From a virus: a DNA stretch of 49,329 nucleotides. The notes beneath the pieces are model-generated. The model ran no database searches and was not told where the DNA came from. It was given only the letters and a program-made list of their open reading frames with translations. Where the stretch lies: positions 1-49,329 of IMG/VR virus record IMGVR_UViG_3300045999_002286, one strand, 5' to 3'. How positions within the stretch are numbered: the first letter of the stretch is position 1; each line of letters begins with the position of its first letter. A program made the translations under genes and the position numbers. Below are positions 1-49,329 of the stretch, piece by piece.

Positions 1-111
1 ATCACCATCAACGGCTAGGTCGAAGCTCCACTCCATACCGTCACCCTCATAGTTCTTCGAACCTTCACCGAACACTTTACAGTAGTACATCTTTCCACTA
101 CGAATTGGCAT
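1..111 (-). CDS. Partial copy of ssDNA-binding protein (N-terminal 37 codons)
   Basis: This is the start of the gene whose full copy lies at 49313-48849. It is cut by the contig end and duplicated because the assembly overlaps itself. The ATG is at 111-109, preceded by AAGGAA. The last codon reads GAT here and GAC in the full copy, both Asp. Confidence 0.9.
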   Translation of the reverse strand, partial: MPIRSGKMYYCKVFGEGSKNYEGDGMEWSFDLAVDGD

Positions 112-127
112 GTTGTTTCCTTTGTTA
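2..127. repeat. Terminal direct repeat, left copy (contig overlap)
   Basis: These 126 bases are identical to 49204-49329; position 1 (a) differs from 49203 (g). The repeat lies in the 5' part of the ssDNA-binding protein gene and its leader. An overlap of 127 positions inside a gene is best read as assembly circularisation (a k-mer-sized overlap), not the true packaged end of the virion DNA. Confidence 0.85.
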
Positions 128-167
128 ATTGGCTGTAAGGGTTCATCTTTCTCCCCCTTACATATAT

Positions 168-196
168 ATTATAGCAAGTTTAATACCTGTTGTCAA
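168..196 (-). promoter_or_regulatory. Perfect sigma70-type promoter for the ssDNA-binding protein unit
   Basis: On the minus strand TTGACA (196-191), a 17-nt spacer and TATAAT (173-168) match the consensus exactly. The start codon of the ssDNA-binding protein is about 57 nt downstream (111) with an AAGGAA ribosome site. The promoter sits between the polymerase stop (207) and this gene, so it probably boosts the recombination/nucleotide-metabolism part of the leftward block independently of read-through from upstream. Confidence 0.8.
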
Positions 197-206
197 CAAG
201 TAAATG

Positions 207-1985
207 TCAGTGTGTCAGGGCCCAGTTGGGACCCACCTTGTAGTCCCCCTCTAGGGGAACCCGCATACCCAGCTCAACACCGGAAGCGAGAAACACCTCT
301 AAGGCCAACTCACCTACGCTGTGGGCGTGGTCTGCAAGACAATCAAACTGAAGTTCATCGTGGATGTTGCCCACTTGAAGTGCATCCAGTCCGTGCTGTC
401 TTATCGCTTCAAACAGGTTGATGTTCACCACCTTCATGGCAATGGCACCACCTGATTGTAGTTTGTAGTTCAGGGCCGCGTGGGCACTGGGGCACCGTAC
501 GTAGCCCCCGTCTAGGGTCTTGATGAACCCACGGGCTTGTTCCGCCTGTGTGGTCCGCACCAGTTCCTCCAGACCGGGGGTCCGTTTGGTAAGCTGATCA
601 CGAGCCCACTTACCCCACTTAGCGGGGTTCTTCTTGATGCCCGCCGTGCGTCCCAGCTTCCCATCTGAGGCCCCATATAAATAGGCGTAGAAAACTCCCT
701 TCATAGGCTTACGCTCAATCTCCAACATCTCTGCGTTGAACGTGTGGGGGTCCCCCTCGACGTATAGCTTGGCCGCCTCGTCGTTGTTGAGGTAGTGTCC
801 GAACATGCGCATCTCTAGGGCCTTGGCGTCTATGCCACACAGCAGGCGACCTTTGCGGGCCTCCCACACACTGCGGCTTTCGAACCCATAGGCCACCCCA
901 TCCACCCCCGGTATGTTGGCCGTGTTGGGGGCCGAGTGGGTCATACGGCGGGTGCTTGCACCACAGGTGTCCACGTAACCACGTATTACTGACTTTTCTT
1001 TGTCTACATTTGCAAGCCAGTTGTCCACCATGTTGGCCCGACCCGTGCAGACGAGCCAGTCAGCGATGGCTTGGACCTCTTTGATCCCCGAGGAGGTGGC
1101 AAACTCCACTAGGGATTCTTCGTCTACCTTGGGGTTACCCTTGTCCGTAAACTCTTTAGGCTCCCATCCCAGTCCAAGAAGTTTGTCAATACGTTGCGGG
1201 ACCGATCCGATATTAAAGGAGACGTAGTCAAGGCAGACGTACTCATCCCCAACGACATTAACCTGAGGATAGTGCGCCTTATGTCGTACGAAGTGTTGTG
1301 TAGGTTCTCCGCTCTTAAGAGTTCTAAACTTGTAGCGGGCAACTTCCTTAAGCTCGGGTGGAAAGAGCTCGTGGATGGTGTGTCCATAGTCTTCTGCCAA
1401 CTGTCTAAGCTGGTCTCTAAGAGCGATAGCATTTGGGATATTGAAGTAGAATCCATTTCGCTTCTGTTCATCTAGTACCTCTCGTATCTTGTGTTCAATG
1501 GATATTGACTGCTCGGAGAACTTTAACTTGGCCATCCGCTCAGTAATCTTGGTGAATACTTTACGAGTTATGCGGGCATCTTGCAAACAGTAGCGGCCCA
1601 TCTCCTCTGTATATTTGGTGAAGTCATTGTAGTCTCCCTTGGGCAGCTTGACTCGAACCCCCCACGCCGCTAAGGAATGTCCTCCATCCATTTTTGGATC
1701 GAATAGACGACTAAGAACAATGGTGTCAATACAGTTCCGATGATCAATAGGGGTATCAAGCAGACGCCGAACAACCCAAGCATCAAAGGATATAGCATTG
1801 TGTCCAACCCAGATGGCGTCTGGGCGGGCTCGTATGAACTCTCGGGTGACCTCGGGTCCGACAGTTAGGTGTTCCTCGCCCGTAACGACGTTAATAAAAG
1901 AACAGCAGTGTATTTTAGTAGCATTAAGGTCATCCGTTTCTAAGTCAAATATCCAATAGTTTTCATCGTATGTGAGGTATTTCAT
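207..1985 (-). CDS. DNA polymerase, T7-like family A with 3'-5' exonuclease
   Basis: This is the replicative DNA polymerase, 592 aa against 704 for T7 gp5. An N-terminal proofreading exonuclease is visible: D14-x-E16, NAISFD (63-68) and Y132-xxx-D136. Polymerase motif A is GIDAKALEMR (D386), motif B is RKPMKGVFYAYLYG (425-438), with a Tyr at the nucleotide-selecting O-helix position, and motif C is HDE (542-544). The loop that binds thioredoxin in T7 gp5 is not evident, consistent with the shorter length, so any processivity partner is unknown. The start overlaps the stop of the upstream gene (ATGA), implying translational coupling. Confidence 0.95.
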   Translation of the reverse strand: MKYLTYDENYWIFDLETDDLNATKIHCCSFINVVTGEEHLTVGPEVTREFIRARPDAIWVGHNAISFDAWVVRRLLDTPIDHRNCIDTIVLSRLFDPKMDGGHSLAAWGVRVKLPKGDYNDFTKYTEEMGRYCLQDARITRKVFTKITERMAKLKFSEQSISIEHKIREVLDEQKRNGFYFNIPNAIALRDQLRQLAEDYGHTIHELFPPELKEVARYKFRTLKSGEPTQHFVRHKAHYPQVNVVGDEYVCLDYVSFNIGSVPQRIDKLLGLGWEPKEFTDKGNPKVDEESLVEFATSSGIKEVQAIADWLVCTGRANMVDNWLANVDKEKSVIRGYVDTCGASTRRMTHSAPNTANIPGVDGVAYGFESRSVWEARKGRLLCGIDAKALEMRMFGHYLNNDEAAKLYVEGDPHTFNAEMLEIERKPMKGVFYAYLYGASDGKLGRTAGIKKNPAKWGKWARDQLTKRTPGLEELVRTTQAEQARGFIKTLDGGYVRCPSAHAALNYKLQSGGAIAMKVVNINLFEAIRQHGLDALQVGNIHDELQFDCLADHAHSVGELALEVFLASGVELGMRVPLEGDYKVGPNWALTH

Positions 1986-2149
1986 TCCACCTCACGCTCG
2001 TCATAATCATAGATTAAATAACGTTCAGTCTCCTGTACTCTACAATACTCGATAGCATCTTTCTCTTGACCGAATACCTTTTCAACAGTTGTGATCCAAC
2101 CATCTGAGTAGTCTCGTTCTTCTCTCCGTACAACGTATACCTTAGTCAT
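1982..2149 (-). CDS. Small acidic protein of unknown function
   Basis: A 55-aa product rich in Arg, Glu and Tyr, with an acidic end (YDYDEREVE). I chose the ATG at 2149 because it overlaps the preceding stop by 8 nt, as at other junctions in this block. A longer frame back to 2197 would run through the upstream gene. It is coupled to the DNA polymerase start. No family recognised. Confidence 0.7.
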   Translation of the reverse strand: MTKVYVVRREERDYSDGWITTVEKVFGQEKDAIEYCRVQETERYLIYDYDEREVE

Positions 2150-2294
2150 GTTTGGGAAACCTATACTGGTCACGCCACCACTTTTCGAACACAGCAATAC
2201 TAGGGTCTTCCTTTACAAGCTTATCATACTTTTTCTTTGCGTCGTTTATAATCCTGTGGAAGTCATACATATCTTTTATTTGATAATTAGTCAC
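2142..2294 (-). CDS. Small hypothetical protein
   Basis: A 50-aa, Lys- and aromatic-rich product (contains FEKWWRDQYRF). The GTG start overlaps the upstream TGA and is preceded by GAGGAGGAG about 10 nt away; an in-frame ATG eight codons later is the alternative. The stop overlaps the next gene. Tight packing on both sides supports a real gene. Function unknown. Confidence 0.6.
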   Translation of the reverse strand: MTNYQIKDMYDFHRIINDAKKKYDKLVKEDPSIAVFEKWWRDQYRFPKHD

Positions 2295-2491
2295 CGGCCC
2301 CGCTCCTCCTCATCTGCAAGCCCTTGAAGAAACCTGAAAGAAACTTCAACTGGATTTGAGAAGATAGTTATGTCATCTGGGTGTATTTTATTATCTTGCA
2401 TAAACTTTAACACCTGTGTATAGGTGCGAAAATCATACCTAGTTTCGTTCTCATAAGGTTCATACACATACACTACAATATTCTTAGTCAC
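2291..2491 (-). CDS. Small hypothetical protein
   Basis: A 66-aa product. The start overlaps the end of the primase-helicase gene and the stop overlaps the next GTG start. Its last codons (DEEERGR) also form the GAGGAGGAG ribosome-binding site of the following gene. No recognised domain; a replication-cluster accessory by position only. Confidence 0.7.
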   Translation of the reverse strand: MTKNIVVYVYEPYENETRYDFRTYTQVLKFMQDNKIHPDDITIFSNPVEVSFRFLQGLADEEERGR

Positions 2492-4061
2492 CCCAACCCT
2501 CCTCTACTTGGCCGCCGACACCGCCAGCTTCGTACTTCGCAACTTCTTCACTTTCCAACTCAACCAGTCGCCCTGTCTTGGGCACATACTCAAGCCACGC
2601 TGTTGGACCGCCTCGACCACAGAAGCGGTTCTTCTTGATGGTCACCTTAGTCACGTTGCGCCGCCACTCGTCAACCGCATCGACCTCCCGCTCCAGCAGG
2701 AAGACCATGTTGGCCAGTTGCTCGATGGCAGCCGTGCCCCGAATGAGACCTTGGCGATTTAGATGGACCACACAGATAATGGCAATGTTAAGCTCCATTG
2801 CAATCGTCTTGAGCTTGGTGGTAATCTCGTCCAACTGCTTACGCTCGTCCCCCGCTTGGTCGGACACCACGATGGACAAGTGGTCCAACACGATGTACTT
2901 GCACCCAAGGGCGGACATGTGGCGTACCTTGGCCAGAATCTCGTGGATACTGTTGGACCCAAAGTGGTCATAGATAACCAGCTTGTCGGTACACACAGAC
3001 GCCTCGTATATGGTACGCAGGGCGGCGGGCTCAAGGGACTCTCGAACATCGGGCAGGTGCAGGGGTTTGTTGGCCTCCACAGACATCAACCCAAGGGCTG
3101 TGTCCCGATTGGTTTCCTCTAGGTGCAGCAACCCAATGCCGTACTCGGAGTTCTTCAGGATGTGGTGTTCGATCTCCTTCAGGATGGACGTCTTACCCAC
3201 CCCCGTCTCGGCGGTAAAGACAACAAGCTCAGACAGCCGCAGCCCGTAGGTCTTGTCGTTGAACGAGTCGAACGGGTAGCTGATGGTCTCATATTGGGGC
3301 GGGTTGTTGATGTCCTCCCACATGTCCTTGCCAAACTTCAGCCCCGTGGGGATGTGCTCGGGGGCCTTCCACCACTCGTCCTTGAACGCTTGGGTACGTC
3401 CGTGGATCAGGTAGTCGTTAGGGTCCTTGAACTCCCCAAGGGTCAGGATACGCACCTTGCCGATCTCAAACATGGCGGCCACCTTGAGGGCAGCCTCTTG
3501 GCCGGGATACGTTACCTTGCCCGTCGAGGGGTTCACCTTTGGCTCGTCTTTGTCAAAGCACACGACGATCTTGTCGAAGCTGTTGAGGTACTCGAAGTTG
3601 TCTTGGACATTCTTCTCAGCGGACCCAGCCGAGTGCACAGACACGACGGGATACATGCCCATCATCTCACGCACAGCCATTGCGTCGCACTCACCCTCAA
3701 CAATGGTCAGTTGCTTGGCCGAGCCGGGTGGGAACAGGTGTTGGCCAAACAGGACGGCTTGCTTTGGGTTGCCCTCCCACCGGAATCCCTTGGGGTCCTT
3801 GGTGCGCACCTTGGTGGCCACAGGTACGCCGTCTTTGTTGGTGTAGGGGTATACGTGGTGGTTCTCGTCGGAGGTCACCCCGAAAAACTCACATACCCCT
3901 TTGGTAATTTTACGTTCGGGTAGTGCTTTTACTTCCAATCGTTTCACTTCCTTTTCTGGAAATCTCGTTGAGCCACAACTAAAGCAGTGGGTGTGCCCGT
4001 CGTCGTACAGGGTCAGGGCATCGCTGGACCCACAATCAGGGCAGGGTTGGTGGGTGCGCAT
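2484..4061 (-). CDS. DNA primase-helicase, T7 gp4-like
   Basis: Bifunctional replication protein, 525 aa (T7 gp4 is 566). An N-terminal zinc-binding module has CPDC (7-10) and HCFSC (25-29). A TOPRIM primase core shows VEGECDAM (E122) and CFDKDE (D170, D172). A RecA-like hexameric helicase domain has Walker A ETGVGKT (285-291) and Walker B YIVLDHL (389-395). The C-terminus is acidic with a Trp (VEEGWGD), the kind of tail used in T7 for polymerase contacts. The gene sits four genes upstream of the polymerase in the same operon. Confidence 0.95.
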   Translation of the reverse strand: MRTHQPCPDCGSSDALTLYDDGHTHCFSCGSTRFPEKEVKRLEVKALPERKITKGVCEFFGVTSDENHHVYPYTNKDGVPVATKVRTKDPKGFRWEGNPKQAVLFGQHLFPPGSAKQLTIVEGECDAMAVREMMGMYPVVSVHSAGSAEKNVQDNFEYLNSFDKIVVCFDKDEPKVNPSTGKVTYPGQEAALKVAAMFEIGKVRILTLGEFKDPNDYLIHGRTQAFKDEWWKAPEHIPTGLKFGKDMWEDINNPPQYETISYPFDSFNDKTYGLRLSELVVFTAETGVGKTSILKEIEHHILKNSEYGIGLLHLEETNRDTALGLMSVEANKPLHLPDVRESLEPAALRTIYEASVCTDKLVIYDHFGSNSIHEILAKVRHMSALGCKYIVLDHLSIVVSDQAGDERKQLDEITTKLKTIAMELNIAIICVVHLNRQGLIRGTAAIEQLANMVFLLEREVDAVDEWRRNVTKVTIKKNRFCGRGGPTAWLEYVPKTGRLVELESEEVAKYEAGGVGGQVEEGWGD

Positions 4062-4260
4062 CTAACTCCTGTTCGATGATTTCGTATTTGTAGAACTCAT
4101 CTCTTTCTATATCTCGATCTATGTACGCGTACCAATCAAGTAGGTCCTCAGCATACTCACGTTTTGTAAACGCACCTATCATAGTTGTGGTGATGTCATT
4201 CTCTTGCAGCAGCCAACCGGGGGGTCTGTGGTGTTCGTAAACAAGGTATACGTGTTTCAC
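4036..4260 (-). CDS. Small hypothetical protein
   Basis: A 74-aa product starting at GTG (4260), which overlaps the TGA of the preceding acidic-protein gene. Its 3' end overlaps the primase-helicase start by 26 nt. Residues 1-8 (MKHVYLVY) look like a beta strand, followed by an acidic helical stretch. No family recognised. Confidence 0.65.
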   Translation of the reverse strand: MKHVYLVYEHHRPPGWLLQENDITTTMIGAFTKREYAEDLLDWYAYIDRDIERDEFYKYEIIEQELDAHPPTLP

Positions 4261-4403
4261 AGGAAGTCTCCATCATCATCGTCGTCGTTCGCCTCCCAGA
4301 ATCCGCCGTCACCCTCATCTAGGTACTCGTCATCCTCGTCCTCATCATAGTCGCCGTAGATGTAGTCTTCGTCGTAGATGTCATAGTAGTCATCGTCATC
4401 CAT
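4257..4403 (-). CDS. Extremely acidic small protein, candidate DNA mimic
   Basis: A 48-aa product in which 26 residues are Asp or Glu, 7 are Tyr, and none is Lys, Arg or His. The ATG at 4403 overlaps the upstream stop, and its own TGA overlaps the next GTG, so it is embedded in a coupled string of genes. Such a surface could imitate DNA, as phage anti-restriction and nucleoid-targeting proteins do, but there is no sequence match to a known one that I recognise. The function is inferred from composition only. Confidence 0.65.
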   Translation of the reverse strand: MDDDDYYDIYDEDYIYGDYDEDEDDEYLDEGDGGFWEANDDDDDGDFL

Positions 4404-4593
4404 CTTCCTGTTCCTCCTCCACAACTAGGTCACTCGGATCATCCTCTATATAAGAGTATACACTATCCTCGTTCCAGTAGTCAAGTATTTTATCAACCTC
4501 CTCGAGACACACTCCACAAGGCAGGGTCTTCATGTCCCGATGGTCCAGTTGCATTTCGTCAATAGACGCACCACAGATGTAGCAGTTACCCAC
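4396..4593 (-). CDS. Small zinc-ribbon-like protein
   Basis: A 65-aa product with CYIC (4-7) and CGVC (26-29) plus nearby His and Asp residues, typical of a small zinc knuckle. The C-terminal half is highly acidic (ends VVEEEQEDG). It overlaps the ATP-grasp gene stop upstream and the acidic-protein start downstream. The role is unknown; zinc binding is predicted from the cysteine pairs only. Confidence 0.7.
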   Translation of the reverse strand: MGNCYICGASIDEMQLDHRDMKTLPCGVCLEEVDKILDYWNEDSVYSYIEDDPSDLVVEEEQEDG

Positions 4594-5344
4594 CGTTTAG
4601 TGCCTCCGCATAGGCCTCAATGGTGGACCCTGACAGACCCGGTGCTGTGTTTACCTCAAGGATGTACGCACGATCCGAGGGCTTGTGGTAGATTACGTCG
4701 ATGGCTCCGAAGTCCAGCATCGTGTTGTCGGCATAGTCTTGGCAAGCCTCGATAACTTGCTCCGGCATATCCTCAAAGGTGCTAAGGGCATAGACGAACC
4801 CACCAGCTAGGTTGCGTACCTTCCAGTTGACATCCTCGTTCGGCACATCCAGTTTACGCCCCTTACGGGCAAACTTGATAAGACTATCACCATAAAAGTG
4901 CACCCGATACTCATCGGTCTTCTTCTTGTACTTTGTGTACAGGGGTGCGTGGGGCATCAACATACCGGGTTCTACGATCTCGATACCTTCGCCTGAGTGG
5001 CCTCGAAGATTGTGGCGAGCAACCACAGTGAAGTCTTGGGCGGCCCAAAGAAGAGCATTATCAATATTAGTGGTGTGCTGTACTACGTAATCACGATTAC
5101 CCGGATAGGTCTGAAAGAAAGACTTCTTGTTGGATACAATGTCAACGTGCTCAGGGTTGTTGACGATTACCCCCTTCATCACCTCAGGGTTGTCGATCTC
5201 TGAACACCCCCAGTTGATAATCACATCGCCGGGCTTGTATTTATATCGGGAACCCTCACGCTTGATTCGTTTGGCCCCGATGGCCTCCGCCAGCTTTTTG
5301 GCAGACTCAGATGCTGAATTGTAAGGTAAGACAAAAGTACGCAT
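4586..5344 (-). CDS. ATP-grasp ligase (RimK/YheC-like)
   Basis: Predicted ATP-dependent carboxylate-amine ligase, 252 aa. The C-terminal ATP-grasp signature is clear: DFGAIDV (211-217) and ILEVNTAPGL (228-237), with the Glu and Asn that bind Mg-ATP. An upstream RHNLRGHSGEGI (110-121) resembles the glycine-rich nucleotide loop. Families of this type join an amino group to an acyl-phosphate. It is the last gene of a cluster with two amidoligases and two glutamine-amidotransferase-like proteins, so it probably works on the same substrate. GAAGGAGAG precedes the ATG. Confidence 0.85.
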   Translation of the reverse strand: MRTFVLPYNSASESAKKLAEAIGAKRIKREGSRYKYKPGDVIINWGCSEIDNPEVMKGVIVNNPEHVDIVSNKKSFFQTYPGNRDYVVQHTTNIDNALLWAAQDFTVVARHNLRGHSGEGIEIVEPGMLMPHAPLYTKYKKKTDEYRVHFYGDSLIKFARKGRKLDVPNEDVNWKVRNLAGGFVYALSTFEDMPEQVIEACQDYADNTMLDFGAIDVIYHKPSDRAYILEVNTAPGLSGSTIEAYAEALNGG

Positions 5345-5347
5345 AGA

Positions 5348-6265
5348 TTATAACTCTCCTTCATCGGCTTCATGTTCGGCTACATAGAACACGTATTCCA
5401 TTCGGTCGTCGTTGAACTTCTTTACTGGTTTGAACGCTGTGAGGTCAACCCCATAACACAGGTCTTGGGCAAGGCGCAAGGACTGCCACACAACAGGGAT
5501 GTTGAAGTCGATCCCTTGTGATGGTTTGCCAAAACACTCCTCGAACATCTCGGCCAACCCACGCATGGACAGCATAGGCAGGACATCCTTGGGGTCAGCC
5601 TCACAAGCGAGAACCCAATTACGTAGGGCTTCTACGTATGAGATGAACTCCACGATGTAGGCCGCATCAATGGACCCCCGCAAGTAGCGGAACTCCAACG
5701 AGCAGAACTTACCGATACTGGCCCAGTTAAGGCCCATGTAGCGGCGGTTGCCATCGATGTACTTGATTGTCTCCGGTTTGAACGACTCGATTACGTGGTC
5801 CACAAATACTGGGGCGTCCACGGCGCGAAGACAAAAGAGGTTACCAACCCGCTCTGGGGCAAACTTTTCCACGATGATGGGCTCGAACACGTACCACAAG
5901 GTGGAAAACAGCAACAGTTGACGTGGGGTAAACGTTTGTACATTCATGTGGACGTGAACGGAGCACCGATTGGACCACTTGATAGCATCAAGAAGGGTCG
6001 TGTCATCCAGTCCGGTCTCCTTGGCGGCCAGCATCTGGGTGGGTTGATCTAGTACCTCAGGTAGTGTCTTGTAGGACACGGGCCCACGCATGATGAGCTC
6101 GAAGCCGTTACGCAACGAGCCATCCTTGACCTGTTGCCAACTTGCAGAACCTATCTTGTAGTTGTCAGCCTCAGCAAGTTCACTGTCGAACTCAATCTCT
6201 AGCTCACAGGCATAGGTGCCGGGATATTCCTTACGCTTAACAATGTCATTAAGTTGCGGTTCCAT
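5348..6265 (-). CDS. Amidoligase (glutamine-synthetase-fold)
   Basis: Predicted ATP-dependent amide-bond ligase of the amidoligase family, 305 aa. Diagnostic pieces are ELEIEF (21-26, metal-binding acidic residues), DGSLRNGFEL (48-57), CSVHVHM (101-107) and LEFRYLRGS (190-198). Family members are proposed to form amide or isopeptide bonds in peptides, cell-wall material or proteins. It overlaps the preceding gene by 17 nt and is 3 nt from the ATP-grasp gene, so the proteins are made together. The substrate is not known. Confidence 0.85.
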   Translation of the reverse strand: MEPQLNDIVKRKEYPGTYACELEIEFDSELAEADNYKIGSASWQQVKDGSLRNGFELIMRGPVSYKTLPEVLDQPTQMLAAKETGLDDTTLLDAIKWSNRCSVHVHMNVQTFTPRQLLLFSTLWYVFEPIIVEKFAPERVGNLFCLRAVDAPVFVDHVIESFKPETIKYIDGNRRYMGLNWASIGKFCSLEFRYLRGSIDAAYIVEFISYVEALRNWVLACEADPKDVLPMLSMRGLAEMFEECFGKPSQGIDFNIPVVWQSLRLAQDLCYGVDLTAFKPVKKFNDDRMEYVFYVAEHEADEGEL

Positions 6266-6836
6266 TTACGGCCTCATCTAGTGCTTCTTGTAGGTACTTG
6301 TATTGGTCGTCCAAGACGGGTACATTATCTACAAACTTACCTACGACCTTTGTCTTATAGTTTAGGTCGTCCCGAATCTTGGCGAAGTAACGGGAGAACG
6401 CCCCAGATTTGCCCGCCTCAATGTATGTATTCAAAGCGGGATAGTCATTGAATACTGACTTGGCCAGACACTCGAAGAAGTATTCGTCAAAGGGCATTCT
6501 ACGTTGTGTAGTAAGAACAGGGTTGACGACTATATTGTCCGAGTTAATACCTTGCTTGTACTGGCGATGACCTGTACGAGAGGTAAAGAAAGGGCCCTTG
6601 GCCGTGTTAATGAACCCGAGCGGAAACCCTTGGAAGATAACCTCAGGATCATTGACGTCAACCTCTCGCATTTCACCTTTGAAGTTTTGAAGTGTGATCA
6701 AGAAATCATCAAAGCCAGCACCGTCACGTACTGACATGACACTGTAAAACTTGTTGCGATACAGTACGAAGCTATTAAACAGTCGGTCTCGGACAGATTC
6801 TTTACTGTCAAAGATCATGCGACTACTTGTGAACAT
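6249..6836 (-). CDS. Hypothetical protein of the amidoligase cluster
   Basis: A 195-aa product of unknown function. I start it at the ATG at 6836 because GGAGG lies 9 nt upstream. An upstream in-frame start at 6875 would run deeper into the preceding amidoligase gene. No membrane segment or metal-binding motif is visible. Its position between the two amidoligase genes, overlapping both, suggests a partner or substrate of the ligase system. Confidence 0.75.
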   Translation of the reverse strand: MFTSSRMIFDSKESVRDRLFNSFVLYRNKFYSVMSVRDGAGFDDFLITLQNFKGEMREVDVNDPEVIFQGFPLGFINTAKGPFFTSRTGHRQYKQGINSDNIVVNPVLTTQRRMPFDEYFFECLAKSVFNDYPALNTYIEAGKSGAFSRYFAKIRDDLNYKTKVVGKFVDNVPVLDDQYKYLQEALDEAVNGTAT

Positions 6837-7626
6837 AACGTGGAACCTCCAAGGCTGGTGGTGTTTGGTACTCATTGTTGTTGATGCACCGCTCAGCTAG
6901 GCCGGGAGATGCGTCGTCGTAGAAGATGTCACGCTCGAACAGGTCCGCCAACGCCTGCTGCGTGCTGTTAAAGACAAAGTCACACAGGTCCCGGTCAAGG
7001 ACCCACTTGTTGCTGAGGACGCGATACTCGACCCCGTAGGACTTCGGACGGAAAGCCCCCGCCTTCCCATAGAGCTCCCGACGGCGGTTGTCAGTGTCCC
7101 AAAGCAGGGAGTTGAGACCTAGGGCGTAGTCAAGCTGGATGCAAACCTCTCGGCACTTGTTGTAGTGCTGTGGACTGAACGCATCGGCCCCCTCGGTCCA
7201 CCCAATGTGGATGTGACCCGACCCAGTACGGAACATGACTCGGGCATCAGGGATGGGGTTGACCTCCCCAGTGTAGGCGTTGTAATCGGGATTGCACCCC
7301 AACTCGACCGCCTTCTCAGGCAACGACTTGAAGTAGGCCTCGTCGTAGGTGGCCACAGGTGTGGCGGTAAGCGTGTATCCCGGAAGCATACGACCCATAG
7401 AGTGGACAACGGCTCGGATATAGTCCCCGAACTCTTGCGCCGTGGACGCTGGGTCGATGTTGAACTCGGCTGCTGTGCCATCGACTTGGACAGCCCCGTA
7501 CGGGACCTTGAACGGTTCCTCTTTAGTGCCCGGCAACTTGTCGTGTACAGACACAAACGAACCGGAGTTAGGATTTACACAGAACAATTCGGGATCAGCC
7601 CCGATAAGGATATTCGCTTTCATCAC
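6823..7626 (-). CDS. COOH-NH2 ligase-type amidoligase
   Basis: A second, distinct glutamine-synthetase-fold ligase, 267 aa. Key blocks are GADPELF (9-15), VDGTAAEFN (48-56), RTGSGHIHIGW (133-143) and a basic/acidic block RRRELYG to VEYRVLSN (181-206). These match the phage and bacterial COOH-NH2 ligase group. It probably activates a carboxylate with ATP and couples it to an amine, with nitrogen perhaps supplied by the neighbouring amidotransferase. The start may be Met1 or Met2. Confidence 0.85.
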   Translation of the reverse strand: MMKANILIGADPELFCVNPNSGSFVSVHDKLPGTKEEPFKVPYGAVQVDGTAAEFNIDPASTAQEFGDYIRAVVHSMGRMLPGYTLTATPVATYDEAYFKSLPEKAVELGCNPDYNAYTGEVNPIPDARVMFRTGSGHIHIGWTEGADAFSPQHYNKCREVCIQLDYALGLNSLLWDTDNRRRELYGKAGAFRPKSYGVEYRVLSNKWVLDRDLCDFVFNSTQQALADLFERDIFYDDASPGLAERCINNNEYQTPPALEVPRYVHK

Positions 7627-7641
7627 TTTTGTCTTCCCTTC

Positions 7642-8736
7642 TTAGCTTGCTTTTGAGCGCAAGGCCCAGTTGTCAGTACCTAGATTTTCAATTAACCACT
7701 CTTTCCAATTGTCTGGACTGTCATTCCAGCAATCACCACACACAAACATTGGGGCCGTAACCCCGTTATCGAAGAATATCTTAGCATCCTTCCCACTAGA
7801 GGAGAACTTGACAACTTCTATACCACACGACTGGCAGCAGGAACCGTGTGTGTCATAGGAATCATCGAGGTCGTCCCACTTAACCACCGACCCGTCATAG
7901 TAGGTAAACTTGGAGTCACCCCCACCGACGTCGTACCGCCAAGACTTACCACGGTACCTCGTCCAGTCTGTGTAGTCGTCGTTTGCGTTTGCCTTCCCGC
8001 CACCGAAAAAACTTTTCTTTGGCGCGTCCTCCACGTACGGCAACCAGAACCTCTGGTCAAGTTTTGGGATTTGAAGGGCCATGTGTTTGTCAATGGGTAG
8101 TTGCATTATGGAACCGGGGTCGATCTTGATACCGTTGCGAGCCAGAATCCACACCAGCATACCCAATTCGGATGCCCACCACAGATTCTTACCACCACCT
8201 GATGTGCACAAGTACAGGTCGCGCTCCTCGTTGCGAAGGAAGTTAATTGTTTCGTAGACCTCATCGTACCAGATAAGACACCAAGCCCCTGAGGCGATTT
8301 GTCCCATAGTTTCTCGTGCCCCGATCTCGGAGATAGACTTGAGCAGCGCCTTGGAGTCCATATCCTCCTTACCGCCGTACTCTAGTTTCTTCCAAGTGTA
8401 CTCAGGTACGGTGCCGTTGTGGGCTCCGATGATGTCCCCGTATGAGAACGGGTGAGCATTTTCTAGGTTAACCGCCCCTTGTGTAGCCCAACGATTGTGG
8501 CCAATCATGACTGATACATCGAGGGCTGTGGTAAACGCCTTGTCGAACTGCTTGAACTCTGTCAGTTCGTGGCCGTGGCCGAGGGAGTGAAACACTGAAC
8601 CAACCTCATCCCGTCGGGACTTGAAGTAGGCACCCGCTGAGTGGGGCCCACGTAGGGAGCCTACTTGTAGCAGTTGTTTGAACGCTTGCTTCTCGGGCCC
8701 ACTGAGGGACCCCGCCGCGCCTAGATGTCCGCACAT
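7642..8736 (-). CDS. Class II glutamine amidotransferase with zinc-binding tail
   Basis: Predicted N-terminal-nucleophile glutaminase, 364 aa. Cys2 is the nucleophile (MCGHLGA), with RGPHSAGA (29-36), GHNRWATQG (79-87), AHNGT (105-109) and an Asp near 127, as in the GlmS/PurF glutaminase domain. The long C-terminal part is not a known synthase domain. It ends with two Cys pairs (CCQSCG and CGDC) that could bind zinc. It would release ammonia from glutamine for a ligase of the cluster, by inference. It lies 15 nt upstream of the second amidoligase. Confidence 0.85.
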   Translation of the reverse strand: MCGHLGAAGSLSGPEKQAFKQLLQVGSLRGPHSAGAYFKSRRDEVGSVFHSLGHGHELTEFKQFDKAFTTALDVSVMIGHNRWATQGAVNLENAHPFSYGDIIGAHNGTVPEYTWKKLEYGGKEDMDSKALLKSISEIGARETMGQIASGAWCLIWYDEVYETINFLRNEERDLYLCTSGGGKNLWWASELGMLVWILARNGIKIDPGSIMQLPIDKHMALQIPKLDQRFWLPYVEDAPKKSFFGGGKANANDDYTDWTRYRGKSWRYDVGGGDSKFTYYDGSVVKWDDLDDSYDTHGSCCQSCGIEVVKFSSSGKDAKIFFDNGVTAPMFVCGDCWNDSPDNWKEWLIENLGTDNWALRSKAS

Positions 8737-8942
8737 TACACTCTACTCCCCCACTTGCAATAAGAATCAATAGCAAAAGCAAATGGTCCGATCATATACC
8801 ACCAGCTATCATCTTCCGGAAAACGCCAGCAGGCTCGGTCCCACTGAGTAACATCCAACTTCCAGTAAAGAGCCCAACCACTTGAGTGTTTGACAAGGGG
8901 TTGAAGCTTATACCTTTTTTCGTACGGTGATTGCTTCCACAT
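8736..8942 (-). CDS. Small Trp-rich hypothetical protein
   Basis: A 68-aa product with nine Trp residues. The stop shares a base with the ATG of the class II amidotransferase. Start and stop are tightly packed between ligase-cluster genes. No family recognised. Confidence 0.65.
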   Translation of the reverse strand: MWKQSPYEKRYKLQPLVKHSSGWALYWKLDVTQWDRACWRFPEDDSWWYMIGPFAFAIDSYCKWGSRV

Positions 8943-8943
8943 A

Positions 8944-9753
8944 TTATCGCTTCCGTTCTTTGATAAGGGTTACTAAGTCTTTAGGGGAGGACCCACCGAA
9001 GCGTCCCTCCGCTACTAACCCGAGAAGGGACTTGGGCGTATCTCCTGTACCCCACATCCTGTGGATACCCGTCTCCCACCCATCACGGGCAAACACCTTG
9101 TCACCCATGATCTGGGGGACACCCTCTAGGAAATTACCGAAGCCAATGCTTTCGGCTAGTGGTCCGTGGTGGGAGGTAAGGAACGAATAGCTATAGGTTT
9201 CCCCGACTAGCGACTCGGTCATCCACATGAAGTACAGTGCTTCGTCTTTGTCTACACCAGCATTGACTAACCGTACCCAGTTGTCCACCTTATCGGAGTT
9301 CTCCCACAGTGCCCGAATGAACGTATTGACACAAAAGAAGTGCTTGGATACGAAGTTCAGGTCGTTGTGAACGAAGACAAAGCCGGAGTGTTTATCCCCC
9401 TTTACTAGGGCCCAAGAGTCGGGCCGAGACATACCCCGCAACACCTTGCACTCGTCAGACATGATGTGCTCAAGATACGCTAGGTGTTCCCGCTTGTACT
9501 TCTGGTTGAACGGGGAGAACCAAAACATCCAGTCCCCCTCTTCGAACTTACTACGTGGCTTCTCACCCTTTTGGGTGGCCTCAAAGCGGGGGGAGAAACC
9601 TTGCATGAACGCCATACAGATACGGCCAATCTCGGCGTGGGTCTTGTGTGTCTCCAGATTATTGGGGACAAACACTACGGATGAAACCCCCGAAGGTCGG
9701 GGTAGTTGGGAGGTGGCCCCCCAGAACGTGGCAAAACCTAGTTTAGACAGCAC
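8944..9753 (-). CDS. Hypothetical protein of the amidoligase cluster
   Basis: A 269-aa soluble protein that I do not recognise. It has several aromatic-rich blocks (GDWMFWFSPFNQKY; EALYFMWMTES) and no signal peptide or membrane helix. The gene is 3 nt from the class I amidotransferase-like gene and 1 nt from the next small gene. Its fixed place between the two amidotransferase-type genes suggests that it belongs to the same pathway. Confidence 0.75.
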   Translation of the reverse strand: MLSKLGFATFWGATSQLPRPSGVSSVVFVPNNLETHKTHAEIGRICMAFMQGFSPRFEATQKGEKPRSKFEEGDWMFWFSPFNQKYKREHLAYLEHIMSDECKVLRGMSRPDSWALVKGDKHSGFVFVHNDLNFVSKHFFCVNTFIRALWENSDKVDNWVRLVNAGVDKDEALYFMWMTESLVGETYSYSFLTSHHGPLAESIGFGNFLEGVPQIMGDKVFARDGWETGIHRMWGTGDTPKSLLGLVAEGRFGGSSPKDLVTLIKERKR

Positions 9754-9756
9754 GGG

Positions 9757-10404
9757 CTAGCCCTTGATAACAAGTTGTGGAAAGAACTCAGTTACGAGTT
9801 CGACGAAATACTCTGTGCACTCAGGGTGGCCCGAGTACTCAGGGTGGGGTTGAAAGCACAGCGAGTTGGTGGTCTCATAGTACAACACCTCGATGTCTGT
9901 TGATCGGAACCGCTCCAACTCGTTGGCCGCTTGTCGGTAGGTTGATAGCGGGGCGGCGGCAACACCTATGATGGCCGCATCTGGGCTGGGCCGCATCATT
10001 TGGTGGTGGGTGGACGTGCAGAAGTATTCCCGCAGTGTCCGTGTGTCCTTGACTAGGTGGCTTCGGGTGTGTCCGTCTACGTCTTGCCACATACGGCCCC
10101 CACTCATGACGTTCAGGAACTGGGCCCCCCGACAGATGCCGATACGGGGCACATCAGGGAACTCCTTGAACAGGTAAATACAGTTGTCATCCCGCCGTCT
10201 GCTTGTCCCTGATGCTACGTTGTCTTCCCCGTACAGGTGGGGGCTTACGTCGGCACCACCTGTGAACACGATTACGTTGGCCTCGGTGGGGTCCTCAACG
10301 ACTTGCCACCCAAACTCACGTTCGAGCATACGCCCAACAAGCATGTCGTCGTCTTCTACAAATACCTTACAGGTCGCATCGACCGTTGGCGAAGCTATTA
10401 CCAT
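9757..10404 (-). CDS. Class I glutamine amidotransferase-like / gamma-glutamyl hydrolase
   Basis: A 215-aa alpha/beta hydrolase of the GATase1 superfamily (peptidase C26-like, similar to PuuD). The oxyanion region is FTGGADVSP (47-55), the nucleophile elbow is GICRGAQ (C91), and the His/Glu pair is in HPEY (H187, E189). Members cleave gamma-glutamyl amides or supply ammonia. As a stand-alone enzyme beside ligases it could trim or recycle a gamma-glutamyl-type product. The start overlaps the preceding stop. Confidence 0.85.
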   Translation of the reverse strand: MVIASPTVDATCKVFVEDDDMLVGRMLEREFGWQVVEDPTEANVIVFTGGADVSPHLYGEDNVASGTSRRRDDNCIYLFKEFPDVPRIGICRGAQFLNVMSGGRMWQDVDGHTRSHLVKDTRTLREYFCTSTHHQMMRPSPDAAIIGVAAAPLSTYRQAANELERFRSTDIEVLYYETTNSLCFQPHPEYSGHPECTEYFVELVTEFFPQLVIKG

Positions 10405-10601
10405 TTTTTGAAGTACTCCTCTTCCGCAGCCTTGGCGGCCTGTTTGTCGGGGTTACCTACCCACTTACGATAATTGGTCCGCCATTCTACCGCAGCTTCG
10501 CGGCGCACCTCGGGGTCCAGTCCTTGCAAAAGTTTCGCAAGTCTGGGGTATGTGCTGTCAGCAACGTACATCGCTGTTTGTAAAGATATATTCAAAGCCA
10601 T
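10398..10601 (-). CDS. Small hypothetical protein after the EDIWL array
   Basis: A 67-aa, helix-rich, charged product ending EEEYFKKW. It begins at an ATG inside the EDIWL codons of the upstream gene, with GGAGG as ribosome site. It is the first gene downstream of the array and lacks the EDIWL tail. Function unknown. Confidence 0.7.
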   Translation of the reverse strand: MALNISLQTAMYVADSTYPRLAKLLQGLDPEVRREAAVEWRTNYRKWVGNPDKQAAKAAEEEYFKKW

Positions 10602-10840
10602 ATATCCTCCGATTTGGTTGTAGCACCAACTCCTAAGCCTTGGTGGATAAGTGATGTCCTATCAGCCTCTGTGTACTTTTCCGCACCTCGGTACCTAGCC
10701 CACCAGTAAGGATCGCCTTCTTCAGATGTAATCCAGTCAAACGCTCTTAGTAAGTAGCCCCTACAATGTCTAGGTATAAAGTCACCTGTGGGTGTAAGTG
10801 AAATTAGGTTGTCAAAATCCTCCATATTACGAATTTTCAT
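10592..10840 (-). CDS. EDIWL-tailed small protein (array member 8)
   Basis: An 82-aa product. The middle block (AFDWITSEEGDPYWWARY) matches the repeat-family core A-xx-W-xxxx-E-G-xx-Y-W, and the C-terminus is SEDIWL. The ATG overlaps the upstream TGA (ATGA) and is preceded by GAGGAGGA from the upstream tail codons. Function unknown; it belongs to the expanded family described in the findings. Confidence 0.8.
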   Translation of the reverse strand: MKIRNMEDFDNLISLTPTGDFIPRHCRGYLLRAFDWITSEEGDPYWWARYRGAEKYTEADRTSLIHQGLGVGATTKSEDIWL

Positions 10841-11139
10841 AGCCAGATGTCCTCCTCAGGTTGTAGCAGGGTCTTGTAGTCACCTAAGTAAGCTTCAATC
10901 TTCTTATGATCTTCCTCACTCCAAGGTCGGATAGCACGGCCTTGTCCCATACCGTAGAAGGGCTTTGGGTTAAGATCGTACCAATACTCGTGGCCCTCAT
11001 TTGAACGTACAAAGTGCATACCAAAGTTAAGAAGCTCATATACATCTTCTGAAAGAAACTCACCCTCAACAAGACCAACTTCCAAAAGTGCTTGAAGGTT
11101 CGTAGCTTTAGTTACGCAGGGGTGTAAACCTAAAGCCAT
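10837..11139 (-). CDS. EDIWL-tailed small protein (array member 7)
   Basis: A 100-aa product, the longest in the array. It shares a HPCV...T.L..L start with member 6 and has the core MHFVRSNEGHEYWYDL. It ends QPEEDIWL. The ATG lies inside the upstream tail codons (ATATGGCTT), giving a 10-nt overlap, with GAGGA just upstream. Confidence 0.8.
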   Translation of the reverse strand: MALGLHPCVTKATNLQALLEVGLVEGEFLSEDVYELLNFGMHFVRSNEGHEYWYDLNPKPFYGMGQGRAIRPWSEEDHKKIEAYLGDYKTLLQPEEDIWL

Positions 11140-11387
11140 ATATCCTCCTCAGGTGGTGGTGAAATGAGGTTTGAATAAAATCGGATTCGTTCCGCAGCAT
11201 AGTTTGTCCAGTTCCTCTCCTCTCTGTAAAACTCCTTCCAGAAATTGTGACCCTCCTCTGAGGAGGACCATCGCATCCCACGATCTAAGGCTTGTTGACA
11301 TCTATGGGTCAGTACACCCCCCACTTGTGCATTAAGGACTAAATACTCAAGCTCAGTAGGTCTTTTGACGCAAGGGTGATACGTCAC
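11130..11387 (-). CDS. EDIWL-tailed small protein (array member 6)
   Basis: An 85-aa product. The GTG start overlaps the upstream TGA. The N-terminus has HPCVKRPTELEYL and the family core is ALDRGMRWSSSEEGHNFW. It ends PPEEDIWL. The ribosome site GAAGAGGAC comes from the upstream tail. Confidence 0.8.
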   Translation of the reverse strand: MTYHPCVKRPTELEYLVLNAQVGGVLTHRCQQALDRGMRWSSSEEGHNFWKEFYREERNWTNYAAERIRFYSNLISPPPEEDIWL

Positions 11388-11632
11388 AGCCAGATGTCCT
11401 CTTCAGGGGGTTGTTGTTCACCAAACTCACCGAGATATTTAAAGATAAAACCGTACACGTGAAGATCATCACCTTCCCACTCAAAGCTACGTGTAGTACC
11501 AATCCACACTAGACCTTTCTCAACAGATGTCATGGTGAGATATGTGGTCGGATTATTTTCAAACAATGAGAAGTCAGCCCTGTATAGGGTACGTCCTATA
11601 CTTCTTACAAGGCAGGATCGTATTATAGCCAT
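11384..11632 (-). CDS. EDIWL-tailed small protein (array member 5, divergent body)
   Basis: An 82-aa product whose body differs from the main family; only a loose GLVWIGTTRSFEW block recalls the core. It still ends PPEEDIWL. The ATG is inside the upstream tail codons (10-nt overlap). A conserved tail on a different body argues that the tail itself has a job. Confidence 0.75.
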   Translation of the reverse strand: MAIIRSCLVRSIGRTLYRADFSLFENNPTTYLTMTSVEKGLVWIGTTRSFEWEGDDLHVYGFIFKYLGEFGEQQPPEEDIWL

Positions 11633-11868
11633 ATGTCCTCCTCTTCGTTAAGCCCAAGTAACTCTCGCAAGAACTTAGTGTCCTTCTTGGCCCACTTCAT
11701 TTGGCCATAAGCTTTTTTACACCAGTAGTCGTAACCTTGAGGGGTAGTGGCCCACTCAAAACCCAGCTGTAGGTCCCAACCAAGACCCCACCTATAGATT
11801 CTAGAACCGGGTTCTGGGTCAAAGTTAACGATCCGTTGCAGCCTTGCTGCGTCAAGTATTTTTGTCAC
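11623..11868 (-). CDS. EDIWL-tailed small protein (array member 4)
   Basis: An 81-aa product starting at GTG, which overlaps the upstream TGA; a TTG two codons earlier is possible. The core is LGFEWATTPQGYDYWCKK and the end is NEEEDIWL. The tail uses ATA for Ile where other members use ATC or ATT, so the residues are kept while codons drift. Confidence 0.8.
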   Translation of the reverse strand: MTKILDAARLQRIVNFDPEPGSRIYRWGLGWDLQLGFEWATTPQGYDYWCKKAYGQMKWAKKDTKFLRELLGLNEEEDIWL

Positions 11869-12062
11869 AACCAAATGTCCTCCTCTGGCGGTTCAAGTGG
11901 GGGTGTCACTGCCCGATTAGATGTTGAAGTCCAGTCTATATGATTACCTACGATAATCATCCCAGGGTTAGCTTCGATCATCATCCCAGCGTGTGCATCA
12001 TGTACTACGAAATGATTGCCGAAAATATCTAAGTCTACAACTAACCGTCGTATCTCATCCAT
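11865..12062 (-). CDS. EDIWL-tailed small protein (array member 3, divergent body)
   Basis: A 65-aa product with an unrelated, beta-rich body (IIVGNHIDWTSTSNRA) and the same PPEEDIWL tail. Unlike its neighbours it follows a 34-nt gap after the upstream gene, with GAGAAG as a weak ribosome site. Its tail codons provide GAGGAGG for the next gene. Confidence 0.75.
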   Translation of the reverse strand: MDEIRRLVVDLDIFGNHFVVHDAHAGMMIEANPGMIIVGNHIDWTSTSNRAVTPPLEPPEEDIWL

Positions 12063-12096
12063 CTGGTCTTCTCGAAAAAGGGGTTTTCCCGGTATA

Positions 12097-12588
12097 TCAA
12101 CAAAACTCCGGTCTGGGGCGACCTGTCCACTTGTGCAAGTCGCGTTTGCCTAACTTATAGTAGTTGCGGTAACTAAGCACTACAGAATCCCACGTGTGAC
12201 CCTTGCCAACCATGTACTCAAGGTCCATTGCAGGCTTCGGCACAGTTAGCCCAAGGTCTGAGATGGCCCGTGGTGGCTCACAAAGCACGTCTACAAGCCC
12301 GTCATAGGATTTGTGATGTCTACCACCGAACCGATAAGAAAACTCGCCAGCGAGGCCGTGGAAGTGGTTTACGAGCCATTGGTAGTTGATGACTGATTTC
12401 GCGGTCCACACAGCAGACGGGTGGTGTTGGTGTGTTGGCTTGTACATGAACTTGGCCGTGGGGCTATTGTGTACGTGGTGTGCCGTGCTGAGTAACTGGG
12501 CCGTCTCAAGAATCATCTTGGACACGTGGCTGTCAACCATGTACTCGGCACACTTAACGGGGTCGTAGTCAAGAAAGAAAATGTTCAC
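12097..12588 (-). CDS. Conserved phage protein, possible pyrimidine-dimer glycosylase-like fold
   Basis: A 163-aa product starting at GTG (overlapping the upstream EDIWL stop). MNIFFLDYDPVKCAEYMVDS followed by HVSKMILETAQLLS, then a His-rich stretch (KPTHQHHPSAVW), is a pattern I recall from phage proteins annotated in the pyrimidine dimer DNA glycosylase group. The catalytic residues cannot be confirmed by eye, so a DNA repair role is tentative. It interrupts the EDIWL array but uses the same junction type. Confidence 0.55.
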   Translation of the reverse strand: MNIFFLDYDPVKCAEYMVDSHVSKMILETAQLLSTAHHVHNSPTAKFMYKPTHQHHPSAVWTAKSVINYQWLVNHFHGLAGEFSYRFGGRHHKSYDGLVDVLCEPPRAISDLGLTVPKPAMDLEYMVGKGHTWDSVVLSYRNYYKLGKRDLHKWTGRPRPEFC

Positions 12589-12845
12589 AGCCAGATGTCC
12601 TCTTCGGGTTCAGCAGCCCCATCATTGAGTCCGACGATCACGTCCCTTACCTCCTGTGTAAGAAGAGACCCGTAGTACAGGTCCAGCATGATACTTCTGC
12701 GCAGACCATAGGCCATCTCAACCTTAGCCCAGTCTAGGGCCCTGTTAAGTAGAGTTCTTTGGTGATGTCCTAGCTCTAGCCCCACCTCAAGGCCTGAGTC
12801 AACCAGCTTGCTTAGAGCATTAGGGTTTAGTATAAAGTCGTTCAC
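12585..12845 (-). CDS. EDIWL-tailed small protein (array member 2)
   Basis: An 86-aa product starting at GTG (12845), which overlaps the upstream TGA; a longer frame to 12899 would run into the upstream gene. It is clearly paralogous to member 1 (LVDSG...HHQ..LL.RA..W..VE..Y shared). It ends EPEEDIWL. Confidence 0.8.
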   Translation of the reverse strand: MNDFILNPNALSKLVDSGLEVGLELGHHQRTLLNRALDWAKVEMAYGLRRSIMLDLYYGSLLTQEVRDVIVGLNDGAAEPEEDIWL

Positions 12846-13105
12846 AGCCAGATGTCCTCCCCTCCCTCCGTTACAGGGGCCGAGCCGTTGAGCTCCCAAA
12901 GGATTTCAAGCACCTCCATAGTCATCGGCGTGGTCCGGTCGTGTATATCCGCCAGAAGCCCCGGCCATAAACGGGGATAGTTCTCCTCCACAACGGACCA
13001 GATAATAGCTCGATCTAGGAGGTACGCCTGATGGTCGGTGAGGTACGCCCCCTCTACGGGTCCCGAGTCAACGAGCTCAGTCAACCTATCTGCGTCGTAG
13101 ATCAT
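12842..13105 (-). CDS. EDIWL-tailed small protein (array member 1)
   Basis: An 87-aa product and first member of the array in transcription order. It has a strong AAGGAGG ribosome site before the ATG. The core is LLDRAIIWSVVEENY and the tail is GGEDIWL. The body resembles member 2 closely enough to indicate tandem duplication. Confidence 0.8.
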   Translation of the reverse strand: MIYDADRLTELVDSGPVEGAYLTDHQAYLLDRAIIWSVVEENYPRLWPGLLADIHDRTTPMTMEVLEILWELNGSAPVTEGGEDIWL

Positions 13106-13118
13106 AACTCCTCCTTAG

Positions 13119-13211
13119 TTATAAGACAAAGAAGAAAAGAACGAAGAGGGCCACGATGAGCAGCCCCCCGCAAAGGTCAGTGAGAAAGTCAAGAGTTGTG
13201 TAGCGGGACAT
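13119..13211 (-). CDS. 30-aa single-pass membrane peptide
   Basis: A short frame whose last 17 residues (GLLIVALFVLFFFVL) form an obvious membrane helix after a polar N-terminus. The ATG follows the upstream stop with 1 nt between them (TAAGATG). It could be a small inner-membrane effector. Short length limits confidence. Confidence 0.55.
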   Translation of the reverse strand: MSRYTTLDFLTDLCGGLLIVALFVLFFFVL

Positions 13212-13212
13212 C

Positions 13213-13377
13213 TTAGCGGGCCCACACAGCAGCTTGCAACTTGGCACCCAAGGGGCTCACCTTGCCGCGATACTCCACCACTTGGCGGCGCAACTCGGCG
13301 GGGCTCACTGAAGCAGCGGTCTTGATGCGACCTTGGGGGGCAACTGGAGCGGGGCGGGACTTAATGTGTGTTTTCAT
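13213..13377 (-). CDS. Small basic hypothetical protein
   Basis: A 54-aa, Arg/Lys-rich product with an N-terminal MKTHIKSRPAPVAP stretch. AAGGAA lies 9 nt before the ATG. The start codon abuts a perfect promoter that points the other way. Function unknown. Confidence 0.65.
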   Translation of the reverse strand: MKTHIKSRPAPVAPQGRIKTAASVSPAELRRQVVEYRGKVSPLGAKLQAAVWAR

Positions 13378-13378
13378 G

Positions 13379-13407
13379 TTGACAGTTCCTTCAGGTTGTG
13401 ATATAAT
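13379..13407 (+). promoter_or_regulatory. Perfect sigma70-type promoter on the + strand, antisense to the operon
   Basis: TTGACA (13379-13384), 17-nt spacer and TATAAT (13402-13407) match the consensus exactly. No rightward gene follows until 16.86 kb, so a transcript would begin near 13414, fold at once into the hairpin at 13418-13477 and continue antisense to the leftward genes. A small RNA or antisense transcript is the simplest reading. Confidence 0.7.
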
Positions 13408-13417
13408 ATCTCTTGTA

Positions 13418-13477
13418 GGGGGGCCAATATAGGGGGATATAACTATTGATTATTATCACCTATATAGGAGGCCCCCC
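13418..13477. other. Stable imperfect hairpin, candidate small-RNA body or RNase III site
   Basis: GGGGGGCC (13418-13425) pairs with GGCCCCCC (13470-13477), and an inner ATATAGG/CCTATAT stem follows after an asymmetric bulge. There is no T-run on either side, so it is not a standard terminator. It lies between two leftward genes and immediately downstream of the + strand promoter. Confidence 0.55.
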
Positions 13478-13487
13478 GACCTTGGGG

Positions 13488-13691
13488 TTACGATTTACCC
13501 CAGTTGATAGAGTGAGCGGGTTTGCCGATACGTACCGCTCGAAGCTCAAGGATGTAGTCGGGATCGTTCCCAGATGCGTCGATGTGATCCTGAATTGAGG
13601 TATCAGCATCGTTGCAAAGCTCTGAAAGGTATATTGTGCCGTCCTTCATACAAGGTAGGTATACAACATCCCCGATTTTAAGCAGTGACAT
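13488..13691 (-). CDS. Small hypothetical protein
   Basis: A 67-aa product. The N-terminal half (MSLLKIGDVVYLPCMKDGTI) looks like a small beta-barrel strand pattern. I start it at the ATG at 13691, 1 nt after the upstream stop; a frame to 13823 would overlap the upstream gene entirely. Function unknown. Confidence 0.7.
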   Translation of the reverse strand: MSLLKIGDVVYLPCMKDGTIYLSELCNDADTSIQDHIDASGNDPDYILELRAVRIGKPAHSINWGKS

Positions 13692-13692
13692 G

Positions 13693-13935
13693 TCAGACGA
13701 TCTCCCCAATTGCGTTGCCGATATGTTCGAACCGCACCACCCGCCGCTGGAGTCCCTCAAGGGTGCTCGTAAGGCTGGCCACGTCAAGGCGCAAGCCCCG
13801 AATGACCTCAAGTAGGTCGGCATTTGCAGCTAGGGCCTTGTTGTGTTGGGCCTCTAGGCGTTGATATGCCGTGGTGCGAGGTTCCAACGTGTCTAGGGCC
13901 TCCTCGATGGCCCTCAAGGTGCGTAAAGTGTCCAT
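13693..13935 (-). CDS. Small coiled-coil-like hypothetical protein
   Basis: An 80-aa product with leucine heptads through most of its length (for example LLEVIRGLRLDVASLTSTL), predicted helical. TTGGAGA lies just upstream of the ATG at 13935. It could be a small oligomerising regulator, but no family is recognised. Confidence 0.7.
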   Translation of the reverse strand: MDTLRTLRAIEEALDTLEPRTTAYQRLEAQHNKALAANADLLEVIRGLRLDVASLTSTLEGLQRRVVRFEHIGNAIGEIV

Positions 13936-13983
13936 CGTTGTCTCCAAGAGACGCCGTATAGGCTATGACTGATAGGGAACAGT

Positions 13984-14011
13984 AAAAGCGGGGACCCGAC
14001 TAGGGGTCCCC
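13984..14011 (-). terminator. Hairpin with short T-run after the 188-aa gene
   Basis: On the minus strand GGGGACCCC and GGGTCCCC form an 8-bp stem with a 5-6 nt loop, followed by GCTTTT. It lies 16 nt past the stop of the 14027-14593 gene. The T-run is short, so it may be a partial terminator or processing site. Confidence 0.5.
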
Positions 14012-14026
14012 ACATAGGCGTATCAC

Positions 14027-14593
14027 TTAGGCGGCTAGGGCCTTGAGGGCAGCCACCTTAGCGGCAACCTTCTCGCGGTCATCATTGGCAACCACCTTCC
14101 CCTTTGCAGCTTCACCCCCTTCGAGGGTGTTCTCTAGCTTGGTGGCAAGAGCAAGGATGAGTTTGCCCACGTCACCCGCAGTCATGATGGCGTCAAGCTG
14201 GGCCTTGAGTTTGTCAACGTCACTTTGCAACGCCTCTTCCTGCTCATAGAAGGGGACGTTAGCAAGAGTGTCCCAGTCCCAATCCTTATAGGCTTTGACT
14301 TCCGGTTTATAGAGGCCGAAGCGAAGGCCGGACTTAGGATCATCAAACAGGAAGTAAGGCGAGCTTTTCATAGCCCACGCTACAAGGGCCTTACGGCGGC
14401 CCCCTTTAGAGATAGCCCCGTATAGGTCAGCAAACAGGCGGGTGTCGCCATATTGGGCCGCGTGGCCAAGACAAGCAAGAGCCGTCTCATGGATTGCTTT
14501 GTCTAACTTAGCACCAGCGGTACCGATAAAGGTGATTTGTTTCTTGACCTGCTTGGTGGTTGGCAGGGCGGCAACGTCGATTTGTAATTCCAT
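14027..14593 (-). CDS. Conserved phage hypothetical protein
   Basis: A 188-aa product. The block AGAKLDKAIHETALACLGHAAQYGD followed by GGRRKALVAWAM is a pattern common to small proteins in many T7-like phage early regions, whose function is not established. The C-terminal half is helical and charged. The gene is isolated by 26 nt upstream and a hairpin downstream, so it may be strongly expressed. Confidence 0.75.
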   Translation of the reverse strand: MELQIDVAALPTTKQVKKQITFIGTAGAKLDKAIHETALACLGHAAQYGDTRLFADLYGAISKGGRRKALVAWAMKSSPYFLFDDPKSGLRFGLYKPEVKAYKDWDWDTLANVPFYEQEEALQSDVDKLKAQLDAIMTAGDVGKLILALATKLENTLEGGEAAKGKVVANDDREKVAAKVAALKALAA

Positions 14594-14619
14594 TTGCGTG
14601 TTTCCTTGCTTCTAAAAGG

Positions 14620-14778
14620 TTAAGCCGAACGGCGTTGAGCCATCCAATCAGGACGGCGTGGTGTGTCCTTGCGAGACACAGGGACTGCACCCGCCGCACG
14701 TTGGGCAGGGCAGATAGTGATTTGGCCACCGGACTTGATGTAGGACTCGATGGCTTGGCGGTAGGATTCATTGGACAT
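14620..14778 (-). CDS. Small hypothetical protein
   Basis: A 52-aa product starting at ATG 14778 with GAGGAA about 7 nt upstream. It begins MSNESYRQAIESYIKSGG and ends in a basic tail. The start overlaps the preceding stop by 11 nt. Unknown function. Confidence 0.65.
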   Translation of the reverse strand: MSNESYRQAIESYIKSGGQITICPAQRAAGAVPVSRKDTPRRPDWMAQRRSA

Positions 14779-15001
14779 CAGAGCGTTCCTCTATGTAGCA
14801 GGTGAAAGTATAGCCATGCTTGGTCCAATCGCGGACGTCGTTCTCTAGGCATTCCATTAAGGCGTGCATATAGATTGGACGAGAGGTGCGATACCTAACG
14901 CAATTTATATGACACAAAGGCCCGCAATCATCCTCAGGGTAGAGGAAGATATACTCACGACGAACATTACCGGAAAGGTCGCGCATAACTACAGTTTGCA
15001 T
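14768..15001 (-). CDS. Small hypothetical protein
   Basis: A 77-aa product with four Cys (including CGPLCHINC). The ATG at 15001 is chosen because AAGGGG lies about 10 nt upstream; a GTG at 15010 sits too close to that site. No family recognised. Confidence 0.65.
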   Translation of the reverse strand: MQTVVMRDLSGNVRREYIFLYPEDDCGPLCHINCVRYRTSRPIYMHALMECLENDVRDWTKHGYTFTCYIEERSDVQ

Positions 15002-15013
15002 AACTAGCACCCC

Positions 15014-15163
15014 TTAGAAGGTGCGTCCCACAATCCCAATGATTGCACGAGACACCTTCCAAGACCCCAAAACAATGGGGCCATTGCCACGCAAATTAGC
15101 CGTGCGTGTGATCGAGCTAGGTGCGTTTGCTAGGCGCGCTCGACAAGCCCCACGCTTTACCAA
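15014..15163 (-). CDS. Possible small basic protein
   Basis: A 49-aa frame with a TTG start and no good ribosome site, ending just before the ribosome site of the next gene. The residues (RTANLRGNGPIVLGSW, then a hydrophobic helix) look protein-like. It could equally be an open frame by chance. Confidence 0.3.
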   Translation of the reverse strand: MVKRGACRARLANAPSSITRTANLRGNGPIVLGSWKVSRAIIGIVGRTF

Positions 15164-15415
15164 TTACGGAATGCGTGCGTTAGACCTTGCTTAGGGGTCG
15201 GGCTTCGGGGTCGGAATTATGTTTTCACGGCTTAGGGATAGGCGAGGCCAAGGTGCACCCGCTAGGGGAAACACAAGGCCAGCCATCTAGGCGCGCGGAA
15301 CAACCGCTCTTGGACATGGCCCATCTAAGACGCCCAAGGGACGCCGGACAGACCATGACTGATATGTTAGGCCCACCCCGCCCGCAAATTAAAGCGGGGT
15401 GAGACCGATAGGGGA
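15164..15415. other. Stretch with no confidently assigned gene
   Basis: This part of the roughly 400-bp space between the genes at 15001 and 15416 holds only short minus-strand frames. The best is 15286-15191 (31 aa, begins MAGLVFPLAGAP), without a clear ribosome site. A hairpin (15374-15401) sits at its right end. I see no tRNA fold. Confidence 0.5.
15374..15401. other. Inverted repeat after the 111-aa gene
   Basis: CACCCCGC (15374-15381) and GCGGGGTG (15394-15401) form an 8-bp stem with a 12-nt loop, 14 nt beyond the stop of the 15416-15751 gene. There is no T-run, so this is a processing or weak termination hairpin at most. Confidence 0.4.
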
Positions 15416-15751
15416 CTACTTGGCTAGGGGGCAACGCGCAATTGCACGACCTTTAAGAGCCAAGTATTCGGGGTTTCGATTCTTAGAATCATAGTCCCCC
15501 GTTGACGCGGGCTGACCGCTCTTACCCTTCTCATTCCACATTACGCGGACTGTGTAGAAAGGTGTGAGACTCTTGACATGATTAGTGTCAAAGGACTTGT
15601 CGCGCTTCCAGTTAAGGTGCTCATGTTTAGCACCTTGATTGGACTTCACGATTGCTTGGACTTCTCGGGCACGCTTTCTCTCAGCCCACAAGGCAAGAGC
15701 CTGTGGATCAGCCAAGAGGGCGGCTTGCCTAGTGCGCTTATCAGGTCGCAT
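15416..15751 (-). CDS. Small basic hypothetical protein
   Basis: A 111-aa, Lys/Arg-rich product. The ATG at 15751 has AGGGGAAG 8 nt upstream. The N-terminal helix (LALWAERKRAREVQAI) is followed by a strand region with FYTVRVMWNEKGKSG. It is the first clearly intact leftward gene. Function unknown; a host-takeover or nucleic-acid-binding role is only a guess from position and charge. Confidence 0.7.
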   Translation of the reverse strand: MRPDKRTRQAALLADPQALALWAERKRAREVQAIVKSNQGAKHEHLNWKRDKSFDTNHVKSLTPFYTVRVMWNEKGKSGQPASTGDYDSKNRNPEYLALKGRAIARCPLAK

Positions 15752-15895
15752 CTTGCATACTTCCCCTATCGGTGGACGGAATTATGGCGTCGTGGAAATC
15801 GTACCAACCGTCTATGTGTGTCAGCCCGTTGCTGACAATTGGACTTTACGAGCCTTGATTGCCTGGTTCAAGCTATCTAAGGATGTAAAATGCAC
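15741..15895 (-). pseudogene. Small gene split by an apparent frameshift
   Basis: A GTG-started frame from 15895 reads 24 residues (ends KARKVQLSATG), then a stop. One frame back, protein-like sequence continues (LTHIDGWYDFHDAIIPS) to a TGA that overlaps the next ATG, the usual junction here. Together they would make about 51 aa. A one-base indel, a sequencing error or a -1 frameshift could explain it. No clear ribosome site at the GTG. Confidence 0.35.
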
Positions 15896-16036
15896 ATTTT
15901 TTCAAATTATTTTACATGTCATTGTTTTTATTCAATGTTTTTGTGCAGATAAAATGTTTTGTTCTGTGTTTGTTCACGCTCCCAAATATGACTGATTTGA
16001 CCCAAATCGCTAAGGTTGTGCAAATCACCTATCTAG

Positions 16037-16067
16037 GGTTAACCGGCTCTGATTCTACAACCTTAGG
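16037..16067. repeat. Imperfect 31-bp direct repeat, copy 1
   Basis: It begins GGTTAACCGG and continues with TGATTC and CAA. It matches 16145-16175 at about 22 of 31 positions, spaced 108 bp. Such spaced repeats occur at replication origins and operators, which fits the location. Confidence 0.4.
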
Positions 16068-16144
16068 TGTCTTTATATATAGTATAATGTATAGGCCCCA
16101 TTACTTGTGGGTAACCCAGCCCAGACCGCCCCAATACAACCTGT

Positions 16145-16175
16145 GGTTCACCGGTGTTGATTCGGCAATCTATGG
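16145..16175. repeat. Imperfect 31-bp direct repeat, copy 2
   Basis: It begins GGTTCACCGG, with TGATTC and CAA at the same offsets as in the copy at 16037. Similarity is partial and was judged by eye. Confidence 0.4.
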
Positions 16176-16538
16176 TTGTATCTTCCCAGTTTTACTGCAC
16201 ATTTTAACCTTTGATACCTTGACAAAACAATAACAACCACAAGTAGGTAACCGCCCTGTGTGACTGGTGAGTGTGTAACACACAACAACGAATGAATAAT
16301 ATTTCATTTAGAATAAAGAACATAGAACATAGAATAGTATATACTACACACTGAACGCTATATAAAATGTTCAGCGTCCCTCGTTCAATCAACCTTAAAT
16401 AGTTTTCCCGCCCCGTGACTACCTTAGGTTGTGGACGGGGGGTGTGGGGGGTCGGGGTTGCTGCATTATTGCATATCACACCCACAATATTTCTCACAGA
16501 AATTCCCGGATACTCGCCCCCGGATACAGTAGGTAGGC

Positions 16539-16567
16539 TTGACAGGTCCCGAGGTCGGGGGCATACT
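16539..16567 (+). promoter_or_regulatory. Possible sigma70 promoter with consensus -35 and weak -10
   Basis: TTGACA (16539-16544), 17-nt spacer and CATACT (16562-16567; 4 of 6 matches). It precedes the perfect promoter by 93 bp in the same direction and may be an activator-dependent or minor start. Confidence 0.35.
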
Positions 16568-16631
16568 CCGTATTGATGCACACCTCGGGGAACACGACTG
16601 CTATTATTTTCTTGTCTTCTCTTTTTTCCTC

Positions 16632-16660
16632 TTGACATCGGGGGCTCTTTTTGGTATAAT
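16632..16660 (+). promoter_or_regulatory. Perfect sigma70-type promoter for the rightward block
   Basis: TTGACA (16632-16637), 17-nt spacer and TATAAT (16655-16660) match the consensus exactly. A transcript would start near 16667 and enter a leader with a tiny reading frame and a terminator-like hairpin before the tailspike gene. It is the only strong rightward promoter upstream of the structural genes. Confidence 0.85.
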
Positions 16661-16679
16661 ATACCTATAAAGGGGATAC

Positions 16680-16700
16680 ATGAAAGAAGCTAATTATTAA
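16680..16700 (+). CDS. Possible 6-residue leader peptide
   Basis: ATG at 16680 follows AAGGGG by 5 nt and reads MKEANY then TAA. It lies between the promoter and the leader terminator, where a ribosome could influence RNA folding. Such a short frame may also be coincidence. Confidence 0.3.
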   Translation: MKEANY

Positions 16701-16759
16701 TTAATATATTATCTATTAGTTCTCTTACACAATTGGGACACACAATATGGGATACCCAT

Positions 16760-16787
16760 ATAGGCGGGTCCCCCCTATTCTTTTTTT
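16760..16787 (+). terminator. Leader terminator/attenuator upstream of the tailspike
   Basis: ATAGGCGGGTCCCCCCTAT (16760-16778) folds into a stem with one C-C mismatch and is followed by TCTTTTTTT (16779-16787). An alternative hairpin, TATGGG-ATA-CCCATA (16746-16760), ends on the base where this one begins, so the two abut and could hinder each other. The site is about 120 nt from the expected transcript start, implying either a short RNA or regulated read-through into the late genes. Confidence 0.6.
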
Positions 16788-16855
16788 GTCTTACTAGGTC
16801 GCAGACCGTTGCTCTGCTCTTCTCTTCTATTAACCCGCGCCGGAGGTTCTACCGT

Positions 16856-19024
16856 TTGCCCAAAGTTACTTTGTCTCCTATTCTGTCCGGGTTCCGGGCC
16901 ACTAACAAGCTCAACCAGAACTTTGCGGAAATTGCCGGGGAGCTCGAGAACACCCTGAGTCGGGACGGCTCCACCCCCAACCAGATGCTGGCCCCGTTGG
17001 ACATGAACTCCAATCGGATTATCAACGTTGGGGCCCCCATTAACCTCACCGACGCGGTCCGCCTGCAAGACGTGGTGGCGGGTTCGGTGACCATCGACGT
17101 GGTGGCCAACATCGCAACCATTGCCAACGTGGCCACTTTGCGTAGCACCACGTGGCCCGAGGGACGCCCAGACGTAATTCAGCTTTTGTCTAACCACACC
17201 ACCGGGGACGGTGGGGGTTTCTTCCGCTGGGATAGCACAAGTGTCCTCAACGATAACAACGGCGGCACTCGGGTCAAGGAAGATGCCACAGCCACGGGCC
17301 GGTGGGTAAGACAAATAAACGATGGGTGGGTGCACGCCTCTTGGTTTGGGCTTGTGCTGTCTTCTAATGAATCGGACGCCTCAGCTAATACTACGGCACT
17401 GCAACGGGCACTAAATTCCGGCTACCATGTTCGCTTACCCTCTGGAAGGTTTGTAGCGGGTTTGGTAACTCAAAATACTGCCGGACAAATTGTACAAGGC
17501 GACTGGCGTACAATATGGACCCACTCAGCCACGGCTAGTGGCAACCTAATCACAATTAACAGTGGCGCAGTTGGTGCAGTTCATCGTGGTTATACTATCG
17601 ACGGTAACAGTGCAAACCTAGTATATTTCTACAACGCATCTGAGTTCTTAAACTTTGCCACAGATGTGACCATTGAAGGGATGAAATTCGTAAACTGTCA
17701 ATCAATGGGCGTTCGTTCTGTTGGACCAGCTCATCGATTTAAGTGTCTAAATAACTTTTTTGAAAATGTTGGCGACTTCGCTATCTTCTGCTTCCTAAGC
17801 CCCACAACAATCTTGGGAAGCCCTGCTGATGGCATTGTAGACGGTAACACTATTATAAACTTTGGTATTCAAGGTGGTGGTGGCAGTATTACAGCGTCCG
17901 CTGGTATTGGTATCAGGTCACTGGTCGGTGGCTGGAAGTGTACAAACAATAGCATAACGCAAACCGTTGAACATGCTAATGACCAGCTGGGTATTGAGTT
18001 TTGGACTGATAGCAACAACGGGATCATCTCTAACAATACTGTGGATATGAGTTTAGCGGGTGATTTTGGTCTTTCTTGTACGGGTAAAGGTAATGTTGTA
18101 TCCAATAACCTAATTATAGGATCAACTTCTTATGCCATTGAAATGTTTGATCGAGCTGGTGTTACATCTGGCAATATCATCCGTTCACCTTATGGGGCAG
18201 GCATTGCGCTCAACACAAATCCTCTCAACCCAGATAGTTGCGATTTAATCACCATCACGGGTAACGCAATCGAAAATATCACAACCACTAACCCCTCGTT
18301 TGCTGGGATTGTTGTGGCGGGAGATGCTTCTGCAACACCCATTGGGATTACCGTCACAGGAAACACTTTGGAGGGTCCCGGAAACCTACTTTACTTTGAT
18401 GGTGGGCCTAGGGGGTGGTCAATTACGGGCAACTCATTCTACAATACCGGCTCCTCTAGAATGTCAATAAACATGGGGGCAAGTGAGGGTATCATTTCTG
18501 GAAACTTGTTTCATCGGGTTTCTGCTGCTGGGACTGGCAATCAAACTGAAAGCGTGTTGATTGGCGGTTTAAGCACAGGTATTACTGTTACCGATAACCG
18601 TTGGGTGGGTAATAATCGGATAGAAAGGGCGTTGTCTATTCAACCCGGTGCATCTAACATATTTGTTGGACCAAACCACTTTAGCGGAATAACGCTAAAC
18701 TCAATCCTTGTGTCATCATCATCACCATCAATTGTTATTTTTGGTGGTTTTTCAAACACGGGTATCAGTGCAAACGCAGCAACCAAAGTGTTTGGTTTCT
18801 TAAATTCTGCTGACAATGAGTTCTCGGCTCAAAACGCCCCGCTAGGCATTAGCTCTTATACAGTAGCCAACTTACCTATTGACGTTGTTGAAGGTCAAAT
18901 AGCTTTTGCCGCCAATGGGCGGAAGACTGGAGAGGGGCCGGGTGTGGGAACAGGTGTACTGGTCGTCCGAGACAACGCAAACTGGCGTGTCGTATCAGAA
19001 GCGCTACCCGTGGTGACATCGTAA
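16856..19024 (+). CDS. Tailspike with beta-helix domain, probable receptor-binding depolymerase
   Basis: A 722-aa virion protein. I start it at TTG 16856, 9 nt after GGAGG; an upstream frame to 16733 would include the leader terminator. Residues 1-80 form an anchor (TLSRDGSTPNQM...LDMNSNRIINVGAP) nearly shared with the fibre at 30550. A tailspike head follows (GDGGGFFRWDST...GRWVRQ), then many right-handed beta-helix turns (ITGN, VTGN, ISGN motifs). The C-terminal module (GQIAFAANGRKTGEGPGVGTG) is typical of phage spikes. Polysaccharide degradation is likely but the active site is not identifiable by eye. Confidence 0.85.
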   Translation: MPKVTLSPILSGFRATNKLNQNFAEIAGELENTLSRDGSTPNQMLAPLDMNSNRIINVGAPINLTDAVRLQDVVAGSVTIDVVANIATIANVATLRSTTWPEGRPDVIQLLSNHTTGDGGGFFRWDSTSVLNDNNGGTRVKEDATATGRWVRQINDGWVHASWFGLVLSSNESDASANTTALQRALNSGYHVRLPSGRFVAGLVTQNTAGQIVQGDWRTIWTHSATASGNLITINSGAVGAVHRGYTIDGNSANLVYFYNASEFLNFATDVTIEGMKFVNCQSMGVRSVGPAHRFKCLNNFFENVGDFAIFCFLSPTTILGSPADGIVDGNTIINFGIQGGGGSITASAGIGIRSLVGGWKCTNNSITQTVEHANDQLGIEFWTDSNNGIISNNTVDMSLAGDFGLSCTGKGNVVSNNLIIGSTSYAIEMFDRAGVTSGNIIRSPYGAGIALNTNPLNPDSCDLITITGNAIENITTTNPSFAGIVVAGDASATPIGITVTGNTLEGPGNLLYFDGGPRGWSITGNSFYNTGSSRMSINMGASEGIISGNLFHRVSAAGTGNQTESVLIGGLSTGITVTDNRWVGNNRIERALSIQPGASNIFVGPNHFSGITLNSILVSSSSPSIVIFGGFSNTGISANAATKVFGFLNSADNEFSAQNAPLGISSYTVANLPIDVVEGQIAFAANGRKTGEGPGVGTGVLVVRDNANWRVVSEALPVVTS

Positions 19025-19025
19025 C

Positions 19026-19505
19026 ATGAAAACAGCAGCACTATTCCTAGAGGCCCCCGGTGAAAAGGGGACCGACGTAAAGTTCTCCCTACACAACGAC
19101 GTCGAGGGTCTCATCAACGCCCGTAGGTCTTTCGTCCACGAGGGCGACCCAACCGGGTACGCGTGGGCCCTGAAGTATCTTGACTCCTACCGACACTTCG
19201 AGCGTCTCCTAGAATCCACGTGGTTCAAAGAGGCGTTCGACCAGTGGGTACGAGAGCTCAACATGAAGAACCGGGCCGACGCCATCCAGAAGATCAAGCA
19301 GATTGCCGACGAGGGTAACGACACCCAAGCCTTGCAAGCCTCCAAGTATCTGGCCGAAGCGGGCTGGGACAAGGTAACGGCTCGGGGGCGACCCTCCAAG
19401 GAAGAACTGAAGGGGGAGCTGAAACGGTTGGCAAACCTAAGCGAACAGACAAACGAAGACCTAGAACGTATCGGCGGTCTTAAACTTATCAAAGGTGGTA
19501 AATAA
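19026..19505 (+). CDS. Terminase small subunit
   Basis: A 159-aa DNA-packaging protein that would recognise phage DNA and load the large terminase. Evidence is family-like: a helical N-terminal half and the block ALQASKYLAEAGWD followed by RGRPSKEELK, which I associate with small terminases of podoviruses. It starts 1 nt after the tailspike stop, an unusual separation from the large subunit 4 kb downstream. Confidence 0.65.
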   Translation: MKTAALFLEAPGEKGTDVKFSLHNDVEGLINARRSFVHEGDPTGYAWALKYLDSYRHFERLLESTWFKEAFDQWVRELNMKNRADAIQKIKQIADEGNDTQALQASKYLAEAGWDKVTARGRPSKEELKGELKRLANLSEQTNEDLERIGGLKLIKGGK

Positions 19506-19510
19506 CTCTC

Positions 19511-19756
19511 ATGATGCCTTACACATCCCCTAACGTCTCCCACGGCAAGCACGCTGTAGTTGTGAACCCAGCCGGGGAGACCTTTACGATCCCGCCCAAG
19601 GCCCTTATGTGCATCAGCGCAGGCAACATGGCGTGTACCCCCATTAACTCCTCCACGGCCATCTCTATTTCAGGCGCGGGGGCCCTCCAAGTGGTGCCTC
19701 TAGTCTGCAAGTCAGTAGGGGTGAGCACTGGTGTTTGGGTAGCGATTTACGACTAA
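19511..19756 (+). CDS. Small probable virion protein
   Basis: An 81-aa, Gly/Ala/Ser-rich, beta-prone product (SSTAISISGAGALQVVPLV). It lies between small terminase and a BNR-repeat adhesin with 1-5 nt gaps. The start may be Met1 or Met2. It is likely a minor structural or fibre-associated protein. Confidence 0.65.
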   Translation: MMPYTSPNVSHGKHAVVVNPAGETFTIPPKALMCISAGNMACTPINSSTAISISGAGALQVVPLVCKSVGVSTGVWVAIYD

Positions 19757-19757
19757 G

Positions 19758-20696
19758 ATGTTAGGTTTATCACTCAGTACAGTTAGAAGTTCGGGACCTG
19801 CCGCTGAAACCCCTATTGGGGCCAATTGGTCTGCTGTTACCTTACCATCGGGAGCGCTTGGTTATAACGCGGTAGCGGTCAGTGGCACAACTTGGGTGGC
19901 GTGTTGCGAAAGTTCAAACCAACATGCAAGGTCAACCGATAATGGTGCGACTTGGGCAGTATCCCTTGGTATATCTGCAAGACTTTGGTTTGATATAGCG
20001 GCAAGTGGTTCAACATGGATAATGGTTGCAATCGGCGGCACCAATGGCGCGGAAAGATCAACTGACGACGGCGCAACTTGGAGTACCATTGGTTTGCCTG
20101 CATCTCATGCTTGGTGGGCGGTCGCGGCGAGTGGCACGACTTGGGTGGTTGTCGGAAACAACAGCAACCAATTTGCACGATCCACTGATGACGGCGCGAA
20201 TTGGTCAATACTTACCCTGTCGGCTTCTCGGCAATGGAAAGGTATTGCGGCAAGCGGCACAACTTGGGTGGCCGTTGCAGGCGGCGGCGGTGGAACAGAC
20301 CAAGCGGCACGCTCTACGGATGGTGGTGCAACGTGGTCGGATATCACCTTATCTAGCTCTAGGGACTGGCGCGGCGTAGCAGTCAACGGCACGACTTGGG
20401 TGGCGGTTGCAGGGGGCACCGATCAAGCGACACGCTCTACGGATGGTGGTGCAACTTGGTCGGCAATCACTTTACCTGCCTCTCGAAGCTGGACCTCGGT
20501 TGCAGCGCGCGGAAACACTTGGATAGCGGTTGCGGATGACAGTACAAACCAAGCCGCCCGATCAACCGACAATGGAGCAACTTGGTCGGCAATTACTTTA
20601 CCATTTTCGGTGACCCGTCGAGGTGTAGCGGCCAACGCCACGGCTGTTGTGGCGGTAGCTTATGGCAACGTCCAAGGCGCACGTAGTATTAGTTAA
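19758..20696 (+). CDS. BNR/Asp-box beta-propeller protein, probable tail adhesin
   Basis: A 312-aa product built from about six repeats of 42 residues, each with an Asp-box (ARSTDNGATW or variants) and a SGTTWVAVA strand. This is the signature of sialidase-like beta-propellers. No catalytic sialidase residues are evident, so glycan binding is more likely than cleavage. The repeats are also similar at DNA level, so copy number could vary between strains. Confidence 0.8.
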   Translation: MLGLSLSTVRSSGPAAETPIGANWSAVTLPSGALGYNAVAVSGTTWVACCESSNQHARSTDNGATWAVSLGISARLWFDIAASGSTWIMVAIGGTNGAERSTDDGATWSTIGLPASHAWWAVAASGTTWVVVGNNSNQFARSTDDGANWSILTLSASRQWKGIAASGTTWVAVAGGGGGTDQAARSTDGGATWSDITLSSSRDWRGVAVNGTTWVAVAGGTDQATRSTDGGATWSAITLPASRSWTSVAARGNTWIAVADDSTNQAARSTDNGATWSAITLPFSVTRRGVAANATAVVAVAYGNVQGARSIS

Positions 20697-20711
20697 AAGA
20701 ATAGGTAAGTA

Positions 20712-20948
20712 ATGCCAGCTAAGAAATATCAAAACCCTAAAGGGGGCCTCAATGCAGCCGGACGTGCGTACTTTAAGCGTAAAGAAGGTGCCAACCTAAA
20801 ACCCCCTGCCCCGAACCCAAAGACAAAAAAGGACGCCGGACGTAAGAAGTCTTTCTGTGCCCGTATGTCTGGGGTAAAGGGTCCAATGAAAGACGAAAAG
20901 GGAAGACCAACCCGTAAGGCTTTGGCCCTAAGAGCGTGGAAGTGCTAG
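20712..20948 (+). CDS. DUF6321-like small basic protein
   Basis: A 78-aa, very Lys/Arg-rich product. The blocks GGLNAAGRAYFKRKEGANLKP and then GVKGPMKDEKGRPTRKALALRAW match a family of short phage proteins of unknown function (DUF6321, from memory). The charge suggests nucleic-acid contact or a minor virion role. Confidence 0.75.
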   Translation: MPAKKYQNPKGGLNAAGRAYFKRKEGANLKPPAPNPKTKKDAGRKKSFCARMSGVKGPMKDEKGRPTRKALALRAWKC

Positions 20949-20951
20949 AAA

Positions 20952-21485
20952 ATGATTAACTCAACCGACACTTTTATCTTTAGGCGGGTACACCCCGTAT
21001 CACAAAGAGTCTCCAATGGACGGGCCACTGTCCAAGAGTTGGTGGATTTGGTTGGGTCTTCTATTGAAATACCTATCCCTGAGTCGTCGCTACCTGTTGG
21101 TGGTTCCACTGGTCAAGCCCTTATCAAGAACAGTTCTACTGATTTTGATGTGTCTTGGGGCACTGTGTCCGGCGGATCAAGCATTGCAGATGGTGACAAG
21201 GGCGACATCACGGTGTCGGGCTCTGGCGCAACATGGACGATTGACGCGGCGGCGGTTACCTACTCTAAGCTACAAGACGTCGCGGCCAACAGTGTTCTGG
21301 CCCGATCCTCGGCAACCCTTGGTGACGTAGGTGAAGTTTCTTTGTCTACCTCTCAACTATTTGGGCGGGGCGAAACGGGTAATCTAACCCCAATTAGTCT
21401 TGGCACCAACCTATCCATGTCTGGGACAACCTTGAACGCTGCTAATGGTGCCCCTGCGACATACTTTAACCCATACATATTTTAA
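20952..21485 (+). CDS. Tail-fibre-like protein
   Basis: A 177-aa product rich in Gly, Ser, Thr and Ala. The N-terminus carries FIFRRVHPVSQRVSNGRATV, then short repeats such as GDKGDITVSGSGATWTIDAAAVTYSKL, typical of phage fibre shafts. It is probably a short fibre or adaptor between BNR adhesin and downstream structural proteins. Confidence 0.7.
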   Translation: MINSTDTFIFRRVHPVSQRVSNGRATVQELVDLVGSSIEIPIPESSLPVGGSTGQALIKNSSTDFDVSWGTVSGGSSIADGDKGDITVSGSGATWTIDAAAVTYSKLQDVAANSVLARSSATLGDVGEVSLSTSQLFGRGETGNLTPISLGTNLSMSGTTLNAANGAPATYFNPYIF

Positions 21486-21495
21486 GGTTTAACCG

Positions 21496-21888
21496 ATGGC
21501 ATCCACCCCAAACTTTGTCGGCACCCCCCGATACTACAGAGGCCGCGCAACTGCTGCCAACACAAATCGTGACGGTACAGGTACAATTGTTGATATTGTT
21601 CCCACAGGCTCGGGCCCCCGAAAGATCGACCGCATTGAAATTACGGCAGAGGGCACCACAACAGCAGGCACTGTGCGCCTGTACATCTTTAACGGCACTG
21701 ACTATCGCCTTTGGCGCGAGGTGGCGGTGACCGCTATTACGGCCTCAGCTACGGTGCCTGCCTTCAGTGCTGAAATCGACCTGTCGTTTGCGGGTCAAAT
21801 CTTTGTCCTCGAAGGTACCCACAAGTTGGGTTTTGCCCCCCACAACGCTGAGGCCTTCATTGGTCACGCCTTTGGGGGTGATTTCTAA
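21496..21888 (+). CDS. Probable virion/tail-associated protein
   Basis: A 130-aa beta-rich product (RIEITAEGTTTAGTVRLYIFNG). Its last base is the first base of the next gene's ATG. A jelly-roll-like minor structural or fibre protein is likely from composition and context; not recognised further. Confidence 0.65.
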   Translation: MASTPNFVGTPRYYRGRATAANTNRDGTGTIVDIVPTGSGPRKIDRIEITAEGTTTAGTVRLYIFNGTDYRLWREVAVTAITASATVPAFSAEIDLSFAGQIFVLEGTHKLGFAPHNAEAFIGHAFGGDF

Positions 21889-23372
21889 TGTATCGTGGAT
21901 TACTTGGTATCCCGGAAACACAAGACCAACTTAGGTATATCCGACGAGCAGGTTACAACGTACCAGAAGGTTTTGTTGCGGCTTCTGCTCTTGTCTTACC
22001 TGACGGGGAAGCGGTCTCAAATACTAACCACCTACCTGTTGCGGCAACTCAACGGATAGAGACGGCTGGCTTCTCGGCCTCCGGTGCGTCAGTTCTAGAT
22101 TCTTTCTTTGTCCAAACCCCACGGGTGGGCACTGGGGTCACCTATAACCAAGCAAGTGGCGCACTTAACATCCTGACAGGGACAACGACAAACGCTGAGT
22201 TCCTTGCTCGGTCAGTTAACACATACTGGGGCTCCATGCGACTGCGGGCCTCAATCGTGGCCTCACAACGTATCGCAAACCAAAACTTTGCTGTTATCTT
22301 GGCTGACCTCCTTGGTGAGGGCCTGACGTACACTATTAACAGCAGCACAAGTGTGACCGTTGCTACCTCTGGCCTTAACTTCAACGCCACGATGGTGGGC
22401 CAGTTTGTTTTTCTAGGTGCTATTACAGGCGCTGCTGGTGTACCGGGACGGTATGCAATCTCCGCAGTTTCAGGAGACAACATTACCTTTACGGTTGCTG
22501 GTTGGCCCGCCTCTGGTACAGGTACGCTGACCCTCTTCGGACGTAACTATGTGCGTAACCTGCTTACCGGGACAACTGCAACCAACGTTGCGTGGGATGT
22601 CCAGCGTAATGGTTGGGCCACGGGGGATACAACGGCAACAATTAACACCACAGCTTCACCCGGTACAATTCTACAAAACGAACTGACTGGGCGTGACGCG
22701 TGGCTCCACGATGCGTTGCGGGCAACATCAACCACCCCTAACTATACTGTTCGGGCAAGTCGATACGAAAACATTCCCGAACCCACCACACAATTCCACG
22801 TGTTTTTGTGGTCGTACAACGGCACCACGGCACCTGCGTCTACAACAACGTGGACACTTGGACACGTAACAGTTGAACAGTATGCTAACCAATCGGTTTA
22901 TCTACAGGGTGTTAGGGCTCAAGGTGCTGCTAATCCGCTACCAACATCTATAATTGGTACGGCGGCGGCGGCCTTAAGTGCAAGTACAGCTCGGGTCGGT
23001 TTTAAAGCAGCCCACGGTATTTGGTACGATGACAGCTCCACAGTATTAGCTGCAAACGCTACGTTCACGGGCACATCTCGTGACTTGCTTGTAACGGCAA
23101 CGGCAACTGCATTTGCTAACGCAGCAACCTTCGCTAAAGAATTTAGGGTTAGTGCGGAAAGCGACCAATCGGGCACCCTTTGGGTTGAAGCCTCCCGTGA
23201 TAACTCTGTTTGGCGACGTGTTAAGTCTACCGCGACAGCAGCCGTTACCGGTGGTGGCCAGTTTGCTGAGATTATTCTACAACCTTCGTGGCGTTACGTA
23301 CGCGTTGGTTTCACAAATGGTGCCACTTTACAGACACGATTTACAATCGGTTCTATTGCAATGGGGGCTTAG
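21888..23372 (+). CDS. Large virion-associated protein, probable fibre/adhesin
   Basis: A 494-aa Thr/Ser/Ala-rich protein with no catalytic motif seen. Several beta-sandwich-like segments are apparent, and the last 130 residues (EFRVSAESDQSGTLWVEASRDN) resemble a carbohydrate-binding fold. Codon choice matches neighbouring structural genes. Role inferred from position in the adhesin cluster. Confidence 0.65.
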   Translation: MYRGLLGIPETQDQLRYIRRAGYNVPEGFVAASALVLPDGEAVSNTNHLPVAATQRIETAGFSASGASVLDSFFVQTPRVGTGVTYNQASGALNILTGTTTNAEFLARSVNTYWGSMRLRASIVASQRIANQNFAVILADLLGEGLTYTINSSTSVTVATSGLNFNATMVGQFVFLGAITGAAGVPGRYAISAVSGDNITFTVAGWPASGTGTLTLFGRNYVRNLLTGTTATNVAWDVQRNGWATGDTTATINTTASPGTILQNELTGRDAWLHDALRATSTTPNYTVRASRYENIPEPTTQFHVFLWSYNGTTAPASTTTWTLGHVTVEQYANQSVYLQGVRAQGAANPLPTSIIGTAAAALSASTARVGFKAAHGIWYDDSSTVLAANATFTGTSRDLLVTATATAFANAATFAKEFRVSAESDQSGTLWVEASRDNSVWRRVKSTATAAVTGGGQFAEIILQPSWRYVRVGFTNGATLQTRFTIGSIAMGA

Positions 23373-23540
23373 ATGCCAGTTAATATAGTAGACGACCGTT
23401 TTGCTTTTATTACACACGAAGACGGCACTAGGTTTCAAGTACTCTTACTTGACCCTGAAACAGGTGACCCCATTGATTGGGACGAACAGGCTACGGCTTT
23501 ATTAATAACAACACAGGTGAATAATGCCCAGAGCAACTGA
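23373..23540 (+). CDS. Small acidic hypothetical protein
   Basis: A 55-aa product (begins MPVNIVDDRFAFITHEDG) just after the adhesin stop. Its end overlaps the HNH gene start by 17 nt. No family recognised. Confidence 0.6.
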   Translation: MPVNIVDDRFAFITHEDGTRFQVLLLDPETGDPIDWDEQATALLITTQVNNAQSN

Positions 23541-23790
23541 AGCTGAGAAACGAGCTCAAGCTAAGTATCAAAAGAAACCAGAACAGGTGGCCAAAAGGGT
23601 TGCCCGAAATAAAGCCAGACGGCACATGATCAAAGCCGGGAAGGTACGCAAAGGTGACGGAAAAGACATCAACCACAAAGACGGCAACGCGCTCAACAAC
23701 TCGCGGAGCAACTGGCAAGTCCAAAGTCGCAAAGCCAACAGGTCGTTCCCCCGGACCAAAAGCGCCGGTAAACGTAATCCAAGAGACTGA
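23524..23790 (+). CDS. HNH-endonuclease-like small protein
   Basis: An 88-aa basic protein. DINHKDGNALNNSRSNWQV is the core of an HNH nuclease (catalytic His followed by the Asn-rich helix). HNH proteins next to the large terminase stimulate genome cleavage in several phages, which fits here. Unusually, its last 137 nt are also the first codons of the large terminase in another frame. Confidence 0.75.
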   Translation: MPRATEAEKRAQAKYQKKPEQVAKRVARNKARRHMIKAGKVRKGDGKDINHKDGNALNNSRSNWQVQSRKANRSFPRTKSAGKRNPRD

Positions 23791-25327
23791 CGCCCAGCAG
23801 TACATCCGGGAGTCGGCTGAGAATGACCTAGAAACGTTCATCAGGCTGATTGCCCCCAAACAGGTACTTGGGTCCGTGCACACCGAGCTTTGCCGCTGGT
23901 GGACCCGCCAAGACCGAAAGAAGCACCAAATGGTATTGCTACCTCGGGATCACGGCAAAAGTCGGATGATTGCGTTCCGAGTTGCGTGGGAGATTACCCG
24001 CCGACCAGACATACGCATCCTATACGTGTCCGCTACCTCCAACTTGGCTGAAAAGCAGTTGAAGATGATCAAGGACATTCTGGATACCTCTATCTACCGT
24101 CGCTACTGGCCAGACATGACCCACGTAGACGAGGGCAAGCGCGAAAAGTGGACCAATACCGAAATCTCGGTAGACCATCCCAAGCGCAAAGAGGAGGCCG
24201 TACGGGACCCAACAGTGTTTACCGGGGGTATGACCACCTCCCTAACGGGTTTGCACTGTGACATCGCGGTTCTGGACGACATCGTGGTATTTGAGAACGC
24301 GTATACGGAGGACGGGCGGGACAAAGTACGTCGCCAATACTCTCTTTTGTCTTCTATCGAAGGCGCAGACGCCGAGGAGTGGGTTTGTGGCACTCGCTAT
24401 CACCCTAACGACCTCTATGCCGACATGGCTAAGATGGATGAAGACATATACAACAAGAAAGGGGAGCTGATCGGCAGCGAACCAATCTACGAAATCTTCG
24501 AACGTCAGGTGGAAGACGCTGGGGACGGCACCGGGGAGTTTCTGTGGCCCCGCCAACAGCGCTCAGACGGTAAGTGGTTCGGCTTTGACCGCCAAATCTT
24601 GGCCAAGAAGCGGGCCCAGTACATCGACCGGACCCAATTCCGGGCCCAGTACTACAATGACCCCAACGATCCGGGCGAACTTCGAATTGGGCGGGACAAG
24701 TTCCAGTACTACGATAAAAAGTTCCTGACCAACGACAATGGGGCTTGGTACTACAAGAACAACAAGCTGAACGTGTTTGCTTCTGTTGACTTTGCTTACT
24801 CCCTACGCAAGCGGGCCGACTATACCGCCATCGTGGTTATCGGGGTAGACAAAGACGGAATGATCTACGTGCTGGACATTGACCGATTTAAGTCGGAACG
24901 TGTGTCGGAATACTACGAACACATCCTGAGCCTCCACGTTAAGTGGGACTTCAGGAAGTTGGCGGCAGAAGTCACGGCAGCCCAGAAGGCAATCGTGAAC
25001 GAACTCAAGGATGCCTATATCCGCCCCAACGGTCTCTTTTTGTCTATTGTTGAGGTAAAACCAACGAGACACCAAGGGTCCAAGGAAGAGCGCCTAAGTG
25101 CTATCCTAGAGCCCAAGTACGACAACCAAAGTGTGTGGCACTACTTAGGTGGTAACTGCCAAATCTTGGAGGACGAACTAATTGCCCACAATCCGGCCCA
25201 CGATGACGTCATGGACGCGTTAGCAACTGCAATTGAAATTAGCGTACCACCAACTGGAAACCTTGCCCGACAACGGAATCAAGGTAACATTATTTACGAC
25301 AGACGCTTCGGCGGAGTAAGGTTCTAA
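23654..25327 (+). CDS. Terminase large subunit
   Basis: The packaging motor and nuclease, 557 aa. It has a Walker A-like PRDHGKSR (97-104), Walker B DIAVLDDI (203-210) and a C-terminal RNase H-like nuclease (SVDFAYS with the first Asp; AHDDVMDAL with the last). The GTG at 23654 is the only in-frame start upstream of the ATPase core. The first 40 residues are low-complexity Thr/Lys and overlap the HNH gene, so the precise start is uncertain. It pumps DNA through the portal encoded next. Confidence 0.9.
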   Translation: MTEKTSTTKTATRSTTRGATGKSKVAKPTGRSPGPKAPVNVIQETDAQQYIRESAENDLETFIRLIAPKQVLGSVHTELCRWWTRQDRKKHQMVLLPRDHGKSRMIAFRVAWEITRRPDIRILYVSATSNLAEKQLKMIKDILDTSIYRRYWPDMTHVDEGKREKWTNTEISVDHPKRKEEAVRDPTVFTGGMTTSLTGLHCDIAVLDDIVVFENAYTEDGRDKVRRQYSLLSSIEGADAEEWVCGTRYHPNDLYADMAKMDEDIYNKKGELIGSEPIYEIFERQVEDAGDGTGEFLWPRQQRSDGKWFGFDRQILAKKRAQYIDRTQFRAQYYNDPNDPGELRIGRDKFQYYDKKFLTNDNGAWYYKNNKLNVFASVDFAYSLRKRADYTAIVVIGVDKDGMIYVLDIDRFKSERVSEYYEHILSLHVKWDFRKLAAEVTAAQKAIVNELKDAYIRPNGLFLSIVEVKPTRHQGSKEERLSAILEPKYDNQSVWHYLGGNCQILEDELIAHNPAHDDVMDALATAIEISVPPTGNLARQRNQGNIIYDRRFGGVRF

Positions 25328-25328
25328 T

Positions 25329-27137
25329 ATGCCTAGACAAACATTCGACTTAACTGACTTGATTCGGCCAGACGCCCTTGCGTATCAGATTGCCACTCAA
25401 TACCAAGAGTGGGAGGATATGCGAAACAACTGGCTCGAGGAAAAGAAGGAGATTCGAGACTACATCTTTGCCACGGACACACGAGGTACCACTAATGAGG
25501 CCCTGCCGTGGAAGAACTCGGTGCACATCCCCAAGCTGTGCCAGATTCGGGACAACCTACACGCCAACTACATGGCGGCCCTATTCCCAACTGACCGACC
25601 CATTATCTGGGAGGGGGACGATGAGGACTCCGAAACCGGGCCCAAGCGCCAAGCCATCGAAGCGTATCTGACCAATAAGATGCGCCTTGGGGACTTTGAA
25701 ACGGAGGTAAGCCGCATTGTTCTGGACTTTATTGACTACGGTAATTGTTTTGGTGTTGTGGATTTCATTGTCCAGTTTGCGGAAGACCCCATAACGGGGG
25801 AACCTATTGCAGGTTTTACGGGCCCCAAACTACGCCGCATCTCCCCTCTTGATATTGTCTTTAATCCAACCGCAGCGACGTGGGTAGATACCCCGAAGAT
25901 CATCCGGTCCCTGAAGACACTCGGGTCCCTTAAGGCAGACATGATGGACAACCCAGACATGGGTTACGCCCAAGACATCCTAGATCGGGTTGTCGAGGGA
26001 CGGCACAAGATGTCCGGTATCTCCCAAGGCGATGTAGCTAAGAACTCTGGGTTCCAGATGGATGGCTTTGACTCGTGGTTGAACTACTTCCAATCGGATA
26101 TGGTAGAAATCCTCGACTTCTATGGGGACATCTACGACCCAGATTCCCAAGAACTTAAGCGCAACCAAGTTGTGACCATCGTGGACCGCTCATACGTGGC
26201 CCGCGAAGCCAGTCACCCCTCTTGGTTGGGCCAACCCCCTATCTTCCACGTAGGGTGGCGTCTACGTCCAGACAACCTGTATGCAATGGGCCCCTTGGAC
26301 AACCTAGTGGGTATGCAATATCGCATCGACCACCTAGAGAACGCCAAAGCCGACGCCTTTGACTTGATCGTACACCCAGTGATGAAGATTACCGGATACG
26401 TTGAAGACTTCGAGTACGGGCCCGGTGAACGTATCTACGCCTCGGAAGAGGGTAACGTAGAGTTCATGCGCCCCGACACCACCATGCTGAACGCCGACAC
26501 ACAGATTGCTCTGTACGAGGCCAAGATGGAGGAGATGGCGGGGGCACCTAAGCAAGCTATGGGTCAACGCACCCCCGGCGAGAAGACGGCCTACGAGGTC
26601 CAGATCCTGGAGAACGGGGCCCAGCGTATCTTTACCAACAAGACTACCTACTTCGAAAAGGTATTCATCGAGCCCGTCTTGAACTCCATGCTGGAGATTG
26701 GACGCCGCAACATGGGTGCCAGCGATATGATTCGTGTCTTTGACGAAGAGCTAGGTATGGCCGAGTTCATGAAGATTACCAAGGAAGACATTACCGCTAA
26801 AGGTAAGATTCGTCCAGTTGGTGCTCGACACTTTGCCCGTAACGCCAACATGATCCAGAACCTAACGCAGTTCGCCACCAGCGCCTTGGGACAAGACCCA
26901 GCAGTGAACGCCCACATCTCGGGTAAGAAACTGGCCAAGTTGATGGAGCAACTGTTGGGCATGGAACGCTTTGAGCTAGTCCAAGACAACGTGCGTGTTA
27001 CCGAACAACTCGAGACCACCCAGTTGGCACAGACAGCCCAACAAATGGTGATGGAACAGATGCAACCACAAGGAAACCCCAATGATCCAAACGCAATGGC
27101 TGGCGGGCCTCAAGGAGCCGGAGCGGTCCCAATTTAA
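25329..27137 (+). CDS. Portal (head-tail connector) protein
   Basis: A 602-aa protein in the position and size range of podovirus portals, directly after the terminase and before scaffold and capsid. N-terminal helical region, central beta-rich part and a long helical C-terminal half with AFDLIVHPVMKITGY are visible. A Gln/Pro-rich tail (MQPQGNPNDPNAM) ends it. It forms the dodecameric ring that nucleates the capsid and admits DNA. Confidence 0.85.
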   Translation: MPRQTFDLTDLIRPDALAYQIATQYQEWEDMRNNWLEEKKEIRDYIFATDTRGTTNEALPWKNSVHIPKLCQIRDNLHANYMAALFPTDRPIIWEGDDEDSETGPKRQAIEAYLTNKMRLGDFETEVSRIVLDFIDYGNCFGVVDFIVQFAEDPITGEPIAGFTGPKLRRISPLDIVFNPTAATWVDTPKIIRSLKTLGSLKADMMDNPDMGYAQDILDRVVEGRHKMSGISQGDVAKNSGFQMDGFDSWLNYFQSDMVEILDFYGDIYDPDSQELKRNQVVTIVDRSYVAREASHPSWLGQPPIFHVGWRLRPDNLYAMGPLDNLVGMQYRIDHLENAKADAFDLIVHPVMKITGYVEDFEYGPGERIYASEEGNVEFMRPDTTMLNADTQIALYEAKMEEMAGAPKQAMGQRTPGEKTAYEVQILENGAQRIFTNKTTYFEKVFIEPVLNSMLEIGRRNMGASDMIRVFDEELGMAEFMKITKEDITAKGKIRPVGARHFARNANMIQNLTQFATSALGQDPAVNAHISGKKLAKLMEQLLGMERFELVQDNVRVTEQLETTQLAQTAQQMVMEQMQPQGNPNDPNAMAGGPQGAGAVPI

Positions 27138-27339
27138 GCAAACTGTAATTGGTAGTAAAATAGTTCTTGACAAAGCTCGTGAAATTGTGTATAATATAGT
27201 TAAAGAAGCAGAGAAGGTAAGGATCAACGACTACGATTCCCCTTCTTGGTCCCACAAGCAGGCTGACCAAAACGGCTATGTGCGGGCCTTACGCGAAGTA
27301 ATGCTGTTGCTTGAAGTGAATCCTGACCGGGAGAGATAA
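27082..27339 (+). CDS. Small conserved protein between portal and scaffold
   Basis: An 85-aa helical product. The ATG at 27082 has AAGGA about 7 nt upstream and lies inside the portal gene (56-nt overlap). The stop overlaps the scaffold ATG. A perfect promoter is embedded in its coding sequence. Its function is unknown; the position suggests a role in head assembly. Confidence 0.75.
   Translation: MIQTQWLAGLKEPERSQFKQTVIGSKIVLDKAREIVYNIVKEAEKVRINDYDSPSWSHKQADQNGYVRALREVMLLLEVNPDRER
27167..27195 (+). promoter_or_regulatory. Perfect sigma70-type promoter for scaffold and capsid
   Basis: TTGACA (27167-27172), 17-nt spacer and TATAAT (27190-27195) lie within the 85-aa gene. A transcript would start near 27202 and cover scaffold, capsid and the decoration-like gene, ending at the terminator at 29685. 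This would give the extra expression that capsid proteins need. Confidence 0.8.
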
Positions 27340-28064
27340 TGTCTATTTTTGAAGAAGGTGCCGAAGACCAACAGGCACAGAATGAAACCCCCGCTTCGTT
27401 GTACGAGACCCTAGTAGGCGAAGGTAAGAAGTTTAAGACCCCAGAAGATTTGGCCAAAGCTAAGATCGAGTCCGACAGGTTTATTGAACAACTTAAAGAG
27501 GAACCCAAGCAACTGCGCGAGGACCTGAACCGATTGGTTGAAGAAACCCGATTGCTAAAGGAACTTGCAACTAGAAATAACGGCGCACCGCTGGCCCAAC
27601 AAGAGCAGAAAACCACTGACTCTTTGTCTCCAGAAATTGATTTGGACGCCCGTATTCGAGAAACCCTTAAGCGTACCGCAGAAGAGGGTAAACGCCTAGA
27701 CAACATTAACACCGTAAACGATGCAATGGTTCAGACCTACGGCAGCCTCGAAAAGGCCAAGGAAGTCCTGAAGCAGAAAGCAGCTGAACTAGGTGTTGGT
27801 GCAGAGTTCCTACAAGACGTAGCAGCTCGAAGCCCGAAAGCGTTCTTCCAAACTGTGGGTATCACTGAGGTGGCCCGAGCCCTACAAACATCTTCCAGTT
27901 CCACCGTGAACACGGCAGCTATGGGCAACACGGGAGTAAAGACTAATACATACAAGTGGTATCAGCAACTACGCAAAGATAATCCAAGTATGTACCATTC
28001 GCCCAAAATTCAAACTCAAATGATGAATGACGCCCTTGCAAAAGGTGAGTCCTTCTACCAATAA
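27339..28064 (+). CDS. Scaffolding protein
   Basis: A 241-aa acidic, highly helical protein with charged repeats (LKEEPKQLREDLNRLVEETRLL) directly before the capsid gene, as expected for a T7 gp9-like scaffold. The C-terminal 50 residues are more basic and may contact the capsid. It directs procapsid formation and is normally removed before DNA packaging. Confidence 0.85.
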   Translation: MSIFEEGAEDQQAQNETPASLYETLVGEGKKFKTPEDLAKAKIESDRFIEQLKEEPKQLREDLNRLVEETRLLKELATRNNGAPLAQQEQKTTDSLSPEIDLDARIRETLKRTAEEGKRLDNINTVNDAMVQTYGSLEKAKEVLKQKAAELGVGAEFLQDVAARSPKAFFQTVGITEVARALQTSSSSTVNTAAMGNTGVKTNTYKWYQQLRKDNPSMYHSPKIQTQMMNDALAKGESFYQ

Positions 28065-28077
28065 CGGAGAAACGTAA

Positions 28078-29079
28078 ATGGCTGGTTTTAACAGCGCAAA
28101 CACAGACGCCCTTATTCGCGGTGAACTGTGGTCCAATCAACTTAAAGATGTCTTGTATGACGAACTGATGGCCGAAGGTCTGGTCCGTTGGATGAGCGAT
28201 TTCCCTGACGGCAACCAGTTGACCATTCCATCGATTGGCACACTTGAAGTCCAAGACTACGTCGAAGACCAAGCGATCCAATACAGCGCGATGGACACCG
28301 GTGAGTTCAACTTCAACATCAACACCTACCTGAGCTCGGCTACGTACATCACGAACAAGGCTAAGCAAGACGGCTTCTACATGAGCGAGTTGGTTTCCAG
28401 CTTTGTTCCTAAGCAAGCCCGAGCCATCAAGGAGCGTCTCGAACTGGACGTCCTGAAGGAGGGTCAACCTAAGACAGGTAACCCCGCAGGTTATCAGGTT
28501 GCAGGTAACGCCAACTCCATCAACGGTGCAGCCCACCGCTGGGTCGGTTCTCAAACCCTGAACTCCAACCGTGTTCTCGGTCCCGAAGACTTTGCCCGCG
28601 CTCTGTTCTCGTTGAAGAAGGCTAACGTGCCTCAGACCAACCTGATTGCAATTGTTGACCCCTCGACTGAGTATGTCTTGAACACGCTGACCAACTTGGT
28701 TAACGTTTCGAACAACCCACATTGGGAAGGCATTATCAGCGACGGTATCGGCCAAGGTATGCGGTTCGTCAAGAACATCTATGGCTTCGATGTCTACACC
28801 TCTAACTACCTGCCACTGTGTGGTCAGGCCCAGTCGGGTGCGTCGGAGACCATCAGCACAGTTGCTTCTGGTGCAAACGCAGTCTGTAACTTGTTCTTCT
28901 CGGCTGCTTCCGATGTTCGCCCTTGGGTGGGTGCATGGCGTCAGATGCCTAAGGTTGAATCTGAATACAACAAGGACTTCCAACGTGAAGAGCACGTCAC
29001 GACCGCCCGCTATGGTCTGAAAATCTTCCGCCCAGAAAACCTCGTTACTGTTCTGAGCAACCCAGCAGCTGTTAGCTAA
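28078..29079 (+). CDS. Major capsid protein
   Basis: A 333-aa HK97-fold-type capsid protein by position, size and pattern (RGELWSNQLKDVLYDELMAE at the N-terminus; a late domain with GMRFVKNIYGFDVYTSNYL). Preceded by GGAGAA and a 13-nt gap. Codon use shifts to frequent codons (GTT, AAG, AAC), consistent with high expression. Confidence 0.9.
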   Translation: MAGFNSANTDALIRGELWSNQLKDVLYDELMAEGLVRWMSDFPDGNQLTIPSIGTLEVQDYVEDQAIQYSAMDTGEFNFNINTYLSSATYITNKAKQDGFYMSELVSSFVPKQARAIKERLELDVLKEGQPKTGNPAGYQVAGNANSINGAAHRWVGSQTLNSNRVLGPEDFARALFSLKKANVPQTNLIAIVDPSTEYVLNTLTNLVNVSNNPHWEGIISDGIGQGMRFVKNIYGFDVYTSNYLPLCGQAQSGASETISTVASGANAVCNLFFSAASDVRPWVGAWRQMPKVESEYNKDFQREEHVTTARYGLKIFRPENLVTVLSNPAAVS

Positions 29080-29105
29080 TCCACATAATTAAGGGAGAAT
29101 AAATA

Positions 29106-29660
29106 ATGTCTCAATGGCAAAATGCTGACGGCCTGACTGTCAAGTTCGCCGGGTACTTCCGAGACCCCGCTAACGCGACCAACAAAGTTCACGACATTGT
29201 TGTGGCCGGTGCAATTAAACAACTAGAAGTCGATTTCGATCTGGCTCGTATTCCAACTGGTACTGTCTCGTACACTACTGACTTGAACAACGACGGTACG
29301 AAAGATGGCTTCAACATCGGTGATGGCTATCTTCCAGCTAACTCCTCGGTCCTGCGTGTGACTATCGTAGCCACTGAAGCGGCTGCTGGTGGTACGTCGT
29401 TCACTGTCGGTACGTACGGCTTGACTGGTACTGCTATTGCAGCTACTGGTTTGGTAACCGCTACTGAAGCTGTTCTGGCTAACGTCAACGCAGTCGGTAA
29501 GCGAGTCTTCGGCAACGGTGCTCTAGTAGCTGCTGCTGCTGGTACGGCTGGTGTTGGTACTGCTGATGCGTTCATCGGTATCTCAACGACTGGTACGTTT
29601 ACCGCCGGTAAGGGTCGGATGATTATCGAGTACATCGATCCAGTCGCTGACGCTGTATAA
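29106..29660 (+). CDS. Capsid decoration or minor head protein
   Basis: A 184-aa Ala/Gly/Thr/Val-rich protein with strong ribosome site (GGGAGA) right after the capsid gene and ending just before a terminator. Co-expression with the capsid and beta-rich composition suggest a decoration protein. I do not recognise the family. Confidence 0.65.
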   Translation: MSQWQNADGLTVKFAGYFRDPANATNKVHDIVVAGAIKQLEVDFDLARIPTGTVSYTTDLNNDGTKDGFNIGDGYLPANSSVLRVTIVATEAAAGGTSFTVGTYGLTGTAIAATGLVTATEAVLANVNAVGKRVFGNGALVAAAAGTAGVGTADAFIGISTTGTFTAGKGRMIIEYIDPVADAV

Positions 29661-29684
29661 TAACTAACCTGCTGTATTGAACTA

Positions 29685-29725
29685 GGAGCCCGCTCGGAAC
29701 ACTCGGGTGGGCTCCAACCTTTTGG
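29685..29725 (+). terminator. Intrinsic terminator after the capsid unit
   Basis: GGAGCCCGCTCG (29685-29696) pairs with CGGGTGGGCTCC (29704-29715), including two G-T pairs, and is followed by AACCTTTT. It ends the capsid unit, as the terminator after gene 10 does in T7. The T-run is short, so read-through into downstream tail genes is likely. Confidence 0.7.
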
Positions 29726-29735
29726 ATACCCTACA

Positions 29736-29834
29736 ATGCCTAACAAAAAGTCTATGTCGTTCAAACCTTGTAAAGGTTGTAAGTCTCCCGCCAAGTGCGC
29801 TAAAGCAGGTAAGTGTCTAGGAAAGAAGTACTAA
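29736..29834 (+). CDS. 32-aa Cys/Lys-rich peptide
   Basis: A short product with four Cys spaced C-xx-C-xxxxx-C-xxxxx-C and ten Lys. It may bind a metal or stay reduced as a small DNA-binding peptide. It lies between the capsid terminator and the next structural gene. No strong ribosome site is evident. Confidence 0.5.
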   Translation: MPNKKSMSFKPCKGCKSPAKCAKAGKCLGKKY

Positions 29835-29839
29835 ACTAA

Positions 29840-30325
29840 ATGGCCATCGAACACCGTAACCTCACCGGAGCCCAGCTCCACGAACCCAAAGGCTGCGCCA
29901 CAGCAGGCGCGGGAACAGTCTACGTAGCGGACGGGGTAGGTTCCGGCTCGTGGCAAAACCTTCTGGCTTCTGATCGGGCCGCCAACCGAATTGTCCTCAG
30001 CCACCACTTTACTGACATCTCCAATGCCCAGTCGGTGTTTATGTTGACCCCGATCTCTGGGGTTGTCCGCTCTATTCACGTGGTCCTGCACGGGGCCATT
30101 ACCACCGCCAACGCAATCGTGGACGCTCGAATCAACGGCATTGCTGTTGTCGGTTCCTCGATTACTGTACCCCACACAGGTTCGGCGGCTGGTCAAGCTT
30201 TTTCGTCTTTCCCCACCGGAGCTAATGCTCTTCTGGCAAACGGTGTAATTGAGGTACGCACTGACGGCGGCTCCTCCACTGTTACTATGGCTTCTGTATT
30301 TGTTGTAGTAGACACGGCTCTCTAA
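29840..30325 (+). CDS. Probable fibre-associated virion protein
   Basis: A 161-aa beta-rich product (AGTVYVADGVGSGSW at the N-terminus, regular Val/Ile strands after). The N-terminal HEPKGCATAGAGTVYVADG pattern is common in phage fibre or head-fibre proteins. Exact role unknown. Confidence 0.65.
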   Translation: MAIEHRNLTGAQLHEPKGCATAGAGTVYVADGVGSGSWQNLLASDRAANRIVLSHHFTDISNAQSVFMLTPISGVVRSIHVVLHGAITTANAIVDARINGIAVVGSSITVPHTGSAAGQAFSSFPTGANALLANGVIEVRTDGGSSTVTMASVFVVVDTAL

Positions 30326-30326
30326 C

Positions 30327-30557
30327 ATGGACATTAACATTTTGTTTAATGCCGTCCTGTCTCTTGTGGCATTTCTGGGTGGCTGGATAATCAGATATAT
30401 GCACAGTGAAGTTACGGCTCTTAAAGACGACCTCAAAAGATTACCCGATACATACGCCCGCAAGGACGATGTAAAAGACAAGTTCGATATGATCCAAAGC
30501 ACATTGACACGTATCGAAACTAAGTTAGACAATAAAAAGGATAAAGGCGATGTCTAA
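30327..30557 (+). CDS. Membrane-anchored coiled-coil protein, candidate lysis protein
   Basis: A 76-aa product with one N-terminal membrane helix (ILFNAVLSLVAFLGGWII) and a charged, helical remainder. This topology fits a small holin/pinholin or an inner-membrane spanin-like protein. It is far from the endolysin, so the lysis role is only a possibility. Confidence 0.6.
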   Translation: MDINILFNAVLSLVAFLGGWIIRYMHSEVTALKDDLKRLPDTYARKDDVKDKFDMIQSTLTRIETKLDNKKDKGDV

Positions 30558-31461
30558 AGTTACCCTGACTAACATCGAAAACCTTCAGTCCGAAACTACT
30601 GCTGTACAAGCCATCAATGAAAACTTTGATGCTATTGAAGCGGCAATGGAGCTTACCCTGTCTCGCAACGGGGAAACGCCAAACCAAATGACCGCTCCGC
30701 TGGACATGAACAGCCAGCGTATTATTAACCTGCCCGCCCCTATTGATGCCAACGATGCGGTCCGACTTGTGGACCTTGAAGGTATCTCCGGTCCAGTTGG
30801 TCCACAAGGTCCTCCGGGCCCAGCGGGCAACGGTTCGGGCGACATGCTTCGGTCCAACAACCTGTCCGACGTCCTTAACACAACTACTGCTCGCACCAAC
30901 CTTGGGGCTCAAGCATCCTCGACAAACCTAACGTCCTTGGCTGGTCTCACAGGTGCTGTCGATAAGGTGCCGATGTTTACCGGGGTTGGTACGTTGGCCC
31001 TCTTTGATGCCCCCGGCTTTGGGCGCTCCATTCTGGCCGCCACAACGGCTGCTGCTGCGCGGACCCTACTGGGCCTTACCACCTTGGCCACAGCGGTGTT
31101 CGGCACTACAGCAGGCACTGCGGCTGAGGGCAACGACACGCGGTTTTCCCAACTTGCAGTCACCACTAAGGACACCACTTCTAACTTTACCTCGGGGGAG
31201 TTGGCCGACCTTGTGCGCCACACCTCGGCTTCACCACACACTTGGACAATCCCGGCAACCTACGGTTCTGTGGGTTCTGTTTTGTCTTTACGTAACGCCG
31301 TAGGCGGTGGTGTGGTCACTGTTGCGCCCGGAGTTGGTGTGACCCTGTACAAGGCTGGAGGTACGTCCTCTGGCTCATTTACTATGGCTGCCGGTGGCTT
31401 AGGCTCCCTTGTTCAAGAGGCAACCGATGTTTGGGTGATCTCTGGGGCAGGTGTAACATAA
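30550..31461 (+). CDS. Tail fibre with collagen-like segment
   Basis: A 303-aa fibre. The N-terminal anchor (TLSRNGETPNQMTAPLDMNSQRIINLPAP, about residues 36-64) is almost the same as in the tailspike at 16856, so both may attach at the same virion site. A short collagen-like GPVGPQGPPGPAG follows, then an Ala/Thr-rich shaft. The end overlaps the next frame by 31 nt. Confidence 0.8.
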   Translation: MSKVTLTNIENLQSETTAVQAINENFDAIEAAMELTLSRNGETPNQMTAPLDMNSQRIINLPAPIDANDAVRLVDLEGISGPVGPQGPPGPAGNGSGDMLRSNNLSDVLNTTTARTNLGAQASSTNLTSLAGLTGAVDKVPMFTGVGTLALFDAPGFGRSILAATTAAAARTLLGLTTLATAVFGTTAGTAAEGNDTRFSQLAVTTKDTTSNFTSGELADLVRHTSASPHTWTIPATYGSVGSVLSLRNAVGGGVVTVAPGVGVTLYKAGGTSSGSFTMAAGGLGSLVQEATDVWVISGAGVT

Positions 31462-31811
31462 CAGCGGTTCTACATACCCTTATCAACTACTCTCGGGATG
31501 ATGTTATTAACGTATCCGTGACTCCACTATCGGGGTACGGTATTCGCACTAATGTTGGGACTGTTTCTACACAAACTCTTACGGCATCAGCATCAGGTGG
31601 CACAGCTCCTTACACGTATTTCTGGGAGATTATCGATGACTCTCCAGCTTATGCAAGTGCCCCGACGTCCGCAGCTACCCAAATCCGAGAAGATGTAGAC
31701 CTAGCCCCTGTATCGTATGACCGCACGGTTCGTGTAACTGCAACAGATGCAAATGGCAACACAGGTTTCAGAAACGTAAGCTGTATTTTAGAGGTTGAAA
31801 ACTTTGCCTAG
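31431..31811 (+). CDS. Ig-like domain frame, start uncertain
   Basis: Up to 126 aa. From about residue 29 it reads like one immunoglobulin/PKD-type domain (TLTASASGGTAPYTYFWEI ... VRVTATDANGN). TTG 31431 with AAGAGG 10 nt upstream is one start; a GTG at 31518 is another. It follows a fibre gene in the -1 frame, an arrangement in which Ig-like domains are sometimes appended to virion proteins by frameshift, but I see no slippery heptamer. Confidence 0.55.
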   Translation: MGDLWGRCNITAVLHTLINYSRDDVINVSVTPLSGYGIRTNVGTVSTQTLTASASGGTAPYTYFWEIIDDSPAYASAPTSAATQIREDVDLAPVSYDRTVRVTATDANGNTGFRNVSCILEVENFA

Positions 31812-32520
31812 ACTTACTCTCTTAGAAATGACCCAAGACATCTTGTCTGCCCTTGACGGCGACGAGGTGAACTCGATTGGGGATACTGTCGAGGCTCTGC
31901 AAGTTGCAACCACCATTAAGCAGTGCTACTACGACATCTGTGCAACACTGAACATCCCCTCTAAGATGGCCCTGCTACAACTGGAGCCGACCAACGATAC
32001 AGGCCGCCCAAACTACTTGAGGTTGCCGGATACTGTGCGTAACATAGAGTGGGTCAGGTACAACAACAAAAGTTTATTTTACCTCACACCTGAAGAGTTT
32101 GTAACCCGGACCATTCCCGAGGAATATATCGAGGTTGTAGATTTCAACGGCATTACCCTTCAGATTGGTGTCAACAAAGACCCGACCTACTGGACCACCT
32201 TTGACAACGAATACATCTGCTTTGATTCCTTCAGTATGGATGAGGACACGACGCTACAACATTCTAAGTCTTTGGCGTGGGGTCAGACAGACCACATCTT
32301 CGAGCTTACGGATAACTTTATCCCCGATCTTGATGTGACCCAATTCCCTCTTTTAATGGCGGAGGCAACAGCAACTTGTTTCGTCAACCAGAAACAGATT
32401 ACGAACAACAAAGCGGAACAGACAGCTCGACGTCAGCTAGTCCGAGGACAAAACGACCGATGGCGCTTGGGGCAACGGAAGCCCTACAATCGAACGCCAG
32501 ACTACGGACGCCGAAGGTAA
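31804..32520 (+). CDS. Tail tubular protein A (gp11-like)
   Basis: A 238-aa adaptor between portal and tail nozzle. The N-terminus LTLLEMTQDILSALDGDEVNSI is characteristic of the family. I prefer TTG 31804, 9 nt after GAGG; a TTG at 31795 is too close to that site. It is followed in the T7-like order by tail tubular protein B. Confidence 0.85.
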   Translation: MPRLTLLEMTQDILSALDGDEVNSIGDTVEALQVATTIKQCYYDICATLNIPSKMALLQLEPTNDTGRPNYLRLPDTVRNIEWVRYNNKSLFYLTPEEFVTRTIPEEYIEVVDFNGITLQIGVNKDPTYWTTFDNEYICFDSFSMDEDTTLQHSKSLAWGQTDHIFELTDNFIPDLDVTQFPLLMAEATATCFVNQKQITNNKAEQTARRQLVRGQNDRWRLGQRKPYNRTPDYGRRR

Positions 32521-32801
32521 GCGAAGAGAAGAAAAGCCGTAAACTAAAACTAACACCGAAGTACCTTAAGCAAGGTAAGTTCTGGGGAGACACACCATAT
32601 CGCGGAGGACCTCACGCCTTTTCCTTTAAGATTATTCAGAATCATCTGGGTATGTGGAAAGTGCGTAAGAAAGGCGGTGGAAGTCTCCCCCTAGTTTTAC
32701 AAGGTGATTTTACGACATTTAATAGATGTGAGCAGCGACTAATCTCATATCTAAAACAGTATGCAAGGGCGGTTTATCCGGGTAGCGATGGCACAAGCTA
32801 A
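32460..32801 (+). CDS. Small basic protein between tail tubular proteins A and B
   Basis: A 113-aa, Lys/Arg-rich product. The ATG at 32460 lies within the gp11-like gene (61-nt overlap) with GAGGA 10-12 nt upstream; a longer frame to 32376 is a shadow. The central block has KFWGDTPYRGGPHAFSFKI. Unknown function. Confidence 0.65.
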   Translation: MALGATEALQSNARLRTPKVSEEKKSRKLKLTPKYLKQGKFWGDTPYRGGPHAFSFKIIQNHLGMWKVRKKGGGSLPLVLQGDFTTFNRCEQRLISYLKQYARAVYPGSDGTS

Positions 32802-35055
32802 GACAAAGAAACTTTACAATACCTTCGTTAAGGGGCTCATCACTGAGGCCTCCCCGCTTACGTATCCCGAGAACGCCTCGATTGACGAGGACAACTGTGT
32901 GGTGTACCGTAAGGGGAATCGGGCCCGACGCCTAGGTGTGGACTTCGAAGAGGACTTTGTCTTGACTGACGTCGGGATGGACCACACGGAGAAAGCCCTA
33001 GCAGAGTTCCGCTGGGAGACCCCCTCGAACGAGAACTACATCAACCTGTTGTGTGTGCAAGTAGGTCTTACAATCCACTTCTACAGCTTAGACAACGCCA
33101 CGATCTCGGGCTCCAAGAAAGCCTTTACCCTTGACCTGACCCCCTATGTCTTGGCCGGTGTCGTAGGTGCCGCTAATAGCCCCGTACAGATGGCCTCCGG
33201 TAAGGGGTACCTGTTTATTGTGGGCCCGAAGCTGGAACCCGTATTGGTTGAGTACAAACCCGACACGGACACTATTGAGGCCTCACGTATCTACATCCAG
33301 ATTCGGGACTTCGATGGGGTGGACGATGGATTGTCCCCACAGGATGAGCCCACGACCCTGTCGGACCTACACCACTACAATCTACGAAACCAAGGGTGGA
33401 TCAGCCCCAATACGGGCTCAGGGTCTATCGGCAACGTAAACTACTTCGACGAGTGGGGCGGTGTGGGTACCTTCTCGGCCCCAGTTTCTAAACCTATTCA
33501 GGACTTCTACAATGCCCTCAGACGATACCCCGGAAACAACAAGCAATGGTTTGTGGGCAAGTCCGCCGTTGATAACGGACCCATCAAGGTCGGTGACTTT
33601 GATCCGTCGCTTCTCGACAAGTTCTGGCTCGGAAACACCCAAGCCCCCAAGGGACACTACGTCCTTGACGCCTTCCGACGTGACCGCTCAGCCGTGTCCG
33701 GTGTCCCAAATATCCCCGTCGAAATCGTTCCAGAAAGACCTCACTCCGTTTGCTTCGCCTTCGGACGTGCGTTCTATGTTTGCCGAGATACGGTATACTA
33801 CTCTCAAGTGCTTGACAACAAGCGAAAGGCGGGTTTCTGCTATCAAGAAGCTGACCCAACTTCTGAGGAAATCTCAGACCTAATCGACACCGACGGTGGG
33901 GCCATCCCGATTCCCGAAATGAAGCGGGGCGTCAAGTTGGTGGCTATGGGCAATGGTGTTCTTGTCTTCTCCCCCAACGGGGTGTGGAGCATCCAAGGGA
34001 CCTCCAACGGCTTTACGGCCTCGGACATTTCTGTATCTAACCTGAGCAAGGTGGGTGTGGACTCCCCCGAGTCAGTAGTGGAGGCCGACAACCAAATCCT
34101 GTGGTGGTCCAAGGTCGGCATCCAAGCGTTCTCCCAGAAGTCTGGGGCGTTTGGACCCATCGAGGGGGCCTTCGATAAGACAAACATCTCCGAGGAAACT
34201 ATACAGACCTTCTTCAACGAGTCGGTCCCAAGCAACTCCAAGCCGTTTGTCAAGGGTATCTTTGATTCGTCTACAAACACCGTTCACTGGTTGTTCAAGG
34301 ACGGACCCCTAGTGCACCAGAACTACTACAACCGCATCCTTAACTTCGACCTTACCCTACAGTCGTTCTACCCTTGGACCTTCTCGGGCACGGGTGTGTA
34401 CGTCACTGGAGCCTTCCTAGCGCCTGACCTTGCTGTCTCTGTGTCTTCCGAAGACGTAGTCGAGAATGGGGTGCAGGTAGCAGACGGTGTAAACGATGTG
34501 GTTGCTAACTTGTTTGTGGAAGAGTATCGCCCGACGTTCCTTAAGTTTGTCTGTGCCGCCAATGGAAACTCAATTACCTTCGGCCAAATCAGCAATGGGG
34601 ACTTCGTGGACTGGGAACGCTTTAATGGAGTGGGGTACACCTACAACTCATTCATTGAGTCCGGCTACGAACTACTTGCAGATGCCATGAGACGCAAACA
34701 AACACCTTATGTCTATACCTATCTACGCCGTACTGAAACGGCTTACGTAGCGGATGGAGATGACTATACAGTGGACAAACCATCTTCGTGTAAGATGCAA
34801 GTCAAGTGGGGTTGGGCCAATTCCCAAATCTCTAATAAGTGGAGCCCACAATATGAAGTATATCGCCACACCCGCCTTCCTATGTTTACTGAAGAGGATT
34901 TAACCTTTGATTCAGGGTTCCCAATTGTCGTCACACGACACCGAGTACGAGGCTCCGGTCGGGCTATACAGTTCCGATTTGAAGGAAGCGAGCGTGGAAA
35001 AGATTTTGACCTTCTTGGATGGGCCGTCTCTTTTACAGGCAATACAGAGCCGTAA
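32788..35055 (+). CDS. Tail tubular protein B (gp12-like nozzle)
   Basis: A 755-aa beta-rich tail nozzle protein. The N-terminus (YNTFVKGLITEASPLTYPENA) is typical of T7 gp12-like proteins. I start at ATG 32788; ATG 32761 is possible. It forms the DNA channel at the tail tip and contacts fibres. Confidence 0.9.
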   Translation: MAQAKTKKLYNTFVKGLITEASPLTYPENASIDEDNCVVYRKGNRARRLGVDFEEDFVLTDVGMDHTEKALAEFRWETPSNENYINLLCVQVGLTIHFYSLDNATISGSKKAFTLDLTPYVLAGVVGAANSPVQMASGKGYLFIVGPKLEPVLVEYKPDTDTIEASRIYIQIRDFDGVDDGLSPQDEPTTLSDLHHYNLRNQGWISPNTGSGSIGNVNYFDEWGGVGTFSAPVSKPIQDFYNALRRYPGNNKQWFVGKSAVDNGPIKVGDFDPSLLDKFWLGNTQAPKGHYVLDAFRRDRSAVSGVPNIPVEIVPERPHSVCFAFGRAFYVCRDTVYYSQVLDNKRKAGFCYQEADPTSEEISDLIDTDGGAIPIPEMKRGVKLVAMGNGVLVFSPNGVWSIQGTSNGFTASDISVSNLSKVGVDSPESVVEADNQILWWSKVGIQAFSQKSGAFGPIEGAFDKTNISEETIQTFFNESVPSNSKPFVKGIFDSSTNTVHWLFKDGPLVHQNYYNRILNFDLTLQSFYPWTFSGTGVYVTGAFLAPDLAVSVSSEDVVENGVQVADGVNDVVANLFVEEYRPTFLKFVCAANGNSITFGQISNGDFVDWERFNGVGYTYNSFIESGYELLADAMRRKQTPYVYTYLRRTETAYVADGDDYTVDKPSSCKMQVKWGWANSQISNKWSPQYEVYRHTRLPMFTEEDLTFDSGFPIVVTRHRVRGSGRAIQFRFEGSERGKDFDLLGWAVSFTGNTEP

Positions 35056-35338
35056 CCTTATCTACGAAGATGAGACGTGCAAGATTTGGGCGTGGACACT
35101 TGGGGACTTCATAGGGATCGATACACGCATCTACGACTACGAAGACACTAAGCTAAGCACGTACAAACACTGGAAGTACCTCCGGTCTGTCCTAGAAGAG
35201 GACCTCCGAGCTGCTGGTCACAAGGTGTATCTTACTGTTGTGGACGACGCCGTGAAGTTTCGGTGGTGTGAGTGGTGGGGTTTTGAGACTGCCTACGTAA
35301 CACTGGGTGAAGCTGAACTAATGATAAAGGAAATTTAG
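34994..35338 (+). CDS. gp13-like, GNAT-related internal/assembly protein
   Basis: A 114-aa product at the place of T7 gp13. The C-terminal part (RWCEWWGFETAYVTLGEAEL) resembles the end of a GNAT acetyltransferase fold. The GTG at 34994 has AAGGA 7 nt upstream; the frame overlaps the nozzle gene by 62 nt. Enzyme activity is not implied. Confidence 0.65.
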   Translation: MEKILTFLDGPSLLQAIQSRNLIYEDETCKIWAWTLGDFIGIDTRIYDYEDTKLSTYKHWKYLRSVLEEDLRAAGHKVYLTVVDDAVKFRWCEWWGFETAYVTLGEAELMIKEI

Positions 35339-35340
35339 AT

Positions 35341-35826
35341 ATGGGTATGGAACCTATTTCATGGGCTTTGATGGCTGCTTCTGCTGCTGCTACTGGTGTG
35401 TCCCTTTACAAAGGCCAACAGGCAGACAAGCAAGCCCGCAAGGCCGCTGACCTAAGCCGTCGCCAAGAGGCCTTCAAGGCACTGCGGGAGCGCCGAGACT
35501 TCATTAGGTCTGCCCGCACCACGGCAGCTCGGATTACCCAAGGGGCGGAAAACGCTGGGGCGGCCAACACATCGGCGGCCCAAGGGGGTCTGGCATCTAT
35601 TATCAGCCAAGCCGGTTCTGGTTTGTCTTTCCTTGACCAATACAACGCGTTCTCCACCCAGATTGGGGCCGCCTCTTCTAAGTCCGCTAAGTTCTCGTCC
35701 CAAGCTAACATGTGGGGTGGTGTTGCAGACCTAGCAGCCTCCGGAGCTAAAATGAACGCTAGTGGAGCATTTGGTGGCGGTAAAGCCCCAACAGTTAAAG
35801 TACCTTATGGACCTACGGAATCTTAA
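35341..35826 (+). CDS. Internal virion protein, gp14-like
   Basis: A 161-aa, Ala-rich protein with a hydrophobic N-terminal helix (ISWALMAASAAATGVSLY) and charged helices (RKAADLSRRQEAFKALRERR). Size, composition and order match the T7 gp14 ejection protein, thought to form the outer-membrane part of the DNA channel. The stop shares one base with the next ATG. Confidence 0.8.
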   Translation: MGMEPISWALMAASAAATGVSLYKGQQADKQARKAADLSRRQEAFKALRERRDFIRSARTTAARITQGAENAGAANTSAAQGGLASIISQAGSGLSFLDQYNAFSTQIGAASSKSAKFSSQANMWGGVADLAASGAKMNASGAFGGGKAPTVKVPYGPTES

Positions 35827-38800
35827 TGGACGATTTATTCGCACCACAAAACAACACTGACCTCTTTGCGGACCTGCCCACACCTGTGGTTAAGCGGGAC
35901 CCAGACGCCGTAAATCGTGCAGCCCGTATTGCAGCCATCTCACAGGTGGACCCCGTGAAGTTTGCTGAGGGGCGTTCCGAAGACTACGACACCCTGTTTA
36001 CGGGTATGCGTACTACCATTGAATCCCTTGGTGAGTACAACCTACGTATGGATGCCGCTGTTAAGGCCCAAGAGCGGGACGTCAGTAACTTCTCACGTCT
36101 GCTATCTGTGGCCGATACGTTTGACCCAACTGGCACCGTTACCAAGGCCACTATGGATGCAGCTTCAACGGCTCTTACTGAGGACCTAGAAGTGCGGGCC
36201 AAGTATCAACTCGAACTCGATGCGATCCAGAACGTCCAGATGGCAGCCGCCCTTGGTAAAGATGCCGAGGCCAAGATGATGGCTAACAACTTTATTCGGG
36301 GCACCGCAGCTAACGTTCGGGCAGACTTCCTGACCAAGCGGGCAATTGTTCAAGCAAAAATTGATGAGACACAAGCAGAGGTTGATGATCGTTGGTTTAT
36401 TACCAATGTGGCTGAGATGCTTTTGTCTGGAGCAATTCCGTTTCGCCAATCTATGGGTCGTACGGGCAACATCGACATACCCAAAGCTATGGAAAACTTC
36501 TGGGACAACATGTTCAGTGGCCAACGAGTTAACGCTGAGTCTGAGGCGTTTGACCGTATGTCCCTTGCTGACTTCGTAAAGAACTTAGATGCTATCGAAG
36601 CAAACATCGAGGACAATACAACTCTGCTTGGGTGGAAGACACCAACAGACAAGTTGAACATCTACCGCAGTTTACTGGACTCGCCATCAAAGTTGGAGAT
36701 CAATGCTTGGGATGCTTTAAGTAACCTCCCTATTGTTGGCTCGGCAGGTAAGTTGGCTTTTTCTGTTCCCGGTACTCTTGCCCGAGCTGGGGCCCGTAAG
36801 GCTGCTGTGTCGTCTATCCAACAAGCTGCTGATGACATCGTTAAGAAGGGTGTTGGGGAGGCTACGGCTAAGACAGGTATGGATGAGATGGAGATTGCTG
36901 CGGCTATTGCGCCGTCTAGTAATGCCCCGTTTGGCAACGCCAGTCGTGTGTCCCTAGGGCTCGAGGCTGCTGAAGGTATGGAGGAAGGCCGCAAGATGGC
37001 CGAGGCTTTGTTGCGTCTTGAAGAGGCGGCACGGCTGAACCCCAACGAGCTTGACGACGCCATGAACGCCATTACCAACCTTGGCAAGAAACGTACGGGC
37101 CACGCAGTAATTGACGTTGAGATTCTCGATACGCCTACTTCTGTGCCCGGTCTTGGGTCCAAGCAAGTTGCCTTCACTATCGACAAGGCTTTCGATAATC
37201 CAGATGCTGCTCGTGAGTACCTAGAGACTATTGGGTTTGGCAACGGGGAGGTTATAAACAAAACCGTTGTTAAGCCACCTAGAACTCTTGAAATTGATGG
37301 TAAATCTTATCCAATTGTAGAGGACCCGACTCCTTTTATCATCTCCGCCAGACAAATGGACAACGGAAGTTGGAAAGCTACTTACGACGGAAAAATCTTA
37401 GGAGACTCTAAAGGATTCCGCTCTAAGGAAGAGGCTATTGCAGATGCAGCTAAAACCAATCCTGAGGGAGAGGTTAAAGGTAAGTTTGTAGATGGTAGTT
37501 GGGTAGAACGTACAATCCAACATAGCTTGGATGAGAAGCCTAAGAAACGTAAGCTTACCAAGGCTGGTATTGTACAAGACACAAGCGGACTATACTACCC
37601 CCGAGCTGTTGTAGACATGCCCGAAGCCGGGTTCATCAGCAACCCTCTGCACGTACACGGTAATAACTCCGTGGTGGCGTGGCTTCTGGGTGCCCGTCAG
37701 ATTGAGGACTCTGGGTTGTTTGCTCTTGCCCGTCAGTCAGGCAACAAGACCTCCAACATCATGAACAATGCCACCCAGTATCTCCAAGAACAACTGAAGG
37801 GTGTTAAGGCGTGGGAGAAAGAGTCTGTAAGTCAAGTGTGGAAGGCTGGGGAAAATAAAGGTGTCTGGTGGAGTCGTGAACAATACGATGAGCTGATGCA
37901 ACGTGGGTACAACCGCCCCGCCACCGACAACGAGTGGAAGACGTACAACACCCTACGCCAGTTCAACGACTTCGAATACTACCTGCGCAACTCCGTCATG
38001 TACAACGATAAGGTTGTGCGTGGGGTTCGGTCTGTGTCTTTCAACACGACTGAGGGTTCCACCAAGAAGGCCCTCAAGGGTATCAAGCTGGACCGTGTCA
38101 ATGCGTTCGTAGATAACAACCTGAATACCAAGCCACGCACTATTACCTATAACCTCAGTACGGGCCAAGCCTTTACGAAGGGCAAGGTGATTAGTGATAA
38201 GGAGTGGGCTGCCCTTAAGGAGCAAGGCTATAAGCTGATCACTCTTGAAGGTAACGGTGTTGAGATTAATGGGTGGACCTACAAGACCCTGTTGGCCAAG
38301 GCAGACAACGTGATCGATGAAAACCTAAGATTCGATCAACTCCAGTATCGTGCTGGTGGTCACCGTATGTACGAGAATCCGCACTTTATTAAGCAAGCTC
38401 GGTGGATCAAGCAACCAGATGGGACCAAGTCTTTGGTAAACCCCTTGACGATTGCCAACCCCGCCACCCCGGCTGAAGCTAAGATGATGGCTGACCGACT
38501 GAACGAGGCCTTAAGGCTGGTTCGGGACGAGGCCGCAGATGCAGAAACCTTAGATGCCTTGTTCAAGAACATGGGTGGTCTAAATGGTGAGGAGTTCCTT
38601 GAGAACATCGCTAAGGGTCGGATTGACGTAGATGAGACCTTTGAGGCTCTGTACAATCGTGAGAAGCCTAGTAAGTACTCTGAGTACAAAGACGTCTTAC
38701 AATATGTAGACGAAGATGCTTCAGGGTTTAACGGGTTCCTCGAGGATACGGGTCGTATGTACTATTCCAAGAAGGGTGATCACTTGCCCGACTTCTATGG

Positions 38801-40700
38801 TAACAACGCCCCGACCTTGGACGCCTTCGAAAGCATAAACATGGCCCTCAGTAACGTGGCCCGCCTAGTGGGCTGGAACGAATACCGTATGGCCTCCGTT
38901 GAGCGGTGGGTCACGTCAGCTCGCAAGTACCTCAATACCGAGGACCTTCGTGGGGACCTGACACCTTACCGTATCTTCCAAGACGGGGTGTTCCGGGACG
39001 ACTCCTTGAGTGCCACAGTGCGGGACGGCCTAGAGGCTCAGCGCCAAATCATCAAGCGCAACCTCGGGTGGAAGACTCCCGGTGACTTGTCTGCCGAACG
39101 CCTTGGGCGTCAGTTGGTTGAGTGGGTCAATGGGTCCGACACAGCGGGCATCCGTAACGAGGCCGCTAAGGCTGTTGCTTGGGCCACCACTAAGGACCCC
39201 TTGCAATATCTGAAGGGTTGGGCGTATGACCTCAAGTTGGGCTTCTTTAATCCGGGCCAGCTCATCCTACAGTCCAGTACGATGATGTCTACAATCGCTC
39301 TTAATCCTAAGTATGGGTTTAAGGCTTTCCAAGGTATGCCTATCATACGGGCCCTTGCCTACAAGAACTTCGACAAGAACTTTGTTGAGGTAATTGCCAA
39401 CAAGCACTGGCCTACTGCTGGATTTGAATCGGCTGATGAGTTCAAAGAGTTTATCGATGACTTCGCCCGCTCGGGTACAGACAAAATCAAGAACACCAAC
39501 CAACTCATCGGGGACCACGGTTCTCATGCAGCTATGGATGGGTTTACTACTGGCATATCCCGACTTCGAGAGAATGGTCGTGTGTTCCTAGACATGGCCG
39601 AAGAGATGAACCAAAGCGTGGCTTATGGCATTGCGTGGCGAGAGGGGCGGGCCCAGAAGTTTGCCTCCAAAGCTGAGCGTAATGCGTATGTGGCAATGAG
39701 GGCTGAGGACTATAGCTTCAGTATGAAAAGGGAATCAGCGGCATCTTGGCAACGGGGTTTGACGTCTATCCCCACCCAGTTCTGGGCATACAACATGCGT
39801 ATGATGGAAGCTCTTGCGGGTAAGCAGTTCAGCAACTCTCAGAAGGGTCGTCTACTTCTGGCTCAGTTTGGTTTGTCTGGTATCTACGGTATTCCGGCAG
39901 CAGGTATGTTGGCTGAGGCCCACAAAGCCATCACTGGGGAAGCCCCCGATCCGGGCACCTTCGGGGCTGTCATTGAACGTGGCTTCATCGACGCTGGGGT
40001 CTACTACATGACTGGAGCTGACGTGGAGATCGGTCGGCGCATCGGTACGGGCAACTTCCTTCCTGACCAAGTCAAGGAGCTGTTCGGTCTGTCCCAGTTC
40101 GGGCCCACAAGTGTGGCCGAGTTCCTCGGGGGTCCTACCTATTCAATTGGGTCGGGCGTCTTGGGGTCCCTCGGTGCTGTGGCCAAGTACGCAATGGCTG
40201 AGTCGGGTTCTGAAGAGATGCCCCTTACTGAGGCCGCTCTTATCAAGGTCGCGGGGGAAATCTCAACTGTTGGGAACGCCCTTAAAGGTCTTATGATCCT
40301 CCAGTATGGGACTTTGGTTACGTCCAAGGGCAGTACTGTTTTGTCTGATCTTCCACCCATCAATGGGGTGGCTCAGATGTTCGGCTTCAGGCCGGGCCAG
40401 TTAAATGCCCTTGAAGCGGCGTCTATGAACCAGAAGGGAAGACAGAAAGCAATTCTTGATGCGTCTAAGACAATCATGAACTATCGGACCAGATGGGTAA
40501 ATGAGCCGGACAATCGGGAAGACATCGAACAACAGATCAATACGTTTGTCAGGTTACTTCCTGAGGATATTAAGAAGGACGCCCTTAAGCGTTCACAGAA
40601 GAATGTAGACAGCAGCATCTATGAAACCTACGTAGAGCGTATGGAAAAGCAAAGAGCTGAACAAGAAGCGAGAGAAGAAACAGATGGCACTAACCGCTGA
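35826..40700 (+). CDS. Giant internal virion protein (gp16-like)
   Basis: A 1,624-aa protein, the largest product here and somewhat longer than T7 gp16 (1,318). Mostly helical; hydrophobic stretches near residues 1335-1365 (LLLAQFGLSGIYGIPAAGML) may insert in a membrane during ejection. No transglycosylase motif appears at its N-terminus, unlike T7 gp16; that activity is on the next protein. It overlaps that gene by 17 nt. Confidence 0.85.
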   Translation: MDDLFAPQNNTDLFADLPTPVVKRDPDAVNRAARIAAISQVDPVKFAEGRSEDYDTLFTGMRTTIESLGEYNLRMDAAVKAQERDVSNFSRLLSVADTFDPTGTVTKATMDAASTALTEDLEVRAKYQLELDAIQNVQMAAALGKDAEAKMMANNFIRGTAANVRADFLTKRAIVQAKIDETQAEVDDRWFITNVAEMLLSGAIPFRQSMGRTGNIDIPKAMENFWDNMFSGQRVNAESEAFDRMSLADFVKNLDAIEANIEDNTTLLGWKTPTDKLNIYRSLLDSPSKLEINAWDALSNLPIVGSAGKLAFSVPGTLARAGARKAAVSSIQQAADDIVKKGVGEATAKTGMDEMEIAAAIAPSSNAPFGNASRVSLGLEAAEGMEEGRKMAEALLRLEEAARLNPNELDDAMNAITNLGKKRTGHAVIDVEILDTPTSVPGLGSKQVAFTIDKAFDNPDAAREYLETIGFGNGEVINKTVVKPPRTLEIDGKSYPIVEDPTPFIISARQMDNGSWKATYDGKILGDSKGFRSKEEAIADAAKTNPEGEVKGKFVDGSWVERTIQHSLDEKPKKRKLTKAGIVQDTSGLYYPRAVVDMPEAGFISNPLHVHGNNSVVAWLLGARQIEDSGLFALARQSGNKTSNIMNNATQYLQEQLKGVKAWEKESVSQVWKAGENKGVWWSREQYDELMQRGYNRPATDNEWKTYNTLRQFNDFEYYLRNSVMYNDKVVRGVRSVSFNTTEGSTKKALKGIKLDRVNAFVDNNLNTKPRTITYNLSTGQAFTKGKVISDKEWAALKEQGYKLITLEGNGVEINGWTYKTLLAKADNVIDENLRFDQLQYRAGGHRMYENPHFIKQARWIKQPDGTKSLVNPLTIANPATPAEAKMMADRLNEALRLVRDEAADAETLDALFKNMGGLNGEEFLENIAKGRIDVDETFEALYNREKPSKYSEYKDVLQYVDEDASGFNGFLEDTGRMYYSKKGDHLPDFYGNNAPTLDAFESINMALSNVARLVGWNEYRMASVERWVTSARKYLNTEDLRGDLTPYRIFQDGVFRDDSLSATVRDGLEAQRQIIKRNLGWKTPGDLSAERLGRQLVEWVNGSDTAGIRNEAAKAVAWATTKDPLQYLKGWAYDLKLGFFNPGQLILQSSTMMSTIALNPKYGFKAFQGMPIIRALAYKNFDKNFVEVIANKHWPTAGFESADEFKEFIDDFARSGTDKIKNTNQLIGDHGSHAAMDGFTTGISRLRENGRVFLDMAEEMNQSVAYGIAWREGRAQKFASKAERNAYVAMRAEDYSFSMKRESAASWQRGLTSIPTQFWAYNMRMMEALAGKQFSNSQKGRLLLAQFGLSGIYGIPAAGMLAEAHKAITGEAPDPGTFGAVIERGFIDAGVYYMTGADVEIGRRIGTGNFLPDQVKELFGLSQFGPTSVAEFLGGPTYSIGSGVLGSLGAVAKYAMAESGSEEMPLTEAALIKVAGEISTVGNALKGLMILQYGTLVTSKGSTVLSDLPPINGVAQMFGFRPGQLNALEAASMNQKGRQKAILDASKTIMNYRTRWVNEPDNREDIEQQINTFVRLLPEDIKKDALKRSQKNVDSSIYETYVERMEKQRAEQEAREETDGTNR

Positions 40701-43305
40701 TATTGGAACCCCTCAGGGGACTATTAGACCTATTGCTACCCCAGCCTCAGACACCAATGTGTTTGCGGGACTGAGTCGTGTGGCAGGTATGTTCTCGGAC
40801 GTAATGGGGGAACAGACTCGGGCCACCGCTAGGGCTCAGGCGGCTGAGGAACGGGCTCGGGACAACATGCGCCAAGATCGGGCTGAAGAGCGGGCAATAG
40901 CTAGTGAACAGAGAAGCATCTGGGAATTCAACCAACGTGTTGGGGAGTCAGAGGCTAAGGACGTTGCTGCACGTCTTATGTGGGATCATAACACCCGCAC
41001 CCTTGAGAACATGCAACGTCCAGCAGAGACAATCTATGGGGACCCTGTTGAGCAAATTACGATCAATGGGGGCACCCTTGGGCCCGAGGGTGAAGCTGCT
41101 ACAGCCAAGATCGAGAAGGTCCGTAAGGCTTTGGTACAAGGTCGTGTGTCCCAGTCGGTGGTGGACTTACAAACCCGTAACATCATTGATAGGTACGTAA
41201 GCGCCAACCCCGATAAGGCCGCCGAGTTTGCCGCTGCCCTGAAAGATCGTGGGGTGGACGACCCATTTGTGCGATCCATTGAGGTGGCCCGAGACGCAGA
41301 AAGCTTCGTAAAGGAGCAGGAGCGGGCGGCTATTAAGGCGGCCACAGATGCTGCTGCTGCTGTAGGGGCCACTGTATTTGGGGCTGACGGTACACTTGAT
41401 GTGGCTGCAACAGTCCGTGTAGGTACAACTATCCTACGTGAAAATAATACTTTTCAAGTGGCTAAGCAAAAGCTGGAGCTGGCAGAAAAGCAAGTAGGCA
41501 TAGACGAGAAGACACGCGCTGCGGCACGCCAAGAGTTTGGGGACGTCGCTATGTCCTCAGCCTATAAGATCGCAGACGAGCTCAGCAACTCCACCGTCAC
41601 TTCTCTTGTCTCTTTGTCTAACGCTATCCGCTCCCCAGAGCAGTTCCAGAAGTTTGTGACGGAATCTGTACCCCTTGCTCGTCAGAGTTTGCAAACAGCT
41701 AAGTCCCGTATCATCCAACAGATGGGTCCTAATGTTCCATCTGATGTTTATCAGAAGACAATTGACCTCATTGACAAGCAACTACAAGCTGTGGATGACT
41801 TGGTTACTGGGGATGCCTCGGTGGTCAAGACACGTATGGAGGCCCTCAAGATGTTTGAGACCTCACTCGGTTTGTCTAAGGCCCAGTCGTTTCCGATGTG
41901 GAACTACTACTCGCAAATCTTCGGCCAAGCCAATCTGGTGGATGCCGTGTCGGGGGGTAACATCTCGTCTATTATCCCTAAGGAGGAGATGGAGGCTCTG
42001 CGCCAACAGCTTGCCACTGGGGTTCAAACAAGACAGGGTCAACAGGCGTCCTTGGCAGCAAGTAATTTTGCCCTCCTGATTGGGGGCACAGCTAAGTTGG
42101 AAGACCTAGACCCAGAGCAACAGCGTACTGCTTTGCCCAAGCTTATGGCGTCCACGGCCCAACACGCCCAGACCATCGTGAACACAGGTGGTGGCCCGGT
42201 TAACTACAACGCCTTTGTGAACTCCTTAGCGGGCACCTCAAATGCTGTGGCCACCTCGGTCCAACCCTCAACAGTAACACTACCCAGCTTCATCAATGCT
42301 ACCAAGGCCCTCACGGCGGGTGGTGACAACGGGCGTCCTATGGTGGCCTCTGCTGTTCTTCGTCTGGCCCAAGTGCCGGGTTACGAAGATGAGGCACGGG
42401 CGTTGGCCAACAGTGTGAATATTTCCAGTATGCAGTTGATCAACGGCTCTGGGAAACTTATCCAAGAGGCCTCTAAAGGGGGTATCTATAATGTCAGGTT
42501 CAATGATCGTACAGCACGCTATGAGGTTGTGACTGATCAAGCTAAGTTGCAAGCGGCTATCAAGAACTCTCGTGGCCTTAATACTATTGTCTTCGGCTCT
42601 GCTGGTCAGAGTACGTCGGCCCCTAGTGGTAAGGAAGCAACGGCCTTGGCTAACACGATGAACAACTTGGTGGGTAACATGGCCTCTATGCGGGAACTGG
42701 ACCCAACCTTCCGAGGAACCAATGTGTCCTTCGAGGAAGCTAAGGCATACTTTGCAACTGGTAAGACTCCATCGTCCCTGAAGACAGCAATCAAGGAAGA
42801 GAAGTCGGCGGCCCAGAAGTTCGAGGAAGCCTCGGCGTCGTTTAACAGGGCGGCCCAAGCGGCGTCTGAAATCAACATCCAACAACGGGATGAGGCTGTT
42901 AAGGCCAATGGCCGTCGAGCCCCTGCTGAAGTACGCTCTATTATTGAAAGTGCAGCGACTAAGAATGGGGTAGACCCAGACCTTATGGAGGCCCTTGCTT
43001 ACCAAGAGTCTAGGTTTAATACCAAGGCTGTATCTCCTAAAGGGGCCCGTGGTCTTGCTCAATTGATGCCGGGGACTGCGGAAGGTCTTGGAGTAGATAT
43101 AAATGATCCGCAACAAAACGTTGAAGGTGGGGCTCGATACTTAGCAACTCAACTTAAACGCTTTGGCAGTCTTGAGCTGGCCCTTGCTGCTTACAATGCC
43201 GGACCAGAAAATGTAGCTAAATATAAAGGTATCCCGCCGTTCCCTGAAACGCAGGAATATGTTAAGAAGGTGATGGCACAGTATAATGCAATCCGAGGTA
43301 ATTAA
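40684..43305 (+). CDS. Internal virion protein with C-terminal lytic transglycosylase
   Basis: An 873-aa, helical, Ala-rich protein (gp15-like size). The last 120 residues are an SLT lysozyme-like domain: EALAYQESRFN with the catalytic Glu, GARGLAQLMPGTA, and ALAAYNAGPENV. It would cut peptidoglycan locally during DNA entry. Having the domain at the C-terminus of this protein, instead of the N-terminus of the giant protein, is a rearrangement relative to T7. Confidence 0.9.
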   Translation: MALTADIGTPQGTIRPIATPASDTNVFAGLSRVAGMFSDVMGEQTRATARAQAAEERARDNMRQDRAEERAIASEQRSIWEFNQRVGESEAKDVAARLMWDHNTRTLENMQRPAETIYGDPVEQITINGGTLGPEGEAATAKIEKVRKALVQGRVSQSVVDLQTRNIIDRYVSANPDKAAEFAAALKDRGVDDPFVRSIEVARDAESFVKEQERAAIKAATDAAAAVGATVFGADGTLDVAATVRVGTTILRENNTFQVAKQKLELAEKQVGIDEKTRAAARQEFGDVAMSSAYKIADELSNSTVTSLVSLSNAIRSPEQFQKFVTESVPLARQSLQTAKSRIIQQMGPNVPSDVYQKTIDLIDKQLQAVDDLVTGDASVVKTRMEALKMFETSLGLSKAQSFPMWNYYSQIFGQANLVDAVSGGNISSIIPKEEMEALRQQLATGVQTRQGQQASLAASNFALLIGGTAKLEDLDPEQQRTALPKLMASTAQHAQTIVNTGGGPVNYNAFVNSLAGTSNAVATSVQPSTVTLPSFINATKALTAGGDNGRPMVASAVLRLAQVPGYEDEARALANSVNISSMQLINGSGKLIQEASKGGIYNVRFNDRTARYEVVTDQAKLQAAIKNSRGLNTIVFGSAGQSTSAPSGKEATALANTMNNLVGNMASMRELDPTFRGTNVSFEEAKAYFATGKTPSSLKTAIKEEKSAAQKFEEASASFNRAAQAASEINIQQRDEAVKANGRRAPAEVRSIIESAATKNGVDPDLMEALAYQESRFNTKAVSPKGARGLAQLMPGTAEGLGVDINDPQQNVEGGARYLATQLKRFGSLELALAAYNAGPENVAKYKGIPPFPETQEYVKKVMAQYNAIRGN

Positions 43306-43453
43306 ACTAATTAAGCTGGTGCGAGACCGGATGACGACTGAGAAGATTTACGACCCCACGGAGCTGTTCAACCACTTCTATGGGATGCGTAAGTGGACGT
43401 ACCAAGACATCCGGGCCGCCATACAATGTGCAAAAGGACATTACCCAGTATGA
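43286..43453 (+). CDS. Small hypothetical protein before the endolysin
   Basis: A 55-aa basic product. The ATG at 43286 lies in the end of the transglycosylase gene, and the stop overlaps the endolysin ATG (ATGA). Contains LFNHFYGMRKWTYQDIRAAI. Unknown function. Confidence 0.6.
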   Translation: MQSEVIKLIKLVRDRMTTEKIYDPTELFNHFYGMRKWTYQDIRAAIQCAKGHYPV

Positions 43454-43839
43454 CTAAAGTATTTGGAAACGTATCTGAATCGAACCTAAAGGGTGTACAC
43501 CCCGACCTAGTTCGGGTAATGCGCAGGGCCCTAACTCTGTTGCCCGAGGACCTCGACTTCCGGGTAACTGAGGGCCTACGCACCTTGGAAAGACAAAGAC
43601 AGCTAAAGAGACAGGGGGCCACACGAACCCTGAACTCCCGACACATTACGGGCCACGCGGTGGACGTATTCGTGTTGCTCAAGGGGGTTGGTACGTGGGA
43701 CTTCAAACAGTATAAGAGACTGGCCGCCGTGGTAAAGCAGGCAGCTAAGCTCGAAAAGGTACCAATCGTGTGGGGCGGCGATTGGGTTACATTTAGAGAT
43801 GGTCCCCACTTTGAACTGAATCGAAAGGTATACCGATAA
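43450..43839 (+). CDS. Endolysin, M15-type L-Ala-D-Glu peptidase
   Basis: A 129-aa peptidoglycan peptidase. The zinc and catalytic motif SRHITGHAVDVFV (His, His-xxx-Asp) and the final WGGDW..F.DGPHFEL (Asp and His) match VanY-like M15 endolysins such as that of T5. I start at ATG 43450, with AAAGGA 11 nt upstream; a longer frame to 43393 has no such site. No signal peptide, so release needs the holin that follows. Confidence 0.9.
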   Translation: MTKVFGNVSESNLKGVHPDLVRVMRRALTLLPEDLDFRVTEGLRTLERQRQLKRQGATRTLNSRHITGHAVDVFVLLKGVGTWDFKQYKRLAAVVKQAAKLEKVPIVWGGDWVTFRDGPHFELNRKVYR

Positions 43840-44027
43840 TGTTGACTCTATTCAAACAACGTTCAGTCGTTGCAATGTTCGTAGCAGTAGCCTCCCTAAT
43901 TGCAGCTAGCACCCCGCTTCCAGACATCACCTCCCAGCCACATGTGGTTGATGGTATTTTGTCTTTGATTGCAGGTGTGTCGGCGGTAATCGCGGGTATC
44001 TCAAAGCCACCTGCTCCGGCTGAGTAA
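43839..44027 (+). CDS. Holin
   Basis: A 62-aa protein with two membrane helices (SVVAMFVAVASLIAAST and ILSLIAGVSAVIAGIS) separated by a short polar loop, and a Pro-rich end. The ATG shares a base with the endolysin stop. Size, topology and pairing with the endolysin indicate a class II-like holin that times lysis. Confidence 0.8.
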   Translation: MLTLFKQRSVVAMFVAVASLIAASTPLPDITSQPHVVDGILSLIAGVSAVIAGISKPPAPAE

Positions 44028-44028
44028 C

Positions 44029-44072
44029 AAAAAAAGGCCCCCCTAAGGATTGCTCTTTAGGGGGGCCAATTT
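44029..44072. terminator. Bidirectional intrinsic terminator between converging blocks
   Basis: GGCCCCCCTAA (44036-44046) and TTAGGGGGGCC (44057-44067) form an 11-bp stem with a 10-nt loop. On the minus strand it is followed by seven Ts; on the plus strand by AATTTATT. It separates the end of the lysis genes from the end of the ribonucleotide reductase gene. Confidence 0.9.
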
Positions 44073-44073
44073 A

Positions 44074-45948
44074 TTATATGTCTACAACTTCGCAGAAGTC
44101 CCCGGTACACGCCAAGGTCTGGGAGGATTTGGTTTGGTCTGATGTCTCATAGGCGGACAACTTGGACCAGTCAATCTTCTCAGGCATCTTAGCTTTCACC
44201 GAGTTGTACACCTCCTCGTTAACCTCCTGATAGGGGGCTTGCTTGTAGGTGTGTTCCGAGTACGGCAAGAAGGCCACACCCGAGATGGTGTCGAAGTGTT
44301 CGTAGACCCAAGCACCAACATCCAGCCACTCGTTCTCACGTACGTTCACGGTAATAGACGGCTTGTGTTCGCACCACTGGTCTTGGATAAACTGCCACAG
44401 TTCAAGGTGCGCAATGGCTGTCAGGTCCTCCCGAGTTGAGCTCCCAGCAGGGGCCTTCTGGGCAAACGAGAAGACAGTTGTTTGGTCTGGCTTCATGACG
44501 TCTGGCTCAGAGGGAATTCCTTGGTCCTTCATGAACTGGGTAATGGGGTCCTTGTTGTCTCCTCGAACAGTTCGGACATAGAACTCGCTCCATCGTGGAT
44601 GGATTCCAGAGGCCGAGTCCACGAGCTGGGAGACTGTGCCGCTAGGCTTAACACAAGTAATAGCCGTAGATTGCGGTATTCCCAGTCGCTCAGCCCACAC
44701 CCGATTAGTTTCGACAGCAACTTCCTTAAGACGCCTGAGGACTCCGGGACGCCGTATAAGTTCAATGTTGTCCAAAATTCCGGTAAGCGAGACTCCCAAG
44801 AGTCGTTCTTCCTCGGTGTTCTTAGTCCAGATTTTACGAAGGTACTTAAAGTTCGTAAGAGTAGACTGTAGTGTTCCGAGGATAGTTGCGGCTTCCACTT
44901 TGACTTGTAAGGTTTCTTCTGTGTCATCTGCTCGTACTACTACCTCGCTTAAATTACAGAATTGATAGGACCGAAGGATGATCTCCGAGCAGGGGTTGGT
45001 GCCCCACTGGTGACCACCCTCACGACGCCCATTCTTAGCTACTTGCTTCTCTGACGCTTGGCGGTTGAAGATGCCCCGCTCTCCCGATTTGGACTCGTAG
45101 AGAGACGTCCACTCCTTCATGAAGGTGCCGATGTCAGGCTTGACAGTGTAGCAAACTGAGTTGTTGCTAAGAGCTCGGTAGGCTGTGTCTTGCCACCAGT
45201 TCCCTTGCTTGGCCCCCCGAAGCCTATCGTCTTGAAGGTTAGACAAAGAAATCATGGCCGACCGACGAACACCTCCGACCACAACAACTTCGCCAATCTT
45301 GCACATGATGTCGTGACACTCGAGGGAGTTCAGCTTGCGGCCCCGAGCCCCCATGAACTTGTTAACGGTGAAGTTAAGCAGATCGTCCAGAGGTGCGGGC
45401 CCAGAGGCGCGACCCCCAAAGGTCTTCAGTCGGGCCCCAGCTGGGCGGACATCCGATAGGTCCCACTCAGGGGTGTAGCCCGAGTACAGTTGGGCAATGA
45501 CTAACCGCAACGCCTTGGCCCAGCCCTCCTTGGAGTCCTCAACGCGAATCACGTAGTCGGCAGCCTCGAACACCTCGGGGACCTCGGGCAGTTTTGTCAC
45601 ACTGTCCCGCTCAACGGAGAACCCAACACCCGTGCCACAAAGCAGGATGTACATGGCCTCGTCAAAGGATCGGGGACTGTCCACGGGCAGGTACGCACAG
45701 TTGTAGCCCGCCACGTTGCACCGCTCCAGGGCTGGGCCCGCTGTCATAAGCGCTCTCATGGACGGCATTACTTCTAGGTCTACGATCTTACAGTGTAGTT
45801 CATCTGCCTCAGCTTCTGTAATTAACTGACGTTCTCGGAAGAACTCTGTATAGCGGGCAACTGTTTCGTCCCAACTCTCTCGTCGCCCCTCTTCGTCAAG
45901 CCATCGGGCATATCGGCTTGTAGCAATAAACTGTTGGTATGTGTCCAA
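44074..45948 (-). CDS. nrdJ: Class II (B12-dependent) ribonucleoside-triphosphate reductase
   Basis: A 624-aa monomeric reductase that makes dNTPs for phage replication using adenosylcobalamin. It has the active-site finger loop NPCSEIILRSYQFCNL, the substrate region NCAYLPVDSPRSFDEAMY and the redox Cys pair at the C-terminus (LACTGDFCEVVDI). The TTG start has AAGGA 10 nt upstream. Oxygen-independent but B12-requiring, so the host must have or import cobalamin. It is the last gene of the leftward block. Confidence 0.9.
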   Translation of the reverse strand: MDTYQQFIATSRYARWLDEEGRRESWDETVARYTEFFRERQLITEAEADELHCKIVDLEVMPSMRALMTAGPALERCNVAGYNCAYLPVDSPRSFDEAMYILLCGTGVGFSVERDSVTKLPEVPEVFEAADYVIRVEDSKEGWAKALRLVIAQLYSGYTPEWDLSDVRPAGARLKTFGGRASGPAPLDDLLNFTVNKFMGARGRKLNSLECHDIMCKIGEVVVVGGVRRSAMISLSNLQDDRLRGAKQGNWWQDTAYRALSNNSVCYTVKPDIGTFMKEWTSLYESKSGERGIFNRQASEKQVAKNGRREGGHQWGTNPCSEIILRSYQFCNLSEVVVRADDTEETLQVKVEAATILGTLQSTLTNFKYLRKIWTKNTEEERLLGVSLTGILDNIELIRRPGVLRRLKEVAVETNRVWAERLGIPQSTAITCVKPSGTVSQLVDSASGIHPRWSEFYVRTVRGDNKDPITQFMKDQGIPSEPDVMKPDQTTVFSFAQKAPAGSSTREDLTAIAHLELWQFIQDQWCEHKPSITVNVRENEWLDVGAWVYEHFDTISGVAFLPYSEHTYKQAPYQEVNEEVYNSVKAKMPEKIDWSKLSAYETSDQTKSSQTLACTGDFCEVVDI

Positions 45949-46037
45949 GTTTGTTTTTCCTTTTTCTTTTTGTCTTCAATTACGCGGTTGCGATATGTTG
46001 TTCGCAGGGCTTGGGCATAGGGGTTACGTATCTTCAC
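45822..46037 (-). CDS. Small conserved phage protein (DUF7230-like), overlapping the reductase
   Basis: Up to 71 aa from a GTG start. The first 28 residues (RNPYAQALRTTYRNRVIEDKKK) match a short family in phages and bacteria that normally ends soon after this motif. Here the frame runs on 127 nt into the reductase gene, so the last 40 residues may be non-native extension. Function unknown. Confidence 0.6.
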   Translation of the reverse strand: MKIRNPYAQALRTTYRNRVIEDKKKKEKQTWTHTNSLLLQADMPDGLTKRGDERVGTKQLPAIQSSSENVS

Positions 46038-46257
46038 TTGGCCTTCTCCCCTCTAGGTGGTTAATAAGCATCTCACAATACCTCTTGGCCTTCTGTACAT
46101 CCTCGATACCATTCTTGGCGTCGTATCTAAGCACATACTTGATCACGTTACCGACAATAAAACCCGGCCCTAGTGCTTCTGATATGAAGTCTATTGGCTG
46201 GGTTTTATATCGACTATAGTGATCTGGGCTAAGGGCGTCCGAGGTGTAGAGAGTCAA
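46024..46257 (-). CDS. DUF3310-like protein
   Basis: A 77-aa product with the DUF3310 pattern: DHYSRYKTQPIDFI, then GNVIKYVLRYDAKNGIEDVQKAKRYCEMLINHL. This family is widespread in phages near nucleotide-metabolism genes, and its role is not established. The TTG start lies inside the preceding gene. Confidence 0.85.
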   Translation of the reverse strand: MTLYTSDALSPDHYSRYKTQPIDFISEALGPGFIVGNVIKYVLRYDAKNGIEDVQKAKRYCEMLINHLEGRRPSEDT

Positions 46258-46396
46258 GGACTTCTATCCGTTTTGTTTCGGTAATGCGCTCATAGAAGGC
46301 ATCCCATAAATCCAACATAGTAAGGTCTAAAATCTCTACCAGTTCCGCAGGCTCCAGTTTCTCCTCCAGAGCCAGTAGAAGGAAATCGTCATCCAT
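46229..46396 (-). CDS. Small acidic helical protein
   Basis: A 55-aa product (begins MDDDFLLLALEEKLEPAELVEIL). The ATG overlaps the phosphoesterase stop by 8 nt and the end overlaps DUF3310. The pattern of short Leu/Glu helices is common in small phage early proteins. Unknown function. Confidence 0.65.
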   Translation of the reverse strand: MDDDFLLLALEEKLEPAELVEILDLTMLDLWDAFYERITETKRIEVLDSLHLGRP

Positions 46397-47138
46397 ATTC
46401 TTTCCTCAATCGGGCCAGTGAAATGTGCTCGACGTCGTATGATCCATTTTCCACACCACGTTTGACCACAACACCGGGATTCCACAGTTTGTTAGCAGGC
46501 CCTGCAAAATCAGCCTCATAGTCTTGGTACACTCCAACAACGCATCCGTGAATCTTTTGTCCCCGTGCGTCACTTCGCACACAATAGTCAAACAGATGGG
46601 AGTGTCCTTGGGTGCACGAAGTAAGCTGCTTAAGAATGAGGGACTGTGCATGACGTTCGCCAGAAATTGGACGTCCCATAATCCCACTTGTGAAGTAGTG
46701 CTGGTAGAGGACTCCGTCAACCTCAGCGGGCGTAAGGAATGGATACTCTTCCCATCCATACTCTTTAGACTGAAGGTCACTTGTGCCGATGGTTCCCTCG
46801 AGAATCGGGTCCCGGCTGATCGCTTTCTCAATCCTGTTCTCATGATTACCTAGTGTCCTTATGAAACGTGGGCGCTTTCTCTTGGCCCGCTTGATTGGGG
46901 CAAACATCCGTTCTTGGGCATCAAGACCCGCCTCGATGTCCTTCTTGTATCGCCGCCCCTCGAAGCTCTTGGTCCCCTTATCGTAGGAACACAGCGAGGC
47001 CATGTCCCACCAATCACCGATGTCAATAACTACGTCGGGCTTAACGTCACAGATGAGTTCCCCAAGCCACTCGTAGCGCTTGTTGTGGTGGTCTGGGTGG
47101 GCGTGGCTATCGGGAATGATTAGGTGTGTCTTACTCAT
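46389..47138 (-). CDS. Calcineurin-like metallophosphoesterase
   Basis: A 249-aa predicted metal-dependent phosphatase or nuclease. Motifs are PDSHAH (D10, H12), GDWWD (41-45), GNHENR (97-102) and GHSH (178-181), the full set for two metals. Substrate unknown; phage homologues lie in DNA-metabolism operons, as here beside endonuclease I. Confidence 0.85.
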   Translation of the reverse strand: MSKTHLIIPDSHAHPDHHNKRYEWLGELICDVKPDVVIDIGDWWDMASLCSYDKGTKSFEGRRYKKDIEAGLDAQERMFAPIKRAKRKRPRFIRTLGNHENRIEKAISRDPILEGTIGTSDLQSKEYGWEEYPFLTPAEVDGVLYQHYFTSGIMGRPISGERHAQSLILKQLTSCTQGHSHLFDYCVRSDARGQKIHGCVVGVYQDYEADFAGPANKLWNPGVVVKRGVENGSYDVEHISLARLRKEYG

Positions 47139-47205
47139 CGTGAACCACAGCTTTGTAAATAAGTAGACTTAAGACGATCAATAGAATTGTTACTACTTCA
47201 GCCAT
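47131..47205 (-). CDS. 24-aa membrane peptide
   Basis: A single membrane helix (VVTILLIVLSLLIYKAVV) with short ends. The ATG lies in the last codons of endonuclease I and the TAA overlaps the phosphoesterase ATG, so translation could be coupled. Small size limits certainty. Confidence 0.5.
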   Translation of the reverse strand: MAEVVTILLIVLSLLIYKAVVHDE

Positions 47206-47537
47206 TCTTGTGGAATCTCCCCATCTGCTGCTGGGAAGCCGTGCTTCTTGGCCCAGTCCATGTAGGTTGTTTTTGATGCTTTACTCAGTTTGTTTTCTCC
47301 TCGCATAAAGACAAACCGGATGTCTAGCTCTGGGTGTTGGGCCTTGACGGCTAACATCTTCTGGCGTGTCTGGGGATCAAGTTTCCCCTTGGCCTCGATG
47401 ATCACCCCGTTAGCAATTACGAAATCCGGTGTGTATATATGACTGATTGTGTAGTTGAGACTCAGCGACTCATACTCATAGTCAACCTTAAGTCGCTTGA
47501 GTTGAGCCGCCAACGTCCGTTCAAATCCAGATCGCAC
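47193..47537 (-). CDS. Endonuclease I, Holliday junction resolvase (T7 gp3-like)
   Basis: A 114-aa protein (T7 gp3 is 149). The PD-(D/E)xK core is conserved: YTPDFVIANG (D38) and IIEAKG (E48, K50), with E6 in the N-terminal helix. HPELDIRFVF is nearly the T7 sequence. It resolves branched DNA and helps degrade host DNA. It lies downstream of the ssDNA-binding protein and exonuclease genes. Confidence 0.92.
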   Translation of the reverse strand: MRSGFERTLAAQLKRLKVDYEYESLSLNYTISHIYTPDFVIANGVIIEAKGKLDPQTRQKMLAVKAQHPELDIRFVFMRGENKLSKASKTTYMDWAKKHGFPAADGEIPQEWLK

Positions 47538-47540
47538 CCC

Positions 47541-47783
47541 TTAGTTCACCGTTGGGTCCAGCACATCCAGTGCCTCGCGGGCTACCTCAACCACCTTGTC
47601 AATGGGGCTAATGTACGTCAGGTTGGAGTCTTCGTCCGTGATGCCCACGAAGGTGCCCGTCACGATCAGGTACCCATAGTGCATGGCCCCCTCGGGGTTG
47701 CTCAAGGTCCTTACGCGATAGAACCCCATTGGGGGGCCCTTAGGTTCTTCAGGTTTAGCGGGGAATCCAATAATTTTACTCAA
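47541..47783 (-). CDS. Small hypothetical protein
   Basis: An 80-aa product starting at TTG, which overlaps the upstream EEDNWL stop. GAAGAGGAC from the tail codons serves as ribosome site. The N-terminus is Pro-rich, followed by a beta-rich segment (YGYLIVTGTFVGITD). Unknown function. Confidence 0.65.
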   Translation of the reverse strand: MSKIIGFPAKPEEPKGPPMGFYRVRTLSNPEGAMHYGYLIVTGTFVGITDEDSNLTYISPIDKVVEVAREALDVLDPTVN

Positions 47784-47992
47784 AGCCAGTTGTCCTCTTC
47801 TACGTCGTCAATACCTACAAACTCATCTAGGCCGCTGTATACGACCCTATAAAATCCGTCTGGGTTCTCTACTTGCAATTGTCGTACAGCTTCATCTGCT
47901 GATTCTTCATCGACGTAAACCCCCTCGGGCCACGCCTCCTGTACGTCCATTACAATCCAAGCCTCGCCCTTATCCTTAAATCCGTTGAGCAA
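47780..47992 (-). CDS. EEDNWL-tailed small protein
   Basis: A 70-aa acidic product. Its end, VEEDNWL, nearly matches the EDIWL tail of the array at 10.6-13.1 kb, 34 kb away in this numbering (about 15 kb across the join). The body is unrelated. The junction to the next gene has the same overlap design. Confidence 0.7.
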   Translation of the reverse strand: MLNGFKDKGEAWIVMDVQEAWPEGVYVDEESADEAVRQLQVENPDGFYRVVYSGLDEFVGIDDVEEDNWL

Positions 47993-48713
47993 AGGTCACC
48001 TCCATTACGTTTGGTTCCTTCTCAACGTGGGTCAGGTACTTGGGTCCGGTGCTGTAGAGGAACGTACGTAGGCCGACTCCGTTGTTGGCGTCATCGTAAC
48101 AGTTAAATTTGTGGGAGCAATAAGAACAACCAACCGGAAGAGTAAGGTTGCCGCTTTTTCCCTCAGGGATTGGGTCATAGCATCTAGGTGGAATGTCATC
48201 TGATTTAATTACCTCTTTCAAATGTTCAATGCGGTCTTCTAACTTCAGACCTGTTATTTTGTCTTCAGGCACTCGGAGAAGTGTGATGTGTCCAAGCGTC
48301 TTGTCAGCAGCGAGAAAAGCACCTTCGTTTGTTCCGTCGGCGGTAACATATCCAGCCAACTGCTCCATGTATCCGAAGGCGTCATCCTCTTCAAGGGTTC
48401 CGTCTCTGAACTTCCTGAAGCTGTAGGTGGATGCGGACTTAACATCTGTAACTACTCCGTCAATCTTGCAGTCCATGTGACCTACTACGCCACCGAGGAC
48501 CACCTCCTTTTGTTCGTCTTCAACCTTGTGGCCAGCTTCCTTGGCCAGATAGATCAGAGCTGCTTCGATCAGGTGCCCATAAAAGAACTTGAAGAGCTCG
48601 TAGCCCTTAAACTTCTCAGTCTCGTGGGTGCCCCGAATATCATAGTACAGCTTACGATCTGGCTTGCCGATGGCCGATAGACGAAGAGTACGTTTGTCTT
48701 CTCGCGGCGTCAT
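47976..48713 (-). CDS. Cas4/RecB-like PD-(D/E)xK exonuclease; coding probably extends to 48848
   Basis: From the first ATG the product is 245 aa. Nuclease residues are E50, D81 and D90-V-K92 (GHMDCKIDGVVTDVKSAS), then Q118/Y122, and four Cys (178, 196, 199, 205) that could hold an Fe-S cluster as in Cas4. It replaces T7 exonuclease. The frame stays open and protein-like for 45 codons upstream (48848-48714: KQIGSLVDDIYELLEKG...), as family members have, but contains no ATG, GTG or TTG. Confidence 0.85.
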   Translation of the reverse strand: MTPREDKRTLRLSAIGKPDRKLYYDIRGTHETEKFKGYELFKFFYGHLIEAALIYLAKEAGHKVEDEQKEVVLGGVVGHMDCKIDGVVTDVKSASTYSFRKFRDGTLEEDDAFGYMEQLAGYVTADGTNEGAFLAADKTLGHITLLRVPEDKITGLKLEDRIEHLKEVIKSDDIPPRCYDPIPEGKSGNLTLPVGCSYCSHKFNCYDDANNGVGLRTFLYSTGPKYLTHVEKEPNVMEVTFAQRI

Positions 48714-48848
48714 GTAGGACGCGGCTGCTTGTTTTACCGCCTCTGCAAACTCATCTAGGTACTGTTGAGTTGGGGCCCCACTTGGGGACCCCTTCTCGAG
48801 TAGTTCATAGATGTCGTCTACTAGGCTTCCGATTTGCTTTTCGATCTC

Positions 48849-49313
48849 TTACGCCCACTCATCGTCAAATTTGAAGTCTTCACGTCCCCCGCCTTCGTAT
48901 GGCACATGGTCCTTCACACGAATAGCTAGGATGTTACGCTTGATACCCTTCTTACCCTTGTACTCATATTCCTTGAGCAGGTATTTGACATCAACTACTG
49001 ATTCGTTCCCGATGGCTACCGAGGGGTCCCAAGGTTTGCCACCTGCGTCAACGACCTCAATAGGCTTAGCGGGTTTGCCCTCAGGGGCATCTGGTGTAGG
49101 CTTGTTCATTGTGGCCTTACGGAATTGATAGAAGTCACCACGAGCATCACCCTTGTTCTTGGGCTTGGCTTTGACGCCTTCCTTTTCCATCTCGGCTAGG
49201 GTGTCACCATCAACGGCTAGGTCGAAGCTCCACTCCATACCGTCACCCTCATAGTTCTTCGAACCTTCACCGAACACTTTACAGTAGTACATCTTTCCAC
49301 TACGAATTGGCAT
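48849..49313 (-). CDS. ssDNA-binding protein, T7 gp2.5-like
   Basis: A 154-aa protein that coats single-stranded DNA and recruits replication enzymes. A predicted OB-fold body precedes the acidic C-terminal tail ending DFKFDDEWA, the typical interaction tail. Driven by the perfect promoter that lies at 168-196 across the contig join, with AAGGAA before the ATG. Its TAA is in the same frame as the downstream exonuclease coding sequence. Confidence 0.85.
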   Translation of the reverse strand: MPIRSGKMYYCKVFGEGSKNYEGDGMEWSFDLAVDGDTLAEMEKEGVKAKPKNKGDARGDFYQFRKATMNKPTPDAPEGKPAKPIEVVDAGGKPWDPSVAIGNESVVDVKYLLKEYEYKGKKGIKRNILAIRVKDHVPYEGGGREDFKFDDEWA

Positions 49314-49329
49314 GTTGTTTCCTTTGTTA
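49204..49329. repeat. Terminal direct repeat, right copy (contig overlap)
   Basis: Identical to 2-127. It covers the first part of the ssDNA-binding protein gene and its ribosome site. See the left copy. Confidence 0.85.

Follow-up and report, generated by a model that had tools for sequence, protein, structure and literature searches.

The window, by which we mean the whole 49,329-nucleotide stretch of viral DNA that was analysed, contains a cluster of genes for five enzyme types, and Pfam and PHROG profile matches confirm this cluster, first described in a sequence-only reading, as real and correctly positioned. All window features given with coordinates below lie on the minus strand. The gene at 4586..5344 encodes a RimK-like ATP-grasp ligase (phrog_2599, E 2.1e-72). 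Compared with solved structures, its profile matched an alpha-L-glutamate ligase and the graspetide ligase CdnC (E 2.6e-6), with a D-Ala-D-Ala ligase among the weaker matches (E 5e-4), and the ATP/Mg-binding residues are kept in relatives (K73 and R110 in 81/81, E230 and N232 in 80/81). Together, profile and residues suggest a likeness to RimK and alpha-L-glutamate ligases, through matches too weak to fix specificity. Two further ligases are encoded nearby. The COOH-NH2 ligase of the phiEco32 type (6823..7626; PF14395, E 6.3e-6; phrog_3815, E 2.9e-82) retains E13, H138, H140, E200 and R202 in 82/82 relatives, while the second amidoligase, of the Amidoligase_2 family (5348..6265; PF12224, E 5.3e-9), is found in 80 of 83 sampled module loci with E21, E23, E25, H104, H106, E191 and R193 kept in 80/80. 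The count of 83 was taken after leaving out L001, L002, L003, L006, L008, L048 and L088, which are the same or near-identical records. For these two ligases, the search against solved structures gave nothing useful.

The remaining two enzymes belong to hydrolase or transferase families. At 9757..10404 lies a C26-like class I glutaminase or gamma-glutamyl hydrolase (Peptidase_C26, PF07722, E 4e-15), with the triad Cys91/His187/Glu189 intact in 74/74 relatives. Among NCBIfam models, those for gamma-glutamyl hydrolases match best, though none reaches its cut-off; the top one, gamma-glutamyl-CDP-amidate hydrolase, falls far below it, and the PuuD model for gamma-Glu-GABA hydrolases is also among the nearest, so that specificity is not fixed. 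The gene at 7642..8736 encodes a class II (Ntn) glutamine amidotransferase domain (GATase_6, E 1.6e-13) followed by a C-terminal four-cysteine, putative zinc motif (C300, C304, C333 and C336, kept in 79–81 of 83). The window protein begins MCG, with the cysteine after the initiator methionine, and an N-terminal xCG motif occurs in 75/83 of these proteins. The family also includes gamma-glutamyl hydrolases such as EgtC (a weak, sub-cutoff match), and we found no evidence for the earlier suggestion that this enzyme supplies ammonia. Gamma-glutamyl cyclotransferase (GGCT) was not found in the window but is present in 25/83 loci, including L007, where it is annotated. The CW02 GGCT weakly matched 3jub, an AIG2-like protein that we take to be human gamma-glutamylamine cyclotransferase, a match that does not fix specificity. 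All 63 loci judged complete have either C26 or GGCT, and GGCT occurs in 4/4 loci without C26 against 15/59 with it (p 0.0065, resting on four loci), as if either enzyme may remove a glutamyl group.

Of the three partner proteins previously proposed, two are conserved and one is not. The phrog_11055 component (6249..6836, with alternative starts at 6875 or 6818) is present in 81/83 loci and looks non-enzymatic. Its AlphaFold2 model (pLDDT 90.9) matches Tudor/KOW-type folds at Z 5–6 over about 50 residues, from which its N-terminal half is predicted to be SH3/Tudor-like. The second component, a 269-residue protein that we call unk269 (8944..9753), has homologues in 66/83 loci, with Cys46, Arg147, Glu151 and His196 near-invariant (64–65 of 66). 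This family is visible only by iterated profile: single-sequence tblastn gave nothing at E 0.01 and nothing convincing at E 10, and the AlphaFold2 model is poor (pLDDT 61.7), with no fold match above Z 2.7. The 68-residue ORF at 8736..8942, in contrast, has no PHROG match and no relative in the 83 loci; in the closest relative it is absent, and the class II GATase gene begins 2 bases after the stop of the 269-residue gene.

Distribution of the module and its published counterpart

The five core genes are each present in 80–83 of the 83 loci. Since named phages show the same gene order as the window and the COOH-NH2 ligase is matched in 317 phage records, the cluster lies far beyond chance, and the module is common. 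Loss of key residues in relatives, or a failure of the genes to co-occur outside this genome, would have spoken against the sequence-only reading; instead, the residues are retained and the genes co-occur widely. At the DNA level, 8 kb of the window matched none of the phages searched. In the window the module sits among replication genes, being followed by a primase-helicase (2484..4061; phrog_239, E 8e-150), with a family A DNA polymerase at 207..1985 (phrog_17, E 2.2e-108); the same locus holds a primase-helicase in 79/83 cases and a polymerase in 75/83.

A "putative peptidoglycan modification" cassette has already been described in many RIO1-like and phiEco32-like podoviruses (PMC5498523, PMC11945000), where it is credited to Iyer et al. 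and Hardies et al. 2013. Its two amidoligases, ATP-grasp protein and glutamine amidotransferase, placed among early replication genes, are all found in the window. The passages on the cassette mention no tagged small ORFs, unk269 or phrog_11055, and RIO1-like members have a GGCT that the window does not. However, GGCT is not required for membership, because PA11, which the paper also places in the cassette group, lacks it. The published passages covered contain no assay of the module's function.

Small ORFs with a shared C-terminal peptide

Directly upstream of the module lies an array (10592..13105) in which eight small ORFs share the ending EDIWL (12842-13105, 12585-12899, 11865-12062, 11623-11874, 11384-11632, 11130-11387, 10837-11139 and 10592-10840); an untagged gene at 12097-12588 breaks the series. 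A ninth small ORF, at 47780..47992, has the variant tail VEEDNWL. The sequence-only reading of the module leaves these neighbouring ORFs unmentioned. The tagged proteins are small and mostly dissimilar in their bodies, for which homologues are few, and they have the C-terminal peptide in common. Arrays of this kind occur in eleven module-bearing genomes, each lineage with its own ending (LENE, LENK, LEND, LEEN-, LED[WY][ML] or EDIWL). Among the Citrovirus phages the last residue changes in all copies together: it is E in CVT22, K in three Klebsiella phages and D in Pecta. Our literature search, itself limited evidence, found no description of these arrays; the tagged arrays adjoining the module are new here, while the module itself is not.

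Searching by tag sequence alone recovered four arrays and one fragment, all in module-bearing phages. Otherwise these scans gave mostly chance single matches: EEDIWL hit 36 contigs, in one of which an ORF ends with the tag, and QLEND (37 contigs) and SLENE (35) led to arrays in 2/72. An array is undetectable in 77/83 module loci, and the module therefore does not need the tags. A search for gene families restricted to tagged genomes found none beyond what ancestry explains; it returned virion genes, which showed up only since the comparison took in whole genomes, and GGCT in 4/6.

The tails often coincide with signals for translation, and we considered whether they are only ribosome-binding and start cassettes copied between overlapping genes at the DNA level. 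Indeed, the Shine-Dalgarno (SD) sequence of the next gene falls inside the tail in 49/62 cases (some of the next-start assignments being uncertain), and the first acidic codon is GAG in 44 of these 49. Nevertheless, synonymous sites in the tag region are free to vary (pooled pS 0.745, against a pN of 0.085 that is lowered since peptide patterns served to pick the tagged ORFs), W/Y and L/M exchange at fixed positions, and the motif persists where the SD lies elsewhere: in tails judged to be without it, the motif is kept in 11/12, with GAA instead of GAG in 7. Moreover, an SD-like sequence precedes 6/8 window module genes, yet none of the module proteins ends in the tag. A purely DNA-level origin was thus already disfavoured, and we consider it very improbable. 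Synonymous codons vary while the peptide is constant, which argues that selection acts on the peptide; the tag would then be selected at the protein level, though in most cases the ribosome-binding site of the following gene lies in the tail as well.

Alternatively, the tail might work in cis: while still nascent at termination, the peptide could adjust how the following gene is translated. Tail-bearing stop codons do overlap or abut the next start, and in one locus (L306) nearly every module gene is preceded by a tagged gene. We find this unlikely, as the tail is also kept far from the next start (in CVT22, 135 bases at 42893 and 47 bases at 33367), and among Citrovirus members the last residue differs as a block in spite of their hosts being related enterobacteria. 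The tag pattern hints at a recognition system, and we read the shared peptide as a recognition tag for a factor that is phage-encoded or co-evolves with the phage.

Possible activity of the module

The enzyme families point to the making and cutting of gamma-glutamyl-type amide bonds. Our main reading, to which we give a probability of about 0.5, is that the operon is an early phage pathway for making and removing such bonds, or similar carboxylate-amine amides, on a peptide-like acceptor, and that the tags of some lineages are a recognition signal for a factor that may or may not be one of the ligases. Its basis is gene identity, conserved catalytic residues, and fixed co-occurrence and order; the ATP-grasp profile, nearest to glutamate and graspetide (peptide or protein) ligases, supports a peptide-like acceptor, and in the RIO1-like phage HP1, which carries the cassette, the module genes are expressed immediately. 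In such a pathway, both the COOH-NH2 ligase and the Amidoligase_2 protein would use ATP to activate a carboxylate, which would then be coupled to an amine; the ATP-grasp enzyme would extend a peptide or protein by another residue at a carboxylate. Cleavage or transfer of the glutamyl group would fall to the class II GATase and the C26-like enzyme, and to GGCT in other phages, with phrog_11055 and unk269 perhaps as adaptor or processing partners. The earlier idea of successive amide or peptide couplings with C26-like trimming fits the families and their fixed co-occurrence, but the combination is not new, the module having been described before with a peptidoglycan hypothesis.

This reading resembles several known systems in part. 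The graspetide and RimK ligases (CdnC, MdnB) are of the ATP-grasp fold family and gave the best solved profile matches; they are distant (E 2.6e-6 for the family profile). In gamma-glutamylation of the PuuA/PuuD type, a ligase of the glutamine synthetase (GS) superfamily works with a C26 hydrolase, a logic common to the module, which differs in having two such ligases, an extra ATP-grasp enzyme and a class II GATase, and whose PuuD match is sub-cutoff only. Pup tagging relies on a small disordered protein ending in GGE or GGQ and on the proteasome. The likeness lies in GS-superfamily carboxylate-amine ligases and in small proteins with a conserved C-terminus; the phage tags, however, are not GGE or GGQ (EDIWL, LENE and others), sit on mostly dissimilar bodies and vary by phage. 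As to a proteasome partner for the tags, homologues occur in Klyazma, Pecta, VpV262, L022 and L129, none was detected in the window, CVT22 or CW02, and the candidate was rejected. A phage system with the same logic as Pup or S6 glutamylation is conceivable but improbable: the ligases would read a per-lineage C-terminal code on small early phage proteins and extend or conjugate the tag, with C26 or GGCT reversing the reaction. The code would co-evolve with its reader, and the last residue would therefore switch in all copies at once.

In the published view, the products of the cassette are three unusual linkages in the side chains of peptidoglycan, which would block superinfection or prepare for lysis; this view is stated for RIO1-like phages and their relatives (PMC5498523, section 16) and repeated in PMC11945000. 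The D-Ala-D-Ala ligases among the weaker ATP-grasp matches are consistent with this. However, the profile is closer to protein and peptide glutamate ligases, and the window module is grouped with replication genes, which leaves the peptidoglycan view possible but doubtful in our judgement. Proximity to the primase-helicase and polymerase could also suit synthesis of a modified nucleotide or free metabolite, as could the nucleotide-linked model that tops the C26 matches. That match lies far below cut-off, and the window ORFs that were listed and scanned (a subset) showed no gene for the synthesis of a modified base, so that this alternative seems unlikely; DNA modification, one of the products first envisaged, has gained no support.

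The tag arrays offer a practical way of testing the module, as their reader, once found, could show the module's target or reveal a separate phage protein-targeting code. Mimicry of single-stranded DNA-binding protein (SSB) was not adopted as an explanation of the tags: putative SSB tails do not follow them in CW02 (DDDLPW against LEENV) or CVT22 (DDNQNPW against LENE), and the window pair is DDEWA and EDIWL, where DDEWA comes from a tentative SSB candidate. The short C-terminal signal is shared by dozens of early proteins from phages that can be cultured (CVT22, Klyazma, Asterion, VR7901, Pecta and CW02), and it changes as a block between related phages.

The enzyme module and the company it keeps

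The window is a virus record of 49,329 bases. Its enzyme cluster is an ordinary example of an already described module, whose proposed function is putative. The operon of amidoligases, ATP-grasp ligase and amidotransferase-like enzymes proposed in the sequence-only reading was borne out in the window, and its gene order recurs in PA11, CW02, CVT22 and T5S1-k141_18163 (Zobellviridae). In Bruynoghevirus Ab22 the module genes are present, rearranged, and in tblastn the COOH-NH2 ligase matched 317 phage records. Section 16 of PMC5498523 treats the module as a seven-gene peptidoglycan modification cassette carried by RIO-1, phiEco32, 7-11, PA11, tf, MR299-2, LUZ24, PaP3 and CW02; the relevant passage of PMC11945000 states the peptidoglycan hypothesis again, and that of PMC7082346 assigns the cassette genes of phage HP1 to immediate expression.

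We compared 83 loci (the best 80 of 363 IMG/VR loci from a profile scan, plus named phages and the window, minus duplicates). These were selected via the COOH-NH2 ligase, and the counts therefore describe the company kept by that gene: GATase II 83/83, COOH-NH2 ligase 82/83, phrog_11055 and ATP-grasp 81/83 each, amidoligase 80/83, C26 74/83, unk269 66/83 and gamma-glutamyl cyclotransferase (GGCT) 25/83. The neighbourhood is conserved across phages, each core gene occurring in 80–83 of the 83 ligase-selected loci, and essential residues, whose loss in relatives would have spoken against the proposal, are retained at the catalytic sites of the module enzymes. Two of the three proposed unknown partners, phrog_11055 and unk269, hold their place at these frequencies, while the 68-aa ORF at 8736-8942 falls outside the core.

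Predicted chemistry and partner proteins

Compared with solved structures, the ATP-grasp family profile was closer to alpha-L-glutamate ligases and to CdnC, a graspetide ligase (E 2.6e-6), than to D-Ala-D-Ala ligases (E 5e-4). Top NCBIfam models for C26 included gamma-glutamyl-CDP-amidate hydrolase and gamma-Glu-GABA hydrolase, all far below cut-off, and the CW02 GGCT matched 3jub. C26 or GGCT was found in 63/63 loci judged complete, GGCT occurring in 4/4 complete loci without C26 versus 15/59 with it (p = 0.0065). We infer a predicted pathway that makes and removes gamma-glutamyl-type amide bonds, with cell wall, protein or metabolite as candidate targets.

The fold of phrog_11055 (6249-6836) is predicted confidently (pLDDT 90.9), and residues about 9–70 of the model resemble SH3/Tudor/KOW barrels (Z 5–6); because this arrangement is common, the protein may be called adaptor-like at most. 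In unk269 (8944-9753), near-invariant Cys, Arg, Glu and His (64–65 of 66 homologues) suggest a possible unrecognised thiol enzyme; its predicted structure was a poor model. Some members of the family alignment reach 480–660 aa.

C-terminal tags beside the module

Just upstream of the module, at 10592-13105, lie eight small ORFs whose products end in EDIWL. A single untagged gene (12097-12588) interrupts the array; its product belongs to phrog_624 and has weak pyrimidine dimer glycosylase similarity. A ninth tagged ORF (47780-47992, 70 aa, variant tail VEEDNWL) lies a long way from the main array by its position in the record, though on the same strand. A ribonucleotide reductase gene (phrog_367) occupies 44074-45948 on the early strand. 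Arrays were also seen in CVT22 (19 tails, LENE), CW02 (9, LEEN-), the loci L050 and L060 (9 each, mostly LED[WY][ML]), L077 (8, LED or LDE, then WL), Klyazma (13, LENK), Pecta (17; LEND in 16, LENE in 1), Asterion (15 matched, LENK/MENK in 14), VR7901 (10) and L306 (7, LENE); the closest relative, L011, shows one tail at its contig edge.

When C-terminal 5-mers were counted blind, with one wildcard allowed, at least four C-termini had a common pattern in 6 of the 83 module loci, against a maximum of three at internal control positions. None of 115 haphazard viral loci (1.10 Mb), on average shorter and so only a rough comparison, reached four; one reached three, via long proteins with similar ends. 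Literature searches found no description of such tags, and as far as these show, the lineage-specific C-terminal tags beside the module are undescribed.

Together, the first six tagged genomes (window, CVT22, CW02, L050, L060, L077) have 62 tails, on bodies forming 51 BLAST groups, some of which may be distant relatives, since several have a common 'VGD' SH3-like look. The next gene's ribosome-binding site (SD) lies within the tail in 49/62, and in one a search found none; where it lies elsewhere, the motif is retained in 11/12. The first acidic codon is GAG in 44/49 SD-bearing tails and GAA in 7/12 with the SD elsewhere. Pooled tails gave pS 0.745 and pN 0.085, choice of ORFs by peptide pattern depressing pN and leaving pS unaffected; recent DNA copying as the cause of the common tails is ruled out by this pS. 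W/Y and L/M exchanges at fixed positions likewise argue against it. Citrovirus tails end in E, K or D according to genome, and Pecta encodes its D by GAT as well as GAC. That the tags are a peptide-level feature is well supported. The sole LENK tail in CVT22 (40843-41064) has a Klyazma LENK protein as best relative, and looks like a recent transfer of a cassette moved between phages.

Scanning with the tag sequence alone found arrays at L050 and L060 (2/2 matches). It also recovered two arrays among 35 matches, one in L306 and one in the record of CVT22 itself, as well as the fragmentary L011 contig; the module was present in all five. No tag array was found in VpV262 (Zobellviridae, no module gene seen in its annotation) or in the module phages L250 and L251. 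Before further Citrovirus genomes were added, tagged genomes formed three groups on the ATP-grasp tree, needing three changes, and shared ancestry may explain the tag-module link. Several phages, tagged Citrovirus members included, encode HslV/proteasome-beta-like peptidases (L248 25373-25852, L249 25702-26175, L252 20743-21303, L022 13718-14140, L129 6048-6467).

What the first reader, a model, noticed from the sequence alone, without database searches (positions are those of the whole stretch)
10592..13105. Tandem array of small proteins with a shared C-terminal EDIWL tail that doubles as the next gene's ribosome-binding site
Eight genes of 65-100 codons end in (E/S/G)EDIWL. A ninth, 34 kb away in the numbering (47780-47992), ends EEDNWL. 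Six share a body core (A-xx-W-xxxx-E-G-xx-Y-W or close), so they arose by duplication. Two (11384-11632, 11865-12062) have different bodies but the same tail. Seen directly: the codons for EE/ED supply GAGGAGGA or a near variant, and the stop overlaps the next start (ATGA, GTGA or a 10-nt overlap). The ribosome site explains the acidic pair but not DIWL, because Asp, Ile and Leu codons vary (GAC/GAT, ATC/ATA/ATT, CTA/CTT/CTG/TTG) while the residues stay. Inference: the tail is a short interaction motif, comparable in style to acidic-aromatic tails of SSB proteins, and the array may be a set of anti-host or anti-defence effectors sharing one partner.
Basis: partly seen in the sequence, partly recalled or inferred. 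Interest (0 to 1): 0.85.

Follow-up and report, generated by a model that had tools for sequence, protein, structure and literature searches.

The report
Phage small proteins sharing genome-specific C-terminal tails
Many small, otherwise different proteins of this phage end in the same few amino acids, several relatives of the phage do the same with their own tail, and the tail is kept as protein, apparently as a handle for a common partner that may belong to the protein-modifying enzymes encoded beside it.

Summary
Eight genes (10592-13105, minus strand) end in EDIWL and a ninth (47780-47992) ends EEDNWL. The tail also encodes the next gene's Shine-Dalgarno (SD) site, but that does not explain it. 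Synonymous sites in the tail are near saturation (pS 0.76, pN 0.03), and one peptide serves two different start-codon geometries.

The phenomenon is wider than the window. About a dozen podovirus contigs carry their own tail on 4-18 small proteins: LENE (Citrobacter phage CVT22), LLEEN-x (Salinivibrio phage CW02), LED[WY][LM], L..WL, VERLV and LMEEYL. In relatives the tail persists where the next gene has its own SD after the stop, and there the SD-coding Glu is often recoded or lost while its neighbours stay. At SD-in-coding overlaps 60 of 83 small genes carry the tail but 0 of 32 large genes do.

Contigs with tail clusters carry the phage amidoligase / RimK-like ATP-grasp / glutamine-amidotransferase module. 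A pattern-selected test gave 4 of 5 module-positive against 0 of 108 module-negative contigs.

Best reading: a clade-specific C-terminal handle read by one common partner, probably linked to that module, comparable in style to LysW EDWGE, S6-RimK or Pup-PafA. No partner is proven. SSB mimicry is not supported. I found no earlier description.

The parts
12842..13105 (-). tail gene, 87 aa, ..GGEDIWL
   Evidence: stop overlaps the GTG start of the next gene by 4 nt
12585..12845 (-). tail gene, ..PEEDIWL (start corrected to GTG at 12845; longest ORF runs to 12899)
   Evidence: paralogue of 12842-13105
12097..12588 (-). gene inside the array without the tail; phrog_624 'DNA binding protein', weak Pyr_excise match
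11865..12062 (-). tail gene, 65 aa, unrelated body, ..PEEDIWL
11623..11874 (-). tail gene, 83 aa, body core W..TPQG.DYW, ..EEEDIWL; TTG start in a 10-nt overlap
   Evidence: phrog_16354 E 7e-6
11384..11632 (-). tail gene, 82 aa, unrelated body, ..PEEDIWL
11130..11387 (-). tail gene, 85 aa, core W..SEEG.NFW, ..PEEDIWL
10837..11139 (-). tail gene, 100 aa, core SNEG.EYW, ..PEEDIWL
10592..10840 (-). tail gene, 82 aa, core W..SEEG.PYW, ..SEDIWL; last of the array
47780..47992 (-). ninth tail gene, 70 aa, ..EEDNWL; same operon direction on the permuted map
9757..10404 (-). module: class-I amidotransferase / gamma-glutamyl hydrolase-like (Peptidase_C26)
   Evidence: Pfam E 4e-15
8944..9753 (-). module: unnamed 269-aa family (P269), no Pfam or PHROG hit
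7642..8736 (-). module: class-II glutamine amidotransferase
   Evidence: GATase_6 E 1.6e-13; phrog_4736
6823..7626 (-). module: phiEco32-type COOH-NH2 ligase
   Evidence: Pfam PF14395; phrog_3815 E 3e-82
6249..6875 (-). module: unnamed 208-aa family (P208), predicted tandem small barrels, only weak SH3/Tudor/EF-P-like matches
5348..6265 (-). module: Amidoligase_2
   Evidence: Pfam E 5e-9
4586..5344 (-). module: RimK/LysX-like ATP-grasp ligase
   Evidence: phrog_2599 E 2e-72; RimK by profile E 2e-6; ArgX-LysW best fold match

Best explanation
The tail is a short C-terminal linear motif, maintained by selection on the protein and specific to each phage lineage. It marks a set of small, otherwise different early proteins for one common partner. 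Because the genes overlap end to end, the same bases also carry the Shine-Dalgarno site, and sometimes the start codon, of the next gene; this fixes the Glu codon but not the peptide. Shown here: protein-level conservation, independence from the RBS in relatives, restriction to small proteins, recurrence in several lineages with different tails, and linkage to the amidoligase module. Inferred: that the partner is part of that module (RimK/LysX-like ATP-grasp, two GS-like amidoligases, amidotransferases), so that the tail acts as the handle by which ligases recognise these proteins as substrates, carriers or target-finding adaptors.
For: Codons: pN/pS 0.037 in the window with pS 0.76; 0.20-0.31 in four relatives. 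Genuinely start-codon-driven KDE tails of a T7-like control (L216) share 100% of codons, the window 38%, L400 24%. Tail kept where the next gene has its own SD after the stop or no SD is present: L038 7869 SLINE, 14029, 14270; L076 10007, 10216, 10907; L129 8224 VANE; L070 5624 NLSDYV; L373 12177, 15205 NLADHM; L383 1743, 9053; L501 2575 and 4510 (GAA in place of GAG). Where the SD is not needed, the SD-coding Glu becomes I, A or S, or its codon becomes GAA, while L..N/D stay. At SD-in-coding overlaps 60/83 small genes and 0/32 large genes carry the tail, p 7e-14. Small proteins with a KxGDxV start carry at least six different tails in different genomes and none in tail-negative relatives. Module association: 4/5 module-positive versus 0/108 module-negative contigs among stretches fetched by DNA pattern alone, p 8e-7; 11/137 versus 1/197 in all sets, p 3e-4. 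The ATP-grasp model (pLDDT 94.5) matches ArgX bound to LysW best, then RimK and graspetide ligases among others; RimK by profile E 2e-6. These families act on C-terminal handles or on precursor peptides.
Against: About 90% of module-positive contigs show no tail cluster, so the module does not need it. The Gly-rich loop of the ATP-grasp (GHSGxG), the place where LysX carries its tail-recognising GSWGR motif, is nearly constant in the window and clade-B enzymes while tails differ. The last residue varies in CW02 and L070, and L050 tails run 2-4 residues past LMEEYL, so a fixed terminal carboxylate residue is not required there. No partner protein was identified, and no gene family is specific to tail-bearing genomes. 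In the window itself every tail has an SD, so the SD-free test rests on relatives.
Confidence: 0.5

Rival explanations
1. The tail is a docking motif for a partner outside the module: a host protein, or a phage protein such as the polymerase, helicase or sigma-like factor. The linkage to the amidoligase operon is then only shared early-region geography.
For: Tail genes also lie beyond the module, around primase and polymerase (L129 12123-16711, L038 16569-17292) and at 47780 in the window; the ATP-grasp loop does not covary with the tail.
Against: A conserved host partner should give similar tails in different lineages, yet tails differ by lineage. Tail clusters with variable codons were found only in module-bearing contigs, including those retrieved by DNA pattern without reference to the module.
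Confidence: 0.27
2. Nascent-peptide effect: the last residues slow termination and favour re-initiation at the overlapping start of the next gene, so the peptide is selected in cis.
For: Among small genes the tail is associated with overlapping junctions (60/83 versus 30/116, p 9e-11).
Against: None of 32 large genes with the same SD-in-coding overlap uses the tail. Tails persist before gaps of 30 nt or more (L038 4744, 14270) and before genes with their own SD.
Confidence: 0.1
3. DNA-level artefact: the tail is only the translated SD site plus start context of the next gene, repeated by duplication.
For: GAG is invariant (9/9) in the SD column of the window; the W codon overlaps the NTG-GCT start in the 10-nt geometry; start-driven tails of this kind do exist (KDE in L216, L222, L204).
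Against: Saturated synonymous variation, two geometries with one peptide, SD-free retention in relatives, large genes without it.
Confidence: 0.05
4. SSB C-tail mimicry: EEDIWL imitates the acidic-aromatic tail of SSB to recruit or block SSB-binding proteins.
For: EEDIWL resembles DDDIPF, and the window's SSB-like protein (48849-49313) ends FDDEWA.
Against: In L129 and CW02 the SSB-like proteins end EDEDAPW and DFDDDLPW while the array tails are xENE and LLEENx.
Confidence: 0.05

Closest known systems
LysW/ArgW amino-group carrier proteins with LysX/ArgX (EDWGE tail)
   Same: small protein with a conserved acidic C-terminal tail used as handle by an ATP-grasp ligase; the phage ATP-grasp fold matches ArgX-LysW best; clade-A tails LEDW[LM] resemble EDW
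   Different: no zinc ribbon in the tail proteins, many bodies instead of one, tail not ending in Glu in the window, ligase lacks GSWGR; LysW features taken from PMC10433800
RimK and the ribosomal protein S6 C-terminus
   Same: the ATP-grasp is annotated RimK-like (phrog_2599) and hits RimK by profile; RimK acts on a C-terminal tail (own knowledge)
   Different: substrates here are many phage proteins; modification not shown
Pup and PafA
   Same: GS-like COOH-NH2 ligases and a small protein with a conserved C-terminus (own knowledge)
   Different: no Pup homologue; tails vary by lineage; ligation untested
SSB acidic C-tail
   Same: acidic-aromatic short C-terminal docking motif on a flexible linker
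   Different: each lineage has its own tail, unlike its own SSB tail
Poxvirus ankyrin-PRANC proteins (own knowledge)
   Same: diverse bodies joined to one common C-terminal docking element
   Different: PRANC is a domain that docks to host SCF ligase; here 4-8 residues and partner unknown
Phage amidoligase / COOH-NH2 ligase modules (Iyer et al. 2009; paper not held, known by citation only)
   Same: the same enzymes are present in the window
   Different: shared-tail small proteins not mentioned in the papers I could read

Membership tests
Phage amidoligase module | Amidoligase_2, COOH-NH2 ligase, class-II amidotransferase, C26/GATase-I and ATP-grasp genes together | tested here: met
LysW-type amino-group carrier | zinc-binding Cys residues in the carrier | tested here: not met
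   tail proteins of the window lack paired CxxC; the CxxC protein 4396-4593 has no shared tail and such proteins are as common without the module (38/126 versus 53/187)
LysW-type amino-group carrier | C-terminal Glu in an EDWGE motif | tested here: not met
   window tail is EDIWL; CVT22 and L129 end in Glu but without EDWGE
LysX/ArgX ligase | GSWGR tail-recognition motif | tested here: not met
   window ATP-grasp has GHSGEG in its Gly-rich loop
LysX/RimK-like ATP-grasp superfamily | ATP-grasp fold with conserved D..E.N metal site | tested here: met
   fold match 3vpb E 5e-11, TM 0.74; D216, E230, N232 invariant
Pup/PafA | Pup homologue and ligation to lysine | not testable with these tools
   no Pup-like hit seen in family searches; ligation needs experiment
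SSB C-tail mimic | array tail matches the phage's own SSB tail | tested here: not met
RBS/start-codon overlap artefact | codon identity, loss of the tail away from junctions, presence on any gene with such a junction | tested here: not met
Short C-terminal linear motif | same residues on non-homologous bodies, with synonymous variation | tested here: met
Short C-terminal linear motif | disordered, exposed linker before the motif | not tested
   Pro-rich stretch before most window tails; disorder itself was not computed

The most novel reading that the evidence does not exclude
These phages evolved, several times independently, a protein-tagging or carrier system: families of small proteins carry a lineage-specific C-terminal handle that a phage amidoligase / RimK-like module reads in order to charge, modify or be recruited by them, with the handle dual-coded with the next gene's ribosome site.
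Probability: 0.3. Interest if true: 0.9.

Novelty: new variant of a known kind. Interest (0 to 1): 0.78.

Why it matters
Phage genomes hold thousands of tiny orphan early genes that homology cannot annotate. A lineage-specific common tail groups dozens of them into one functional class and points to a shared partner. It also gives the widespread phage amidoligase / ATP-grasp / amidotransferase module, whose substrate appears to be unknown, its first concrete candidate substrates or adaptors, in isolates that can be grown (CVT22, CW02). And it is a clear case of one short stretch under both protein and ribosome-site selection.

Tried and rejected
SSB mimicry (tails of each phage's own SSB differ). 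A LysW-like zinc-ribbon carrier next to the ATP-grasp (4396-4593): equally common in phages without the module. A hub gene specific to tail-bearing genomes: none found by presence/absence. Tail genes sitting preferentially beside the ATP-grasp: 4/9, no clear preference over other module genes. P208 fold as a clue: only weak small-barrel matches, E above 0.01. Building a profile of the KxGDxV bodies: too divergent, recovered only its seeds. Body homologues in annotated phages: essentially none. Literature: no paper found on such tails in five searches.
Full report
WHAT IS THERE. The window is a virus record of 49,329 bases whose nearest annotated relatives include Zobellviridae podoviruses. On the minus strand, eight small genes between 13105 and 10592 end in EDIWL, and a ninth at 47992-47780 ends EEDNWL. 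Six bodies are related and two are not. The array leads straight into an operon of a C26/GATase-I protein, an unnamed 269-aa protein, a class-II amidotransferase, a COOH-NH2 ligase, an unnamed 208-aa protein, an Amidoligase_2 and an ATP-grasp ligase, then primase-helicase and DNA polymerase A. The ninth gene is not truly remote. In the relative L004 the polymerase and SSB genes are contiguous, so the window is a permuted circle and the ninth gene is about 12 kb downstream in the same direction.

IS IT MORE THAN CHANCE, AND MORE THAN A RIBOSOME SITE? Among 25 small minus-strand genes there are 28 similar pairs of C-terminal hexamers, against a mean of 0.43 for random internal hexamers. All nine window tails contain the next gene's SD, and Glu -5 is always GAG, as an SD demands. 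The other codons vary: Asp, Ile and Leu use two, three and four codons, pS is 0.76 and pN 0.03. Part of the Ile variation follows start geometry: ATA or ATT where the next gene starts inside the tail (10-nt overlap), ATC where it starts at the stop (4-nt overlap). The same peptide is thus kept under two different DNA requirements. Because the genes were chosen by shared residues, low pN is partly built in; the informative facts are the number of genes and the near-saturated synonymous sites. As a contrast, a T7-like control contig (L216) has KDE tails created by the next gene's ATGAGTAA start, and these share 100% of codons against 38% in the window.

RELATIVES SHOW THE SAME THING WITH OTHER TAILS. 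CVT22 has 18 small proteins ending LENE or a near variant, interleaved with its amidoligase genes. CW02 has P-x-[LI]-L-E-E-N-x; L129 xENE; L114/L057 [MWL]ENK; L501 LENE again; L070, L373 and L383 LED[YWF]x; L400 L..WL with the window's own 10-nt overlap geometry; L082 VERLV; L074 EVLYEI; L050 LEELMEEYL plus 2-4 further residues. On a tree of the COOH-NH2 ligase these fall into several separate groups: a LENE-type clade with all four sampled members tailed, an LED[WY]-type clade with all members tailed, the window group, and single contigs. The tree is a quick one with many weak forks and its label also counts some doubtful clusters, so I claim several origins, not a number.

NATURAL EXPERIMENTS ON THE RIBOSOME SITE. 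In relatives some tail genes are followed by a gene with its own SD after the stop, or by no close gene. The tail stays, and the SD-coding Glu is often what changes: SLINE in CVT22, VANE in L129, NLSDYV in L070, NLADHM in L373, and GAA in place of GAG in CW02, L383 and L501. At overlapping junctions with the SD inside the upstream gene, 60 of 83 small genes carry the tail and none of 32 genes over 150 aa does (p 7e-14). Such coupling therefore does not require the tail. The patterns were derived from these same genomes, which makes the small-gene figure generous but does not explain the zero.

BODY AND TAIL ARE SEPARATE MODULES. Small proteins beginning with a KxGDxV motif carry LENE in CVT22, LEEN-x in CW02, xENE in L129, LEDYM or LEDWL in the LED clade, VERLV in L082, EVLYEI in L074 and LMEEYL in L050, and end in unrelated sequence in tail-negative relatives. 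The window's body core (W..[TS]xEG..[YF]W) occurs without a tail in GP100, L062, L113 and L130.

LINK TO THE AMIDOLIGASE MODULE. Loci were first fetched through module genes, which biases the sample, so three controls were used. Primase and RNR neighbours without the module: 1 of 89 distinct contigs with a cluster of four or more, and that one (L222) largely of the start-codon-driven kind. Contigs fetched only by DNA patterns of the tails: every contig with a cluster of four or more carried the module (4 of 5 module-positive versus 0 of 108 module-negative, p 8e-7). All sets together: 11 of 137 versus 1 of 197 (p 3e-4). The converse fails: about nine in ten module-bearing contigs show no cluster.

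MECHANISM. The ATP-grasp enzyme is annotated RimK-like (phrog_2599), hits RimK by profile at E 2e-6, and its confident model (pLDDT 94.5) matches ArgX bound to the carrier LysW best, with RimK, D-Ala ligases and graspetide ligases close behind. In LysX/ArgX the ligase recognises the carrier's C-terminal EDWGE (PMC10433800). RimK extends the C-terminus of S6, and the GS-like ligase PafA uses Pup's C-terminal residue (own knowledge). An operon of such ligases next to small proteins with one conserved C-terminus makes 'the tail is the ligase handle' the most economical reading. It is an inference. Against it, the ATP-grasp Gly-rich loop does not change with the tail, the terminal residue is not fixed in some genomes, and the phage proteins fail the LysW and LysX membership features. 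A docking tail for another partner remains a serious rival, and a cis effect on termination a lesser one.

VERDICT. The SSB comparison is not supported and the effector idea is untested. I found no previous description in the open-access papers searched, which is not proof of absence.

Noticed in passing
4257-4424 (minus): A 55-aa protein made almost wholly of Asp, Glu and Tyr (..DDDDDGDFL) near the ATP-grasp gene, conserved in L334 and L004; could be a DNA mimic.
   Followed up: no
4396-4593 (minus): Small CxxC..CxxC protein with acidic end overlapping the ATP-grasp stop. Similar 'MRCxICD' proteins occur near primase with and without the module, but none was found in ten tail-bearing relatives.
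   Followed up: partly
L216, L222, L204: T7-like contigs with recurrent KDE/DE C-termini created by the next gene's ATGAGTAA start: a true DNA-driven shared tail, useful as a control.
   Followed up: yes
L076:7141-7521, L070:6425-6823, L373:1588-1977, L383:820-1212, L400:4825-5214: A gamma-glutamylcyclotransferase-like gene (recognised by eye, V-Y-G-T-L-K start) sits among the tail genes of several relatives, suggesting gamma-glutamyl chemistry in the module; not seen in the window.
   Followed up: partly
L037:4489-5392: Pseudomonas phage GP100 has three tandem paralogues with the window's W..xPEG..[YF]W core but no shared tail.
   Followed up: partly
window ends (207-1985 and 48849-49313): Polymerase and SSB-like genes lie at opposite ends but are contiguous in L004: the contig is a circularly permuted genome.
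   Followed up: partly
6249-6875 and 8944-9753: Two unnamed families of the module (P208, P269). P208 is predicted as tandem small barrels with weak SH3/Tudor/EF-P-like matches; P269 hits no family.
   Followed up: partly
12097-12588 (minus): PHROG 'DNA binding protein' with a weak pyrimidine-dimer glycosylase match interrupts the array without a tail.
   Followed up: no
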